A DNA stretch of 64,000 nt from assembly GCF_964355755.1 (NCBI RefSeq), contig NC_092673.1:14081001-14145000 (forward strand), given 5' to 3'. This DNA is from Antedon mediterranea. Its lineage: Eukaryota; Echinodermata; Crinoidea; Comatulida; Antedonidae. The position numbers and the translations under genes were made by a program. Numbering within the stretch: position 1 is the stretch's first letter; each line of letters begins with the position of its first letter. Shown here one piece after another: positions 1 through 64,000 of this stretch. The notes under the pieces are model-generated. The model was not told where the DNA came from and ran no database searches. It saw only the letters and a list, made by a program, of their open reading frames with translations.

Positions 1-820
1 AATAGAATTATCTTTAACAACACAATTATTAAAAAGAAGACAAATACGTGAAAGAAGACAAATACGCCGTAACGAAATTTGAGAACACGACATATATTTA
101 CATCTATCTCATCTAATTACAACAAAAAGAGCGTTCTAGTTGCACGTTGGTAAGCTTGGCGCTGAAGCCGGTCAACATCTTCGCGATGAACTAATTCCAT
201 TGTGATGTGAACATTCTGACTCTCTTCATGCAGCAGCCCGATTAAGAGGTAGAGTTGAAGTTTTCCTGCAATAAAAAAAATAACGATATACTATAACAGG
301 AGGGGAACCAACAAGATGGCAGCCGTAAATGTGTAAACATTATTTAATATAAAAAATAATCTAATATAATGAATTAAGACCACATACATTACAACACATG
401 TCAAAGCACAGTGAAGTTTTTATAAAATTAAATATAATTATTGCTAACCGCAATAGAATAAATAATTTCTTGGTAAGGCTAAAAAAAAAAAGTTTGTTAG
501 CCCTACGCGCCCGCCCCTAAATCGGCAAAATCTAGGGGCGGAGTTTTTAAAAAAGTTTTTTTTTTAAATTTTTTTTAAATGAATTTTGATATAGGCTTAG
601 TTTTAGAGCTAAAGCTAAAGAGGTCCCATTTTTGGACCATGAATTTGACATTTGTTGCATATGTGGTACACATGAAACGGTGTTCTACAACACCCTACGC
701 TTGTTACTTTACATTTAGCGGTGAACTTTTGTTTTTAACTCTATTTTTTGATGTCTGGAATAAAATTGTGTGTCATCATCAAACACAGTTGATGAGGAAT
801 CGGTTCTTTGCCGTAATTCT
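1..820. other. Non-coding stretch, no gene recognised
   Basis: AT-rich sequence with poly-A and poly-T runs (around 481-490 and 555-575). No open frame with recognisable protein content and no terminal repeat was found. A GGGGCGGAG-type G-rich spot lies near 535. The predicted last exon of the minus-strand NS1-like pseudogene begins immediately to the right. Confidence 0.5.
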
Positions 821-1099
821 TTAATTTCTGATGTTGTTTGTGCGCGTCTTTAGTCGTTTTGACGGTTGAGCACATGAAATTTCAATTTCATCTTCAGACA
901 TAAACACATCGTTGTCTTCGAAAACCGTCGTCTTCTTCGGACTTTCAGTTGTTTTAGTCAATGAAGTATTGGGAGTCAGTACACCATCTGTTTCATCTTT
1001 TCTTTCTAATTGAAACAATTGAGCCTCATTGTCAACTAGAAATTGTGAATCTAAGGTTTCTTCATCCCCATCTGGTATACCATCATCCATTTCTATTTC
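821..1099 (-). pseudogene. C-terminal exon of NS1-like replication protein relic (acidic tail with basic cluster)
   Basis: An open frame of about 92 codons, opened by a good 3' splice site on the minus strand (TTTATCTTTCAG just upstream of 1099). It is rich in Asp/Glu (DGDEE, FEDND, SEDEIE) and ends with a basic segment (PSKRLKTRTNN) that could act as a nuclear localisation signal. Its reading phase fits exactly (phase 0) the frame that ends at a GTAAAT donor at 2973/2972, so I read it as the last exon of the gene at 2974-4881, separated by an intron of about 1.87 kb that contains an inserted DNA transposon. No conserved domain is visible in this exon. The link to the upstream protein is by splice phase and strand only. 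Confidence 0.45.
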
Positions 1100-1146
1100 C
1101 TGAAAGATAAATAAAATATATAGTTTTTAAAATATTTGTATTTAAG

Positions 1147-2936
1147 TAAGGCGCCTTCGGTAAATTATTTCAAACGACAAGAACGCGTTCAGGCACGTTT
1201 GCTATTGTATTACGACAAAGGTCATAAAGACGCGTTTGGCAGACCATTTGGGGGAACCCCGTTTGGACGCGTTTATTCACGTTTGGCATGTTGCTCCGCC
1301 CCATTGAACGCTTGACTGAGCAGCATTATTGTGTGTTAGTTGGTACGATTCCTTCATTGAGTATTAAATTTCCAGATAATGGCATATTGTTCTTTACACG
1401 CCCGCCGTTTGTCAAGACGTACTTTACATAAAAATTACTTTTTAAAGCTTGGTACTAGGGCCTAGTCTCTAGGGGAGGCCTAGGCCTACTAATTATTTCA
1501 AAAACACATTTATTTTTCAAAATTGTAAAAGTTTTGAAACTTGAAGACCAATCAAATAAAATAAATATACCTGTTTCCCGAGTTTCAATTCACAAATCAC
1601 ATTTTGTATTGATTGTACCATGGAGTTATACTCTCCTTGCCTAATTACGGAAAAATATACAACAATGCGTACAATATCGCTACCAAAACGCGATTCCTTG
1701 TCTGTGGGGATTCCCTTGATGATACGGCCCCGCACAGCCCGTAAACAACATTGCACTGTAATAAATAATGCGACCTACACTATAAATGATTTAATCCTAC
1801 CTTGGGTTAGCGAATTATAAAAAACAACATCTAGGCTAGGACACCAACAAAATATATGCAAGATAAATATATATTCCATGTTAAGATTTAAGATATGCCT
1901 TTTAAATTATTAAAGAAAATACCCGACTCGAATTTGGATGGAGGGAAAAAACCATGTGAATCGCGGGAACAGTTTAGATTACGTTTCATGTCATGTGACA
2001 CAAAATTCAGGTACACGTAATTAGCCACCCCTGGTACCGAGTTAAAAAAACATGTGAGAGGTTGCGGTAAACAGAGAGTATCGTGTTTCATGCCATGTGA
2101 CAAAAAAAAAACTAGGTCTGTATTAATTACGGTCTTCATACTTTTGTTCTAATTTTGAGGGCTGGAAATAACGTTCAAACACCGTACTGTTAAAATAGAT
2201 TTCTTTCAGATTTTTAAACTTTTATCTGAAATATAAATTGATATATCTAGTATTTAGTAACGGTAAATAGCGGATATTAATACTGTCATAATAATATGAA
2301 GATACGATTTAGTGATGCTTATAAACGATTGATTCGTGTAAACGTGATTTGGCGCCAAGTAGCTAGCGAGATAGAAGGTAATGCAAAGCGACGATTTGCT
2401 GTCACTCGCTCGCGATCAACTAGGCCTAGCCTAAATTGCAGTTATTTTTACAATTTTTTCATGTTTTTGTGAACTGCCGATCGGTTATATAATCATTGCG
2501 CTACAAATACAGCACTGTACATTTTATTTCACTTTAAAATCTACGAAAACCGTTTTTTTTTGCTTCACCATTAATATTATTAGACGTTGTTTTGGCGGGC
2601 CTAGTAATTATTATACCGTGATGTTTGCCGCGAAAGGGGGTTCCCCGATTAGTTTGCAAGAGTCCGAGATAATAGAAAACGCGACTCTGTGACACAAACG
2701 TGTTCGAACGTCGATGTTTTGTTTGAACTGGCAAGACAAAGGGAAGCCGTTTGCGTGACACAAACGCACTACAACGCTCCGGCTCCGTTTGGAAAGGCGT
2801 GTCGGGAACGTGGTAATTCTCATGAATATTCAATTAGATGCACTAATTAGAACGGTTGATTGTGAAACACGTTTCAACAACGGTCAAAATCGAAACGCGT
2901 TCTTGTCGTTTGAAATAATTTACCGAAGGCGCCTAA
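1147..2936. mobile_element. Complete PIF/Harbinger-type non-autonomous DNA transposon with TAA target duplication
   Basis: The ends are inverted repeats of about 41 bp starting GGCGCCTTCGGTAAATTATT: left end 1150-1190, right end about 2893-2933. Both are flanked by the trinucleotide TAA (1147-1149 and 2934-2936), the usual 3-bp TWA target duplication of the PIF/Harbinger superfamily. The interior (1784 bp element) has several scattered CGCGTTTG/AAACGCG words near both ends, which could be subterminal transposase sites. No transposase-like open frame is present, so it would depend on a partner. A decayed Harbinger transposase exon lies at about 6640-6818 but is not shown to be its source. The element sits inside the predicted intron of the NS1-like relic. 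Confidence 0.75.
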
Positions 2937-2973
2937 TATGTATCAACAACTGCAAAAACAAGCATTTATTTAC

Positions 2974-4881
2974 CAATGAGTCACTTGAGTCGATCTGTAG
3001 GCTCGGTTGAGACCGTTGCTCCATTGATGCATTCATCGAGGAGATGCTCGTTCCTGTAGAATCAAATGGAACAAATAAATATGCAGGTATGGTATTTTCT
3101 ACAACTCGTCCATGTTGTTCAATCCAAGCTTCATTATCTTCCTCTTCTTTCTGTATACTCATTCAACTTAATCTCCAAATATCGGTTAGCTGCTTTTTTT
3201 AAGTTTGGTACAAGGAAGTCGACACTTTCTACAACTTCACGAAGATATTCCATTTCATTAATTGTTGGTTCATACATGTTGTTGATCATGGTCATAAAGA
3301 AATGTTCTGCAAGGAACATGTGCGTTTCAGGTAAAGTTATGACTGGTTCAGGGTCGTTCAGCGGTTCAATGGAAACGTCTAGATAGACCGGCGTACTTTG
3401 AATCTTTTTCACAATGTTTCAACTCATTTGGTATGTCTTCATTAGTTGTTAAAATGACCCATTTCGATTCAATATTTGCGATAGTTCCATGAGTTTTCAC
3501 TGTGACATGGTCACCGGAAGCTAATCGCCATAACGTTGACCTATTTGTAGCATTACTGATGGATTTTAAAGTACAGTCATCGGCAACAAAAACTGTTTGG
3601 TCTGACGACCTAGAGTAATTAATGTCTAACTCCTGACGAATCAGTAGCTAACATGTGTGATTTGTAAGTTGGAATGATTCGAGTTAGTATTGACTTTCCG
3701 GTGCCTGTGTTGGTTCCATAAAAACATATACCCTTCATCCCATCATTACAATTCCGGTGGCAGTAAGACATAATCAACATTACACAAACCAATTTGTTTG
3801 ATTCTTCTATTTTTCCTTTGAAGTTGTTATTATCTGTTCATATTTCTCGGAATTAGTAAACAATATACGTTTTGGTATTTTCATCATTGGCTTTACCATT
3901 ACAGATGACTCAATTAACACTTTAATTGCTGGTTTAAGCGTTGCTAGGTCCTTCATGCTTACATTAAACTTCTTGCGTATCATAACAAGAAACGATTTTT
4001 CAGTGATTGGCATGTTGGCCTACTTCATTTTGCAGTTCACCTAGTGTATCGTCAGTAGATATAAGTTGTAGCGTTTTTATGTGTTTCACATATGACCCGT
4101 CTGTTGTTGAATGACCACAATCAACGTTTGCATTAACTTTATCACCTTTGTCAGGTTGATCCATAGGACCAACATCATTACCATTAGGTATGTGCGGGTT
4201 GTACGGTTGCATTTGGAGGCATAGGTATTCCCCCTTGTGGTGGATCTTCAATCGAATGTGCTTCATTATTCCAGTTTTTGTATGGTAGGCTTCTAAATCT
4301 TTAACTGGTTCTAAATAAGGAATGGAACAGTCAATGCAATGACTACCCAATGTAACAAGTATACCACATAAATATGTACGTGTTGACATTTTACGAATAT
4401 GCATATGTTGGTATGGCAAGTGTGCTTGCTGTCGTTTGGCTGCTCGTAAATATCCATGGATATGTTCAAATTCCGGTATTGGTTCAGAATAATCTGGGCA
4501 TTCTACATGACCGAAATTTGCTATTATTCTGGTCGCTTGTGGATCGTTGCCAGATTCTCGGAAAGATATTTGTTGTTTCCTATTAAACAAGCAATGTCGT
4601 ATCCTTCTATTGTGCATGTTAGTAAAGAAAATGCCCATGTTACGGCTCTCTGTTGTCTCCATATACCGGGTATTACTACGTCCATCTAATAAAATGAAAT
4701 AAAAATATTAATGACAATAATAATAATAATAATATATAATTATATCACTCTATACTTACTCGTCTATGAAGTTTAATAATTGTGGAAGTGGCCAATTTTT
4801 CCATGATCTGAAACTTTTTTGACGTCTTAGTTTTGGCGGAGAATTACGTAAACATGGACGTTGTTTATCAAAGAAAATCAT
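2974..4881 (-). pseudogene. Endogenous parvovirus NS1-like protein relic (HUH nickase + SF3 helicase), multiply broken
   Basis: Collinear minus-strand pieces, about as long in total as a parvovirus NS1 (roughly 600-650 residues). In order: a WAFSLL segment near 4630; a His-hydrophobic-His motif (HIHGY, about 4450-4468) as in HUH nickases; a Walker A loop GTNTGTGKS (about 3692-3718); a Walker B-like VFVADDC (about 3572-3592); an ASGDHVTVK box; the SF3 motif C/sensor WVILTTNED (about 3434-3460); and an arginine-finger-like SRRF. NS1-type proteins nick and unwind viral DNA in the nucleus during rolling-hairpin replication. Lesions are a frame change near 4010 (and probably near 4560), an in-frame stop at 3807-3809, and frame changes near 3625, 3410 and 3150, so no full protein can be made. 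A small upstream exon ending in a GTAAGTATAG donor at 4759 may be the N-terminus. The GTAAAT donor at 2973 would join it to 1099-821. It could instead derive from another SF3-encoding ssDNA virus. Confidence 0.55.
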
Positions 4882-4882
4882 T

Positions 4883-5024
4883 ATGACACAAGATCTCAAG
4901 ATCAACTAATGCTACCTAAACCTAGAACAGACTATAGAGGTGCTAAATTATGGAATGAACTAAGTGATGACATAAAAAATGTAAAAACATCTTTTAATTT
5001 TAAATTAAAATTAAAAAATGTATG
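4883..5024 (+). pseudogene. 3' end of a non-LTR retrotransposon (LINE) reverse transcriptase
   Basis: The last 46 or so codons of a LINE ORF2, ending in TGA at 5022. The recognisable signature is the C-terminal RT tail: a Pro-Lys-Pro-Arg-Thr segment, then GAKLWNELSDDIKN, then a Phe-Lys-Leu-Lys-Leu-Lys tail. This pattern (G.xLWN.LP..I+ F+..LK) is typical of CR1/L2/Jockey-related elements. Nothing of the RT catalytic core is present, so it is a strongly 5'-truncated copy. It starts within a few bases of the NS1-like relic's putative first exon on the opposite strand. Confidence 0.6.
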
Positions 5025-6090
5025 ATTACCACCATTACATTTAAGTATACTATAATTCAAATTATATGATGTTAGAAATGTATTTAAGATTTTCAATTCA
5101 ATTGTGGTGTGTGTTACGATGTTTTCGCGAGTGAATAAGAAGCATATAAAACACAAACGAAAACTATTTATTCTTAATTATCTTACAAGCGTAATATTAA
5201 CATCAAAATGAGTCTTTGTGATATATTAATATTTTATTGACCAGTACTTGTTGGAGTTGTATTATTTTGTACAATGTAGGCATTAAATTGACAACTTCTG
5301 TGAGTGATTGATGATAGGCCACTGACCTTGCTAGGCCTTGACAGCTGACGGCTTTTGAACAAATTTTTTCGGCCTGACTTTTTTCAAAAATCGCATGGTC
5401 GGAGTATGAGTCGACCCCCCGATTTTACAATTAAAATTAAAAGTCTCGACCTATACTCCGGAAAATACGGTAGCTCACTGGGGATGTCCTATAATTTTTC
5501 TGAGTTCAATTATAACACCACTACCTGGTCCCAACTTCCTCATTATCTTTCTGACACTAATTGTATCTGATACAAAATAAAAATACATTTCTGGCAACAT
5601 AGTAAAGAACCGCCTTATTATTATTAGTTACTTGGCATTTAGAGCTTCCAACTCTTTCTGCAAATCTTTCTTTTCATTTTAAACTTTCTTTATCATGAAG
5701 GTTGGTATATGTTTGACAAACATGGCTAGGCTAATCATATCCCGATGAAGATATTGCCATTGAAATTATTTTTTCAAGAATTTCATTTGGGACATTGTTA
5801 TTATCAACTGTAGATTGACGATCAGTTTCATTTAGTTGTAAGGGAAAGATATTATCTTCACCTGAATCTTCGAGTGAGCTTCAATATATCGGAGGTGAGG
5901 CATCAATCTGAAAGTTACTGGATTGTGAATCGGATACATCCTTTTGCGATTGTTCACTAATGGGTTCACTAACACAAATATAGTGTTCACCGTGTTCCTC
6001 TCCGTAGTGTCCAAGATGGATTGTGCCTAACGGAAACTATGTAATGGGTTAATTACAGTTCTTGCATCAGAACCCAGAGAAGACAAAACT
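5025..6090. other. Intergenic, with a MITE-like hairpin near 5390-5475
   Basis: No gene recognised. At about 5390-5475 the words GTCGGAGTATGAGTCGA and TCGACCTATACTCCGG face each other and can fold into an imperfect hairpin. TTCCGGAGTATAGGTCGA on the minus strand resembles ends of short DNA transposons seen in many animal genomes. Boundaries and target duplication were not resolved. The rest, including 5600-6050, is low-information AT-rich sequence. Confidence 0.35.
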
Positions 6091-6094
6091 ACTA

Positions 6095-6360
6095 CTGTAT
6101 TTGTATACTATATATATTCGACAGTGTTTGTAGTGTGATGTGGTCCCCAAAAGTTCCTGCGTTTGCCATTTGGTCCGTATAATTGAACTACGGCATCCCG
6201 ACAAACAGTTGGAGAGGCATGCCGTCTATATTATCGGGGTTATCCCGAAGGTGACCAACTACTTCAGCACGTAGCTGTAGGCCGTCCGGAAAATTCCTAA
6301 ATCTTGTAGCGCAAACCTTACCGAATCAAACTGGCAATTCCCATTACCAGGTGGGTTACT
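6095..6360 (-). pseudogene. OTU-type cysteine protease domain fragment
   Basis: Read on the minus strand, one frame has PGNGNCQFDSVRFALQDLG, the OTU catalytic signature (G-N-C-x-F/Y-x-S with the nucleophilic Cys). The following part, in another frame, has LRAEVVGHLRDNPDNIDG and later GTFGDHITLQTLSNIY, matching the middle and the [G]-x-[FW]-[GA]-D-x-x-x-[LI]-x-A region of OTU domains. OTU proteases cleave ubiquitin conjugates, and copies are carried by many invertebrate transposons. The frame changes near 6300 and there is an in-frame stop just after GMP, so this is dead. It probably rode in on a transposon. No flanking ends were found. Confidence 0.6.
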
Positions 6361-6639
6361 GTATACCTTAAGGATATACCCTCTTCAGAGAAATCCCTCT
6401 CAATAAATTTATCATGACCTCTTAATTTTACTGATTACTTAAAGTGATATACAGTAACTTTCTTTGCATACACTGTGTCACACAATATATATATATATGA
6501 TACAGGAAATTAAACCTTTAAATAAATCTAAAAAGTTGAATACTAAAACTATAAAACATTTTTAAACTCTTAAACTGTGGTACACTGTACTGTAATTTCT
6601 TGAGACCTAAATTGTCAATGTCCTAAATTCATTTATTGG

Positions 6640-6818
6640 GACTGGGAAACCATACAGCCATACCATCACCAGTTGCAAGGTACCGCAAAATGACTAAAAC
6701 CAACTCCTCCACTGAGATAGCAATTCCAATTCTGTTTTTGCTCTCTTTCAGATGGGGCTGAATTAAGGACACAAGTTGATTCAATCTTTCTGGTGTCATT
6801 CTTGTATATCTATTTAAT
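6640..6818 (-). pseudogene. PIF/Harbinger transposase N-terminal exon fragment
   Basis: About 55 codons in one frame, preceded on the minus strand by an AG acceptor (TTATTAAATAG). Visible signature: YTRMTPERLNQLVSLIQPHL, then a segment ending EELVLVILRYLATGDG. The pattern 'RM.PE.F..L...+.P.+ ... +.L...LRYLATG' is the conserved N-terminal part of Harbinger (HARBI1-like) transposases, upstream of the DDE catalytic domain. No DDE part follows, so it is a fragment. Two TAA-flanked Harbinger-type non-autonomous elements also occur in this window. Confidence 0.65.
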
Positions 6819-7429
6819 AAGACAAAACAATTTGTAAATGCAACACATACACTTTCAATGTTGATACATTATTAATGTTAATATCAATGTTTTGTTTAAT
6901 TTTTAGTGGTACTAGAAGCAGACTTTCTGTTCACATGTAAAAATGTTAATAATAAATAAGTGTGATATTTCCTATGTACTGGGCCCGGCAGTATTTACTG
7001 TTAATACTGTACAAGCCTTTATTTCTTTGGAATCATTATAGGCCTCATTTTCTTGTTTAAAATTTGCTCTGTAAAAATATTTAACATTTTAAAATTAGTG
7101 TGTTGAAGCATAGAGATATTATAGTGAACTAGTAATATCTCTATGGTTGAAGCTTTTCAATAATTATTTTAAATCAAAGAAAAATAATTAACTTGTTTTT
7201 TTAAGTAAATGACTACAAATTTTAATTTTATAGCATTTTCCTGTTAAGCAGCTGAACTACTACTAGTACTGTCATTAGTTATAGTTATGTGTACAGTATA
7301 GATAACATTTTAAAATGTTTTTTTAAAAAATGTGGTTATTATTTATTTGACTGTACGTCCAGTGTGGATAAGCAAAGCAACAGTCAATAGCACAAACAAC
7401 ATTACCACACTAACTACAATACCCTATTA

Positions 7430-7760
7430 TACAATACATAGGCCTAGGCTATTCCTATAGCCTATCAAGGATCATATAAAATAAAGTCACACTAAAAAAA
7501 AAGAGATTTAATTCCAAAGTTAGCCTAGGCCTACAGATGGTGGTCCACTTAATTGGGATAGAGCCTAGCCTAGTAGGCTAGTATAGGAGACCTACTACTA
7601 CTAAGTACTAGAGGCCTAGGCTAAATAGTAGGTAGGCCTAAAAAAGGCTTTTGGCAGTAGGCCTAGTAGTTCTACTAAGTAGGGGCCTAGGCCTACAAGA
7701 AGGCTACAGTCTAGGCCTATGCCATTTTTATTACAGGCCTATAACAGAATCTTGCCTATT
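7430..7760. repeat. AGGCCTA-rich palindromic low-complexity block
   Basis: Dense dispersed copies of the 8-mer TAGGCCTA and its variants (CTAGGCCTA, GCCTAGCC). The word is its own reverse complement, so the block looks the same on both strands. The same sequence style recurs at about 58655-58990 and 62900-63460. No period is constant, so it is not a simple tandem array. The preceding 6820-7430 shows no gene. Confidence 0.7.
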
Positions 7761-7803
7761 TAATAGGTAGACTAGGCTATGCCTATGTAAAGTATATGAC
7801 ACA

Positions 7804-10800
7804 CAGCATGTATGGGTGTGTAGAAAGTGACGACCTCGAATTGGACGACACCAACGACCCGGGCGACCTCGAATTGGACGACCTAGAATTGGACGACCCA
7901 TAACACGAAACCGACGACCCATATAGCCTAGCCTAGCCTGAGTGTGGTATAACATCCCGAAGTTGAACATAGCCAAAGATCTTTAAACCATACCTTATAT
8001 AATACTCGCAAGCAAGCAATTGATTGAAAAAATACAGAAATATCGCCATTTGATACTGAATGTGTCGACATGAACAAACGAACAGATATGGAACGCCAAG
8101 AGTGCATCATTAAAACTGCATTCGACTCGATTAGCACACGAAATATCATAAACATGGAAAACCAGGTCAAAACGGCCCCTTTTTAAGCGGCGGGTAAGGT
8201 TTGACCGTATACAATGCATGTGTGAAATGTAAAGCTTTCTTATGGCCCTCCCCATGCACATGTTCGCAACACGCTGCTTGGTAGGCCTATAGTGTTCGTT
8301 GTAAGAAGACGAGATGTAATTATACGTCCATGGTTTTAACCAATTTATTTCTTTTTAATTTATTTTTAATATGTTTGTCGAAATACCATCTTTGTTTACA
8401 GGCATGTCTGCCACAAGCATCTGCTTTTTGACCATGCCTTCTTCAATTTAATTAATCTTGTTTATCTCTATTTGTAAACTGCTTTTATTTGGAAAAAATA
8501 AATTGATTTTGTGATAGGTTATAGAACATGATAAACATAACGTATTATGAACAATGCCCAATAGATTTATGAAACGGACGGATACTTTTTTCGTAAAATA
8601 GTGACATTAAAAACATGAGTGACTGACATTTTAATAACTCAATCTACGGGAAACTTTGCTACAACTAGCGTTTATTACTTGAATCACCATAACAGACTTT
8701 TGTTGATTCTGCATAGTTTATACAGGTTGTTTTTTTTAATGTTCAGAGATTTATGTTACCCAAAATCTTGAAAATCGGTCGGCGGTTTTCTTTTTTTTTT
8801 TGCTTTTGAGGGACTTTTTAACTTTATAATTTTATTACATTCTTTGTTTTTTGAGCCTTTTTTGTTTTAAAAAGAGATTACTAAACTGTAATTTTATCAA
8901 TTTTGGCTACGGAAAAACACATTTTAAAAATTGTGCCCTCTATTTAACATTAAAGTCAATGAATTTTATCTCTAATGCATTCTCCCTAGTCACACGTGGA
9001 CACTATTTTACCAAGTCTCCGGATCCGCTGCACTAGATTCGCCAACTGTTGACGTATAAAGCAAACCGTGTGTAGATTGTTCAGACACTATTGTATAAAT
9101 AGTGTCCTCGTAGTCTTTAGTGACTTCAAAAAACCGATCCAAATTTAAAAAACAAATATTCTACTTGAGCAACATGACAATTTGTTTTAGGCCTAAAATG
9201 ACGAATACTCATTAAATCACAAAAACATAATTGCTGACATTTTATGAAAACAAATATAACAAAATAACTTATTAATAACATCATTAACAACTGACATAAG
9301 TATTTCTCTTAGTCTTATCTACTGCATCCATCTGACCATCCATCTTTTATACACAGACCTATTTATACAATACAACATATTCCAACAACATTCCTATATA
9401 CTACAAAATCCTGATCAATTGCGGGCAGAATAAAGAACAGAAAAGATAATAACCAATATTCATCTGACCCTGGACGTCTAATTATACGTCCATAATCTGA
9501 CCATTTATCTTTCATACAACATATATTTTCCTATATACTGCAAAATACTGATCAATTACGGGCAGAATAAAGAATGATAATAACCAATAAAATAAAAACT
9601 AAACAATACTGGAAATAACAAAGAATATTATTTGAAATTAACTTCTACTCTACGCAATTCTGGAATAACCATACTTTTTCTTCGTAGTTGCCTTTAAATC
9701 GTTGCATCACGCTAATTAACATATTAATAATTATAATTTAATTAATTTCGTATCAAAGATCAAAAGTAACACTTCCTCATGTATTTATCCCATGAATGAA
9801 ATGTATTCAGTAAACATTATATTTCATTCTGGTTTACTCATGTTCCGTGAGTAGATCAGTGTTGGTTGAAACCGGTTATGATGAGTTTTAATAAATAAGA
9901 AATTAGTAAGAATGTTAATGCAGCATAGACAATGTGACATTAACCAGTTTAAGTATGTTATGGGTTCTGTGAGACTTCGTCTTACCACATAATGTGTATA
10001 ACATCATGTTACTTCCCACTACATATGTCCGGCTCACAAATTGAGACTGCAGACCGACACATATTTTCAATTACAGTAAATATAATGCACATGCTTAACA
10101 ATTCTATACACATTACAATTCTCTACGACGAATTGTTGCATAGATAGGAGAACCCTATCTTAAAACCTAATTTGTATTTTTGGGGGTATGGCGGCCCTCA
10201 TTTTTATCTTCTGTAAATTGGTCCACTCACCAAGTGCGAACATTTAAAAAGAAAAAAGATCGTTTTAGGTTAATTTAAATATGGTAATTATAATCGGGTC
10301 AAAGATCAAAAGTGATACTTCCGGTCATTTTGCGAGAAAAAATCTATTAGAGAAAATGACGTATTCTGAACAAATCCTCTCTAGCTAGTTACATAGATCT
10401 TGCAACATAAAATGTAGTCATTTTGTTGGCCGCCATCTTGGGGCAAACATACAGATAGCCTTGATTTGATTTGATTATTTGGGTTAACGATGACCAATCC
10501 ACTGAGCAAACCTTACCCGCCGCTTAAAAAGAGGCCGTTTTGACCTGGTTTGCCATGTTTATGATATTTCGTGTGCTAATCGAGTCGAATGCAGTTTTAA
10601 TGATGCACTCTTGGCGTTCCATATCTGTTCGTTTGTTCGTGTCGACACATTCAGTATTATATAAGGTATGGTTTAAAGATCTTTGGCTATGTTCGGCTTC
10701 GGGATGTTATACCATGCACTTAGGCGTAGGCTAGGCGCCTATATGGGTCATCGGTTTCGTGTTATGGGTCGTCCAATTCTAGGTTGTCCAATTCGAGGTC

Positions 10801-10860
10801 GCCTGGGTCGTTGGGGTGTTCAATTCGAGGTCGTCGCTTTCTACACACCCCAGCATGTAT
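7804..10860. mobile_element. Foldback/Mutator-like DNA element with long inverted repeats and 10-bp target duplication
   Basis: The left arm (7814-8203, 390 bp) and right arm (10507-10850, 344 bp) are inverted copies of each other. Both begin GGGTGTGTAGAAAG followed by several copies of a GACGACCTCGAATTGG-type word. The left arm carries about 50 extra bases (about 8007-8058). The ends are flanked by the direct repeat CAGCATGTAT (7804-7813 and 10851-10860). Hundreds-of-bases inverted repeats plus a 9-10 bp target duplication point to Mutator-like or foldback elements. The 2.3-kb interior is AT-rich and has no transposase, so the element is non-autonomous. Apparent matching open frames in the two arms are the same repeat read twice, not genes. 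Confidence 0.75.
9326..9595. repeat. Imperfect tandem duplication inside the foldback element
   Basis: Two neighbouring copies share CATCTGACCAT/ATCTGACCATTTATC, CCTATATACT, then ACTGATCAATT(A/G)CGGGCAG and AATAAAGAA, with a spacing of about 150 bp. The word TTATACGTCCAT also occurs near 8318 and 9484. The copies differ by several substitutions and gaps, so the duplication is not recent. Confidence 0.55.
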
Positions 10861-11328
10861 AGCCTTTCTAAGTCTAGGCTATCTACCTGAACAACTATTT
10901 CTTTGCAATGGCAACCATGCCATCGATTGAACAGATAGAAGCGTAAGAAAAAAGTTCAACTTTACGTAACGATCATAGACGGCCGTAAGCGCTTGAAGTT
11001 AAAAAAAGTCAACTTTACGTAAGGATCGTTATCGGCTCGTGTGCCTGCGGTTCAGAACGATCAAAACGTCGTTCACTTTTGTTCAACTTAACGGAAGAGA
11101 CATAACAAACGCAACAATCGTAACAAACGTTGGCATTTTCAAATCTTACCTTGACAGGAAACCAGGCTTTAATGGAATGTACAGTTTTTCCCTCAATTTC
11201 TTTCGTTTGCTTAATTTCTTTGTTTCTTCTCGTTCCTTTGTGGCAATGTTTTCTTCGGGAATCCACTCTTCAACATTTTTATTTGTTACTGGATGTATAA
11301 ATTGTACTTGTATTTGTATTTTCCGTTT
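10861..11328. other. Intergenic, no gene recognised
   Basis: The sequence between the foldback element and the integrase relic. A short repeated word, AAGTTCAACTTTACGTAA / AAGTCAACTTTACGTAA, occurs at about 10951-10968 and 11007-11023, each followed by GATC. No protein signature was seen on either strand. Confidence 0.35.
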
Positions 11329-12052
11329 TTAAATTCTGCCTTTCAGAATAAATTTCTTCTTTGATTTTAGTTTTCCTTTCTTACTGAAATTTTCAAATGT
11401 TATTATAACTTCATTTACGTCATACGTAGATATTGTATTTTGTTTGCTATACGTGTTATTCATGCGTTTGTTCATTTGTATGGTTGCTTGTTTTGCTTTT
11501 TTTCGAATTTTGTCAACATGCTTTGCATTGCACCTGATGTCTTTTGGTCTAGGTGATTTAGTTAAAAGAATCTCATCTTCGGTCTCAATTATCGATGCTT
11601 TGCTTAAAATCATTTGATTTTTGTCCGTAGTAGATTTCGAAGGGTGTTTTCCAACCCAACTCTTTTTTACACTCCTCGTTTAAACTTCTGTTATAATCTG
11701 GTAAGTGAGCGACCCAGTTTATACGCTGCTTTTCCAACACCATGAGATCATACAACATTTTCTTACAAAGTCGTCGGTGGACTCTTTCAACCTTCTCTTG
11801 TGACTGAGGGTGGTGTGGCCGAGATTTTATTCTTTTAATTTTTATCTGTTTGCAAACTCTCTTTACCTTCCCATCAAATTCTCTTCCATTATCACTCTGT
11901 AAGCGGTGAGGTGGACCATGTTCCTTGTAGATTTTGGTGAGTAAGTTTGCTATTGGAGCGCTGGATTTTTGTTCCAATGGCCGCAACCAAACAAAACGAC
12001 TGAAAACATCAATTATGCTTAAAATGTATCTGTATAGTTTTCCCTTGTACAT
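11329..12052 (-). pseudogene. Ginger/KRBA2-like integrase (rve-type DDE) fragment
   Basis: A minus-strand frame opened by a possible acceptor (GACGCAG) shows the integrase core: YILSIIDVFSRFVWLRPL with the first catalytic Asp; LQSDNGREF with the second Asp; then SRPHHPQSQEKVERVHRRL with the catalytic Glu. It continues with NWVAHLPDYNRSLNEE and GWKTPFEIYYGQKSN. That last part is characteristic of the cellular KRBA2-like/Ginger family rather than of an ordinary Ty3 element. A frameshift near 11600 moves the reading to a second frame (11329-11613) that carries the basic C-terminal region. Integrases of this type cut and join element ends. The frame break and lack of an N-terminal zinc finger make it a relic. 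Confidence 0.6.
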
Positions 12053-12341
12053 TACTGCGTCAGTGTCATATACCCATTAAATCAATCTAAACAAAACCAG
12101 ATATTATATTGTTTAATTAACTTTGAATATTATAGCAAAATCTCCAAAAGCTCTAGGCTAGGCACAAAATCGTCTAGTTCTGTTACGGTTCGACGCGGAC
12201 ACGACAATCTCGATCATAAAATGTATTGTTGGGACGATTTGACTCAACATTGTAAAAAAAAGTCTAGAGGACTAAGTCGTAAGGCATCACCTCATCGTAA
12301 AATGATGACAAAATAAAGTACTTACGACAAACATTGTTTAC

Positions 12342-12579
12342 CCTGGCTGTGAGATTTAAACGATTTTCCGCCGTGTATGCAGGCTAAGGTTATCTCATAA
12401 TAACGCAACTCTTTCTTTATACTACGGTTATGCCGTTTGCTAGCTGCCTCGTTTGTTCTTGATTCTCTTTTATAAAATTTCCTGAAACAAGTTGTTTCAT
12501 AGATGTCAATTGCTCTATTAAATGCATCGTAACTGTCAAAACAATCGCCCTCAGACAGAACCTCCATGTTCGTCCCCAT
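12342..12579 (-). CDS. First coding exon of a ZSWIM/MULE-type protein (FAR1-like DNA-binding segment)
   Basis: An 80-codon exon starting at an ATG (12579) and closing at a GT donor (12341/12340, context CCAGG|GTAAAC). The frame reads FDSYDAFNRAIDIYETTCF, then KFYKRESRTNE, then a basic stretch and YYEITLACIHGGKSFKSHS. This is the pattern of the N-terminal FAR1-like domain of ZSWIM1/3-type proteins and Mutator-like transposases, which binds DNA. The next recognisable coding sequence downstream on the same strand is an integrase of a different family, so either the rest of this gene is lost or two elements have been brought together. The exon itself shows no lesion. Confidence 0.45.
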
Positions 12580-12599
12580 GCCTCAAACATGTTTTTGTT

Positions 12600-13700
12600 G
12601 GTGGAGAGGGTGAAAAAAGCCAAGAAAGCGCGCGCTAGGCCTTATACGATGACGTCACACACGTACCAGTACCCCATTGGCCGATTATGACGTAATGCAA
12701 TTTTACCGTACCTTTAGCAAACCGAAATTGGGATACGGTAACGTATCTTTAGCCACGGTACAGATACAGCCAGGCCAGTATGTATTTTAATAAAAATTTC
12801 TATAATAGTGATATTCTATAAAGGAGAACCTTCATTTTACATACGGTACGGGACTGAAAGGTGTACATAAAAAATGGGATTTGTAAAATCTAGGTTGACC
12901 TTAAATTAACCCCCAAATACGTAGATCGAAGTTAAAAAGGCTGTCATGTTTATCTACTTTGCTCACGCAGTGGTCACTAGCTAGGCCTAGACTATAGCTA
13001 TTGTTTGTGGTTCTGTAGAAATTTAGTTATGCAAAAAGATAGATTGTACAGTACGTACTTATACAACAATTAACAATTTAAATATAACTATAAGTAATTT
13101 ATTTCAAATCATACAGTACATTAGATAAGATATTACAATTTGATTTTGCTTTTTATTGTTAATTATGTTGTGTCTTATAATATTTAATTAAATTAAATTA
13201 TTAAAAATTTTAATATATATTATTAATTGTTAATTTAAATTTCCAGTTTTATCTTATTACAGTCTTATTTTACTCCAATTTGCATTTTAGTTATATTTAA
13301 TCAGTCTGCTGGCTGCAATCATCAAGGATTGAACACCTCGCTCACCGGCTCTATATTCATTCCACAATCGCACCAAACGATCATTGGCAGCGATGCTTCG
13401 TCATGTCAATCGCTGCAAATTCTGCCTAAAAACGAATTACGATACTGTGTTATGCATGCCCTCTTTCCTTCCATTTCGTAGGTGACCTAAAAACCATATG
13501 GAGAAACATATCAGGAACTAGTACTATAAGAAGAAACTTATTGATAAAAAAATGTAATTAAATAAAACGTTCTTCTGTGTAGTTGGCCTAAGAAACAAAG
13601 AAAAATTTGTCGAAGTAGTTAAGATTCAGTATTTAAATAGCACCTACCACGTTTCGCACAGCAATTAATTAATTTGGTGACGCCAACCTTCAATGTCGTT
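12600..13700. other. Non-coding stretch
   Basis: Contains several GGTACG/CGTACC words around 12660-12860 and strongly AT-rich sequence around 13060-13260. Read on the minus strand, about 13310-13450 carries short protein-like pieces with stops (for example RLVRLWNEYRAGERG), which suggest a further decayed repeat that I cannot name. Confidence 0.35.
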
Positions 13701-13729
13701 GCTGGTACGGACAACTTGTCTGTAGAGTA

Positions 13730-15310
13730 CTACCCAGTCACAAGGGGTGAACATATTCCTGTAGATCCATTGTTGTTTGTTAGTAGTCTATGAACTACAA
13801 GCACCACATCCTCAGCCAGTTGAATTTGAGTAATTTGCGGAGATAATAAAATTGAAATGTGTATTAAATTAAAATAAATTTGTCACTAAAGAAAACTAAA
13901 ATAATTCAAATGCAATTCAAAATAGAGATTCCTGGAAATTCGTGATTTAAACACTAATCCCATTCTACTATGAGTTCTTCTTCAGAAATGTTGGCTTGCA
14001 ATAGTGTGTTTAGATTTCCTTTCAGTTTTTCCAGCGAATACAGCTTACCTCTTGAAGAGAAACAAAAATGTGATGGATCTGCCTTCTGTTCAACAATTTT
14101 TTTTGGATGTTGAGTTGGTTCTTCAGAGAAAGTACTTGTTGTTTTTTTTTATGACACCTCACTCAGTTGATTGTCCATTTTGCTTGTATCTTGCCACAAT
14201 CCTCCATACTTCATTAAATCGCAAAGTAGATTCTTCCTTAGCCTGTTCCAGTCGTTTTTCACAACAAGTTGTTCTTTCTTCTTCTGCAGGTGCAACTTCT
14301 TTTCATGAAGCAGTTGTTGTGTCGCATCAATTTTCCTTTTACGAATGCTAAGCATGCGAGCAGTAGAAAGAAGTCTTCTTCCCATACTCTGACTTAGTGG
14401 TCAACCATGCAGATGACCTGTTTGTCTTGTATGTGACCATCATCATTTGATTTTGATTCAGTGCCATTTACAAGAGATTTCAAAGACAATATCTTTGTTA
14501 GTTGAATATTCTAACTCCGCAGGAAAGTACACATCTCAGATGGTAGACCAGAACTGTAAAACGTTGTGTATCGCTTAAGCTTCGTCTTCGGAACGCTATC
14601 TGATTTAATTCTGATTTTGCAAATGTGTCTAACGGATGCATTGCACAAAAGAATTCGTTCATATGTTGGTTGCCTTCCATCATGGCTATCTTCAACTTGG
14701 CATTGACCACTTTGTTAACGATGCAACGGTCAGTCATGGAGTTTGAAACTGAATCCAGGATTGATTGCCATAAATTTAATCCATGAGTAGCTTGTCTTGC
14801 AGCTCCTATATCTTGCACGGTTTTCAAAATCTCTTCAACATTAGCAGTAGCAGTACCTGATGGTAAATAATGATGGTGTATGTTGTTGACTAATCACTAA
14901 TTTGAACTTCCAGAAAATGGTTCCTCTTTTTCATGATGCCGTCATACTTTATTGTGGTGTCTGTTGCCTATTCCAAAACCTCACTAACTGAAATTCTGGA
15001 TAATTCAGCAATTCATGCAACATCCGCAAACAAGTAACAGAGTCTGACAAAACTTCACTCTTAGCATTTGCTAGCTTCTCCCCTGCATACCGCAAAACAG
15101 CAGCAATATTGGTGGTTCATGCTCTAAGCAGCTGCTCGGACATTCCAATTAAAGGTTTTCCCATATTTTTTTGGATTGGATTACATTTTTGCTATTTAAT
15201 TTAAGCTCTGAAATTTCTTCGTTAACCAGACGGCTTTCTTCTTGCAGTTTGATTAATTTTGCATGTTGCTTTTACCCTTTTTTGATTTACTTCTAAAATA
15301 AAATAACGAT
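13730..15310 (-). pseudogene. Decayed unclassified repetitive gene (FFCAMHPLDTFAK family)
   Basis: Minus-strand protein-like segments in changing frames. Near 15050-15130: ANAKSEVLSDSVTCLRMLHELL. 14498-14827: THGLNLWQSILDSVSNSM and FFCAMHPLDTFAKSELNQI. 14149-14385: a Lys-rich helical stretch followed by KYGGLWQDTSKMDNQLSEV. I have a memory of this type of sequence as a repeated, uncharacterised protein in several invertebrate genomes, probably transposon-encoded, but I cannot name the superfamily. Stops and frame changes throughout show that it is not functional. Confidence 0.4.
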
Positions 15311-15949
15311 GACGGTTATCGAGCCGGACCGCTAATATTTACAAACATTGAAAAAGTTATGGGTTTTGATGCTTCAACCCAGCCTAGGACATGTTTTCGT
15401 TGATATCTTAGTCTAGGCTTACACTAAATACAAAAATTTAGTTTAATTGGTTTAATATTATAAATTAATTTGAATCACACATGTTGTTTTGAAATATACA
15501 AAAAATGTGAAAAACATCGTCGCGTTGTACCTATTTTTTTTCAATGACTTAAATTGACAATCGAGTTCAAATTTAACCAACTTTAATGATTGCAGATTTT
15601 TTGAACGATTTTCAACGTTAATTTTTACACCCTTTTCCTGTAAAATCGTTGAATCCGTCAACTCAATGCAACTTAACGATCGTCAGGAAAACAGGCCGCT
15701 TAAGGAATTGAAATTTCAACGTTTCTACGGGAAAAAAGGCTTTAAGCTATTGGTGCAACAACAAAAAAAGTTTTGTATATTAAATATGGTCTATAAAACC
15801 CACTATATTCAGATAATTATATGACAAAAATTGACTGGCCAAAATGTCTAGAAAAAAAATCTCAGAGGGAGCATTTTTCCATTTCGGCCCTTCTTTATCA
15901 AAATCCTAGATCCGCCCCTGAATAATGTTCTGTTACAGAGGATAGAGTT

Positions 15950-16160
15950 CCGTGGCTATCTGATTCGTTGGGTTGTGCATAGCCTTCATCTTACTCTTTG
16001 CTCTCTTCCACATAGATTCCACCCGATTGGTGGTAACTCCCGTTTTGGGCTCCACAAAGTTTCTACTATGGTTGACCGTCCTATGTACGTAACCATGATT
16101 GGCAAGTTGGCCATATGCAGCTCACATTTCGAAACCAAATTATTGATCCCAGACAGATCC
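15950..16160 (-). pseudogene. Merlin / IS1016-like (ISXO2) transposase fragment
   Basis: One minus-strand frame carries YGQLANHGYVHRTVNHSRNF, followed by VEPKTGVTTNRVESMWKRAK and KMKAMHN. This matches the second half of the DDE domain of the ISXO2/IS1016-like transposases that define Merlin elements ('W.AY..L...GY.H..VNHS.NFV.P.TG..TN..ES.W...K'), including the final catalytic Glu in VESMW. An in-frame stop lies before the YGQ segment, and the first part of the domain is not recognisable. Inverted ends were not found. Confidence 0.65.
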
Positions 16161-16199
16161 ACTGGCTGATTATGGGAATCAAAGTGGCGGGCTCATGTG

Positions 16200-19100
16200 T
16201 TTAAAAAATCCTCCCTGCATGGTTTTTCTTTTTTGAGAAAACAGATTCATCTATCTCTATCAATATTAATACCAATATAATATTATAATGATCACAGCTC
16301 GAAATTGCTGAAATCTTTTTTTTTTAAACAGAAAATAATACATCAAAAGAAAAAAAAAATTACTAAAAAGTTGTTTCACCACTAACAGGATCAAATAGAA
16401 TCCAGTGAACACTAGCATATTCATAGAATATGGAACCACAAGAGAATCCACAATCTCTAATTATTTATTAAAAGTTATGGTTAGGCCATAAGGCTTATTT
16501 TATTCAAGATACAGTGTAATAGGCACAAAATGTGAATTTCTTATTTGTCACTTAGAAACATTGAGGCATGCATGTATTTCAAGTTTTAAAACCAAAATAA
16601 ACTTTTTACTTTTTGACAGGACCATATTAAAATTTTCAATTGCTGGATAGTAACAACAGCTTTTCAAATAATATTGATCTAATTACATTTATTTTCAAGC
16701 TGTTCTTCCTTTATATTCTTTGAAATAGCTTGCCATATCTGCTTGATCTCTCCAACAGATTTATCAACATTTTAGATAATGTAAATATTGCTAAATATTG
16801 CTTTCCTATCATTGCAAAAAAATTCACAGTTGTTTTTGTCTTGCTCTCATCATCTGACAGTTTCAAGAATGTAGTTAATTTGAATGTTTTCATACCATAT
16901 ACAAAAATGAAGTTTGGTTTGGTGCCGGATCTATAATAAATATTGAAGTATGAATGGAATCTTCTCAAACTTGATATCTTAAACTCTTTCATCTTTCTAC
17001 AATGATACACAGACATTTGCCATATGAACATGTTTAGATCGCTATTTGGTTTGTGGGACATCTAATAGCAGAATATAGTACATATACCAGTGGCTAAACC
17101 TTTAATAAAGATGATGAAGTATGCATTAAAAGATAGAGAAGCAGGTTTTTCCGGCACAGAACTATTTCATGCAACAAGAAATTATATTTGCCAAGATGAT
17201 CAAGCTTATGCATCATAATATCCATTTTGGTACAACAGAAATGGTAAAATTACACTGATATATTTTGCTCTCTACCTACTATCAAATTGTTCTTATGGCC
17301 TGTGACTTATTTAAAATGGGAAATAAATGGTCATGAGTTCCTATTTATGTCGAACAGGTTGTCTAGAATTGTATATAGTGTTTTATGTTGAAAAACAAAT
17401 GTGCAATCTACAACTGTAACTATATTCAAAGAGCATCATCATAGCAATTTGAAGTCAACTGAAATTACCATCCAGCTGGAGAATGCAGAACACATAATAT
17501 TAATGGTAACTTTGAAAAGGCTGAACTTTGTGAACAGCAAACTGTACAATTGATCCTGCATGACCAACTACAATACTACCTACAGAAATTTCAGCACAAC
17601 AAAGCGTACTCTTGTGTTCAACTCAAGTTTTGGTATGGAAACATCTAAATACATTGATTCTTGAAACTGTCTCTGATGAGGGTAGATAAAGTTACAGTTA
17701 CATGGCCACAGGCATGGTATTTGGAGTCTACTGTTCAAACTGCTCCAATGAATGATGAATAGAATTCTGATTAAAACACATTAGTGCCTATTTTACTGTA
17801 TGTTGAATACATTGTTTATAAAAGCATAAATTCCTTTTTACCTCTTTTGGTATTCAAAATTCCTCTTTTCTAAAACAAACGATCTCCCTTCAAGTTCCAA
17901 AATGCACAACCTCTTTCACATCTTTTGTGTATTCAATATTTTCTTAATGGGATAATTGTTTAATATTTGCATTACAAAAAATGATCACTTGTGAACTTGT
18001 ATATATGCCCACCGATGGACTTTTCCAGATTCACCTGTTCACGCTTGTTTTGTTAACACTCTCAGATCTTGCACATGCATTTTCAAAGGAGGACAAGTGC
18101 ATAAGTATGTCTAGCACTATAAAAGATTGATCAAACTCTTTGACATTGGCAAAACAAGTCAATGTTTTCAGTTAAATTTTATAGCTACTACAAGCTACTG
18201 TTTTTGGTATACTTCCACTGATTTTGCTAAACAGCAAGGTCAAGGTAACATTTTGTTATGGGATATATCTAGTCTTTGATATCATACAAATGCATGATGT
18301 TGCCCTGTATACATTTGTAATAATTTTTTTTAAATGATCCAGAGTGCATAGTAGTGGACATTCAAATGTAAAAAAAGTTAGTCGATGCATGTCGCTAATT
18401 CCGTCTTTTACACTGTTGGCTAACTGTAAGTAATACTTACTTTTGTCCATACCATCAATTATAACCAAAAGATATGTTCATGGGACGGTTTACTGTACAT
18501 CCCACAATCTTTACTGAGTTAGGATGCGATTGTATGGAAAGCATCATAAAAATGTAGCTTCTTTGGAAGTTCTTAATTACTTAAATGTTCAGTATTCTTT
18601 GCTTTGTTGATTTCTGTAGCTATACAACTGCTCCATTCTTTTCTTTTTTAATTATCAAAATCAGTCAAATTGATTATTGGAAAATGGTCTAAATAAGTCG
18701 TTTCCTTAGCCAGGCACTGTACTTATTTGTACCTTGCATCTTGTTCCTTCTCTACCATAGCCTTTTTAAAAGAAAAAGAAAGCAATTTAAAATTGCTTTC
18801 CTTATTCTCCAAATTTCTTCTCGGATGCTGTTTGCTGATGGATATGGTTCACTTATGATCGTTACTCCCCAGCGTACAGTTTCGGCAAGTATGGAAGGTA
18901 TTTTGTTTTGGTCTCTGTCAAACTTTTTCTGGTTTGTTGCGATAAGAAGATTATGTAGAGCTGAATATATATTCTTGTGGTAATATAAACTTTGTGATTG
19001 ATCAAAGGGTCCCACCAATTCTTGAAATAATTCTCAAAGTTGATATTTCTTTTTGAGACTTATACAATGTTCCCATGAGAACTAATGTCTTCCAACTAAG

Positions 19101-22100
19101 ATTTAAGAGGTGTAAATTTATTTGGTGCGAGTAAATGTCAAATCACTCACTGTAAAATTAAAGAACATTTAGACATTTTATGCACACATTTCCTCCACTG
19201 TAAAACTTCCGTACATTTACATCCTTGGGTCATGTCAAGTAGCACATGACAAGGTAGTGTGATCGAAGTCATGTAGACAAAGGCAACAACATTGGTGCAA
19301 CATCGATGAACTTAATTTTATACAGCGATAGCTTATATTCCAAACCCGAAAACCCTGAAAACTGTTGGCATAATGTGTATATTTAGCTATAGATTCATTT
19401 GAAAGGTACCACTCATTGGTTTTCCCAATAATCATTGCAAGATTGTAAAAAATCAGTTGATGAAGCTTTTTATAGGTAATATTTTGGTGCTTGAAAACTG
19501 TACAGGGTTATGCCATGAGACCTTGCGTGCATAGCATTTATTACATAATATCTAATTGTAGATTTAGGGATGTTCATTGGATATTCATGAATTAGTAATT
19601 CTTTATGAAAAAAAAAACCCCAAATACCCTGCCAGACCATACAATATTTTAGGCTTATCATCGACAGTAGCCATCATGATGGAAGAAAAGGATTTCCCCT
19701 TTTCTTCTGAATTCTAAAAGTATTATTCATGATATCATATACTAAAATTGTACAGCATTTTTTTTTTTTTTTATATTTATAAAGCATACAAATACATTAG
19801 TCATTCGGAAATTTTTCTTCCACATTCCATAAGTTGAAGGCAGGTGGGTATTGCCTAGGTCTACTTCTAAAATCATTATCCCAGAAATCGCACTCATTGC
19901 TGATTAAATAAACTTTCAAAGGCCTCAGTATAAAAAAAAATTATCGAGTGAAATGCGTGATCTGTTGTTAAGCTTTTGGCAATGCACATTCTTTCTTTCC
20001 ATCATGGTTGCAAATCATCCTCCACATCCACATTATCTCTCATCTGTATTCACTTAGGCATGTAGCTGTTTGATCCTGTTATCTGACAATAATCCCAAAT
20101 GTTTCAATACCTCTTTCTAGTTTCTGAAACCATACACATTTCAATTTTTTACAATTTCAATTTATTTTGTCCACAATCATTGTCATTGTTTCTGCATTTC
20201 TTCACAATTTAATCTTTTCTCCATCATTTGGTTTGAATTATTGGCCTTGAGGCATCCATACTAGTCTCAATCTACCTACTTTCTCTATTAAAAATGTCTG
20301 CTATTTGTTACCAAGCGTTTAATTTCATGATGCAGTGCTTGTAGCTTTTCGGATTAATGTCCCAAAGATGTTTGTGCTTCTGTACTTCTTCTAAATAGTT
20401 CTAGCTTATAGTTTTCTTTTTGTATTCTGAACTGCTGGGATGCATTGAATTCAGCTTTGTCAACATTTAAAGATGTAATGCGTTACAGTTAGTTATAGTA
20501 CTGGCCTTCTGTAAAAAGTCTCCACCAGATGGTTGTTGCTCCTACTCTTTTCTTGTATGGAATAGATCGGCAGTCGTGTTCTTGTCATCCAATATTGAAA
20601 TCTAGAATGTTGTTTCCAAACATTCTAATATGCACGCAGAAACGTAATTATATGCTAGAACTTTTTCTTTGCAGTGCATGAAGTTATTAGTAGATTTAAT
20701 AATCCACAGTGTCTACTGTATGACTTTGTAGCCGTGAAAATAAACATTTATATAACAGAAATGACAATGGTGGTGGTTTTTATCAATACGGTTGATTTAT
20801 CAACTTTTGCCTGACTATGGACAAATTGATTGAAACAAATAAATTGATTCAAAGTCTTGATTGAAATATTTCATGCTAAGAACATTGAATGAAAACTTTA
20901 ATTTTTCAACCAAAAAAAATTGTATAGTACATTTGAATACGAAATAAAGAATAAATTAAATGAATGAATAACCAATTGCGAGCAGTTAGTCACTCTTTAG
21001 CCAATCGGGTCGCGAGCAAGATTAATTTTGTCAGATACTGAAGACATGAAAACATTTTAAAAATTAGACTTATGTCTCTATCTGTTTTCACTAATTAATT
21101 ATGGTCTTTTTTTAGACTCACTGAACATTCAATCTATAGGTGAAATGTAGTAGAGGTTTTACTTCATTTTCTTTACCACTGCTCACAATGCCATGCTTTT
21201 ACTACCGAATTCAGGATTTTTCTTAGTTGCACCTAAGCTTTTTTTTCCCACCTGAGGTTGTTCTAAAATGTATTGGTTAACATTAGTTGCATTAATAAAA
21301 CTGGCTTTATCGATGAAACATCATTTCTGTATCCTTAACAATGTTGAACACCGATTCGGATGCATATACTAAACTTATGTGATTTTTTAGTTTAGTTTTC
21401 TTCTGACATGTCCGGTAAGAGATCGGCTAAAAACTCATCTTCATCCATTGGATTACAAAAGCCTACCGGTAACTGAAAAGTTGGGCCTCTTGGAAGTTGC
21501 ATATTTCATTAATGCAGTTTTAGTGCAGGTTTAAAAATGCCAGTACTGTTATAATCCAAACTTGGTACGAATATTTCAAATTGCAATAAATGCTCTTACA
21601 ATTTGATTTTACAATGTTTTTTTATATTTTTTAGTTTTTAAACTGTCTAATAAGTTGGTCTGATATTCATAAAAACATAAGAAGCAGGTCCTGGATAAAC
21701 ATCTTCTTCAATAAATTGGTTTATGAAGGCAATTAAAATGTTAATTAATCTTATTACTTATCAAAGAGTCTAAATTCTTTTATTAGTGCAAAGCAACACA
21801 GATAACAATAATCCAACCCCAAGTCCAATAATTAAATTTAAAAACTTTAAATCAGCGCAAAGGACATATTTTACAGTAGTGAATAATCTTTAATACTAAC
21901 TGTTAATTTGTTCAAACTGTGGGTACTGTTGTTTATCATGTCGAATGCAATATCAGGGATAGTTGTATAACTTTCCTGACCCTTTGCCATGGCAAGAACT
22001 TAATCAGGAGACTTAAAATGACTATTAAGTACAAACCCAGCAGTAAATATGTGCAGTCTGATATACCGATTCTTGTTCCATCCCCAGTTTATAGCTTAAT

Positions 22101-22600
22101 TGTAAAGATCACAATTGTTTAAAATTACAAAATGTGACAATATATGCACTAACTTATGCTGTAATTGTTCATAGTTCCTTTATTTGCCAATGGTTTAATG
22201 GTAAATATATTATTTTTAAATAAAATTTTTAAAAATCTTGCATCAGTCCTGTAGCTGTTCTAATGACAGACGTTTGGCTGCTATAGATACAGTAGCTCTC
22301 AGTATGTCTCAGATACTTAGTTTTTGTCTTTCCGAAATAAAAATTTATTTATGGCTATTTGATTGTTTTTTCTTCTGTGCCATTCCTTCTAACTATACTT
22401 CCCGAAGCATCTATATTCCTGTAATGCTATCCATCACCTTGTAAAACAGCTTTCACTAAGTTAATTGATTCATAACACATTGTTTTCTTTTTTTGCCCTG
22501 TCGACAATGTTACCTCTGTTTGAATTCTGGCCATTTTTCCGCCAAGGAATTTTCTCTCAATAATCGTTGGCTTTTTTGAGTTCAACTTGGTTTTCAGTTA
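16200..22600. other. 6.4-kb stretch with no recognised gene
   Basis: AT-rich and lacking long open frames with protein-like content. The 116-codon minus frame at 16711-17061 has no recognisable motif and could be chance. One short minus-strand frame ending at a TAA (21392) reads GFCNPMDEDEFLADLLPDMS and looks like a real acidic C-terminus of an unidentified protein. Homopolymer runs occur at 16316-16324 and 19759-19772. I found no tandem arrays or element ends here. Confidence 0.35.
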
Positions 22601-23691
22601 ACTTATTCAGATTCATGGGTAGTATTCATGATATTTAATAATTTGTAATACAAGTCTTTTATTCCAAATATTTTAAAAATCTGTACATTTCCTGCTCTTA
22701 ACAGTGCTTTTACCTCATTGTAAATTACTATTTCGTTGATTTCTGCGTATGGTTTAACCTTCCTTACGCAGTTCATGTTTAGATAGAAGTAGGCTGCAGA
22801 TACCTTTGATGCTACATTTTCTTTGCCATCTTTTGTGTATTTCCTATTTAGGTTGATTATTTTGGATGACATCATTTGGCTCCTTTCTGTAGCGATTGGA
22901 AAATCTTTCTTTGCAACCATAGCATGTTCTAAGGTTATTACAATAGCTGAAAAACAAGAGGCTCATCATTGGTCCTTGGTGGCCTTTTACAAAAAAATGT
23001 CTTTATTTGGTTCTGGCAGCGATGATTCCCTTGATCTGGAATGAAGAGACGCTCCACCTCTTTGGCATATTGAGCAGCTTTCTTCTTTGCATTGCGATAT
23101 TTCAATGCATTTTTCTCTTTCTACTTTTCCTCCCCTTATGCTGACCTTTGAAACTGTTAAGCTCGGCTAATGGCATCGATTACGTCTTGCCTAGCTGCTT
23201 CTAAAAGGGACATTTTTTGCTTCTACACACTTTCAGCATGCCCTACCTCAGCCAATTTTGAAATTGGTGCATCACTTGGTTTGTAGGCCAGAAAATATGA
23301 CTTCTTCTAGCATTCCACCAGGAATACCAGTTCTGGAAAGATGCCTCTCAGTCATTTCTTTGCATGCTTCATTCAGTTCAATAATGGCATTTGCAGTGAG
23401 TATAGAATTTGTGACCTCAATGAATTGTGCAGCATCATCTAGCAGTATTTTTCTTTGCATGGTGTTGTATGATTTGCTTGTAATGAAATTGGCATGATAC
23501 AGTTCTACGAAATCCATCATTGCCGAAAACATTCTTTATACTTTTCCAGTTGGCATGATTTTCATCCACAACAAAACCATGAAAATTACTGTTTGTCCAA
23601 CAGGATCAAAGCGCATCTCATTGAAATCATTCCAAAATGTTCAAAGGTTAGTGGTGTCCTCTTTCTCAGTGTCACACACTGCAAAGCGTGA
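22600..23691 (-). pseudogene. 3' part of the decayed EQGGESIH-family repeat gene
   Basis: Read on the minus strand, segments such as NTMQRKILLDDAAQFIEVTN, LNEACKEMTERHLSRTGIP and ALKYRNAKKKAAQYAKEVERL lie in different frames with stops between. They follow, on the same strand, the better preserved exons at 23735-24543, so they are probably the remaining C-terminal part of the same transposon-like gene. The function is unknown. Confidence 0.35.
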
Positions 23692-23734
23692 AAAAAAAAT
23701 ACAATTTTTAGAATAAAGTAAGTTTATTTTATTT

Positions 23735-24543
23735 TCAAAAGTTCATCATATTTAAACTATAAATAACAGTATAAAGTAAAAGTATTATTATATTTAAAGC
23801 TTTGTTGAATTTCCTTTTTGTTTCTTCCGTCTTCTGCTCCAGTTTATAATATTCTTGTTTAATAATGTTGTCAATAACTTCCAGTCCGTTGTTATGATCG
23901 TTGTTATTTTCTTCGGTTATTTCTCCCCAAAATGCTCTCTTCCGCCTATTTATAGCAGCATGGATTGACTCGCCACCTTGCTCACCCAGAGGTCCTAAAC
24001 ATACATGCAATTTGTTTAGTGACTCCAAGACATGGTCTTCTAGCATGTGTAGTTTTGCACTAACACTTCGGTTACTTCGGCGGTATTCATATTTGTGTAA
24101 ATTTTCTGTAAATAATAGAAATGAAAGTCACACCATTCTATTTAGTGATAATGAATGACAATGCATTATTACCAACTAGTTCAATGTCATCTTGAGTCAT
24201 GATTCTACAATGGTGATGGAGTTGTGAATATTTAGTTTTTACCTCTTTGGCTTTCTCAGAAAGTGCTTTTCCTTTTGAAATTGAGAGCCACTCTACTTCA
24301 GCCTCTACTATGTTGGGGATTGTCTGGCAGAGATCTTTAATAGCATAGTCCTTAAAATTATTTGTATTTTACTTACCAATGTTTACCTATAATGCAATAA
24401 ATGTAAAAATATTGTACATACCTTTAGGTCCTTATGAACATGGTTGCCATTAAATGACTTTCCATGAAACGGCTGGCGCTTTATGTTATGCTTTTGAAGA
24501 ACTATGTCCAGGGGAGCTGTTCCAAACTCATGACGAGACTGAG
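23735..24543 (-). CDS. Unclassified transposon-like protein, three open exons (EQGGESIH family, copy A)
   Basis: Three minus-strand exons stay open. About 24543-24422 ends with FHGKSFNGNHVHKDLK and a GTATGT donor. About 24353-24173 runs DYAIKDLCQTIPNIVEAEVE to a GTAATA donor. The third, from about 24107 after a TTTACAG acceptor, contains KLHMLEDHVLESLNKLHVCL followed by GPLGEQGGESIHAAINRRKR. The His-Met-Leu-Glu-(Asp/Glu)-His ... Gly-Glu-Gln-Gly-Gly-(Glu/Asp)-Ser-(Ile/Met)-His pattern recurs in a second copy at 25729-26270. I know it only as part of an uncharacterised repetitive protein of aquatic invertebrates. I cannot name a fold or reaction. Sequence further downstream is broken. Confidence 0.4.
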
Positions 24544-24752
24544 GTGGTGCAGAAGACCTCTCACTTAACCGCCGCTACCATTGAAATCGGCTCAACCTAT
24601 GTGTGTATTTCAGATTAAAAAGTATCTGTTTAGGGTTTATACAACTGACTCTAAGGTGGAAATTTAGGTAAAGGTTTATTTATTATTCAATGAAAAAAGC
24701 AGGATAGTCTCAAATTACCAAAAGTATAGCTTTATTCACAAATTATCCAACA

Positions 24753-25716
24753 TTACAATATTTTCTTACCAGTTGCAATCTTATGTAACTGTAATCTCAT
24801 TTCTGGATTGCTAACAAGAATAAAGTTCCATGACGGGAAATTATGAAACTTTACAACTGCCCCCTGGTGCTTACACGGCCCTACTGGGCAAGTGCAATGT
24901 CCAACATCCATGTTAATGTAGTAAATATTTGATCCACTTCTGACTTCAAAATCAGATGCTGTAACAAATTGATAGTCAAATTGGGCTTTAGTCTCCTCCT
25001 TCAAGGTACTGTATTAAAAATACTACACTAAAGATCTAAATATTTATGTAACAAAAATTATATTATCTATGTTAAGCTTAATTTTTGTTTAGTTGCTGTT
25101 GTGTTCTGAATGAATCTAAAACATGGTGATATTTTCTTTTGTTATGTTCTTTTTCCTTGGTATGAATCGCTACGTCAATTCACCCATTGGCAATGTCGAT
25201 TAGGTGCTGTTTGTACGTTGGAGGATCTACAGGACCCTTATTGTTGCCTCCACAAAGTTATTGGTATTGTTGCCACACGTAATTAGATCTTTACGCATAC
25301 ACAATTCCCAGGCTTCAATTCGTTCCATGTATGCCTTCAAGTGCTTCTTAAATTTCCTGAATGGAAAAGTTAATGTAAAATTGTAAGCTATGTAAATTCC
25401 ACAATATTACTTTAATAATGCTACCAATAACTTACTCTGATATCGACATATCCGCAGTTGCACATTCATATATTTTCATAATTTCTGTTTCATCTTCAGC
25501 ATGCATGACGTTTTTCAGTCTCTTGTCTTGAACTATGTTGTTCTTCCCATTCCATAGCCATTTCCGTGTCGCCTGCAATATGTGAAAGATGCATAGCATA
25601 GTCGTTGCTTCTGGAAATTCTTTTCTTAAGGCGTTTTGCTCTGCGGCACAATCATTTGTCATGGATATCTGTGGTCTTCTAATTTCTTGTCCACCAAAAG
25701 ACCACCACCACCACAC
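24753..25716 (-). pseudogene. Mutator-like (MULE) transposase with SWIM zinc finger, spliced remnant
   Basis: Minus-strand exons. 25716-25436 reads MTNDCAAEQNALRKEFPEA, then LCIFHILQATRKWLWNGKN, and ends at a GTAAGT donor. 25356 to about 25236, after ATTCAG, joins in phase and reads AYMERIEAWELCMRKDLITC and GNNTNNFVEATIR. 25004-24753 carries the SWIM finger HCTCPVGPCKHQGAVV (C-x-C ... C-x-H). This is the order expected for the back half of MULE transposases: end of the DDE domain, a helical linker, then SWIM. MULE transposases excise and insert Mutator elements. The N-terminal FAR1 and WRKY-like part and the first catalytic Asp are missing here. Confidence 0.65.
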
Positions 25717-25728
25717 ATATTAAATGCA

Positions 25729-26270
25729 TTATTTATATATTCTGACGGAGCTAGTTGTTGTTTTGCTGGTTTTGAGTTGAAATACAAGATGATGCGAAAG
25801 GGAACTAGCACCGATACTTTTGAGGTATTTAAAGGTATATACTAATACTATTGTCCAATTGTATCTGTTGAGAGTGTTAAGCTGGACGTGCATGCTATCC
25901 CCTCCCTGCTCTCCATGGAACCCCAATCCAAACTTCCACCTCCTGATCCATTCACACACATGCTCTTCAAGAATGCGCATCTTGGGTGGCTCCGTGTCTT
26001 GTCAGATTCTTCAGAGTCAAAACAATTTATGATTCTCTCAGTTCCACTGTTATCATCTAATAACATGAAGACACTAAAAGTAGTCTTGCAGTTGGTCAAT
26101 TGAATTGTGAATGTCGTCTGCCTTGTATTCCCGGTCTTTGATCTTGTTTGTCATTTCAACATGCTTTAAGAATGTCCTTAAAATGATGTTATCCAGTCGC
26201 TGACAAGCTGCCTCAAGACTGTTGAAATGCTTTAAATATAAGCCTAGGCTTGTATGTAAGCCAGGAGGAC
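25729..26270 (-). pseudogene. EQGGESIH-family repeat gene, copy B fragment
   Basis: The minus-strand frame contains MRILEEHVCEWIRRWKFGLG followed by FHGEQGGDSMHVQLNTLNR, clearly homologous to copy A. Upstream, in other frames, NSLEAACQRLDNIILRTFLK and ILRTFLKHVEMTNKIKDREY extend it. The two copies lie 2 kb apart in the same orientation, separated by the MULE remnant, and differ substantially, so they are old separate insertions rather than a recent duplication. Confidence 0.4.
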
Positions 26271-26565
26271 ATGTAAGCTTTTAGAAAATTATGTTTTAAT
26301 ACCTTACAGTATATTAAAGGGCTTGATATTACATTGTTGTAATTCTTGGCTTTTGTTTGTTTACCGTTTGCACCTGTTAAGCCATAAATACGAGCCAGAT
26401 ACTCGTAGTCTCCAAATACAAATACTTTGACTTGTTTCGCCTTATTAAAAAATGAAGCCAGTTAATAATTTGTCCAATTTACACAAATATATATTTATAT
26501 TTTGAAAATTGTATTTGCAATATTTTGATATTTATTTGATTCGCTGTTAAGTTCAGTAATTCATT

Positions 26566-27422
26566 TAACGCCCGTATTCTTAAACCGGACTTTAGTCGTA
26601 GTTCGAAGTTCGACTTAAAAAAGTCGTAGTTCGAGCTATTACTTCAAATTCGATTAAAAAACGAAGTAGTTGAAGTTTGCAGTTTGACTTAATGAAGTTG
26701 AGCTTTTAGTCGAGTTGCACACGTCTGGGTAACAAAGGCTATACATTGGCCAATGACAAGAGAGTATTTGAGGAGCAGACGAAATTTTTTACGCATCAGG
26801 ACTATATACATGAAAAATAATTTTAATCGTTAATTATTAGAACAAGATCAGTATTAATTTAACAGTGAAGTATATTTGATTAACAACAAACAAAATCTTC
26901 AAACTATATTTAGGAACCATGGCGGTACGGTAACTTTTATATTTTCTAGGCCCCCAACAAAATATGATCGCGACGAACCACGCACTTTATAGCGTGACAA
27001 GAAAGCGCTGGCCCCCTAAACATTCCATCGCGTGGTGAATTTCCGCATCTGCCATTGTCGCTATGACGTGACGTAGTTCAAGTCGGACTTGCCCGAAGAA
27101 AATAATGTAATTTGTATACAGTTGTAAATAAAGATGATTTTCATTATTATAACATATACCAATGTATATTTAATTAAGCAAATATAAAAATAGATATTTC
27201 ATTCTTCAATATCAGGCCAATATAACAACTCAATGACTGTTACGTTTTTCATAAACATCGTTTAAAAACCATTTAGTCGACCATTTAGCCTGCCCCCTCC
27301 AGGACTAAAAAAATCGATCAAAATCCGTCTCAATTTAGTCGAGGTTGGCCTGAATTAGTCGGCGATTTTTTTAGTTTTAGCTCGAACTACGACTAAATTC
27401 CGGTTTAAGAATACGGGCGTAA
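26566..27422. mobile_element. Second TAA-flanked inverted-repeat element (Harbinger-like MITE)
   Basis: The ends 26569-26610 and 27375-27419 are inverted repeats starting CGCCCGTATTCTTAAACCGG, flanked by TAA at 26566-26568 and 27420-27422. The element is 851 bp and has no open frame. Inside are further related words (CGAACTACGACTAAA, GTCGACC). Terminal sequence differs from the element at 1150-2933, so it is a different family, although both show a 3-bp TAA duplication as in PIF/Harbinger. Confidence 0.7.
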
Positions 27423-27739
27423 GTCTACTTTTCTAGTTTATTATATTGCTGGCAGATTTTGTGGTTTATACTAGCAACATAAACCCAAGCTATTTTTGTT
27501 TAATTATAGTATCCCCTGTGTCATTGCATGAATGTGCCATAGGGACGTATTCAAAAATTAGGTTGTTGTCAATAATGGTGTTTTTTTGTTGCCTCATCTT
27601 CGCCTCGCACTCACACACACAAATTTTTTAGTCGGCTTAAAATAAAAAAATAATAAAACATTAAAAACTATAAAGTTGAGGGTATATTAATATGATATTT
27701 TTAGTGTAAACCAGTATAACTTTTTTACATTAGGTTTCA

Positions 27740-28175
27740 AGACTTTCGTCTAGCCTAGGGGACCAGTCATCAGGAGTTGATCGTAAATATGTGAAAGTTG
27801 GTGCACGCCTTTGTCGCTATTCATCATTTTATCTTGTTTCCATATGCTAATAGATTCTTTAATTTATGTTTGAGCCAAACTTGTTGTTTGTGTGATACGT
27901 CTATATTATTCGAGTTAGGTATATGATTATGCATGGTCATATGGTCTGTGATCGCTGATTTATTTAACGTCGAGGAAGAAACTTTCCACGATGCGTGTGT
28001 CTGTATGCTGTGTGTGTTGTCATCAACATCTATCTTTCTTATGTTCTTTTAATTGATATTAATAAGTGCCCTAGGGCACTCGTTTCTCCAACATATACCA
28101 TTTCACAATTGGTACATCCTACTTCGTATACAACACTGTAGGAATAGCAATTCGTTTGAATCCATTTCCTTTCGT
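27740..28175 (-). pseudogene. Penelope-like element C-terminus (GIY-YIG endonuclease)
   Basis: On the minus strand, CTNCEMVYVGET is the Cys-x-x-Cys plus GIY-YIG start found in Penelope-like elements. Later come DHMTMHNHIPNSNNIDV and VWLKHKLKESISIWKQDKMM, ending NSDKGVHQLSHIYDQLL. The order and the closing 'IKE+I.I ... MN.D.G..L...W..+L' pattern fit the end of the Penelope ORF, whose endonuclease cuts the target for reverse transcription. At least two frame changes and stops lie between the segments, and no RT domain is left upstream within the recognisable part. Confidence 0.65.
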
Positions 28176-28397
28176 ATCAACGTAAGGTTGGATGGGTTAT
28201 ACGGATTCTCAATTGCGTGCTGCCAACCCTAAATCGAATTGTTGGTACGCGGCAGCTCATTCTGTACCAACCATGTACATCCATAATTGTATCGGGAATA
28301 GTGGTTGGCATCGGCTTCCCCCTTGTAAAATCCCCAACCATGTGGTTCAAAGTACGCAAGGAAATCACCAAGTACATCATCTGGATCTAATGAAATC

Positions 28398-29220
28398 ATG
28401 AGTTCCTCAAGCACCATCAGCGAAATTGAAAGAACAAAAGCAACAACATTTCTTGGCATTTTTATTGACGAATACTTATCTTTTAGTTCTCATATTAATA
28501 CAATTTCATTAAAACTATCAAGAGTGGTCGGTGTCCTCAATAAACTTAAACATGCCTTGCCTTCTTCCGTATTACTATTAATTTATAAATCACTTTTTTT
28601 GCCACATTTAATTTATGGTATAACCGTTTGGGGTTTTACTTCAAAAATTAATTTAAACCGTATTTATATTTTGCAAAAAAGAGTTTTATTAAGATCAGTT
28701 TATAATGTACATTACCTCCACCATTCTGCTCCTCTTTTTGTCTTATCTAATACACTTAATATTTACGACTTACTTACAAAAAATGTTGCTTTATTTATGT
28801 TTAAATTCAAACATAATCAACTGCCCAGAATTTTTGATACTTATTTTCAAACATTTAGTTCAATTCATAATTATAATACCAGAAATAAATTAGATTATGC
28901 TTATGATTGTTTTAATACGGAGGTTGGCAAGCATGATATATCTTTTCAAGGACCACAAATATGGAATTCTTTACCTGAAGAACTCTTAAGTTAAATTATA
29001 ACTGCATTTGTTAAGTTAAATGTCTTTTTTGTTCATTATCATATAATTATATATATTTCTTACCTTACCTTAATTTTAAATATGTTGCCTGAACCCCACA
29101 TTTTAAAGCTTAAGCTTCCAGTGGGGTACCCTTTTTCTCATTTATTATCTATTATTTCTAGAAAATGTAACTGTATTTTGTTTTTATTTGAGAAATAAAA
29201 TTGAATTGATTGATTGATTA
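28398..29220 (+). pseudogene. 5'-truncated LINE (CR1/L2-like): end of reverse transcriptase plus 3' tail
   Basis: An open frame of 198 codons (28398-28994) covers the region after the RT active site: KATTFLGIFIDEYLSFSSHI (the 'K.LG+.+D..L.+..H+' block), LLLIYKSLFLPHLIYGITVW, and near the end SFQGPQIWNSLPEEL. This is the thumb and C-terminal region of CR1/L2/Jockey-type LINEs. The 3' UTR ends in a short tandem tail, (TGAT)n with TTGATTGATTGATTA at about 29205-29220, as CR1/L2 elements have instead of poly-A. The palm domain and endonuclease are absent, so it is a typical dead 5' truncation. Confidence 0.7.
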
Positions 29221-29499
29221 AAAAAAGAACAAAAAAAAAACAAACAAACATCATTAACTATATCTTGTGGCAGAAACGCAAGTGCTTGGATTTTCCTAAA
29301 AACCAGTAAAGTATTTTCTGCATTCTCAGTATATCAATGTTGGAGTCGTAGCTGTAGCGTAGATTCGATCATGTGTTTCCTGATCTTTATTCCACGAGAG
29401 GGTATACACAAGCTGGGCTGTGCATTTTCCATCTACAAAAGTGTGTATTATTGATGACCTGGGGCAATGTCGAATGTTTAAATTTAAATTGTGATGATC

Positions 29500-30223
29500 A
29501 CACCATTATGCTTCCAGAGTCTGAAGATTCTCAGTCAGTCGCATGCACTTGTCAAAATAAGATGTCCGCTGAATAGAGCTCCTGGTCTATTGTTTGTTAT
29601 GCTATCTTTGCTTAGCAGTGGCACGTGAGTGGTACTGAAGAGGATTTTGCACACTACGTTGCAGGAATTCTGATTTATGACCTTCCACGCTAACAAATTG
29701 TTTTCTATTTGATAAGTAACTTCTGTCAATTGATTATTAAATAATTCGATTTTAGATTGAGGTGGTCTTTAAATGACTCCAACTGAAATACATTTGCCAT
29801 CAGTTACGATATCTATAAATAAGGATTCAGCTTCAGTTTATTATTTTTAAAAGGGGTTCTGTAGTTCCAAGTGTTTTCCTCTCTGAGAATTTTGCATAAA
29901 GTTCTAAAACAATGTGATCAATAAATGGGATTGCAGTGTTCACAGATAATACTGCAAAGGGCCATTTGAATCTGCGTTATCACGTTGAGTTTCTTAGCTA
30001 CCCTTGGTGTTTTTGTTCAGTACCTTCTAATTCCTCTGTACTCCAACTCTACTTCTTTGATCATTGATACAATTACCTTTCTCAGCAAGGTACCTACAAG
30101 GTGAAAACCTTCGTTATTATGCATACCATGAGTGATTGTTCCTGTCTTACAATATATACATGCCTGAAAGTAAGTGCTGATATGCCTTGTGTCGCTCTGC
30201 CCACCTTGTCTTACACAGGTCAT
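29500..30223 (-). pseudogene. hAT transposase C-terminal fragment (ZMYM1-like)
   Basis: One minus-strand frame carries VNTAIPFIDHIVLELYAKFS (about 29880-29960), matching the conserved 'N.AIPF+DH+..EL..RFS' block of hAT transposases of the ZMYM1 / P52rIPK type. Upstream, 30017-30223 reads IKEVELEYRGIRRY and, after a frame change, ETQRDNADSNGP, as expected in the linker preceding that block. Downstream pieces (29535-29729) fit the dimerisation region only weakly. Frame changes near 30010 and 29980 inactivate it. Confidence 0.45.
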
Positions 30224-30602
30224 GATAGGGGATTGTAGGTTGTAATAATGTTAGTAAGAAGGGCATCATGCTTGTTTTAGGAGCAAAAGACAAAGTAGCA
30301 ATGACACAATTATTCGGAGATGAAGATGCGATTTAAAGACATCCATACAAATATTACAAGAAGAAGCATTTAATTCAATCTTTAATTTTGTTAGGGGTGG
30401 TGTTTTTCTCATGCAGGAGAAAAGGGTGCTATTGGGTATTTAAGCCGTAGAGAGTAAGTACGGGAAAAAATATATTCCAAAAAGAGTGTATAGTCCAGTA
30501 GCATAGTCATGTCGTCATGTCGTCGTGTCATGGAAACCAAGATTCAATAGGGTCAACTATTAATATGATAGTTGAATGTTTTGCAATTTGTTTAAAAGAG
30601 CT
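30224..30602. other. Short spacer before the tandem array
   Basis: AT-rich; no gene or element end seen. GTCATGTCGTCATGTCGTCGTGTCATG near 30507-30533 is a small local repeat. Confidence 0.35.
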
Positions 30603-33600
30603 AATTCCATTTATTCATGTTAAGAAAAATTATAAAATACATCTTTGTTTACATTGCCTAAATGGCCCGATAACATCTGTGGGGACTGTTATTACTGTAT
30701 TTCAGTAATGTTTTTTCTTTAATTCTCTACCTTCTTGCATGTAGACAAGGACTTAATAAAAGTTGGGGTGTGCATCATAAAAAAAATGAATAATAATAAA
30801 ATAAAAGAAAAAAAAAGTTTACTAATATGGTGAATACCTTACTGGTGGCCGACTTATTCTTCTCGATTGAGTTCTGCACACTGCAGCTGCTACAGCAGGC
30901 ACGGCCGCCACATCCGGCACCGCCACGTCAGGAGGCACCATTACCGGCACTGCTGGAGCAACAGGCACGGCCGCTGCCACAGCTGTAAGCCCACCATCAT
31001 CGAATTTTGGACTTGGAATGCTCAGCATATCAAAATGCCCACCTGCCATGCACATCTGATGCCAATTCGCTGCTGCCCTCCATGTTTCTGTCTCTGCATT
31101 GTAAGGTGGACAATTAGGAGGTGGGCGAAACACACATTCAGACGATGAACAAGAAGGTGAAAATGGTGGAGTGGTGCATTGTCGTGGACATCTTCGCTGA
31201 GGCGGTGTATGATGTTGTGGCGGTGAATGCTGTTTTCTTGGTGGGAATTGTTGTAGTCTGCGTAATCTAATGAAGCGTTCACGTTGTCATTGTTATCTCG
31301 TGCGTCTTAACTGTATTCTGTCTGATCGTTTTGTGGTCTGGGTGGTGAATGATGTCGTGGTGGTATTGACACACGTAGCGGGGAGCGATGACAACCTCTT
31401 GCAGTTCGGCCATAAGGATGAAACCGGCGACATTCCCGTTGTCGAAATACTACCTACTCATCTATCCGGACAACTCTACCGTAGGGACGGTAAAAACCGC
31501 CCCTGATGAAGGTAAACGCCTTGTTTAGCAATCTGTTAAAAATAGAAACAAAATATAATAATAAATGAGTGAAACAAATTAAACTTTAATCAATATGGTC
31601 CGTTTTTATATGAAATTGGTCCAGATTCTATTAATGTGTGTCACATATCAATATCCTATCAAATTCAAAGTGGGAGAAACAGTCTCTGTAAATTTTTCAA
31701 AAACACATTTTCTTAAATATTGAATATATTTGGCACTTTTATACAAATCAGAAATAATAAATGTACTTAAAGTTTCAACCCAATTTTGTTGAAAAATAAT
31801 CGAAAACACAAGGTTTTAATTCCATTTATTCATAAGAAAAATTATAAAATACATCTGTGTTTACATTGCCTAAATGGCCCGATAACATCTGTGGGGACTG
31901 TTATTACTGTATTTCAGTAATGTTTTTTTCTTTAATTATCTACCTTCTTGCATGTAGACAAGGACTTAATAAAAGTTGGGGTGTGCATCATAAAAAAAAT
32001 GAATAATAATAAAATAAAAGAAAAAAAAGTTACTAATATGGTGAATACCTTACTGGTGGCCGACTTATTCTTCTCGATTGAGTTCTGTACACTGCAGCTG
32101 CTACAGCAGGCACGGCCGCCACATCCGGCACCGCCACGTCGGGCACCATTACCGGCACTGCTGGAGCAACAGACACGGCCGCTGCCACAGCTGCAAGCCC
32201 ACCATCATCGGATTTGGACTTTGAATGCTCAGCATATCAAAATGCCCACCTGCCATGCACATCTGATGCCAATTCTCTGCTGCCCTCCATGTTTCTGTCT
32301 CTGCATTGTAAGGTGGACAATTAGGAGGTGGGAGAAACACACATTCAGACGATGAACAAGAAGGTGAAAATGGTGGAGTGGTGCATTGTCGTGGACATCT
32401 TCGCTGAGGCGGTGTATGATGTTGTGGCGGTGAATGCTGTTGTCTTGGTGGGGATTGTTGTAGTCTGCGTAATCTAATGAAGCGTTCACGTTGTCATTGT
32501 TATCTCGTGCGTCTTAACTGTATTCTGTCTGATCGTTTTGTGGTCTGGGTGGTGAATGATGTCGTGGTGGTATTGACACACGTAGCGGGGAGCGATGACA
32601 ACCTCTTGCAGTTCGGCCATAAGGATGAAGCCGGCGACATTCCCGTTGTCGAAATACTACCTCCTCATCTATCCGGACAACTCTACCGTAGGGACGCTAA
32701 ATACCGCCCCTGATGAAGGTAAACGCCTCGTTTAGCAATCTGTTAAAAATAGAAACAAAATATAATAATAAATGAGTGAAACAAATTAAACTTTAATCAA
32801 TATGGTCCGTTTTTATATAAAATTGGTCCAGATTCTATTAATGTGTGTCACATATCAATATCCTATCAAATTCAAAGTAGGAGAAACAGTCTCTGTAAAT
32901 TTTTCAAAAACACATTTTCTTAAATATTGAATATATTTGGCACTTTTATACAAATCAGAAATAATAAATGTACTTAAAGTTTCAAATTCCAAATCACCTT
33001 ATTATCCTAATAACCCAATTTTGTTGAAAAATAATCGAAAACACAAGGTTTTAATTCCATTTATTCATGGTAAGAAAAATTATAAAATACATCTGTGTTT
33101 ACATTGCCTAAATGGCCCGATAACATCTGTGGGGACTGTTATTACTGTATTTCAGTAATGTTTTTTTCTTTAATTATCTACCTTCTTGCATGTAGACAAG
33201 GACTTAATAAAAGTTGGGGTGTGCATCATAAAAAAAATGAATAATAATAAAATAAAAGAAAAAAAAAGTTTACTAATATGGTGAATACCTTACTGGTGGC
33301 CGACTTATTCTTCTCGATTGAGTTCTGTACACTGCAGCTGCTACAGCAGGCACGGCCGCCACATCCGGCACCGCCACGTCAGGCACCATTACCGGCACTG
33401 CTGGAGCAACAGGCACGGCCGCTGCCACAGCTGCAAGCCCACCATCATCGGATTTGGACTTTGAATGCTCAGCATATCAAAATGCCCACCTGCCATGCAC
33501 ATCTGATGCCAATTCTCTGCTGCCCTCCATGTTTCTGTCTCTGCATTGTAAGGTGGACAATTAGGAGGTGGGAGAAACACACATTCAGACGATGAACAAG

Positions 33601-36600
33601 AAGGTGAAAATGGTGGAGTGGTGCATTGTCGTGGACATCTTCGCTGAGGCGGTGTATGATGTTGTGGCGGTGAATGCTGTTGTCTTTGTGGGGATTGTTG
33701 TAGTCTGCGTAATCTAATGAAGCGTTCACGTTGTCATTGTTATCTCGTGCGTCTTAACTGTATTCTGTCTGATCGTTTTGTGGTCTGGGTGGTGAATGAT
33801 GTCTTGGTGGTATTGACACACGTAGCGGGGAGCGATGACAACCTCTTGCAGTTCGGCCATAAGGATGAAACCGGCGACATTCCCGTTGTCGAAATACTAC
33901 CTCCTCATCTATCCGGAAAACTCTACCGTAGGGACGGTAAATACCGCCCCATATGAAGGTAAACGCCTCGTTTAGCAATCTGTTAAAAATAGAAACAAAA
34001 TATAATAATAAATGAGTGAAACAAATTAAACTTTAATCAATATGGTCCGTTTTTATATGAAATTGGTCCAGATTCTATTAATGTGTGTCACATATCAATA
34101 TCCTATCAAATTCAAAGTGGGAGAAACAGTCTCTGTAAATTTTTCAAAAACACATTTTCTTAAATATTGAATATATTTGGCACTTTTATACAAATCAGAA
34201 ATAATAAATGTACTTAAAGTTTCAAATTCCAAATCACCTTATTATCCTAATAACCCAATTTTGTTGAAAAATAATCGAAAACACAAGGTTTTAATTCCAT
34301 TTATTCATGGTAAGAAAAATTATAAAATACATCTGTGTTTACATTGCCTAAATGGCCCGATAACATCTGTGGGGACTGTTATTACTGTATTTCAGTAATG
34401 TTTTTTTCTTTAATTATCTACCTTCTTGCATGTAGACAAGGACTTAATAAAAGTTGGGGTGTGCATCATAAAAAAAATGAATAATAATAAAATAAAAGAA
34501 AAAAAAAGTTTACTAATATGGTGAATACCTTACTGGTGGCTGACTTATTCTTCTCGATTGAGTTCTGTACACTGCAGCTGCTACAGCAGGCACGGCCGCC
34601 ACATCCGGCACCATTACCGGCACTGCTGAAGCAACAGGCACGGCCGCTCCCACAGCTGCAAGCCCACCATCATCGGATTTGGACTTTGAATGCTCAGCAT
34701 ATCAAAATGCCCACCTGCCATGCACATCTGATGCCAATTCTCTGCTGCCCTCCATGTTTCTGTCTCTGCATTGTAAGGTGGACAATTAGGAGGTGGGAGA
34801 AACACACATTCAGACGATGAACAAGAAGGTGAAAATGGTGGAGTGGTGCATTGTCGTGGACATCTTCGCTGAGGCGGTGTATGATGTTGTGGCGGTGAAT
34901 GCTGTTGTCTTGGTAGGGATTGTTGTAGTCTGCGTAATCTAATGAAGCGTTCACGTTGTCATTGTTATCTCATGCGTCTTAACTGTATTCTGTCTGATCG
35001 TTTTGTGGTCTGGGTGGTGAATGATGTCTTGGTGGTATTGACACACGTAGCGGGGAGCGATGACAACCTCTTGCAGTTCGGCCATAAGGATGAAACCGGT
35101 GACATTCCCGTTGTCGAAATACTACCTCCTCATCTATCCGGAAAACTCTACCGTAGGGACGGTAAATACCGCCCCTGATGAAGGTAAACGCCTCGTTTAG
35201 CAATCTGTTAAAAATAGAAACAAAATATAATAATAAATGAGTGAAACAAATTAAACTTTAATCAATATGGTCCGTTTTTATATGAAATTGGTCCAGATTC
35301 TATTAATGTGTGTCACAAATCAATATCCTACCAAATTCAAAGTGGGAGAAACAGTCTCTGTAAATTTTTCAAAAACACATTTTCTTAAATATTGAATATA
35401 TTTGGCACTTTTATACAAATCAGAAATAATAAATGTACTTAAAGTTTCAACCCAATTTTGTTGAAAAATAATCGAAAACACAAGGTTTTAATTCCATTTA
35501 TTCATAAGAAAAATTATAAAATACATCTGTGTTTACATTGCCTAAATGGCCCGATAACATCTGTGGGGACTGTTATTACTGTATTTCAGTAATGTTTTTT
35601 TCTTTAATTCTCTACCTTCTTGCATGTAGACAAGGACTTAATAAAAGTTGGGGTGTGCATCATAAAAAAAATGAATAATAATAAAATAAAAGAAAAAAAA
35701 GTTTACTAATATGGTGAATACCTTACTGGTGGCCGACTTATTCTTCTCGATTGAGTTCTGTACACTGCAGCTGCTACAGCAGGCATGGCCGCCACATCCG
35801 GCACCGCCACGTCGAGCACCATTACCGGCACTGCTGGAGCAACAGGCATGGCCGCTGCCACAGCTGCAAGCCCACCATCATCGGATTTGGACTTTGAATG
35901 CTCAGCATATCAAAATGCCCACCTGCCATGCACATCTGATGCCAATTCTCTGCTGCCCTCCATGTTTCTGTCTCTGCATTGTAAGGTGGACAATTAGGAG
36001 GTGGGAGAAACACACATTCAGACGATGAACAAGAAGGTGAAAATGGTGGAGTGGTGCATTGTCGTGGACATCTTCGCTGAGGCGGTGTATGATGTTGTGG
36101 CGGTGAATGCTGTTGTCTTGGTGGGGATTGTTGTAGTCTGCGTAATCTAATGAAGCGTTCACGTTGTCATTGTTATCTCGTGCGTCTTAACTGTATTCTG
36201 TCTGATCGTTTTGTGGTCTGGGTGGTGAATGATGTCGTGGTGGTATTGACACACGTAGCGGGGAGCGATGACAACCTCTTGCAGTTCGGCCATAAGGATG
36301 AAACCGGCGACATTCCCGTTGTCGAAATACTACCTCCTCATCTATCCGGAAAACTCTACCGTAGGGACGGTAAATACCGCCCCTGATGAAGGTAAACGCC
36401 TCGTTTAGCAATCTGATAAAAATAGAAACAAAATATAATAATAAATGAGTGAAACAAATTAAACTTTAATCAATATGGTCCGTTTTTATATGAAATTGGT
36501 CCAGATTCTATTAATGTGTGTCACATATCAATATCCTATCAAATTCAAAGTGGGAGAAACAGTCTCTGTAAATTTTTCAAAAACACATTTTCTTAAATAT

Positions 36601-37026
36601 TGAATATATTTGGCACTTTTATACAAATCAGAAATAATAAATGTACTTAAAGTTTCAAATTCCAAATCACCTTATTATCCTAATAACCCAATTTTGTTGA
36701 AAAATAATCGAAAACACAAGGTTTTAATTCCATTTATTCATGATAAGAAAAATTATAAAATACATCTGTGTTTACATTGCCTAAATGGCCCGATAACATC
36801 TGTGGGGACTGTTATTACTGTATTTCAGTAATGTTTTTTTCTTTAATTATCTACCTTCTTGCATGTAGACAAGGACTTAATAAAAGTTGGGGTGTGCATC
36901 ATAAAAAAAATGAAAAAATGAATAATAATAAAATAAAGGAAAAAAAAAGTTTACTATTTATGGTGAATACCTTACTGGTGGCCGACTTATTCTTCTCGAT
37001 TGAGTTCTGTACACTGCAGCTGCTAC
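30603..37026. repeat. Tandem array of a 1.20-1.24 kb unit, five full copies and one partial
   Basis: Unit starts, marked by TTAATTCCATTTATTCAT, are at about 30603, 31818, 33052, 34292, 35491 and 36723. The sixth copy stops at about 37026, where it meets the pogo remnant. Copies are very similar, differing by substitutions and a few small gaps. Units 2, 3 and 5 contain about 34 bases (near TTCCAAATCACC) that units 1 and 4 lack. Each unit carries a GC-richer coding-like block on the minus strand and an AT-rich block with poly-A runs. High similarity implies recent amplification or homogenisation. Confidence 0.85.
34979..35217 (-). other. Repeated exon-like block in each tandem unit (gag-like?)
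   Basis: In every unit a minus-strand open frame follows a good acceptor (TTTCTATTTTTAACAG, here about 35204-35219). It contains GGIYRPYGRVFRIDEEVV, then a Cys/His segment CRRFHPYGRTARGCHRSPL, and closes with a Pro/Arg-rich tail. The C-x3-H-x8-C spacing faintly recalls the 'C.YH..FG..A..C' box at the end of some retroelement gag proteins. Equivalent blocks lie at about 31300-31530, 32500-32740, 33754-33978 and 36187-36411. A second frame further along each unit is Pro/Ala-rich (FRPPPNCPPYNAETETWRAA in unit 1) and is shifted by an indel between unit 1 and the others. Function unknown; coding status unproven. Confidence 0.35.
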
Positions 37027-37703
37027 GTCTGGGTGTTCTTTGTTTGGTTTTTAATTTTTTTTTTCTTTTCTATTCGTTTTTCTTCTCTGACTCTCTTTCT
37101 TCTTTTGCTTCTTCTTCTTCCCTGTTCTTTTCTTCTTTCTCTCTGAGCATTTCTCGAAATATCGTTCCAGGACGTGTGGTCGTGATAAACGGTGGAGGGC
37201 AGTGGCTTGTCGGTGTCAACGGCGGAAGGATTGAATGGAAATAGACCACATTTCCGAAATTGCATTTTTCGATTTTGCGCCCTCTTTCCATGCCTCCGCA
37301 AACACCGCAGAGAAGGCTTGCTTGGTGATACTTGACCAGGATGGTGTACTCGCGACAACAGACGACGAGGGTCAGTGAAGACCTCCTCAACCATGTAGTC
37401 GGAACACTCCCTAAACCACCTCTTGATTTTATTGACCGTCACATCACCACGTTCCGTTCCTAGTGCCTCAGGTAGGCGCATCGATAGTTCTGGATGACGA
37501 CATAAAAAATTACGCGTCCATTGACGACCAGGCAAATTATCAACGAGAGGGTTTGGTCTGCCATCAGCATCCAGAAACTTCTTGGCTACTCTCTTTATTT
37601 CCGTTATTGTCCTTCCATAGCCAATCTTCGCCATCCCTATTGCCAATCCCACTAAACAATGTTTTCTTCGTAATGTTATATCTGTATAAAATAAACGGTA
37701 CAC
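37023..37703 (-). pseudogene. pogo-type transposase with the DDE core deleted
   Basis: A 226-codon minus-strand frame. The first half is the CENP-B/Tc5-like helix-turn-helix of pogo/Tigger transposases: GYGRTITEIKRVAKKFL, then DNLPGRQWTRNFLCRHPELS and MRLPEALGTERG. The family's DDE integrase-like domain should follow, but the frame jumps at about residue 126 to a C-terminal signature, KMQFRKCGLFPFNPSAVD ('AF+..G+.PF+P.A+'). A strongly basic tail (RERRKEQGRRRSKRRKRVRE) follows. The DNA-binding part is thus fused to the tail without the catalytic domain. It may be a product of internal deletion and could still bind element ends. It directly abuts the partial sixth unit of the tandem array. Confidence 0.65.
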
Positions 37704-38464
37704 GTACTGTTATAGGTCAATATTTCAAATATAAATACTGTTGAAATTACTTAAGATGGATGGACTGTGGATAAACTTTGCATTTAATGATTATTTGAAT
37801 AATGTTTATTACAATAATGTATATTAAGAAAAATCAAATTTTGTACCTATCTTGACTTGCAAAATATCGTTTTTTTAATTTAAAGTTTCACGGTAAACTG
37901 CTCGGACCTACGTTACGATCGAAGCAGCGAAGTAATTTTACAGTTCAGTGAGCAAAAACACGATTTTGTGCCATAACGGATTTCTACAATCCGCATTATT
38001 TATAGAATTTTCCTAAAAAAAAGCTATCATTAGAATTAAAAATATTATTTGAAAAAACAGATGTGGTTGTAAGATTTGTTTAATTATTGAGAAAGCATAC
38101 AGTTTGATAATGTCAGCCATAATGTACATTATGGTAAATATTTTAGAGATAGAAAAAGATCAATAAAATAGATCGACAATATGCAAATCCTTGTTTATTC
38201 TATAAATTTATAATTTGCTATCATTTTTATAATTATAGAAAAAAAGTTTTGTTCGGATTATGAGCTTCTTATTTAAACTAGGTTTAATGTGCAGAAACTG
38301 CTTTATTTAATAAAAAAATAAATGGTATGGGCCAAAAAAATCTTTATAATGTCCATTTTTTTCGCGAAGTACACACAAAGCAAAGAAAACAAATTTTAAT
38401 AACTGCAGAATATTTTTAATTTTAATCATTCATTGTTTTAATACAACTTTACTATAAAGTTCAT
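37704..38464. other. AT-rich spacer, possible left end region of the two-gene element
   Basis: No coding signature on either strand. It lies just outside the palindrome-bearing minisatellite. If the adjacent two-gene unit is a transposon, its left terminus should be here or at the array's outer edge. I could not see an inverted match to the right-hand side. Confidence 0.3.
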
Positions 38465-39073
38465 CTACATGGTCATAAACATTATGACTACAGTATATGG
38501 TTGAGCTATTGTTATAAAAACTACATGGTCATAAACTTGACTACAGTATTTGGTTGAGCTACTGTTATAAAAACTACACGGTCATAAACTTTATGACTAC
38601 AGTATATGGTTGAGCTATTGTTATATAAACTACATGGTCATAAACATTATGACTACAGTATATGGTTGAGCTATTGTTATATAAACTACATGGTCATAAA
38701 CTTTATGACTACAGTATATGGTTGAGCTATTGTTTTATAAACTACATGGTCATAAACTTTATGACTACAGTATATGGTTGAGCTATTGTTATACAAACTA
38801 CATGGTCATAAACATTATGACTACAGTATATGGTTGAGCTATTGTTATATAAACTACATGGTCATAAACTTTATGACTACAGTATATGGTTGAGCTATTG
38901 TTATATAAACTACATGGTCATAAACTTTATGACTACAGTATATTGTTGAGCTACTGTTATACAAACTAGATGGTCATAAACTTTATGACTACAGTATATG
39001 GTTGAGCTATTGTTATATAAACTACATGGTCATAAACTTGACTACAGTATATGGTTGAGCTACTGTTATATAC
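38465..39073. repeat. Minisatellite, 11 copies of a 53-57 bp unit built on a 17-nt palindrome
   Basis: GTCATAAAC starts at 38472, 38528, 38581, 38637, 38692, 38749, 38805, 38860, 38916, 38972 and 39029. The usual unit is 56 bp. Nine copies contain the palindrome GTCATAAACWTTATGAC. The second and eleventh copies have lost the right arm (CATAAACTTGAC). Each unit also has ACAGTATATGGTTGAGC. The array lies about 110 bp beyond the stop codon of the DUF7869-like gene. The same palindrome type occurs on the far side of the neighbouring gene pair at 45405-45608. Confidence 0.85.
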
Positions 39074-39184
39074 AATTATGAAATTGGTTGAAAATTAAAT
39101 AATTTTTTTAGATTCATTATACATGTAAAATTCCATTAATGTGCACCCTATTGTGACAACCAGTGAGTTGTAAAACTCCCTGCA

Positions 39185-41332
39185 TTAACTTTCATTTAAA
39201 AAGTCATCTCTTAATTCTTTTAATTTAACAATAACATTGGTAGGCAATCTACTAGTTGGTGTTAAATTAAATATACTTATCACCTCCTCCTTCGATATTA
39301 TTTCTTGCCATTCTTGTCCATCTTTTTCACACAGAACAAACCGGGAAGTATACGTTCCAGTGTACCACACTACTTCTACCTCATTGTTATTTATGCTGAA
39401 TATTTTGCCTATCTGAGGCCATTCTGTGGGATATCTCCTTAAAGCTGTTGCTACCATAGCACCAACATCGAGTTGCTGTGGTGGCTTACGCTTCGAAAAT
39501 TTACCAATGTGTACCTAGTAGTGTGGGAGAAAGCATAGAAAAGTCATAATCATTTTTCTTACAACCCTAAAAATATAGAATTTTCGTTGATGCATTTGCT
39601 TGATGCGATTATGAGATCATATCCCAAATATAAGCACTGCTTTAAACTATGTTGCATTACATGTTTCAAAGATGTAATTTAGAAAATCTATAATATCTTT
39701 ATCATACCGGTCTTATTTCATTTTCATTATCCGAGTCACTAATGTCTGTCTCGTTTCCATCAGATTCCTCCCTCATAGGGCTTGCATTGTTGTCATTAAA
39801 AATGATGTCATGGAGCAAAAATCTCTGTTCATTTCCTAAAAAAAAAAGAGTACGTATTAGTTTTAAAAAGTAAATAATATACATTCATACAAAATATTAG
39901 ATATATTTATGCTGAGGTGTTTGTTGCATAAAAGCTGGGCCAATACATTGCGCACCATGCTAATCAGATGCTGATTGATTGATTTTATCTTATGAATTAA
40001 TCAGGAGGCATGTTTCTCCAGTGTACTTCACTAGATATCGTTCATGTTATTTGATAATTTTAGGTTCTCACATAAAATGATCAGTGGAAGCATGCATTGG
40101 TGAATGTGACCCAACATAGTTGTGTGGAGTAAATAGTTGAATTTTGTTATAGCTGCTGAATCTATACTAAAATCAAAATTCTCTTGTTAACCAAAAAATA
40201 TATGTGTAAAATGGTGAAACATCACACATGCAATGTAGTACAGTACATACCTTCTGTGATCTCTTCTATATTATTTAAAAATTCCTCCCACCAGTCACGT
40301 TCTTCTATTCGCAAAAAATTTGCAACAGACGCCAGACTTTTTTTAAAACTTTGGTATATCTGCATTACTAAAATCAGGAGTACACAACACTGGTATATCA
40401 GCAGGGCTTTCCTTGAGCAAATATGGAAGTGTGTCCATTTCTCTTGCACATTCACACCAAGTACAATCCGTTGACCAGTTCTTATAGGACATGATGCATT
40501 TTCCGGTTTGAGCCAAAACAAACTTAAACTGGTGTGGTTTGCTGTGGTAACGTATGTCTTGCATGTATGGTACTAACCAGTTCTTAATGTCATGCAGATA
40601 GGAAATGATACTTGATGTAATCGGCAACTTTTTGTACGAGTTTTCAACAGCACTTCGAAGATGATCAAGTGTAGATGCTCTATATTTGTTCAGGTATTTG
40701 GCCACACATGAAAATAATTGGTCAATATCCTCGTGAGTGTGACCCACCATTAAAAACCCAATCTTTATCTGAAAGAGTAAAAGAAGTAATGATTTAAAAT
40801 TAAAACTTTTCAAAGCAAAATAAAAAAAACACATTTTTAGTATATTTCCATTTTTTCCTCATCTAGTTAGACTAGAATGTTATTGAATATTTTATGTCTT
40901 AATAGATAATTACCAATAGTAAATTAATTACTGTCCTATTAGGCTGGTGGAAATCACCCAACACAGGGGATATTTTGTGGTGAACGAGAACAGGGTAAAT
41001 GAATGATGAACTGGGTTCTTTAAAGTGCACTGTGTATACTGTTTTATTATTTATATATCATTTATAAATGTATAGTCATTTACCTTTCGAAAAATCTTTA
41101 ACTCTACAAGAAGAGCACATAGGGCAAAAACAAATCTGTTTTTATTATCCTTTCCGCTATTGTCCAACTGCAGATATAAGACTGGTGGTAGAGGTTGTAT
41201 CTCTGACAGCACCGTCAGTATAATGTTGCAGGTTAGGTTTGAGTCATGTGGAAACTGCTTTAGGTCAATGAAGCAGTGCCCATGTCGCCCATGTACCAGA
41301 ACACCAGTTACATGTGTGGCTAGTTTCCACAT
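39185..41332 (-). CDS. DUF7869-like, transposase-like protein, 4 exons, one frameshift
   Basis: Minus-strand exons 41332-41084, 40768-40251, 39835-39708 and 39514-39185 have GT-AG borders and compatible phases. Exon 1 has VLVHGRHGHCFIDLKQFPHD and LPPVLYLQLDNSGKDNKNRF. Exon 2 has IGFLMVGHTHEDIDQLFSCV and IEERDWWEEFLNNIEE. The 'LQLDN..+DNKN' and 'VGHTHEDIDQ.FS' blocks are what I recall of the DUF7869 family, abundant in aquatic invertebrates and likely an RNase-H-fold transposase relative (Asp and His/Glu/Asp clusters as candidate active-site residues). Exon 3 is acidic; the last exon has a small beta-rich segment (IFSINNNEVEVVWYTGTYTS). One extra base in a short homopolymer near 40343 shifts the frame; otherwise it is intact. 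The ATG at 41332 may not be the true start, since family members are usually longer at the N-terminus. Downstream lies the palindrome minisatellite. Confidence 0.6.
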
Positions 41333-41396
41333 CTTCGACGTTTCTTTTGATTTTTATTCACTTGGCGGAAATCATTTAAGAACAGCACTATCAACA
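41333..41396. promoter_or_regulatory. Putative bidirectional promoter/leader between head-to-head genes
   Basis: Only 64 bp separate the ATG of the minus-strand gene (41332) from the first good ATG of the plus-strand gene (41397). The plus frame is open further upstream (to about 41160, antisense to exon 1 of the other gene), so the plus start could be earlier and overlap. No TATA box is evident. Inference from gene layout only. Confidence 0.3.
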
Positions 41397-44300
41397 ATGA
41401 GTGAGAATATATTTAAACAATTAGAAGTGGCAGTCTATTTTGATGTAACAAAAACTGAATCACTACGTGTGGCATCTCGACATAATTTCGTCACAGGTAA
41501 TACTCACCAAGCAACTTTTGAAGACAACGTTGCAGTATGCCGCAACATTTTGCAAGATTACAATGACAAAGATGCAAAAACAACTTCGACATGGAGGAGG
41601 AAGTGTGCAGAGGCAATTGGCAAACAATCGTTCGAAAAAAAGGTATTATTAATATTATTTAAACAAGTTATTTAGGACTCTAATAATTAATAATGTAATG
41701 GTGATATAATTAATAATAATGTTGTAATTAATAATAATATATAGTAAATAAGGATATTAACAATAATAAAAGGATAATAACGATAATAATAAATAAGGAT
41801 AGTAATAATAAATAATAACTTTGTATTGCAGATAATATCGTCCATGGAACCGATGTTCCAAGTATCATTGTATACGGACCGATGCTACACAAAGGTTACC
41901 AAGCTGTTTGCCCAGTATAATGCAGGAACGGTAAAGGATTCCAAACCCGGAAAGCAATTGAAGCAGTCGGTAGGTTTCTTACCTTTATTTTCTGTCACAT
42001 TTATTGTCTCAATAGATTACTGGTGTATGCTTTTTTTTTGGCAAAAACAAACAAGCAAGAAACACAATCAGTTAATTATTAGTCTCAGTCACTTGCGGTA
42101 GAAACAACGCGTCTTAATTCAAAGGGTTAATAACTTTGTAAAAAACAATCTATTATTTATTAATTTATTTATTTTATACAGTTGTCAACCAACAGCGATG
42201 AAACCGCCACTAACAGGTTAAATCTAAACATAACAAACTATAAAAATGTATTCAAATTAGGCCTAATTTATTATAAAAAAAAACATTTTAAAATAGGCCT
42301 GTTTTTTCTAAAGGGGGGGGGGGGGGGGAGTGTGATTAACTTTGTTAAAACTAAAAAATGGCCTATTCAAAAATGATATGACTTGCATTAACAATTGTTT
42401 TGTTTTCTTCAATTGTTATCCACACGAGAGAAATGTTTATACTGAACCTCTTGAACCCTTATTGGAACGCTTTATTATTTGTTATCAGTATTGTGACTAA
42501 ACATTTTTTTACAATTCTATAGTTCTTCATGACACTACAAGGCCTGTCGGAAGAAGACAAGTTTGAATTGCTGTCATCTGTAACAGACGGAACAATGTCC
42601 ATTAAAGAGGTTGAAAATAAAGCACGGTCGATTAAGCAGATAAAGGTGATCAGAGGAAAATTTTTGACAACTATTAAAGTACTGACATGGAAGGAAGCGA
42701 CCGAAAGATTTCCAGAGCACACGACCGATTCTGCTCTTCGGCCTTTTTTAACAACAAGTAAGGTTACTTATGTTACTAATAGAATTCAGTCGCTGTATTT
42801 GTGCTATATTTCTAAAACCAAGTCCCACTCTGTCAGATTTTAAAAATTCGTACAAAATTGAAACAATTTAATATTATGCAGTTCGATGCAAAGGTACTTT
42901 ATTCGCACAAAACTACTATCCCTTATAGAAATTAAAATATTGAATTAATAATAATAAGACATTTTAATACATTTCTTTTGAAAGGGAAGTTATCTAAAAG
43001 CGAAATTCCACCAGGTTTATTCATGCATTGTCAAGATGCTCTGTTTTGGGAGGAACAAAAGCAAAGTCACCCTCAAGCGTCAACAGTTGATATTTTAACA
43101 GAAGATGGAACAAGATCAAAGTGTCAAGTTATGTCTGGGCCGTTTATTGGCAGAAAATTGACAGATATTGCCAATTCCAGTAATATGGGGTTACATCGTG
43201 GCCTGCTCGTACTGACAGAGGTTTGATATATTTTAAATATTTTATATTGTTTTGTATATTTGTAATTCATTCTATAGTGAGGGGTTTTCAAATTTGAAAC
43301 TAAATTGTTTTTTTACGGCCTATCAATGTGGCTTTACTAAGAAAGATTTTAATAGATTTATATAAACAACAGAACAAATATTCAAACTGTTTTTAGAGAT
43401 TATACAGCCGAACAATATTCAAAAATTCTACCCATTCTAACTGACCCCCCGAAGCCTGACACATGCAATTTTGCATAACACAGTAACATTGAGACTGCAC
43501 TGGTTTTGTTACTGTTGTTATTCTTATTATATTATTTTTTCTATGCTTTTTTTTTTTAGAAATGTGAAAAAGAAATGCTGATTTCTGATGTCATCGTAGT
43601 TGTTTGCAATAACGAGGACCTGCTATACAATATGACTATTTTAAAAGACAACGATAGAGTCATGCAAGTACAGTATTGGTACTGCGAAGAACAAGGTATA
43701 CCCAGTTTGTTATTGTATTTACAAATATAGTTCAGTCGTTTTTATTCAATTATAAATATAGGCCAATCATTGATTGGCAGTCTACTAAAAAATGTTCACC
43801 AATTTGCAATACTAACTGCTTTTTGGTATGAGGTGGATGGTGGGGTAATGGGGTTATTTCTTCTTGTGTCTAATAAAAGAAAAAAAAAAAGAAATGTACC
43901 ATTGATATTATTATTATTATATTCAAATATACAGGAAAGTTAATGTAAGTATGTAGGCCTACAGTTTAATGATGATTCCTATTTGTTTTTATTTAGACAC
44001 CATTCGCACGTTATTAGTAAGCCCTCAACACGAACGCATGATGAATGGAATTGGTGGCGTCATTAAGGGTAAGTCACTAGAACTGCTAATTAAGCAACTA
44101 GTGACAAGGCATAGCAGAGAAGGTCACTTAGTTGTAAATTGCCTAGGATGGAATGGTAAATAATACATTTATACCATAACTCATAATAATCATTCATTGA
44201 TGTTAACCAAAAACATACCGCGTGACAATTGGGCATGTCGCTAAAATCCAATCAAATGGAAAAAATTCTTGTTCTTTGAGTCATTACTATTGTCGTTTGT

Positions 44301-45043
44301 ACAAACGACATTAATGAACTAACAAAATAATTTAATATTCAATTGAAATCTATTTTATTGTTATTATAATTACAGTGTTCAAGGAAATAATTTTGCAACG
44401 GCGCAATTGTATAACCTTGCTCGAGAATGATGGGGAATCTGAATTAAGATCCAGATTAGTTCGTTTCAAAGAAGAAATTGAAAACAGCATTCAGCTTGAA
44501 AATGGAGCCCAATCGGATGGTAAGTTTAAGTTAAACTAACTTTATTGTTTATCTATTGTCATGGATGCTAATACGAAGAACAATATACAAGCGATATTGT
44601 ATACATTCAAGTCGCAATACAATGCTGATAATTTGATGTTTGTAGTGCAATATACTGCTACTTTTTGTTCAGGAATTTTAAAACGGCATATTAAGCTGTA
44701 TTCTCATAACTTGGACGGCATACTATGCTATCTGTATTGTAAACTTGTATAAACACAGCCCATGCATTTAATTTTTAATCAATATTCAAAATACCCATAA
44801 TCAATTTCTGACCCAATTTGAAACATCTAGTAAATACAAATTTAAAAAAAAAACAAGATGCTCTATTTTAAAATTTTGTTTACACAGAGCTTCTAAAAAA
44901 ATGATACAACTATTTAGAGGTCTATTAAATAATAGGGCGTTGGTTTATTCATCATTTCAGATGAGGACGACAGTACAGATGAGGAGGTTGAAGATAATGC
45001 GGAGATGGCAAATGAGGAGGACGACTACACATTTCCGGGGTGA
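41397..45043 (+). CDS. Intact 8-exon gene of unknown function, divergent partner of the DUF7869-like gene
   Basis: Exons 41397-41642, 41832-41969, 42523-42757, 42985-43220, 43560-43695, 43997-44068, 44376-44519 and 44961-45043 join through GT-AG introns with all phases matching. They give 430 codons including TGA, without any lesion. I do not recognise the family. Exon 1 starts MSENIFKQLEVAVYFDVTKT. The middle has PGLFMHCQDALFWEEQKQS and DVIVVVCNNEDLLYNMTIL (a hydrophobic beta-strand then NNED). Then come SPQHERMMNGIGGVIKVF and a coiled-coil-like Glu/Arg segment. The C-terminus is highly acidic (DEDDSTDEEVEDNAEM) and ends DDYTFPG. A small optional exon may lie at 42182-42247. No signal peptide or membrane segment is seen, so a nuclear or cytoplasmic protein is likely. 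Conserved phase across seven introns argues for selection until recently. Confidence 0.7.
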
Positions 45044-45189
45044 AAATAGCATTCATGATACTGGACACATGCCTTGCAGTCACATTTTATATAACTTTTC
45101 AAATTAATTTATTAAATTTATTCTGTGCCTTGTGATGTTTATATATATACTGTATATACAATTGAGAGACTAGTACTGTTCCGCCGTAC

Positions 45190-45262
45190 TACGACAGTGG
45201 TCTAATGGTCATCTGCATATCAAGCAGAATGTTCCGGGTTCGGATCTTGGATTGGGCATTCT
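45190..45262 (+). repeat. tRNA-derived sequence (SINE head or tRNA pseudogene)
   Basis: It has an A-box-like TGGTCTAATGGTCA, a perfect 5-bp anticodon stem TCTGC/GCAGA with a 7-base loop ATATCAA (anticodon position ATC), and a B-box-like GGGTTCGGATC whose CCGGG/CTTGG stem pairs with wobbles. The acceptor stem does not pair, so it is not a functional tRNA. Its place between the plus-strand gene and the right palindrome block suggests a SINE insertion. The SINE body and tail were not delimited. Confidence 0.55.
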
Positions 45263-45404
45263 CACTGATTTCCTCATCTTTATCGTTTAAAATTAAATAA
45301 TTAAATTTCACTGGGCGGTTTAGAATTATTAATAAAAAGCTTGTATAGCACACTAAAACTTTGTCTACTAATTATTTTTACAGAGAAATTCTTGTTTTTC
45401 TGAA

Positions 45405-45634
45405 GTCATAAATTTTATGACCTCATGGCAGCTTCACAATCATGTCATAAATATTATGACTTATGTGAAAATAGTCAATACCTTGAGGCCCGGAAATCAC
45501 AGCCTCATGTACTATAACCAGCGTATTCCGAGACATAACATGTAGTTTTAAATTGTCATAAATGTTATGACCTAATGACTGCTAAATTAATGTCATAAAT
45601 ATTATGACTTATGTTAAAATAGTCAATAGGCAGC
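45405..45634. repeat. Right-hand palindrome block: 150-bp tandem duplication with four 17-nt palindromes
   Basis: The palindromes GTCATAAATTTTATGAC (45405), GTCATAAATATTATGAC (45444), GTCATAAATGTTATGAC (45555) and GTCATAAATATTATGAC (45592) share arms GTCATAA/TTATGAC with the minisatellite on the other side of the gene pair. The block is a tandem duplication with period about 150 bp; both copies end with ACTTATGTKAAAATAGTCAATA. CATGTAGTTTT at 45539 is the reverse complement of AAAACTACATG in the left array, so the two sides may be in inverted orientation. Confidence 0.75.
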
Positions 45635-46950
45635 TACCATGTCGCTCGAATAATACACGCTGTTATCTGCTGTATATAGCCCATCACTTTATAACTTCTT
45701 TGTTGAATCTAATATATTATTACCGAGTATAAGGTGGTTAGGAGCTAATAATACTAAGCTTTAGAGCTGAGTGGACATGGGCCGCTACTACTGGTAATTA
45801 CACCAAAGTGTTTTGTGTATGATAATCGAAGTGCAGCTAGCTCTGCCAACAAATGCATGGATTAATACATTCATTTATAAAAATAGTTTTTAACACTCAG
45901 CTAGCTTTTATCTCATTATCATAAATGAAAACAAACAAGAATTGCCTTTTTCAACTACAAATAAAAACATATCATCCAAACTAATAAAACAGAAAAAAGA
46001 AACAATTATTCAATCAATATTATAGTTTATCGGCAAAGTAAGTTGATATATTTATGTTTCATTATACATTGTATTAAACTAGTTAATGTCGATGTATACA
46101 TTTATATAAAACAAGGTTTTGTTTATTAATTTCTCAGCGTTACTAAAATCAAAATATAAAACAAAACAAATTATACGGCAAGTTTATGTAAATAAAAATA
46201 ATTATAAGAGGAAATGTTTGTTATCGCTAAATTGTAGTATTTTGATAATATTGAAATCGATAAAAATCAAAATATGCATATTTTACGATTTTGTATACAT
46301 TTTAGCTATGAATGGCCAAAATTAAAGTAAAGGTCGATTTTGTTGAATCTACACAGACGTATAATGTTTGTACTGAAAAAAAAACGTGTTCAAAGTGTTT
46401 TGATTGGTTATGTTTAAAAATGTATATTTATGAAGTGGGCGCTAGAAAGCACAGAAAAGCAACTTTCCGACTTGGAGTAGAGTAGGCTAGAGGAATTATG
46501 ACCAAAGCAGCTGCGAGCGAAAGCGGCCGCCAATCCATAACAATGCATTTGTTGGAAACGCCAAAGCGTCATTGTGTATATTTGTGGGCGTGTTGCTTTG
46601 ATGCAGGACGCAATTGTAAAACATGTTCAGCCTGGATGGAAACTGTTTGGCCTTCTTCAAAAAGTAGCTTGCAAAGAAGATAGAAGCGCAGGTTGGCTTT
46701 TGTTTATTAAACAAGTTAAAAGCTTTTAAATCTTACATCGTTTGGTTCTTGTGTTTAGACGATTGTGATAGCCTTCCAAGTTGTTGTTGGTTTGTGTTTC
46801 TTGACGAAATACGACCCAGTCAATAGGGTTAAATACGTCGTCTATCCAGTACGACCGCATATATTTAACCATCACAGTCCGTTGTAGTCGCCGGAAAACT
46901 GCCTTGTAATCAATTGTCGAATGAAGTTCCGGGTACCAACGTCATGCATG
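45635..46950. other. Spacer, no gene recognised
   Basis: AT-rich to about 46440, then a GC-richer patch (46440-46690) with short open frames on both strands, none with a known motif. If the two-gene unit is an element, its right end should lie in the first part of this stretch. No obvious inverted repeat to 37.7-38.5 kb was found by eye. Confidence 0.3.
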
Positions 46951-46953
46951 TCA

Positions 46954-47668
46954 TTAAATTGATGCTTCATAGTCTTTTACTATCTGTACCATGTTGACGG
47001 CAGGCAACATCCCACTGTCAAGATACCTGTTGAAGAAAAGAAAAAAAAGTCCTTGATTTGTTTTCTTGGTGATTTTATGTCCAAGATCTGCAATTACATC
47101 TGCATCATGAGCATTTTTAACAAGTAGAAGAGACAACTCATTGAGTAACTTGTCGATCTTTTGATGCAGTGACTCTATTCTGTCAGCAGAATGCTGTCAA
47201 GGGATAGAAGCTGCATACAAATGTTGCATTTAAATACTTTATTTGGGTCTTCTGAAACAAAGAACGGTTCATTTAAAGCACAGTTTGTTCTTTCACTTGT
47301 GAATGTATCATTTAATGGTTTCCTGCTGTTGTTGAAGTAAGTCAAGCAATTTGGTCCATAAATGTCTGTAAATTCAAATGATGGCGTGGTGGTATAGCCA
47401 TTACAAATCCGCGAATGGCAGGTTGTACAAATGTATATAGGTTGTGAATTTACATTTGTTAGATTTAGTGCCAATTTGCCTACAAAAAAGAAAAAGAAAA
47501 TGTCTCATGCAAGCATATATAATCAAGCATATACCTAGATTTTCCAAATAGAACAGTAGAATTGATCGTGTGGTAAGAAGATGTCTGGTTTGTATCAGCA
47601 GTCGGTGGATTCAGTTTATTGCGAGAACCTGGACAGGCTTTTTGGGATGGTGGTGAGGGATGAAACAT
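46954..47668 (-). pseudogene. Unrecognised Cys-rich gene fragment with intron-like gap
   Basis: The minus frame 47175-47474 follows an acceptor (TTTTTTGTAG at 47480) and has ICTTCHSRI and FKCNICMQLL, two CxxC pairs that could bind zinc, after LALNLTNVNSQPIY. Upstream, 47480-47668 (NKLNPPTADTNQTSSYHTIN) ends near a GT donor. Downstream, in another frame, LHQKIDKLLNELSLLLVKN looks like a coiled coil, and 46954 closes a short acidic tail. Phases between the pieces do not all match, so it is probably degraded. I do not recognise the family. Confidence 0.3.
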
Positions 47669-47699
47669 ACACCACCACCCATTCGATTCCTGTCTCTTC

Positions 47700-48037
47700 A
47701 GACAGATTCTGATGTTATTTCATAGGGACATTATGTAAGAGCAACCTTGCATTCAGATGCAAGAAATGTATCCCTGGTTTTTTTTAGGACATTTGCTGCT
47801 GTGTCGGACACATTTCCAGGTGATGTCAAAGGGATTTCATTCACATGGACAGTGATTATAGATGATCTTACTGCTGCCGATCTACTGGAAAAAAAGAAAT
47901 GGAGATCACAACTAAAAGAGATGTACAATAAACCAAGCTTCATTTTACGGCTGGAAAACTTCAACTGGCATTCCGGTAAACTTTTCGAAATTCCATTGAG
48001 ATAGTTTCGGTAAACTTTTCGAAATTCCATTGCCATA
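47700..48037. other. Overlapping open frames on both strands, unassigned; 25-bp local duplication
   Basis: Both strands are open (plus 47747-48004, minus 47731-48054) and neither gives a known motif. CGGTAAACTTTTCGAAATTCCATTG occurs twice in direct repeat (about 47973 and 48008), right next to the 3' tail of the LINE that follows. Confidence 0.35.
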
Positions 48038-48040
48038 CTA

Positions 48041-49569
48041 GTCAAATCAATCAAATCAAATCAAATCTTTATTCGTTCCATATAAAATAAATTGTACATG
48101 GAAAAATTGTTTTCCTCGACAGAAAAATATGGTAAAACATTCATAATTACATCATACATAGAACAAATTTACAATTTAAAAACATTAATTAAAACATCCA
48201 TCAACAGTAAACGTATCAGCTCTAGGAGCCCGTAACCGGCCTGACTTGTTCTTAAAAAATCTCATATGTAATGGATGTTTCTTATCTTCTAAAATTTTAC
48301 TTAATTTACTTAGGACCTGTTTTTCATAAAGATATTTTAAATCATTAACCGTACAACCAATTATATTTGATGCTATCTTAGTATATTCTAATACTAGTAC
48401 TGAATAATTTTAAAGTACCACAGCTAACATTAAATTTATTTAGCTTTCTTAGGAAATATAACCTTTGGTGACCTTTCTTAATTATCTCGGCCGTATTTTT
48501 TTCAAAACTAAGTTGATCATCAATATGTGTACAAAAATATTTGGTTTCATGAACACGTTCAATTGTCTGATCATTAACTATCAGATAACTTTTTTCTTTT
48601 TCCTAAAATCCCATATAATTTCTTTAGTTTTATTAAAATTAATCTTAAGGTAATTGTCATTGCACCATGACATTAATTTTACATATTCAGCCTTATACAC
48701 ATGATCGTCAGCATTTTTCAATAGACCAATCAGTACCATGTCATCTGAGTATTTGATTATATGACACATGCTACATGAAGATCGACATTCACTAGTATAT
48801 ATTGTAAATAAACTTGGTGACAGACAACACCCCTGGGGTGCACCAGTGTTGATCCTTGTAATCTCTGAGATAGATTTACCAACTTTAACATACTGTAGCC
48901 GATTTGTAACAATTTGTTGTCTAACAAGGTTATAATAGCATCATCGACCCCTCTATTACATTGATATGCAAATTGGTTATTATCCATAAAATCACTACAT
49001 TCAGACATTAGTTGACTTCTAACAATTTTCTCAAGGATCTTCATTAGAATAGATGTTAATGCCACTGGTCTGAAGTCGTTAACGATTTTAGGGTTACACA
49101 TTTTCGGAACAGGTATAATCTCAGAGACCTTCCATAGATCAGGTACCACCCCCGTGTTCAGTGAACACTGGAAAAGCTGGCTTATTATTGGTGAAAGCTG
49201 AGAGGCACATGATCTAATCAAACGCCCTGATACAACCTCCGGACCCTTTGCTTTACTAACATTTACCCTTTCCATATATTTCTTTCTTTCATCTTTTGTA
49301 AGCGGAGGCTTATTATTATTAAATATTCTAATTTTCTTTTTGGGTAAGATCAACACCCTTTTAACTCATTAACCTTATCCTCAGACCACAATAATCTTTC
49401 TATAATAATAATGTTTCGGAATAAGTTTAATACAATTATGATCAGAATTTCCTATACCTGGTAATTTATAAGCCTTATAGGCTTCACTAATATTCCCAAA
49501 ACACTTATCTAATACATTTTCTTTTCTAGTAGCACATTTAACATACTGTCTATACACATACACATACAT
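48041..49569 (-). pseudogene. 5'-truncated LINE (CR1/L2-like) with endonuclease end, RT and 3' tail
   Basis: Read on the minus strand: the end of an APE endonuclease (NVLDKCFGNISEAYKAYKL, LPGIGNSDHNCIKLIP with the conserved SDH; 49381-49569); then the RT fingers and palm (VNDFRPVALTSILMKILEKI; NQFAYQCNRGVDDAIITLLD; 48757-49356); the active site YSDDMVLIG (48581-48769, the YxDD box); then EIIKKGHQRLYFLRKLNKFN and, near the end, LEDKKHPLHMRFF with SGRLRAPRAD. The last block is a hallmark of CR1-related ORF2 C-termini. The element closes with a short repeated tail, GATTTGATTTGATTTGATTG (48041-48069). Several frame changes inactivate it. Confidence 0.75.
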
Positions 49570-50057
49570 ACATACATTTAATCCATTAATTATCTTTCAT
49601 CCATTATTTTCTTGACATCTGCATATTTACGTTCTTGTACTTTTCTGTTTTTACGTAACATTACCAGGCATCTTTTATTACATATTATTGAATAAACTGA
49701 TCACATTATGTATCGATAGATATTCTCAATTCTCATTCTAGACCTTTTTGACAATATATATGCATTCCCATTTAATCACATTATCGATGATGATGAATTG
49801 AATTGAATTGACTTAGGCTTAATATATCTTGTGTGAAAGAATGTCCCTTGGTCATACAGGTATTTCACTTCGGTTCGCCATTTCTTCTACATTTGGTTTA
49901 TACGAATTAAGACGTAGACGATATATTCCTCGCCCTTGAGTACTGCATTTTTACGTTTTATAATGTTTTCAGCAATTTCAATGCAATTCTCTCTATCATG
50001 GGCTTTAATAGTATATAAAATACGGATAATTTTCGGTGGAAGATGTAAATGTAAATA
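49570..50057. other. Spacer, no gene recognised
   Basis: AT-rich sequence between the LINE and the Ty3 debris, with a short TACATACATACAT repeat near 49563-49577. No motif or element end seen. Confidence 0.35.
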
Positions 50058-50564
50058 ATGGCTACTGTTGATACACACATCACATTGCCGATGAAAGTGG
50101 CATCTTTAATACCACGCATTGACAAAAGATGGGAGAAATGGATCAAGAGGCTAGAAATTTTTCTTTTTATAGCGGATCCGCTAATAAGTGTGAGCGAATG
50201 TTGCAGTTTGCTAGGTATGTCGCGATTCATCCCAGGTTTGCAGAGTTGTCCTATTTTGATCCAAACAAGTTGACAACAGTGCTTGTGGATGCAAGTCCAC
50301 GTGCATCAGGAGCCATGCTTACGCAGGAAGGTAGAGTTATGGCATATAGCAGTAAAACATAGAAAGATGTAGAGATGTTATTTGCAAGTTGAACGCGAAG
50401 CATTAGCGATCGCGTGGGCATGTCATCAATTTAGAATGTATGTATTTGGAAAACATTTCAGTGTTGTTACTGATCATAAGCCACTGTTAGCAATTTTCAA
50501 TCCTCAACAAGAATTGATCAGCAGTTTGGTTTCAAGCATCGCAAAGTTCAAATCTCGAAGGTAA
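50058..50564 (+). pseudogene. Internally deleted Ty3/gypsy remnant: gag start joined to RNase H
   Basis: The first frame starts MATVDTHITLPMKVASLIPR and has RWEKWIKRLEIFL, similar to the start of gag in the full element at 54399 (RWTKWLKRFERAM). After a frame change come YFDPNKLTTVLVDASPRASG (the RNase H start with catalytic Asp), MQVEREALAIAWACHQFRMY (catalytic Glu) and SVVTDHKPLLAIF (TDHKPL). Gag, protease and RT are missing between them, so this is a strongly deleted mag-like copy, with a further frameshift near 50365-50385. Confidence 0.65.
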
Positions 50565-50768
50565 TCGATCATGGTAGGAAGTGTTTTCGAGATATAAGAT
50601 GAAAATTGACTAATTACAACAATACTTACATGATCAATGTCAAGCAGTCCATGAGGGGATTCGGAGATGTTGTGAATATTATGTGCAAGGCAAGTGTAAT
50701 AGAACGCAGTGGTCTATATTTTTACCATTCAATATATAATATAATATATATATAACAGCTAAAGGTCG

Positions 50769-51080
50769 TTGACAGTCTATAAGCCTATTAATCTTGCACA
50801 GCAGGCTAATTATAATAGAAAGGTAGCACGACCGAATCATCCAAGAGATTTGAATTTTGTTATTGACCAAGACTACATTCCTGCTGGTTTTGTTTATGTG
50901 GATGCAACTTTCAAACTGGTTAAGCAACCGTTTATGCAACTATTGGTATCCATGGCTTTGTAATATCTGGTAACTGCAGTACCTCTCATTTTTGTTATGA
51001 TTTCGTCCTGGAGACTGGAAGAATTATGAGCCTTTAGAAGAGTATTTGTTGATTTAATTTTTTTTCTCGTTTTTGTCAAC
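50769..51080 (+). pseudogene. MULE transposase fragment (first catalytic Asp region)
   Basis: The frame has NHPRDLNFVIDQDYIPAG, then VYVDATFKLVKQPFMQLL, then after a frame change VPLIFVMISSWRLEEL. The 'VDATFK....F.QL' block carries the first Asp of the MULE DDE domain, and 'P++FV+MS.RR..+Y' follows it in the family. It lies between two pieces of a Ty3 element in the same orientation and may be a nested insertion. No inverted ends seen. Confidence 0.5.
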
Positions 51081-51426
51081 ATTTGATTTCACATTCTTTT
51101 AATTCATTGTTTCACGCAGCAGCTACTTGACTTGTTCAAGTGTCAAAATACATTATTTACTTTATTGTATCTTGGCAGACCATATTTCGAAAAGTCCAGG
51201 AATGTTTAACAAGCTTATGGAAATGAAAACAGAACAAATGAGGTCTGAAATCAGTTTATTGATATTTAAAATGTTTAATGTGAAAACTTTACCATACCCA
51301 TGAGACTGGTCTTGGAAAGCTGTCGCGGCAGACGCATTCGTAACAGAGTTGTCGACGAGTTTTTGAGATTCCCATTTATATTTCCTTGATCGGATATGAC
51401 ATCAACAGTTATTGTTTGTCTAGGTA

Positions 51427-51600
51427 ACAAGTTATAACCCCCAGTGTAACAGGCAAATGGAGCGGTATAATGGTATCATGTGGAAGACAATTACATTAGC
51501 TTTGGAAACGCGGGGACTATCTACGAAATGTTGGCCAGATATTTTGCATTCATGGCTCTGCTCATGTAATGATACACCACTATGATTTGTAATTTTGTAA
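51427..51600 (+). pseudogene. Ty3/gypsy integrase core fragment
   Basis: One plus frame has TSYNPQCNRQMERYNGIMW and TITLALETRGLSTKCWPDIL, the end of the rve integrase core ('T.YNPQ.NGQ.ERYN..+W' with the catalytic Glu). It then matches 'HS.L' and closes 'CSCNDTP' (compare the usual 'T.TN.TPHE'). Gly is replaced by Arg in the NGQ motif. It is separated from the RNase H piece by 0.9 kb that includes a MULE fragment. To 51860 no further gene is recognised. Confidence 0.6.
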
Positions 51601-51861
51601 CGATCATCCCATCTGGTTCTTTTAACATAGCAATGAATAAAATAAAAGACAAAGCCCTTTAGGGAATAGAAAATTAGACACACAGTACGCATGACAAAAA
51701 AGCTCTGGGTCCTCTGGAATACGACGTATTCTGGAAGTTTATATTTATTATGGGTGCAAATGATCATTTTTGTAAATGTTGTTGCTTAATGTTAAGGTGA
51801 ATGTTAATAAATTTTGAATATTTTTCCAGAGAAATCATATATAGAAGAATTTTACAGTAGT

Positions 51862-52445
51862 TTATAGTATACCTAACAGTACCCACACAGTAAGAAATTT
51901 GATTATTGCTGACAACCTCTCTACCGTAATCTTATCATATGCAGCTTTCACTGCATCAAATGTCTTCAATTTACCATTTACATGGCTCAATACTTTACTG
52001 GCTCCAAGAATCGTATGACTTTTTTGCCTGCTCGAAGCATTGCCAGACCAGGCAAAACAGTTGTGTGTAGGCCATTTTTTTGGCCTACACACGTTTTAAG
52101 AAACTGCACGAAGCATCCTGTGTCTTGCTTTCACCTCTTTTAACATACAGCATTTTGTTGTCAACATCTAATTCTTGTCCGATTTCCAATGTATTGAGTG
52201 TGTTGCCAGTGGCTTAGCCACTTCATTCATCTCGGATGCAATTTGCTGTTGTGTGGAGCGAGAAGGCCCACTTAATGAAGAGCATCTCCTTTTTTTTAAA
52301 CTACTTTTCGTAATTGGAAAGTCTCCTTTCGCCACCTTTTAACCAGTTCACACTTCCGGCGGTACACCTGGAAAAGGTGTTTAGGACAAGTGAAACCCAT
52401 ACCAGCGGTTCGATAAACTTGGTTTAATGTTCTCTTTGCCATATC
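51862..52445 (-). pseudogene. Unrecognised protein-coding relic
   Basis: Minus-strand segments in changing frames: MAKRTLNQVYRTAGMGFTCP with a basic helix after it (from 52442), DVDNKMLYVKRGESKTQD, then 51862-52092 with GASKVLSHVNGKLKTFDAVK and KITVERLSAIIKFLT. The composition is protein-like and continuous in direction, but stops and shifts intervene and I do not recognise the family. Confidence 0.3.
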
Positions 52446-53160
52446 TAAACTCGTCACTTAGGATGAGTTTGATTATCCGCCCGCAACAAAACGTATCTTG
52501 CGCATTCAAGTAACCAATAAATCATTTTATGTAATTGGTTTCCCGTGAACCCCTCGATGCAAGTTGATTATTACTTATGAAAGTTTTATATATTAACATG
52601 TAAAAAAAAAAGGTAAACGTTATTCAATTCATTCAATCTTTTATTTCAGAATCTCTGGTCCATATGTTTATTGTTTTGCTCTTTGAAAATGTTATTGCTT
52701 GTTTGATGATAAAAATTTCAAAAATTATTTTTAGTATGCAAATAATGAATCTATCAAAGTTTACTCGTTCATTCGGTATGTGCTCGGAAGATGACCGTTT
52801 TTGATGAAGAATTCTGGTGGTGAAAGGATAAAACTTTTAGTTCATTAAACGTTTTTTGACTACTAAAGTAATTAAAAGGGTTCCGTAAATTATTTGAGTA
52901 TTCTTTTTTTAAATTCGTGTTAAATAAGTGTTAAATTTTATTTTGAGAATTAGTTTTTCTTATTTTTATTTTATTTTTTTATTTTATTTAATTTTCAGGC
53001 AAACATACATGACAACACAGCGGTGCAGCACCCTGAGGATTGCCATGAGTGCAAAGCACTATCGAGATGGCTCTCCATATACTGCACTAGAACATATAAG
53101 ACAAACATATACACAAGATGCTCTACATAGACAAAGACTTATTATTAAGTCTTTGGGAGT
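52446..53160. other. Mostly non-coding; one acceptor-preceded plus-strand block at the end
   Basis: AT-rich with poly-T. At about 52998 a clear acceptor (TTTAATTTTCAG) opens a plus-strand block to about 53170 that is open in one frame (MTTQRCSTLRIAMSAKHYRD...) and nearly so in another. It has no recognisable motif. Confidence 0.3.
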
Positions 53161-53189
53161 GGAGTTGTAAATTGTCATGAGAAAAAAAC

Positions 53190-53272
53190 CCTGACATATG
53201 ACAGGACTTGAACCCAGGACCCTTAGATTGGTAGCCAAGCATCATAACCACCAAGCCACAGCTCCACTCCTA
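53190..53272 (-). repeat. tRNA-derived sequence (SINE head or tRNA pseudogene)
   Basis: On the minus strand: GGAGCTGTGGCTTGGTGG (A-box-like TGGCTTGGTGG), a 5-bp anticodon-like stem CTTGG/CTAAG with an 8-base loop, and GGGTTCAAGTCC (a good B box). Acceptor arms do not pair and the loop is one base too long, so it is not a working tRNA. It may be the promoter part of a SINE. Confidence 0.55.
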
Positions 53273-53637
53273 AATTCATTAACATTAGTTGACAAGGTGA
53301 TACAATGTTAGAAATTTTATTATTTAATATGTCCATGTTAGCATTTCATCGTTGTCCGTTAACAGATTAAGCTTTCTATTCGATTTATTTACAGCCGTAA
53401 TGGTTACTTCTAAATTGTGTCCATATTCATCAACCTGTATGAAGAAAATGAAAAGGAGAAACGTTTTCTTTGTTCATATTGTAGGTATATTAATTGTGAA
53501 AGAAGGCAGAGCTTTAGTGAATTTCTCAGATCATGTTTTAAGTTCATGTTTACAACTGTGATGTCCAATGATTTTAGTTGTTCATTCCAGAGCACGTTTC
53601 GGATAACACTTAAAAATGAAAAAAACAATCATTTTTG
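53273..53637. other. 3' flank of the unknown two-exon gene end
   Basis: Open frames on both strands (53352-53677) overlap each other and have no known motif. Probably non-coding 3' sequence of the gene that ends at 53638. Confidence 0.35.
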
Positions 53638-54040
53638 TCAATGTTCGATCATTGCTTTGCGTTTTTTACTTTGGTAGAGAATGTTTGGAACGGTGTGCCC
53701 TTGAAAGTTTATAAACTGCCCTTCACCAACAATAAATAACTTTGTACTGCCGTCCATACACAAAATGCGTAGGGCAAGAGGACTTTTGTTTTGAAGCTTT
53801 TCAGCCAGAACCTCATCTAATACGTCTATTTCCTCTACCTGAAATATAAGGAAATGTAAATTGATTTCATTTTCAGTTACACAATTAAGACTCGGAGCGA
53901 AAATCAAACTATACATAAATCAATCAATCACCTACTTCCAACATTGTCATGACGGTCTTGGATCTGGTACCTTTGCCTTTGACAACGGCAACCTTCTTCT
54001 CCAGGATGTCTAGTAGTCTAATCGAATCATCCTCAGCTCC
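53638..54040 (-). CDS. Last two exons of an unidentified gene, cut off by a retrotransposon
   Basis: Exon 54040-53936 (35 codons: GAEDDSIRLLDILEKKVAVV, then a Lys/Arg-rich stretch) ends at a GTAGGT donor. It joins in phase 0 to exon 53838-53638 (after ATATTTCAG), which reads VEEIDVLDEVLAEKLQNKSP, ALRILCMDGSTKLFIVGEGQ, and a basic end KKRKAMIEH with TGA. The second exon looks like a compact beta-rich domain. I do not recognise the family. The first exon is preceded by a weaker acceptor (TTTATTTTGAG). The Ty3 element inserted at 54201 lies about 160 bp upstream, so any 5' exons are on its other side or lost. The two exons show no lesions. Confidence 0.45.
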
Positions 54041-54200
54041 CTCAAAATAAAATAAATTAATAAAAAAATTTAAATTAAAAACAGTTTCAAAACAATTTAA
54101 AAAAATCGTAATTTCGCGGGGGCCTGATAAACTAATAAAAAAATGTATGGACCTTAGAAGTAGACTGGCCTAGCTAGGGGCTCAAATTTGAATTGGTCAT

Positions 54201-54294
54201 TGTAATGTAGTTGCCGCCCTCTAGGTAAGGGTAAGCGTGTGCAACATGGACGATGTGAATAAAGTATAATATAGAAGAGTGATAAAACATTACA
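54201..54294 (+). repeat. 5' LTR of the Ty3 element
   Basis: 94 bp, starting TGTAATGTAG and ending AACATTACA. I see no difference from the 3' LTR. It contains AATAAAGTATAATATAG, which combines a possible poly-A signal and TATA-like sequence. Confidence 0.9.
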
Positions 54295-54398
54295 ATTTGG
54301 CGACGAGGATAAACGTGAATAAATGATAGATAAATTAGATAAATGAGAATCGTAACTATACCGTCTTATATAAGTTAAATATCATTTGAATAACCACC

Positions 54399-55490
54399 AT
54401 GGCTACGGCGAATAGTAATATGCCTAGCCTGCCTGCATTTGATGTGCACGCCGATCTCGCCAGCAGAGCGACGAGGTGGACCAAGTGGCTGAAGCGTTTT
54501 GAGCGAGCCATGGTAGGCTTTGGAATTACAAATGATGCCCGAAAGAGAGCACTGTTGTTATTCTATGGAGGGTTAGAGTTACAAGATGAATTTGACACCC
54601 TGCCAGATCAAGATACTGGTGGTGATGGTGGTACGTACACACAGGCCAAAGAAGCCTTGACAACACATTTAACCCCAAAAGGTAACATTGATTATGAAAC
54701 GATAATTTTTCGGAGAATGAATCAGGAGCCTAGTGAGAAAATAGACCAGTACTGTAGTAGACTGCGTCTACAGGCTGTTAAGTGTAATTTCAATGACATT
54801 ACCAGAGAAATTAAAACACAGATAATTTCAGGATGCAAAGACAGCCGATTTAGAAGGCGTATCCTAGAAAAGGAAAGAACATTGACACAAATTCTTGATT
54901 TAGCACGGTCTGTTGAGTTGTCAGAAAAAAGGGCAACAGAGGTTGAAGGAAATTCATCCCAATCAGCTGTAAATGCGACAACAGAATCTGTGAATGCGAT
55001 GAAGTTTACAAATCGTAGCCGTTCAAAGAAATATAATGGTACAAAGAATCAAAGTCAATATAATAAATCCACTTACAAACAAAAGTCAAAACCAGCAGGA
55101 AAATCATCAACATGTAGAAAATGCGGTTTGGCATACCCACATGAGGCTGAGTGTCCAGCAAAAGGTAAAATTTGTAATTCATGTGGTAAACAAGATCATT
55201 ATGCACGAGTTTGTTTCACGAAAGGCAAACAACAAGTTAGCAGAGTGGAAGAACAGGTGTGCAGTAGTGGTGCAACAGGAGATACAGATTATGCAACAGA
55301 TCCAGAATATGCTTTTGTTCTCCCAGGACCATCAAAAAAGTTACCAACATGTGATATGATAGTCCACTGTAATAACAAGGTACAGATGCAAGCACTTGTA
55401 GACACAGGAGCGTCAGTGAACGTGATGGATAGTGTTTCATTTGATAAGATAGTACCCAAGCCAACAATTGACAAACACAAAACAAAATAA
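54399..55490 (+). CDS. Gag with zinc knuckles, running into aspartic protease (broken end)
   Basis: A 363-codon frame. Residues 27-45 have RWTKWLKRFERAMVGFG and then a capsid-like helical region (LLFYGGLELQDEFDTLP; IDQYCSRLRLQAVKCNF). A basic linker precedes two zinc knuckles at about residues 240-275: CRKCGLAYPHEAEC and CNSCGKQDHYARVC (CX2CX4HX4C). The end carries the protease active site ALVDTGASVNVMD. Gag packages the RNA, and the protease cleaves the polyprotein. The frame stops where an (AAAAT)n-like stretch (about 55482-55512) interrupts the protease; the rest of the protease and pol continue in another frame. Confidence 0.85.
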   Translation: MATANSNMPSLPAFDVHADLASRATRWTKWLKRFERAMVGFGITNDARKRALLLFYGGLELQDEFDTLPDQDTGGDGGTYTQAKEALTTHLTPKGNIDYETIIFRRMNQEPSEKIDQYCSRLRLQAVKCNFNDITREIKTQIISGCKDSRFRRRILEKERTLTQILDLARSVELSEKRATEVEGNSSQSAVNATTESVNAMKFTNRSRSKKYNGTKNQSQYNKSTYKQKSKPAGKSSTCRKCGLAYPHEAECPAKGKICNSCGKQDHYARVCFTKGKQQVSRVEEQVCSSGATGDTDYATDPEYAFVLPGPSKKLPTCDMIVHCNNKVQMQALVDTGASVNVMDSVSFDKIVPKPTIDKHKTK

Positions 55491-55512
55491 AATAAAAATA
55501 AAATAAAATATC

Positions 55513-56451
55513 CATTGAATCCACACAGAAGTGTATAGAGACTGAGTTTTATATAGTACATGGTAATACAGGAAATTTGTTATTGGTAAAATCAAAGATG
55601 TAGAGATCAAGTTACACATCGACACAACAGTACCAACAAAGGAACAAAAACACAGGAGAATACCATTTCATGTTCGTGCTGATGTTGATCGAGAGCTGAA
55701 GCGATTATCAGAACTTGACATCATAGAGAAAATTGAAGGACCAACACCGTGGGTCAGTCCAATCGTTGTAGTACCGAAGAAAAATGGAGTTCGTTTATGC
55801 GTTGATATGCGTGAAGCGAACCAAGCTATCAAGAGAGAAAAACACCCAATACCAACGTTAGATGAAATTGTATCTGATTTGAATGGTGCATCAGTGTTTA
55901 GCACATTAGATTTGTCATCGGGATATCATCAATTTTCACTCCATCCTGAAAGCAGATATATTACAACGTTTAGCACACACGTCGGTTTGTTTCGTTACAA
56001 ACGGTTGATGTTTGGCGTGAATTCTGCCCCTGAATTATTTGCAGCTGCAGTAAGAAATTTATTGAGCGGGTTAAATGGATGCAGAAACATATCTGATGAC
56101 ATAATTATTTTTGGAAGGACAAAACAAGAACATGACATAAACCTTAAAGCAGTTCTTGAAAGATTGAAGCAATGTGGAGCAACTTTAAATAAAGAGAAAT
56201 GTTGTTTTGCTCAACCAAAGGTTAAGTTTTACGGACATACATTCAGTAGTGACGGATTAGCTGCTGATACACAGAAGATAGAAAGTCTCAAGAATGCTCC
56301 ACGACCACAGTTGGCAAGTGAAGTAAAGTCCTTGTTAGGTATGGCTCAGTACTTGTCACGGTTCATCTACAATTACGCTTCGATTACAACACCATTGCGA
56401 GAGCTTACTCATCAAAATAGCCAATGGAAATGGACAGGTGTTGAAGAATAA
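55513..56451 (+). pseudogene. Ty3 reverse transcriptase domain
   Basis: Frame 1 holds the RT: PTPWVSPIVVVPKKNGVRLC, VDMREANQAIKREKHPIP, VFSTLDLSSGYHQFSLHP, then YKRLMFGVNSAPELFAAAV and the active site ISDDIIIFG (the FxDD box, here S before DD). It ends with KSLLGMAQYLSRFIYNYAS. An in-frame TAA at 56449-56451 separates RT from the RNase H part (SFKDLKKAL follows directly). The first part (55513-55620) lies in changing frames after the AAAAT insertion. Confidence 0.85.
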
Positions 56452-57807
56452 TCATTTAAAGATCTAAAGAAAGCTTTAATTAGTTCTGATGTAATAACTT
56501 ACTTTGACATTAACAAGAGAACAAATATTCTAGTAGATGCAAGCCCTGTAGGCCTGTCAGCTATTATGTGCCAAGATAGTAAAGTGATAGGATATGGAAG
56601 CAGAGCATTATCCGATGTTGAAACGAGATACTCACAAACCGAGAGGGAAATGCTAGCTGTTGTATACGGTGCTGAACATTTTCATTTGTACGTATATGGT
56701 GCAAAGTTCAAGATAACAACGGATCACAAGCCATTACTAGGAATCTTCAAAAGTCAAAAACAGATGTCCGCAAGGATTGAGAGATGGCGATTGCGACTAA
56801 TGCCATATGATTGTGAAGTGATCTATAGACCAGGTATTGACAACCCTGCAGATTACTTGAGCAGACATCCTACTTCAACAGATACACAGACAGAAGTTAG
56901 TCAAGATGTTAATATGATAGGAAGTTATGTAAACTATGTTGTACAGAACAGTGTTCCAAAGGCAATGACCAAACAAGAAATTGAAATAGAGAGTGATCGT
57001 GACGAAACATTCAAGAAATTGAGGAAAGCTGTTGAAAGTGGAAAGGATAAAGATTGGAAACATCCTTTGTTGGAACCATTTAAAAATGTGAAAGATGAAA
57101 TAGCAGTAGTAGATAAAATCATATTACGAAGACATCAGATAGTTTTACCAGAGACATTGAGAGGAAAAGCTGTAGAATTGGCTCATGTAGGACACCAAGG
57201 GATCGTAAAGACTAAAGCATTGATACGTGAAAAAGTGTGGTTCCCTGGAATAGATAAAATGGTAGAACGACAGGTTAGAAAATGCCTAGCATGTCAAGCG
57301 ACTGTATCTACGAATGCAGAGAAACCAGAACCATTGAAGATGACAGAATTACCAACATTACCATGGACTGAAGTGGCAGTTGATTTTAAAGGACCAATGC
57401 CAAATGGAAAATATTTGCTTGTTGTATATGATATGTATAGCAGATTTCCAGAAGTCGAGATAGTTCAGTCGACATCAGCGAAAGCAACTATTCCGAAATT
57501 AGATGCGATATTCGCAAGACATGGCATACCTAATATAGTATTGTCAGATAATGGACCTCCATTTAACAGTCATGAGTTCGAGCAATTTGCAACATACCAA
57601 GGGTTTAAACATCGAAGAACGACTCCATTATGGCCGAGAGCAAATGGGGAAGTTGAAAGATTCAACTTCCCCAAGTTCTTCAAACTGCAAGTGTTGAGGG
57701 AAGAAATCCGCATCAAGCGTTATATGAATTCCTCAGGCAGTATCGAGCAACCCCACATTCAACCACAGGGAAAAGTCCAGCTGAACTATTATATGGAAGA
57801 AAAATAA
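56452..57807 (+). pseudogene. Ty3 RNase H and integrase
   Basis: Same frame as the RT. RNase H: ILVDASPVGLSAIMCQDS, YSQTEREMLAVVYGAEHF and TTDHKPLLGIF. Integrase: an HHCC zinc finger (AHVGHQGIVKTK ... CLACQ), then VAVDFKGPMPNGKYLLVVYD (first Asp), VLSDNGPPFNSHEF (second Asp), and RANGEVERFN (Glu). Right after ERFN the reading frame is lost (a shift near 57663), so the frame ends at 57807 with unrelated residues. Confidence 0.85.
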
Positions 57808-58243
57808 AAATATGTTTTCCATCACTGACTAAAGTAGACGAGAAGAATGATGTAGAAGTTGCAAACAAAGATAAAGAACAGAAGAAGAAAATGAAAGATA
57901 GCGGAGATATGTATTTGCATACAAAAGAAAGCGATTTGAAAGTTGGAGACAAAGTGCTTGTAAAGCAACAAAAGAAGAATATGTTAACAACCCCGTTTGA
58001 CCCAGATCCGTATATTGTAAGTTGGAGAAAAGGAAATGCTATAATTGCAGATAGGAATGGTATAAAAATTAGAAGGAACATTTCTCATTTCAAGAAAATA
58101 AACATTTTTAATGATTATGAGTCAGACGTCGATGATGATGTAGTAGAAAGACCCCAAGATGTAAATGATCAACAAGAACCAAGACGACCGCAAAGGAATC
58201 GACGAATGCCCGCAAGATATAATGATTTTGTGTTGGACCAATA
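57808..58243 (+). pseudogene. Ty3 integrase C-terminal part (out of frame)
   Basis: The frame at 57891-58243 gives SDLKVGDKVLVKQQKKNML, PDPYIVSWRKGNAIIADRN and IKIRRNISHFKKI, the usual SH3-like end of Ty3 integrases ('+..GD.VL++.......P.++P.Y.V.....+......G....RN.S.+K'), followed by a proline/arginine-rich tail with RNRRMPARYNDFVLDQ. It is displaced from the upstream integrase frame. Confidence 0.8.
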
Positions 58244-58543
58244 AGTTTGAAAATAATAGAAACAAAGGATATGAACATTGTTGAGTTGATTCACATTTTG
58301 ATGAACATTTAAATTTGATTTTGAGCAAAGTTATTGATTTCGAATTATTGGATAAGAACATTGATTATATTTGTGACAAGAGACATTGATAAAAAAAATA
58401 TATACACTAATATGAAGCATAACAATCAGAGTATTAATAATTAAATAAGCTAGTCAATATGATAAAAGTTAATAGTTAAAATGTTAGTTAATATTCAGTG
58501 TTGTATTTGATAGTTGTAGAACTTATCTAAAGTAAGGAGGGAA

Positions 58544-58637
58544 TGTAATGTAGTTGCCGCCCTCTAGGTAAGGGTAAGCGTGTGCAACATGGACGATGTG
58601 AATAAAGTATAATATAGAAGAGTGATAAAACATTACA
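58544..58637 (+). repeat. 3' LTR of the Ty3 element
   Basis: Same 94 bases as the 5' copy, preceded by the purine tract AAGTAAGGAGGGAA and followed by the GTCAT target duplication. Confidence 0.9.
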
Positions 58638-58654
58638 GTCATATGACCCATTTA

Positions 58655-58990
58655 TTTTTAAATAGGTAGCCCGGTAGGCAAGGAGTAGGCAGGCATATTA
58701 ATAATAGGTAGGCCTAGTAGGCTAGGCCTAAAATGAAGTACTAAAAATAAAGAGGGACTAGGACTAGTCTAGTAGTAGGCACAGGCCTAGCTAGGCTATT
58801 ATTCAGAAAATAGGCTAGGCTAGTAGGCCTAGGGTAGTAGGCAGGGCTAGTTAGGCCTAGACTACTACTAGGCTAGACCTAGGCTACGTAGGCTAGCCTA
58901 GCTAGTAGCTAGGCCTACCTAGCCTAGGCCAAGCCTAGATTTTCTGAACACTAGTTATAGCCTAGTAGTCAGGTGGCTTAGCAATTTTAA
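58655..58990. repeat. AGGCCTA-rich palindromic block
   Basis: Same low-complexity style as at 7430-7760: overlapping TAGGCCTAG, CTAGGCTAG and GCCTAGCTAGG words without a fixed period. Confidence 0.7.
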
Positions 58991-59084
58991 CGTTACCGGC
59001 CAGACAAAAGTACCAAAATTGGCATGGAGTTTCCTTTCGACCTACCTATTGATTTTATCCGTGGAACCCACTTCATCGGTTCCG

Positions 59085-59470
59085 ATTTTCCAATATGGCT
59101 GCCAAAATCCAAGATGGCCGGCAGAAAAAAGGAAATGCCATATATCTGGCTGTAAAACTCGTAAATCAACAAATGGGGTGTCAATTTAAGGGTTTCTGGG
59201 GTCAATGAAACAGATGCTGGCTATGCCATATTGCTCAGACCACCTATTTCCAAGATGGCGGCCAAATTTCAAAATGGCCCCCAAAAAAGGGAAATGTTGT
59301 GTATGGCACTGTAAAAATCGGAAATGAACAAATGAGATATTAATTCAGGGGTTTCTGGGGGTCACCGAAACAGATGCTGGTCAAGCCATTTTGCTCAGGT
59401 CACCCATTTCCAAAATGGCGGCCAAATTTCAAAATGGCTGCCAAAAAAACGCCAAAATTTTGTGTAGGCA
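59085..59470. repeat. Left inverted subterminal repeats (units of about 160 bp) of an XPG-like transposon
   Basis: Successive units contain TTTCCAAGATGGCGGCCAAA (59250 and 59410, spacing 160), AAATGAACAAATGAG and CCGAAACAGATGCTGGTCAA. An older unit lies near 59090-59230. The reverse complement of the same units is at 61245-61565, on the other side of the gene. Confidence 0.7.
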
Positions 59471-59514
59471 TATGTGGGTTAAGTTGATTTACCCTATTTG
59501 GATGATCATGTGCA

Positions 59515-61060
59515 CCGGAAAAGAGATATGCAAGGCAGATTTGCCTTGCTGCATTTGCAGACTGTACAGGCCCTTTTGCAGCCACATTTCACAAATTCTC
59601 TGCAAGCTTTAGATGCGTCTGGACCAGACAGGTTCACATGAGTTCCCAACTTTCACCCATGTTGTCCAGATGCCAGCTTGGTATACGGCCCTCCTAGTGC
59701 ATTCTGAGTAGGTGGTATCTTGTCAACAGCTTGCCGTTTCTGGCTGAACAGTTCCATCCGAGCACTGTTAACATTCATGGAGTCTCTCGATTCTTTGAAA
59801 TGATTCAGAATATAAGTGAAGATGCTCAAACGGATGTGCGGCAAGATGAAGAAAGGCATCCGTAACTTCGTCATAAGCAGTCCATGCCTGCCAAAACGAT
59901 TTCTTCCCTTTATCTCTAAACGCTGAGGTAGTATTACATCCTGACAGTGAGTGGAAAATTGGCAGGGAACGTGATTTACGTTCACCGAGATGTGCACAAA
60001 TGGCGTTGATACTGTAATGAGTGTAGTTCTTTCCAGTTCCAAATGCTATCCAGAGATCAAGATCAGCATTTATCTGAGAGAGGTCATGAAACACACCGAT
60101 AAGAACAACGACAACATCTGTATCCACAGTTCGCACCTGGATGGATTTTGCTCCATTTTCCAACCCGGTGCTTCACGTGAACCACAATCCTAGTGTCTGC
60201 TTCCTCTTGATGACAGCTGGACATTTTGAACTGCGTTCCAACATGTAACATGCTCTACAGCTGTGATATATACCGAACACTCAGGAGGGATGCTGCAATC
60301 CGCAACTTTTGATGAAAGGAATTCAAAAAGTTCTTCCTTGTTGATTGGATCACGGAGGAAGTCATTCCAGTTGCCCGGCAGTTTGGTATCACCTGATACT
60401 TTTCTACGCACACCTTTGCCTCGTTTCTCCCTGGTTCCCTCCTTAAGGCTATCTGGTCGGTATTCGTCCCACACAACACCCACTCGCTTTGTGTCACGTA
60501 GCTGACATTTCAGATGGGGTATAAACGCGTTGTCAGCATATTCTTGGAATGTTGAGACATCGCACCATCCAGAACTTTGCAGTCATATAATACAGTTGCC
60601 TCTGTGTGGTTTGATTCGATACATTGTAACAGATGACATTTGGTACCAGACAGATTAAGCTTTCCAAACTCAGACAGGAATGGAGGATACGACTGTACTT
60701 CGTGTGCAAAGAATTCACTGATATCACCATCTCTATTTTGTAAGGAAATGTATAACTGGCCGAAGAGTGCCACATTGTTTTCAAGCACCTTTACTTTCTT
60801 GCAATCCTTTGATTTGTCTTTGAGCTTTGTTGAGAGCAAGGGTAGTGAACACACGTGGACACGTGCCTCATTCGCGCAGTTACGACTATCAAGAGTTACC
60901 AACTCAGGGAAGTCTGGCAAGCTCGGGTCCAGCAGTCATCCAGCGTCTGAAGGCTAATGTGTACAGGCAGCCACCGAGAATAGTTCACATGATCTAACGC
61001 AAAGAACAATGGCACGAGTGCCTCTAATACAGAAACATAATAATAAAAATAATATTTTTG
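59515..61060 (-). pseudogene. Transposon-like gene with XPG/FEN1-like nuclease segment and Cys-rich tail
   Basis: Minus-strand order: LFFALDHVNYSRWLPVHI (about 60950-61010); ALFGQLYISLQNRDGDISEF (60510-60920); VVWDEYRPDSLKEGTREKRG and KLPGNWNDFLRDPINKEELF (60190-60483); VRTVDTDVVVVLIGVFHDL then LPIFHSLSGCNTTSAFRDKG (59768-60163); ARMELFSQKRQAVDKIPPTQ; and a Cys-rich end FVKCGCKRACTVCKCSKANL (about 59525-59615). The 'TVDTDV' and 'SGC.TTS.F..KGK' blocks resemble the acidic and I-region motifs of FEN1/XPG nucleases; Academ-type DNA transposons are reported to carry an XPG-like nuclease. At least three frame changes break it. The family is widespread in fish and invertebrates as an uncharacterised repeat protein. 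Naming it Academ is tentative. Confidence 0.55.
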
Positions 61061-61244
61061 GTCAATAAATGTTTCTTGAATAACATTAACAATGGTTTGC
61101 ATATAATATATATAGTCGAGAGACTACAAAAGGCCCGATGGGCCTGTCGCTGTAGTCCCTCTTTACATTATACAAATAATAATAAACATACAATAGGAAG
61201 TCTGACAAATATGAGAATCGTAATCTCATAGTGTGCGATCATGT

Positions 61245-61565
61245 TCCAGAACTTGAACGTGGGCCATTTTAAAATTTGACCGCCATCTTGGAAATGAGTG
61301 ACCTGAGCAAAATGGATTGACCAGTAGCTGTTTCAGTAACCTCAGATACCTCTGAATTGACACCTTATTTGTTCATTTATGATTTTTACAGCCTTATATA
61401 CAATATTTCCTTTTTTTGGCACCCATTTTGAAATTTAGCCGCCATCTTGGAACTGGGTGACCTGAGCAAAATGGGTTGACCAGCATCTATTACAGTGACC
61501 TCAGAAACCCCTGAATTGACACCTCATTTGTTCATTTCTGATTTTTACAGTCTGATATATGACAT
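61245..61565. repeat. Right inverted subterminal repeats of the XPG-like transposon
   Basis: Two units in reverse orientation to 59085-59470, with GACCGCCATCTTGGAAATGA, CCTGAGCAAAATGG and TTGACACCT(T/C)ATTTGTTCATT. Outer ends were not resolved, and no target duplication was found. Confidence 0.65.
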
Positions 61566-61599
61566 TTTGACATAGCCTAATCTATGTTACAGTTAAATA

Positions 61600-62580
61600 A
61601 TAGGAGATCCTAGCTAGGCAATAATGACAAATATCCTTCAATTCGAACTACGACCAAAACATGATAAAACTATCAGTAGTTCAAAATACAGATAACAATT
61701 ACCTATACGATGAAAGAAGATTGATGTGATTAGTGATTGTGATCTTCTCCGATTATCTCGCTCGCCAATGGAAAACAATGGCGCCTGAATCTCAACCGGC
61801 CTCTCGCTCGCGCGCGCCGCGTGATCATGTGAAATTCATATTCATAGGTTTACCAATGTTTTTAAATCACGAAAATGAATAAGGCCTATCATAGCATAGG
61901 CCTATGTATTATTTCCCATGTAAAACTTTATTTTAAAATACAATGATCGTTATAAACACCATGGTGTTAAAATTTAACGGCACTGATAACACACCAAGTG
62001 TTAATAATATGCTATTTTAACACCTACCGTTGATAATTAAACATCACAACGTGTTAAAATACAACGCCAGTTTTTACAGTGTGCGTTTCCACCGTTCCCC
62101 TTCTTTGATTGAAAATACCTGTTGTAAGTACACGTACTTAAGAATGAAACGCTACCGACGAATTTACTGGCTCATTTATGCTGTATTACAGCCTTTATTT
62201 CTTCATTTATCTCTAACCTCTAATCTCTAGCCTCCTAGCCTCTAGCCGTAAATTACTGAAAACAAACAAGTAATAGCAATCAGCAAATACAACCTCAAAC
62301 TGAGGTAAATACAACATTAAATCTTAGGAAGAGAACAATGACGTATCTCAACCATACATGACGTAATCTATGCTTCGTCAAGCGGAACGACCGCTCAGAT
62401 GTGCACAACACACCATGACGTGCAGCTAACTGTGTGATACATGATGCAAATCTATGGGGCGCCATAAGCAGCAAAAGTGTGTAGCTGAAAAATGTATGTG
62501 TACATTTAAAATGTGTGTGTGTGTAATTGCAAAATGTATTTGTAAACCTAAAAATGTGTGTGTATTTGTAAAATGCATGT
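61600..62580. other. Non-coding; possible MITE piece around 61950-62085
   Basis: CACCATGGTGTTAAAATTTAACGGC, GTGTTAATAATATG and GTTAAAATACAACGCCAGTT are repeated GTTAAAA-type words ending TTTTTACAGTGTG, reminiscent of short DNA-transposon ends, but no flanking duplication was seen. The remainder has no gene. Confidence 0.35.
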
Positions 62581-62587
62581 TTGTAAT

Positions 62588-62666
62588 TGTAAAACGTAGT
62601 TGTACACTTTTAAAATGTAGTTGTACACTTTTAAAATGTAGTTGTACACTTTTAAAATGTAGTTGT
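62588..62666. repeat. Minisatellite, 21-bp unit, 3 to 4 copies
   Basis: The unit TAGTTGTACACTTTTAAAATG is repeated three times perfectly, followed by a partial copy. Upstream (62480-62590) related but diverged 22-32 bp units carry TGTGTGTAATTGTAAAATG-type words. Confidence 0.8.
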
Positions 62667-62899
62667 AACAAGGAATGTATACTTGTAACGCTTGGTTAGA
62701 GATCTCTAATCAAGCGTGAAGACCATACCATTTCTCGAGAGGGGTATACCATGGAAAATGGCTATCTGACCGGCGGCCGGCCGCCGATGGTATATTTATT
62801 TCCTTTTTATCGTTATAGCATTGGCGTTTTGGGAGTTTTGATTATATTGAAAAGCGACGGCGAAACACTGTTGTCGGTCGTCTACTAAATTATATAATA

Positions 62900-63460
62900 A
62901 CTAGGCTAGGCTAGGCGTAGGCGCGGCCGGACTATACTAAATCACTAAGGGTGGTAGGTATGTATAACAATACAATATTTAGGCTAGACCTCGCGCCTAT
63001 AAATAAAGACCCAATTCCGTTATTAAAAGAAAAGAATGAAACAGCTAGCCTACTACTAGTAACGGGAGTAACTACTACCACTACTAGCCTAGCTAGGCTA
63101 TACTAGGCCTAGGCCTAGATAGAGGCCTAGCCTGTGTAGTATAGTAGAAGTAGGGCCCGGGCCTAGGCCTAGACCTAAACCTAGGCTAGGCTAGCTAGTT
63201 AGGCTAGGCCTACCTCTTGCCTACCTAGCAGGCCTATAGGCTAGGTCTTTACTAGCTAGGCATTGTTAGCTATAGTAGGCAGGCCTAGACTACTAGGCCC
63301 TAGTCCTTCTACTGCTAGCCTTCTAGGCCTATAGGCCCTAGTAGGCTAGTACTAGCCTATTATAATAAATATAGCCTCCCTGGAGACCATAGACTCGGGC
63401 CTAGTAGTAGTACTAGTAGACCTACTAAAGGCCCTAGCCTAGGCTAGCTAGCTAATAATA
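62900..63460. repeat. AGGCCTA-rich palindromic block
   Basis: The largest of the three blocks: almost continuous TAGGCCTAGGCC, CTAGCCTAGC and GTAGTAGTAC words. It lies directly upstream of the IS3EU-like exon. Confidence 0.7.
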
Positions 63461-63512
63461 ATTCTTATTTCAAATCAAATTTTAAGAATTAATTTGTACA
63501 TATTTTTATTTC

Positions 63513-63984
63513 AGAACAGGCATTTACCATGGATTTGCTGCAAACTATCAGAGAATTACCAGGAACTTTATGCCAGGCGCAAAGAGGTCTTATATCTGAC
63601 AATATTAATGTGCTTGAAAACTGGCATCTTAGGATTGAGAAGTTAAACATTTTATTTAATATTGTTTTAAGAAGGTTACAATAGAGTGATGTTCCTCTAG
63701 ATACCATTGAACAATTTGTTATACTTTCTACTGAATTAAATTCTATTTTTGCCTCATATGATGAAAGAATAAACGGAAATCATGATCATCATAGGTGGTT
63801 TGCATCGCATCAAACTGAACAAACATCTAATGGGCGACCAAGGATTATAGTTAATAAAGAGAATATTAAAGAACTATTTGAAATATTTCATAGTTGGAAA
63901 ATTGTTGCACATCAATTAGCGATTTCTGTTGATACACTTCGAAGAAGAAGAAGATTATTATGGTTTGCCCGTTTCCCAGCCTAA
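63513..63984 (+). pseudogene. IS3EU/rve-type transposon protein, N-terminal exon
   Basis: It is opened by an acceptor (TTTTTATTTCAG) just before 63513. From the ATG at 63529 one frame runs MDLLQTIRELPGTLCQAQRG, has one in-frame TAG at 63682-63684, and continues with QTSNGRPRIIVNKENIKELF and WKIVAHQLAISVDTLRRRRR. The 'GRP+..I..E.+..L......W..+A..L.+S..T+.RR' pattern is the N-terminal helix-turn-helix of the large animal family of rve-integrase transposon proteins (IS3EU-like). The catalytic domain would lie beyond the window. The stop makes this copy defective. Confidence 0.5.
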
Positions 63985-64000
63985 CTCTACTAGAAACTAC

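Follow-up and report, generated by a model that had tools for sequence, protein, structure and literature searches.

In a 64-kb window from Antedon mediterranea (64,000 nucleotides, the whole stretch of DNA analysed), two divergent genes lie head to head between blocks of one shared palindrome, and a single junction truncates both of them at their 5' ends. Tentatively, we take the locus for what is left of a two-gene DNA transposon, a degenerate copy that can no longer move and whose middle has been lost, with the palindromes as putative sites of a dimeric protein, and we give this reading somewhat less than an even chance. An earlier note on this DNA had proposed a mobile element comprising both genes and the palindromes. 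The shared palindrome and the predicted DUF7869 fold favour that proposal, but neither gene is intact, and a comparison of the flanks gave no convincing terminal inverted repeat. If the genes and the palindromes do form one element, it would be a transposon of new design that uses two proteins and a putative but defined binding site, and it would provide a handle on intact crinoid copies.

The palindrome and its two repeat blocks

The palindrome GTCATAA-N3-TTATGAC (GTCATAAANNTTATGAC) has 13 sites in the window at which all 14 arm bases match exactly. Each of them lies a short distance past the 3' end of one of the two genes, nine on the left (38472, 38581, 38637, 38693, 38749, 38805, 38861, 38917, and 38973) and four on the right (45405, 45444, 45555, and 45592), and none was found elsewhere in the window, so that one palindrome does bracket the gene pair as the earlier note had stated. 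Its claim that this sharing is beyond chance was also supported. With up to two mismatches on both strands, 26 strand-wise matches were observed, while 100 dinucleotide shuffles gave a mean of 0.43 and a largest count of 3, and base composition predicts 0.0008 exact sites per 64 kb. Effectively, the left side counts as about one independent occurrence and the right side as one or two. When three mismatches were permitted, weak sites at 5539, 42366, and 42481 and two damaged units of the left array were added. A window-wide count of exact palindromes (arm length 7, spacer 0-6) gave 135, and the only families among them with at least three copies are GTCATAA-N3-TTATGAC (in two registers) and one within a 1.2-kb tandem array at 30-37 kb. 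By itself the palindrome is no rarity once a collection is large: it was met in 88 viral contig stretches, with one site per locus in the 80 loci listed.

The left array (38465-39072) consists of 11.0 units of 56 bp with 94% matches and starts about 110 bp past the DUF7869 stop codon. The earlier count of 11 units was right, but the palindrome is intact in only nine of them, and the other two carry an identical 3-base deletion inside it. The right block (45405-45608) starts about 360 bp past the stop of the plus-strand gene, and its four palindromes, the number given in the note, are all intact; they fall into two pairs, which are diverged duplicates at a distance of about 150 bp. By eye, the 12 bases flanking the palindromes on either side have no likeness between the two blocks, and thus the palindrome is their sole shared part and the blocks are otherwise unrelated, again in agreement with the note. 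Within the nine intact left-array units, to which this test was confined, the higher conservation of the arms over the remaining bases did not reach significance (0/126 versus 10/378 mismatched cells, Fisher P 0.07). Rfam gave three sub-threshold matches, two of which fall on left-array units.

Several other sequences surround the locus. About six head-to-tail copies of a repeat of about 1.2 kb occupy 30300-37030, several with the same short open frame; this array ends 1.4 kb left of the palindrome array, and an ATTACTG palindrome occurs at six places inside it. A 226-aa open reading frame on the minus strand (37023-37703) has no Pfam match and presumably resembles the DNA-binding part of a pogo/CENP-B-like transposase. 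Between the plus-strand gene and the right palindromes, positions 45185-45260 contain letters that we take to be a tRNA-like A-box and B-box. They are perhaps a SINE; ARAGORN with the bacterial code reported no tRNA, neither it nor Rfam called this stretch, and within the window its 43-base core occurs only once. Furthermore, Pfam detects reverse transcriptase, RNase H, and integrase domains in a retroelement at 54399-58244, which we take to be Ty3-like, and one of its frames looks gag-like by eye. Minus-strand fragments at 11585-12052, 25432-25716, and 48757-49356 match an rve integrase, a MULE transposase, and RVT_1 (below the cut-off), indicating a repeat-rich neighbourhood.

Two divergent genes broken at one junction

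The minus-strand gene (39185-41350) is DUF7869-like, as the earlier note had said, and matches PF25273 with an E value of 2.9e-73 (246 bits versus a cut-off of 26, profile positions 7-192 of 192). Its exons, assigned by hand from GT-AG sites, are 41350-41084, 40768-40251, 39835-39708, and 39514-39185, and the second is broken by a one-base shift in a T/A run near 40350. The closest relative of its protein is from A. mediterranea (99% identity), and homology to the A. mediterranea protein P0003 runs from residue 161 onward. A remnant of a second DUF7869 gene lies on the minus strand at 18229-18489 (E 0.004 with P0063, E 0.024 with P0003). Interrupted by stops, it matches the conserved IIDGMDQ stretch, which is absent from the main copy.

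By predicted fold, DUF7869 proteins have an RNase H-like catalytic core resembling integrases and Mos1 with a DDE-type pattern, and the family thus looks like a transposase core in these models; the fold comparison covered the families in the VIA list. Taken alone, Foldseek also ranked PWWP domains and ribosomal proteins, and the C-terminal barrel is the probable reason. The candidate catalytic residues are kept in relatives: D145 in 95/96, D223 in 114/118, and E262 in 117/120. The PF25273 profile begins at P0003 residue 162, after the first strand of the predicted RNase H core and the first conserved aspartate (D145). The window copy begins at residue 161 and so lacks D145 and the complete set of three acidic residues. 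DUF7869 was found by Pfam in all 37 of P0003 and its 36 relatives, and RFX_DNA_binding, DUF5506, and UEV in one member each; no other transposase domain and no PIF, Myb/MADF, or piggyBac domain was detected in them at E values up to 0.01. Judging by protein names, DUF7869 occurs in sea urchins, a brittle star, molluscs, corals, amphioxus, and a sponge, while in viral contigs 12 pattern matches yielded no confirmed relative. DUF7869 has no stated function, and a search of 5.39 million papers, with little of bioRxiv and the subscription literature among them, returned no mention of it. The predicted transposase-like core gives the whole family a testable role.

The plus-strand gene (41352-45043) has its first ATG at 41397, and its exons are 41397-41642, 41832-41969, 42523-42757, 42985-43220, 43560-43695, 43997-44068, 44376-44519, and 44961-45043. 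The description of an unrecognised eight-exon gene at 41397-45043 was confirmed: its exons, separated by seven GT-AG introns, join into an open frame of 429 codons, and there is no match to Pfam, including the PIF, piggyBac, and Myb/MADF domains. NCBIfam gave a single match far below the cut-off, PHROGs gave weak matches to families of unknown function (best E 0.016), and sequence searches of the PDB reached E 0.096. The best relative is an uncharacterised A. mediterranea protein (97% identity over 79% of the query), followed by P0002 from Anneissia japonica (52% over 59%, and 53-68% in pieces). No relatives beyond these two crinoid proteins were found among 5.8 billion proteins, and an alignment-based search, which needs shared 5-residue words and may miss distant relatives, returned the same two. 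In viral contigs, 59 pattern matches gave no confirmed relative, and the 164-residue N-terminal piece of P0002 found nothing in phages and, in plasmids, three matches no better than chance (E 4-10). A structure model of the plus-strand protein built from a two-sequence alignment had a pLDDT of 46.5, too low to be of use. The first ~50 residues of P0002 are a retroelement integrase piece (PF17921), to which the integrase zinc domain of the retroelement at 54399-58244 is 53% identical. P0002 is a chimaeric prediction, and thus the true N-terminus of this gene family is uncertain.

The two genes meet at 41350-41361. The minus-strand homology ends at 41350 (Ser161 of P0003). Upstream of its ATG, the plus-strand gene has FYSLGGNHLR at 41352-41361 where P0002 has FIPLGGNHLR, and there its homology stops. 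Compared with their relatives, both genes lack their 5' parts, and the breaks are within about 10 bp of each other, head to head. No counterpart of P0003 residues 1-160 was found in the window, and P0002 residues 46-185 had a best match of E 1.8 in it. Because two unrelated divergent genes are broken so close together, the junction is most simply read as a single deletion that would have removed the 5' parts of both, although an inversion or another join would look alike in the sequence. The earlier description of two head-to-head genes holds for their divergent order, but neither gene is whole. An intact two-gene element was rejected, since the junction truncates both genes at the 5' end and the DUF7869 gene is also frame-broken and lacks the first aspartate. 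An arrangement with the N-terminal DUF7869 exons far upstream and the plus-strand gene nested in an intron was rejected as well for exons within the window, because P0003 residues 1-165 reached E 1.7 at best when compared with the 22.6 kb on the right and because the homology, read along the sequence, continues to Ser161, beyond every splice acceptor that could be used.

Origin of the locus

The sequence itself shows the palindromes, the two gene remnants, and their shared break, and the integrase-like fold and candidate catalytic residues are predicted. The rest we infer: a former union of genes and palindromes in one element, a role of the palindrome as a site for protein, a deletion as the cause of the break, and the choice of the protein that would bind. 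An internally deleted two-gene element would explain all parts of the locus, because it accounts for both the broken junction and the palindromes shared outside the two genes. In such an element, the DUF7869 gene would encode a DDE-type transposase, and the divergent gene would encode an accessory protein, probably DNA-binding. A dimer of either protein would bind GTCATAA-N3-TTATGAC in several copies near both ends, which would bring the ends together or control them, and the predicted DDE-type core would perform strand transfer in intact relatives. A later deletion would have taken the middle and the 5' parts of both genes, and the window copy would be dead. Copies of DNA transposons are often internally deleted. 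We counted as support for one element that both A. mediterranea relatives are recorded on contigs of 28,587,047 bp. Each of the two A. mediterranea protein clusters, with nine members, is on one recorded contig; the members may be isoforms or local copies, and one contig per cluster speaks against a widely spread young element. A comparison of the flanks (36900-38466 versus 45608-47500, exact seeds of 11) found no terminal inverted repeat match over 15 bases. The best matches were T/C- or A-rich runs, and the ends may be short or degenerate. A literature search on crinoids or Anneissia and transposable elements found no such gene pair in the titles and abstract openings among the matches listed.

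The locus could instead have been assembled from chance neighbours, namely a DUF7869 transposon remnant and an unrelated crinoid gene fragment joined head to head by rearrangement in a region rich in repeats, with the palindromes as host sites or local repeats. We consider this rather unlikely. It fits the junction that breaks both genes, the presence of other element pieces (the retroelement at 54.4-58.2 kb and the rve, MULE, and RVT_1 fragments), and the flanks in which no element ends were found, but it leaves unexplained a 14-base palindrome that flanks the gene pair on either side and is otherwise absent from the 64 kb.

Less probable still is a kept host locus, that is, a co-opted transposase-derived pair with regulatory palindromes, comparable to the co-domesticated PIF/Harbinger pairs of insects. 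The 429 open codons of the plus-strand gene, its identity to the A. mediterranea and Anneissia proteins, and the single recorded contig per cluster are consistent with this idea, and co-domestication of a transposase and its partner is documented in the part of PMC9710019 consulted. However, the DUF7869 copy in the window is frame-broken and lacks its N-terminal 160 residues, which argues against a kept pair. That the palindromes are DNA or RNA hairpins, for transcript ends or replication, rather than protein sites is very unlikely: their position is 3' of both genes, folding into stems of 7 bp is possible for them, and they gave single-strand DNA folding z-scores of -1.58 (one left unit) and -3.47 and -5.06 (two right segments), but their arm bases are identical between unrelated blocks although pairing alone would suffice, and the 13 intact sites include no compensatory change.

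Comparison with known systems

By eye, we take residues 113-276 of P0002 to resemble a ParB/Srx domain, and we keep this likeness as a lead. The plus-strand gene has no ParB match in Pfam at E values up to 10. Compared with 80 bacterial ParB sequences, the N-terminal part of P0002 and its Antedon overlap had 33 residues aligned in the by-eye register (P 0.039), but the profile comparison gave a probability of 1.3%, and shuffled controls did as well (best of 40: 1.56%). In the parts consulted of a survey of ParB folds (PMC12704722), sulfiredoxin is the commonest eukaryotic form, and its main text there has no word starting with "transpos" or "metazoa", and thus it does not support a ParB assignment. 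A literature search on ParB, DNA transposons, metazoa, and transposase returned only a brown-alga case, and as far as the sources consulted go, a ParB-like gene is reported in algal transposons. Unlike the crinoid plus-strand protein, which has no Pfam domain, the protein of Sola1-1_Ec32 from the brown alga Ectocarpus also has a DNA methyltransferase domain, and the crinoid ParB likeness is no better than the shuffled controls. It is improbable that the locus is an internally deleted remnant of an undescribed animal transposon superfamily, a counterpart of the algal ParB-like gene, in which a DUF7869 DDE transposase would have a divergent ParB-fold-like partner that loads on parS-like palindrome arrays at both element ends.

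The remaining comparisons draw on parts of PMC9587614, PMC9710019, and PMC11707139, with PMC12477816, also in part, as a further source. In Kolobok, a DDD/E transposase is joined by lineage-specific accessory proteins, and the KolobokP lineage is present in echinoderms (PMC9587614), so both the gene combination proposed for the crinoid locus and the echinoderm occurrence are similar. The DUF7869 proteins match no other Pfam transposase, a difference from Kolobok at the level of Pfam. Like the element proposed here, PIF/Harbinger transposons pair a transposase gene with one for a Myb/MADF-like partner protein for which DNA binding is predicted. In Harbinger3_DR, a 9-bp motif of the subterminal regions is the target of the Myb-like protein (PMC9710019), whereas the crinoid motif is a 17-bp palindrome in arrays, neither crinoid gene has a PIF or Myb/MADF Pfam domain, and no TIRs were found in the crinoid flanks. 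As proposed for the crinoid locus, piggyBac and piggyBat have palindromic sites near their ends; these are bound by the two cysteine-rich domains of a transposase dimer, and the LE and RE of piggyBac carry identical 19-bp palindromes (PMC11707139). The crinoid protein belongs to another transposase family by Pfam, and unlike piggyBac, the crinoid locus has 9+4 copies of its palindrome and a second gene.
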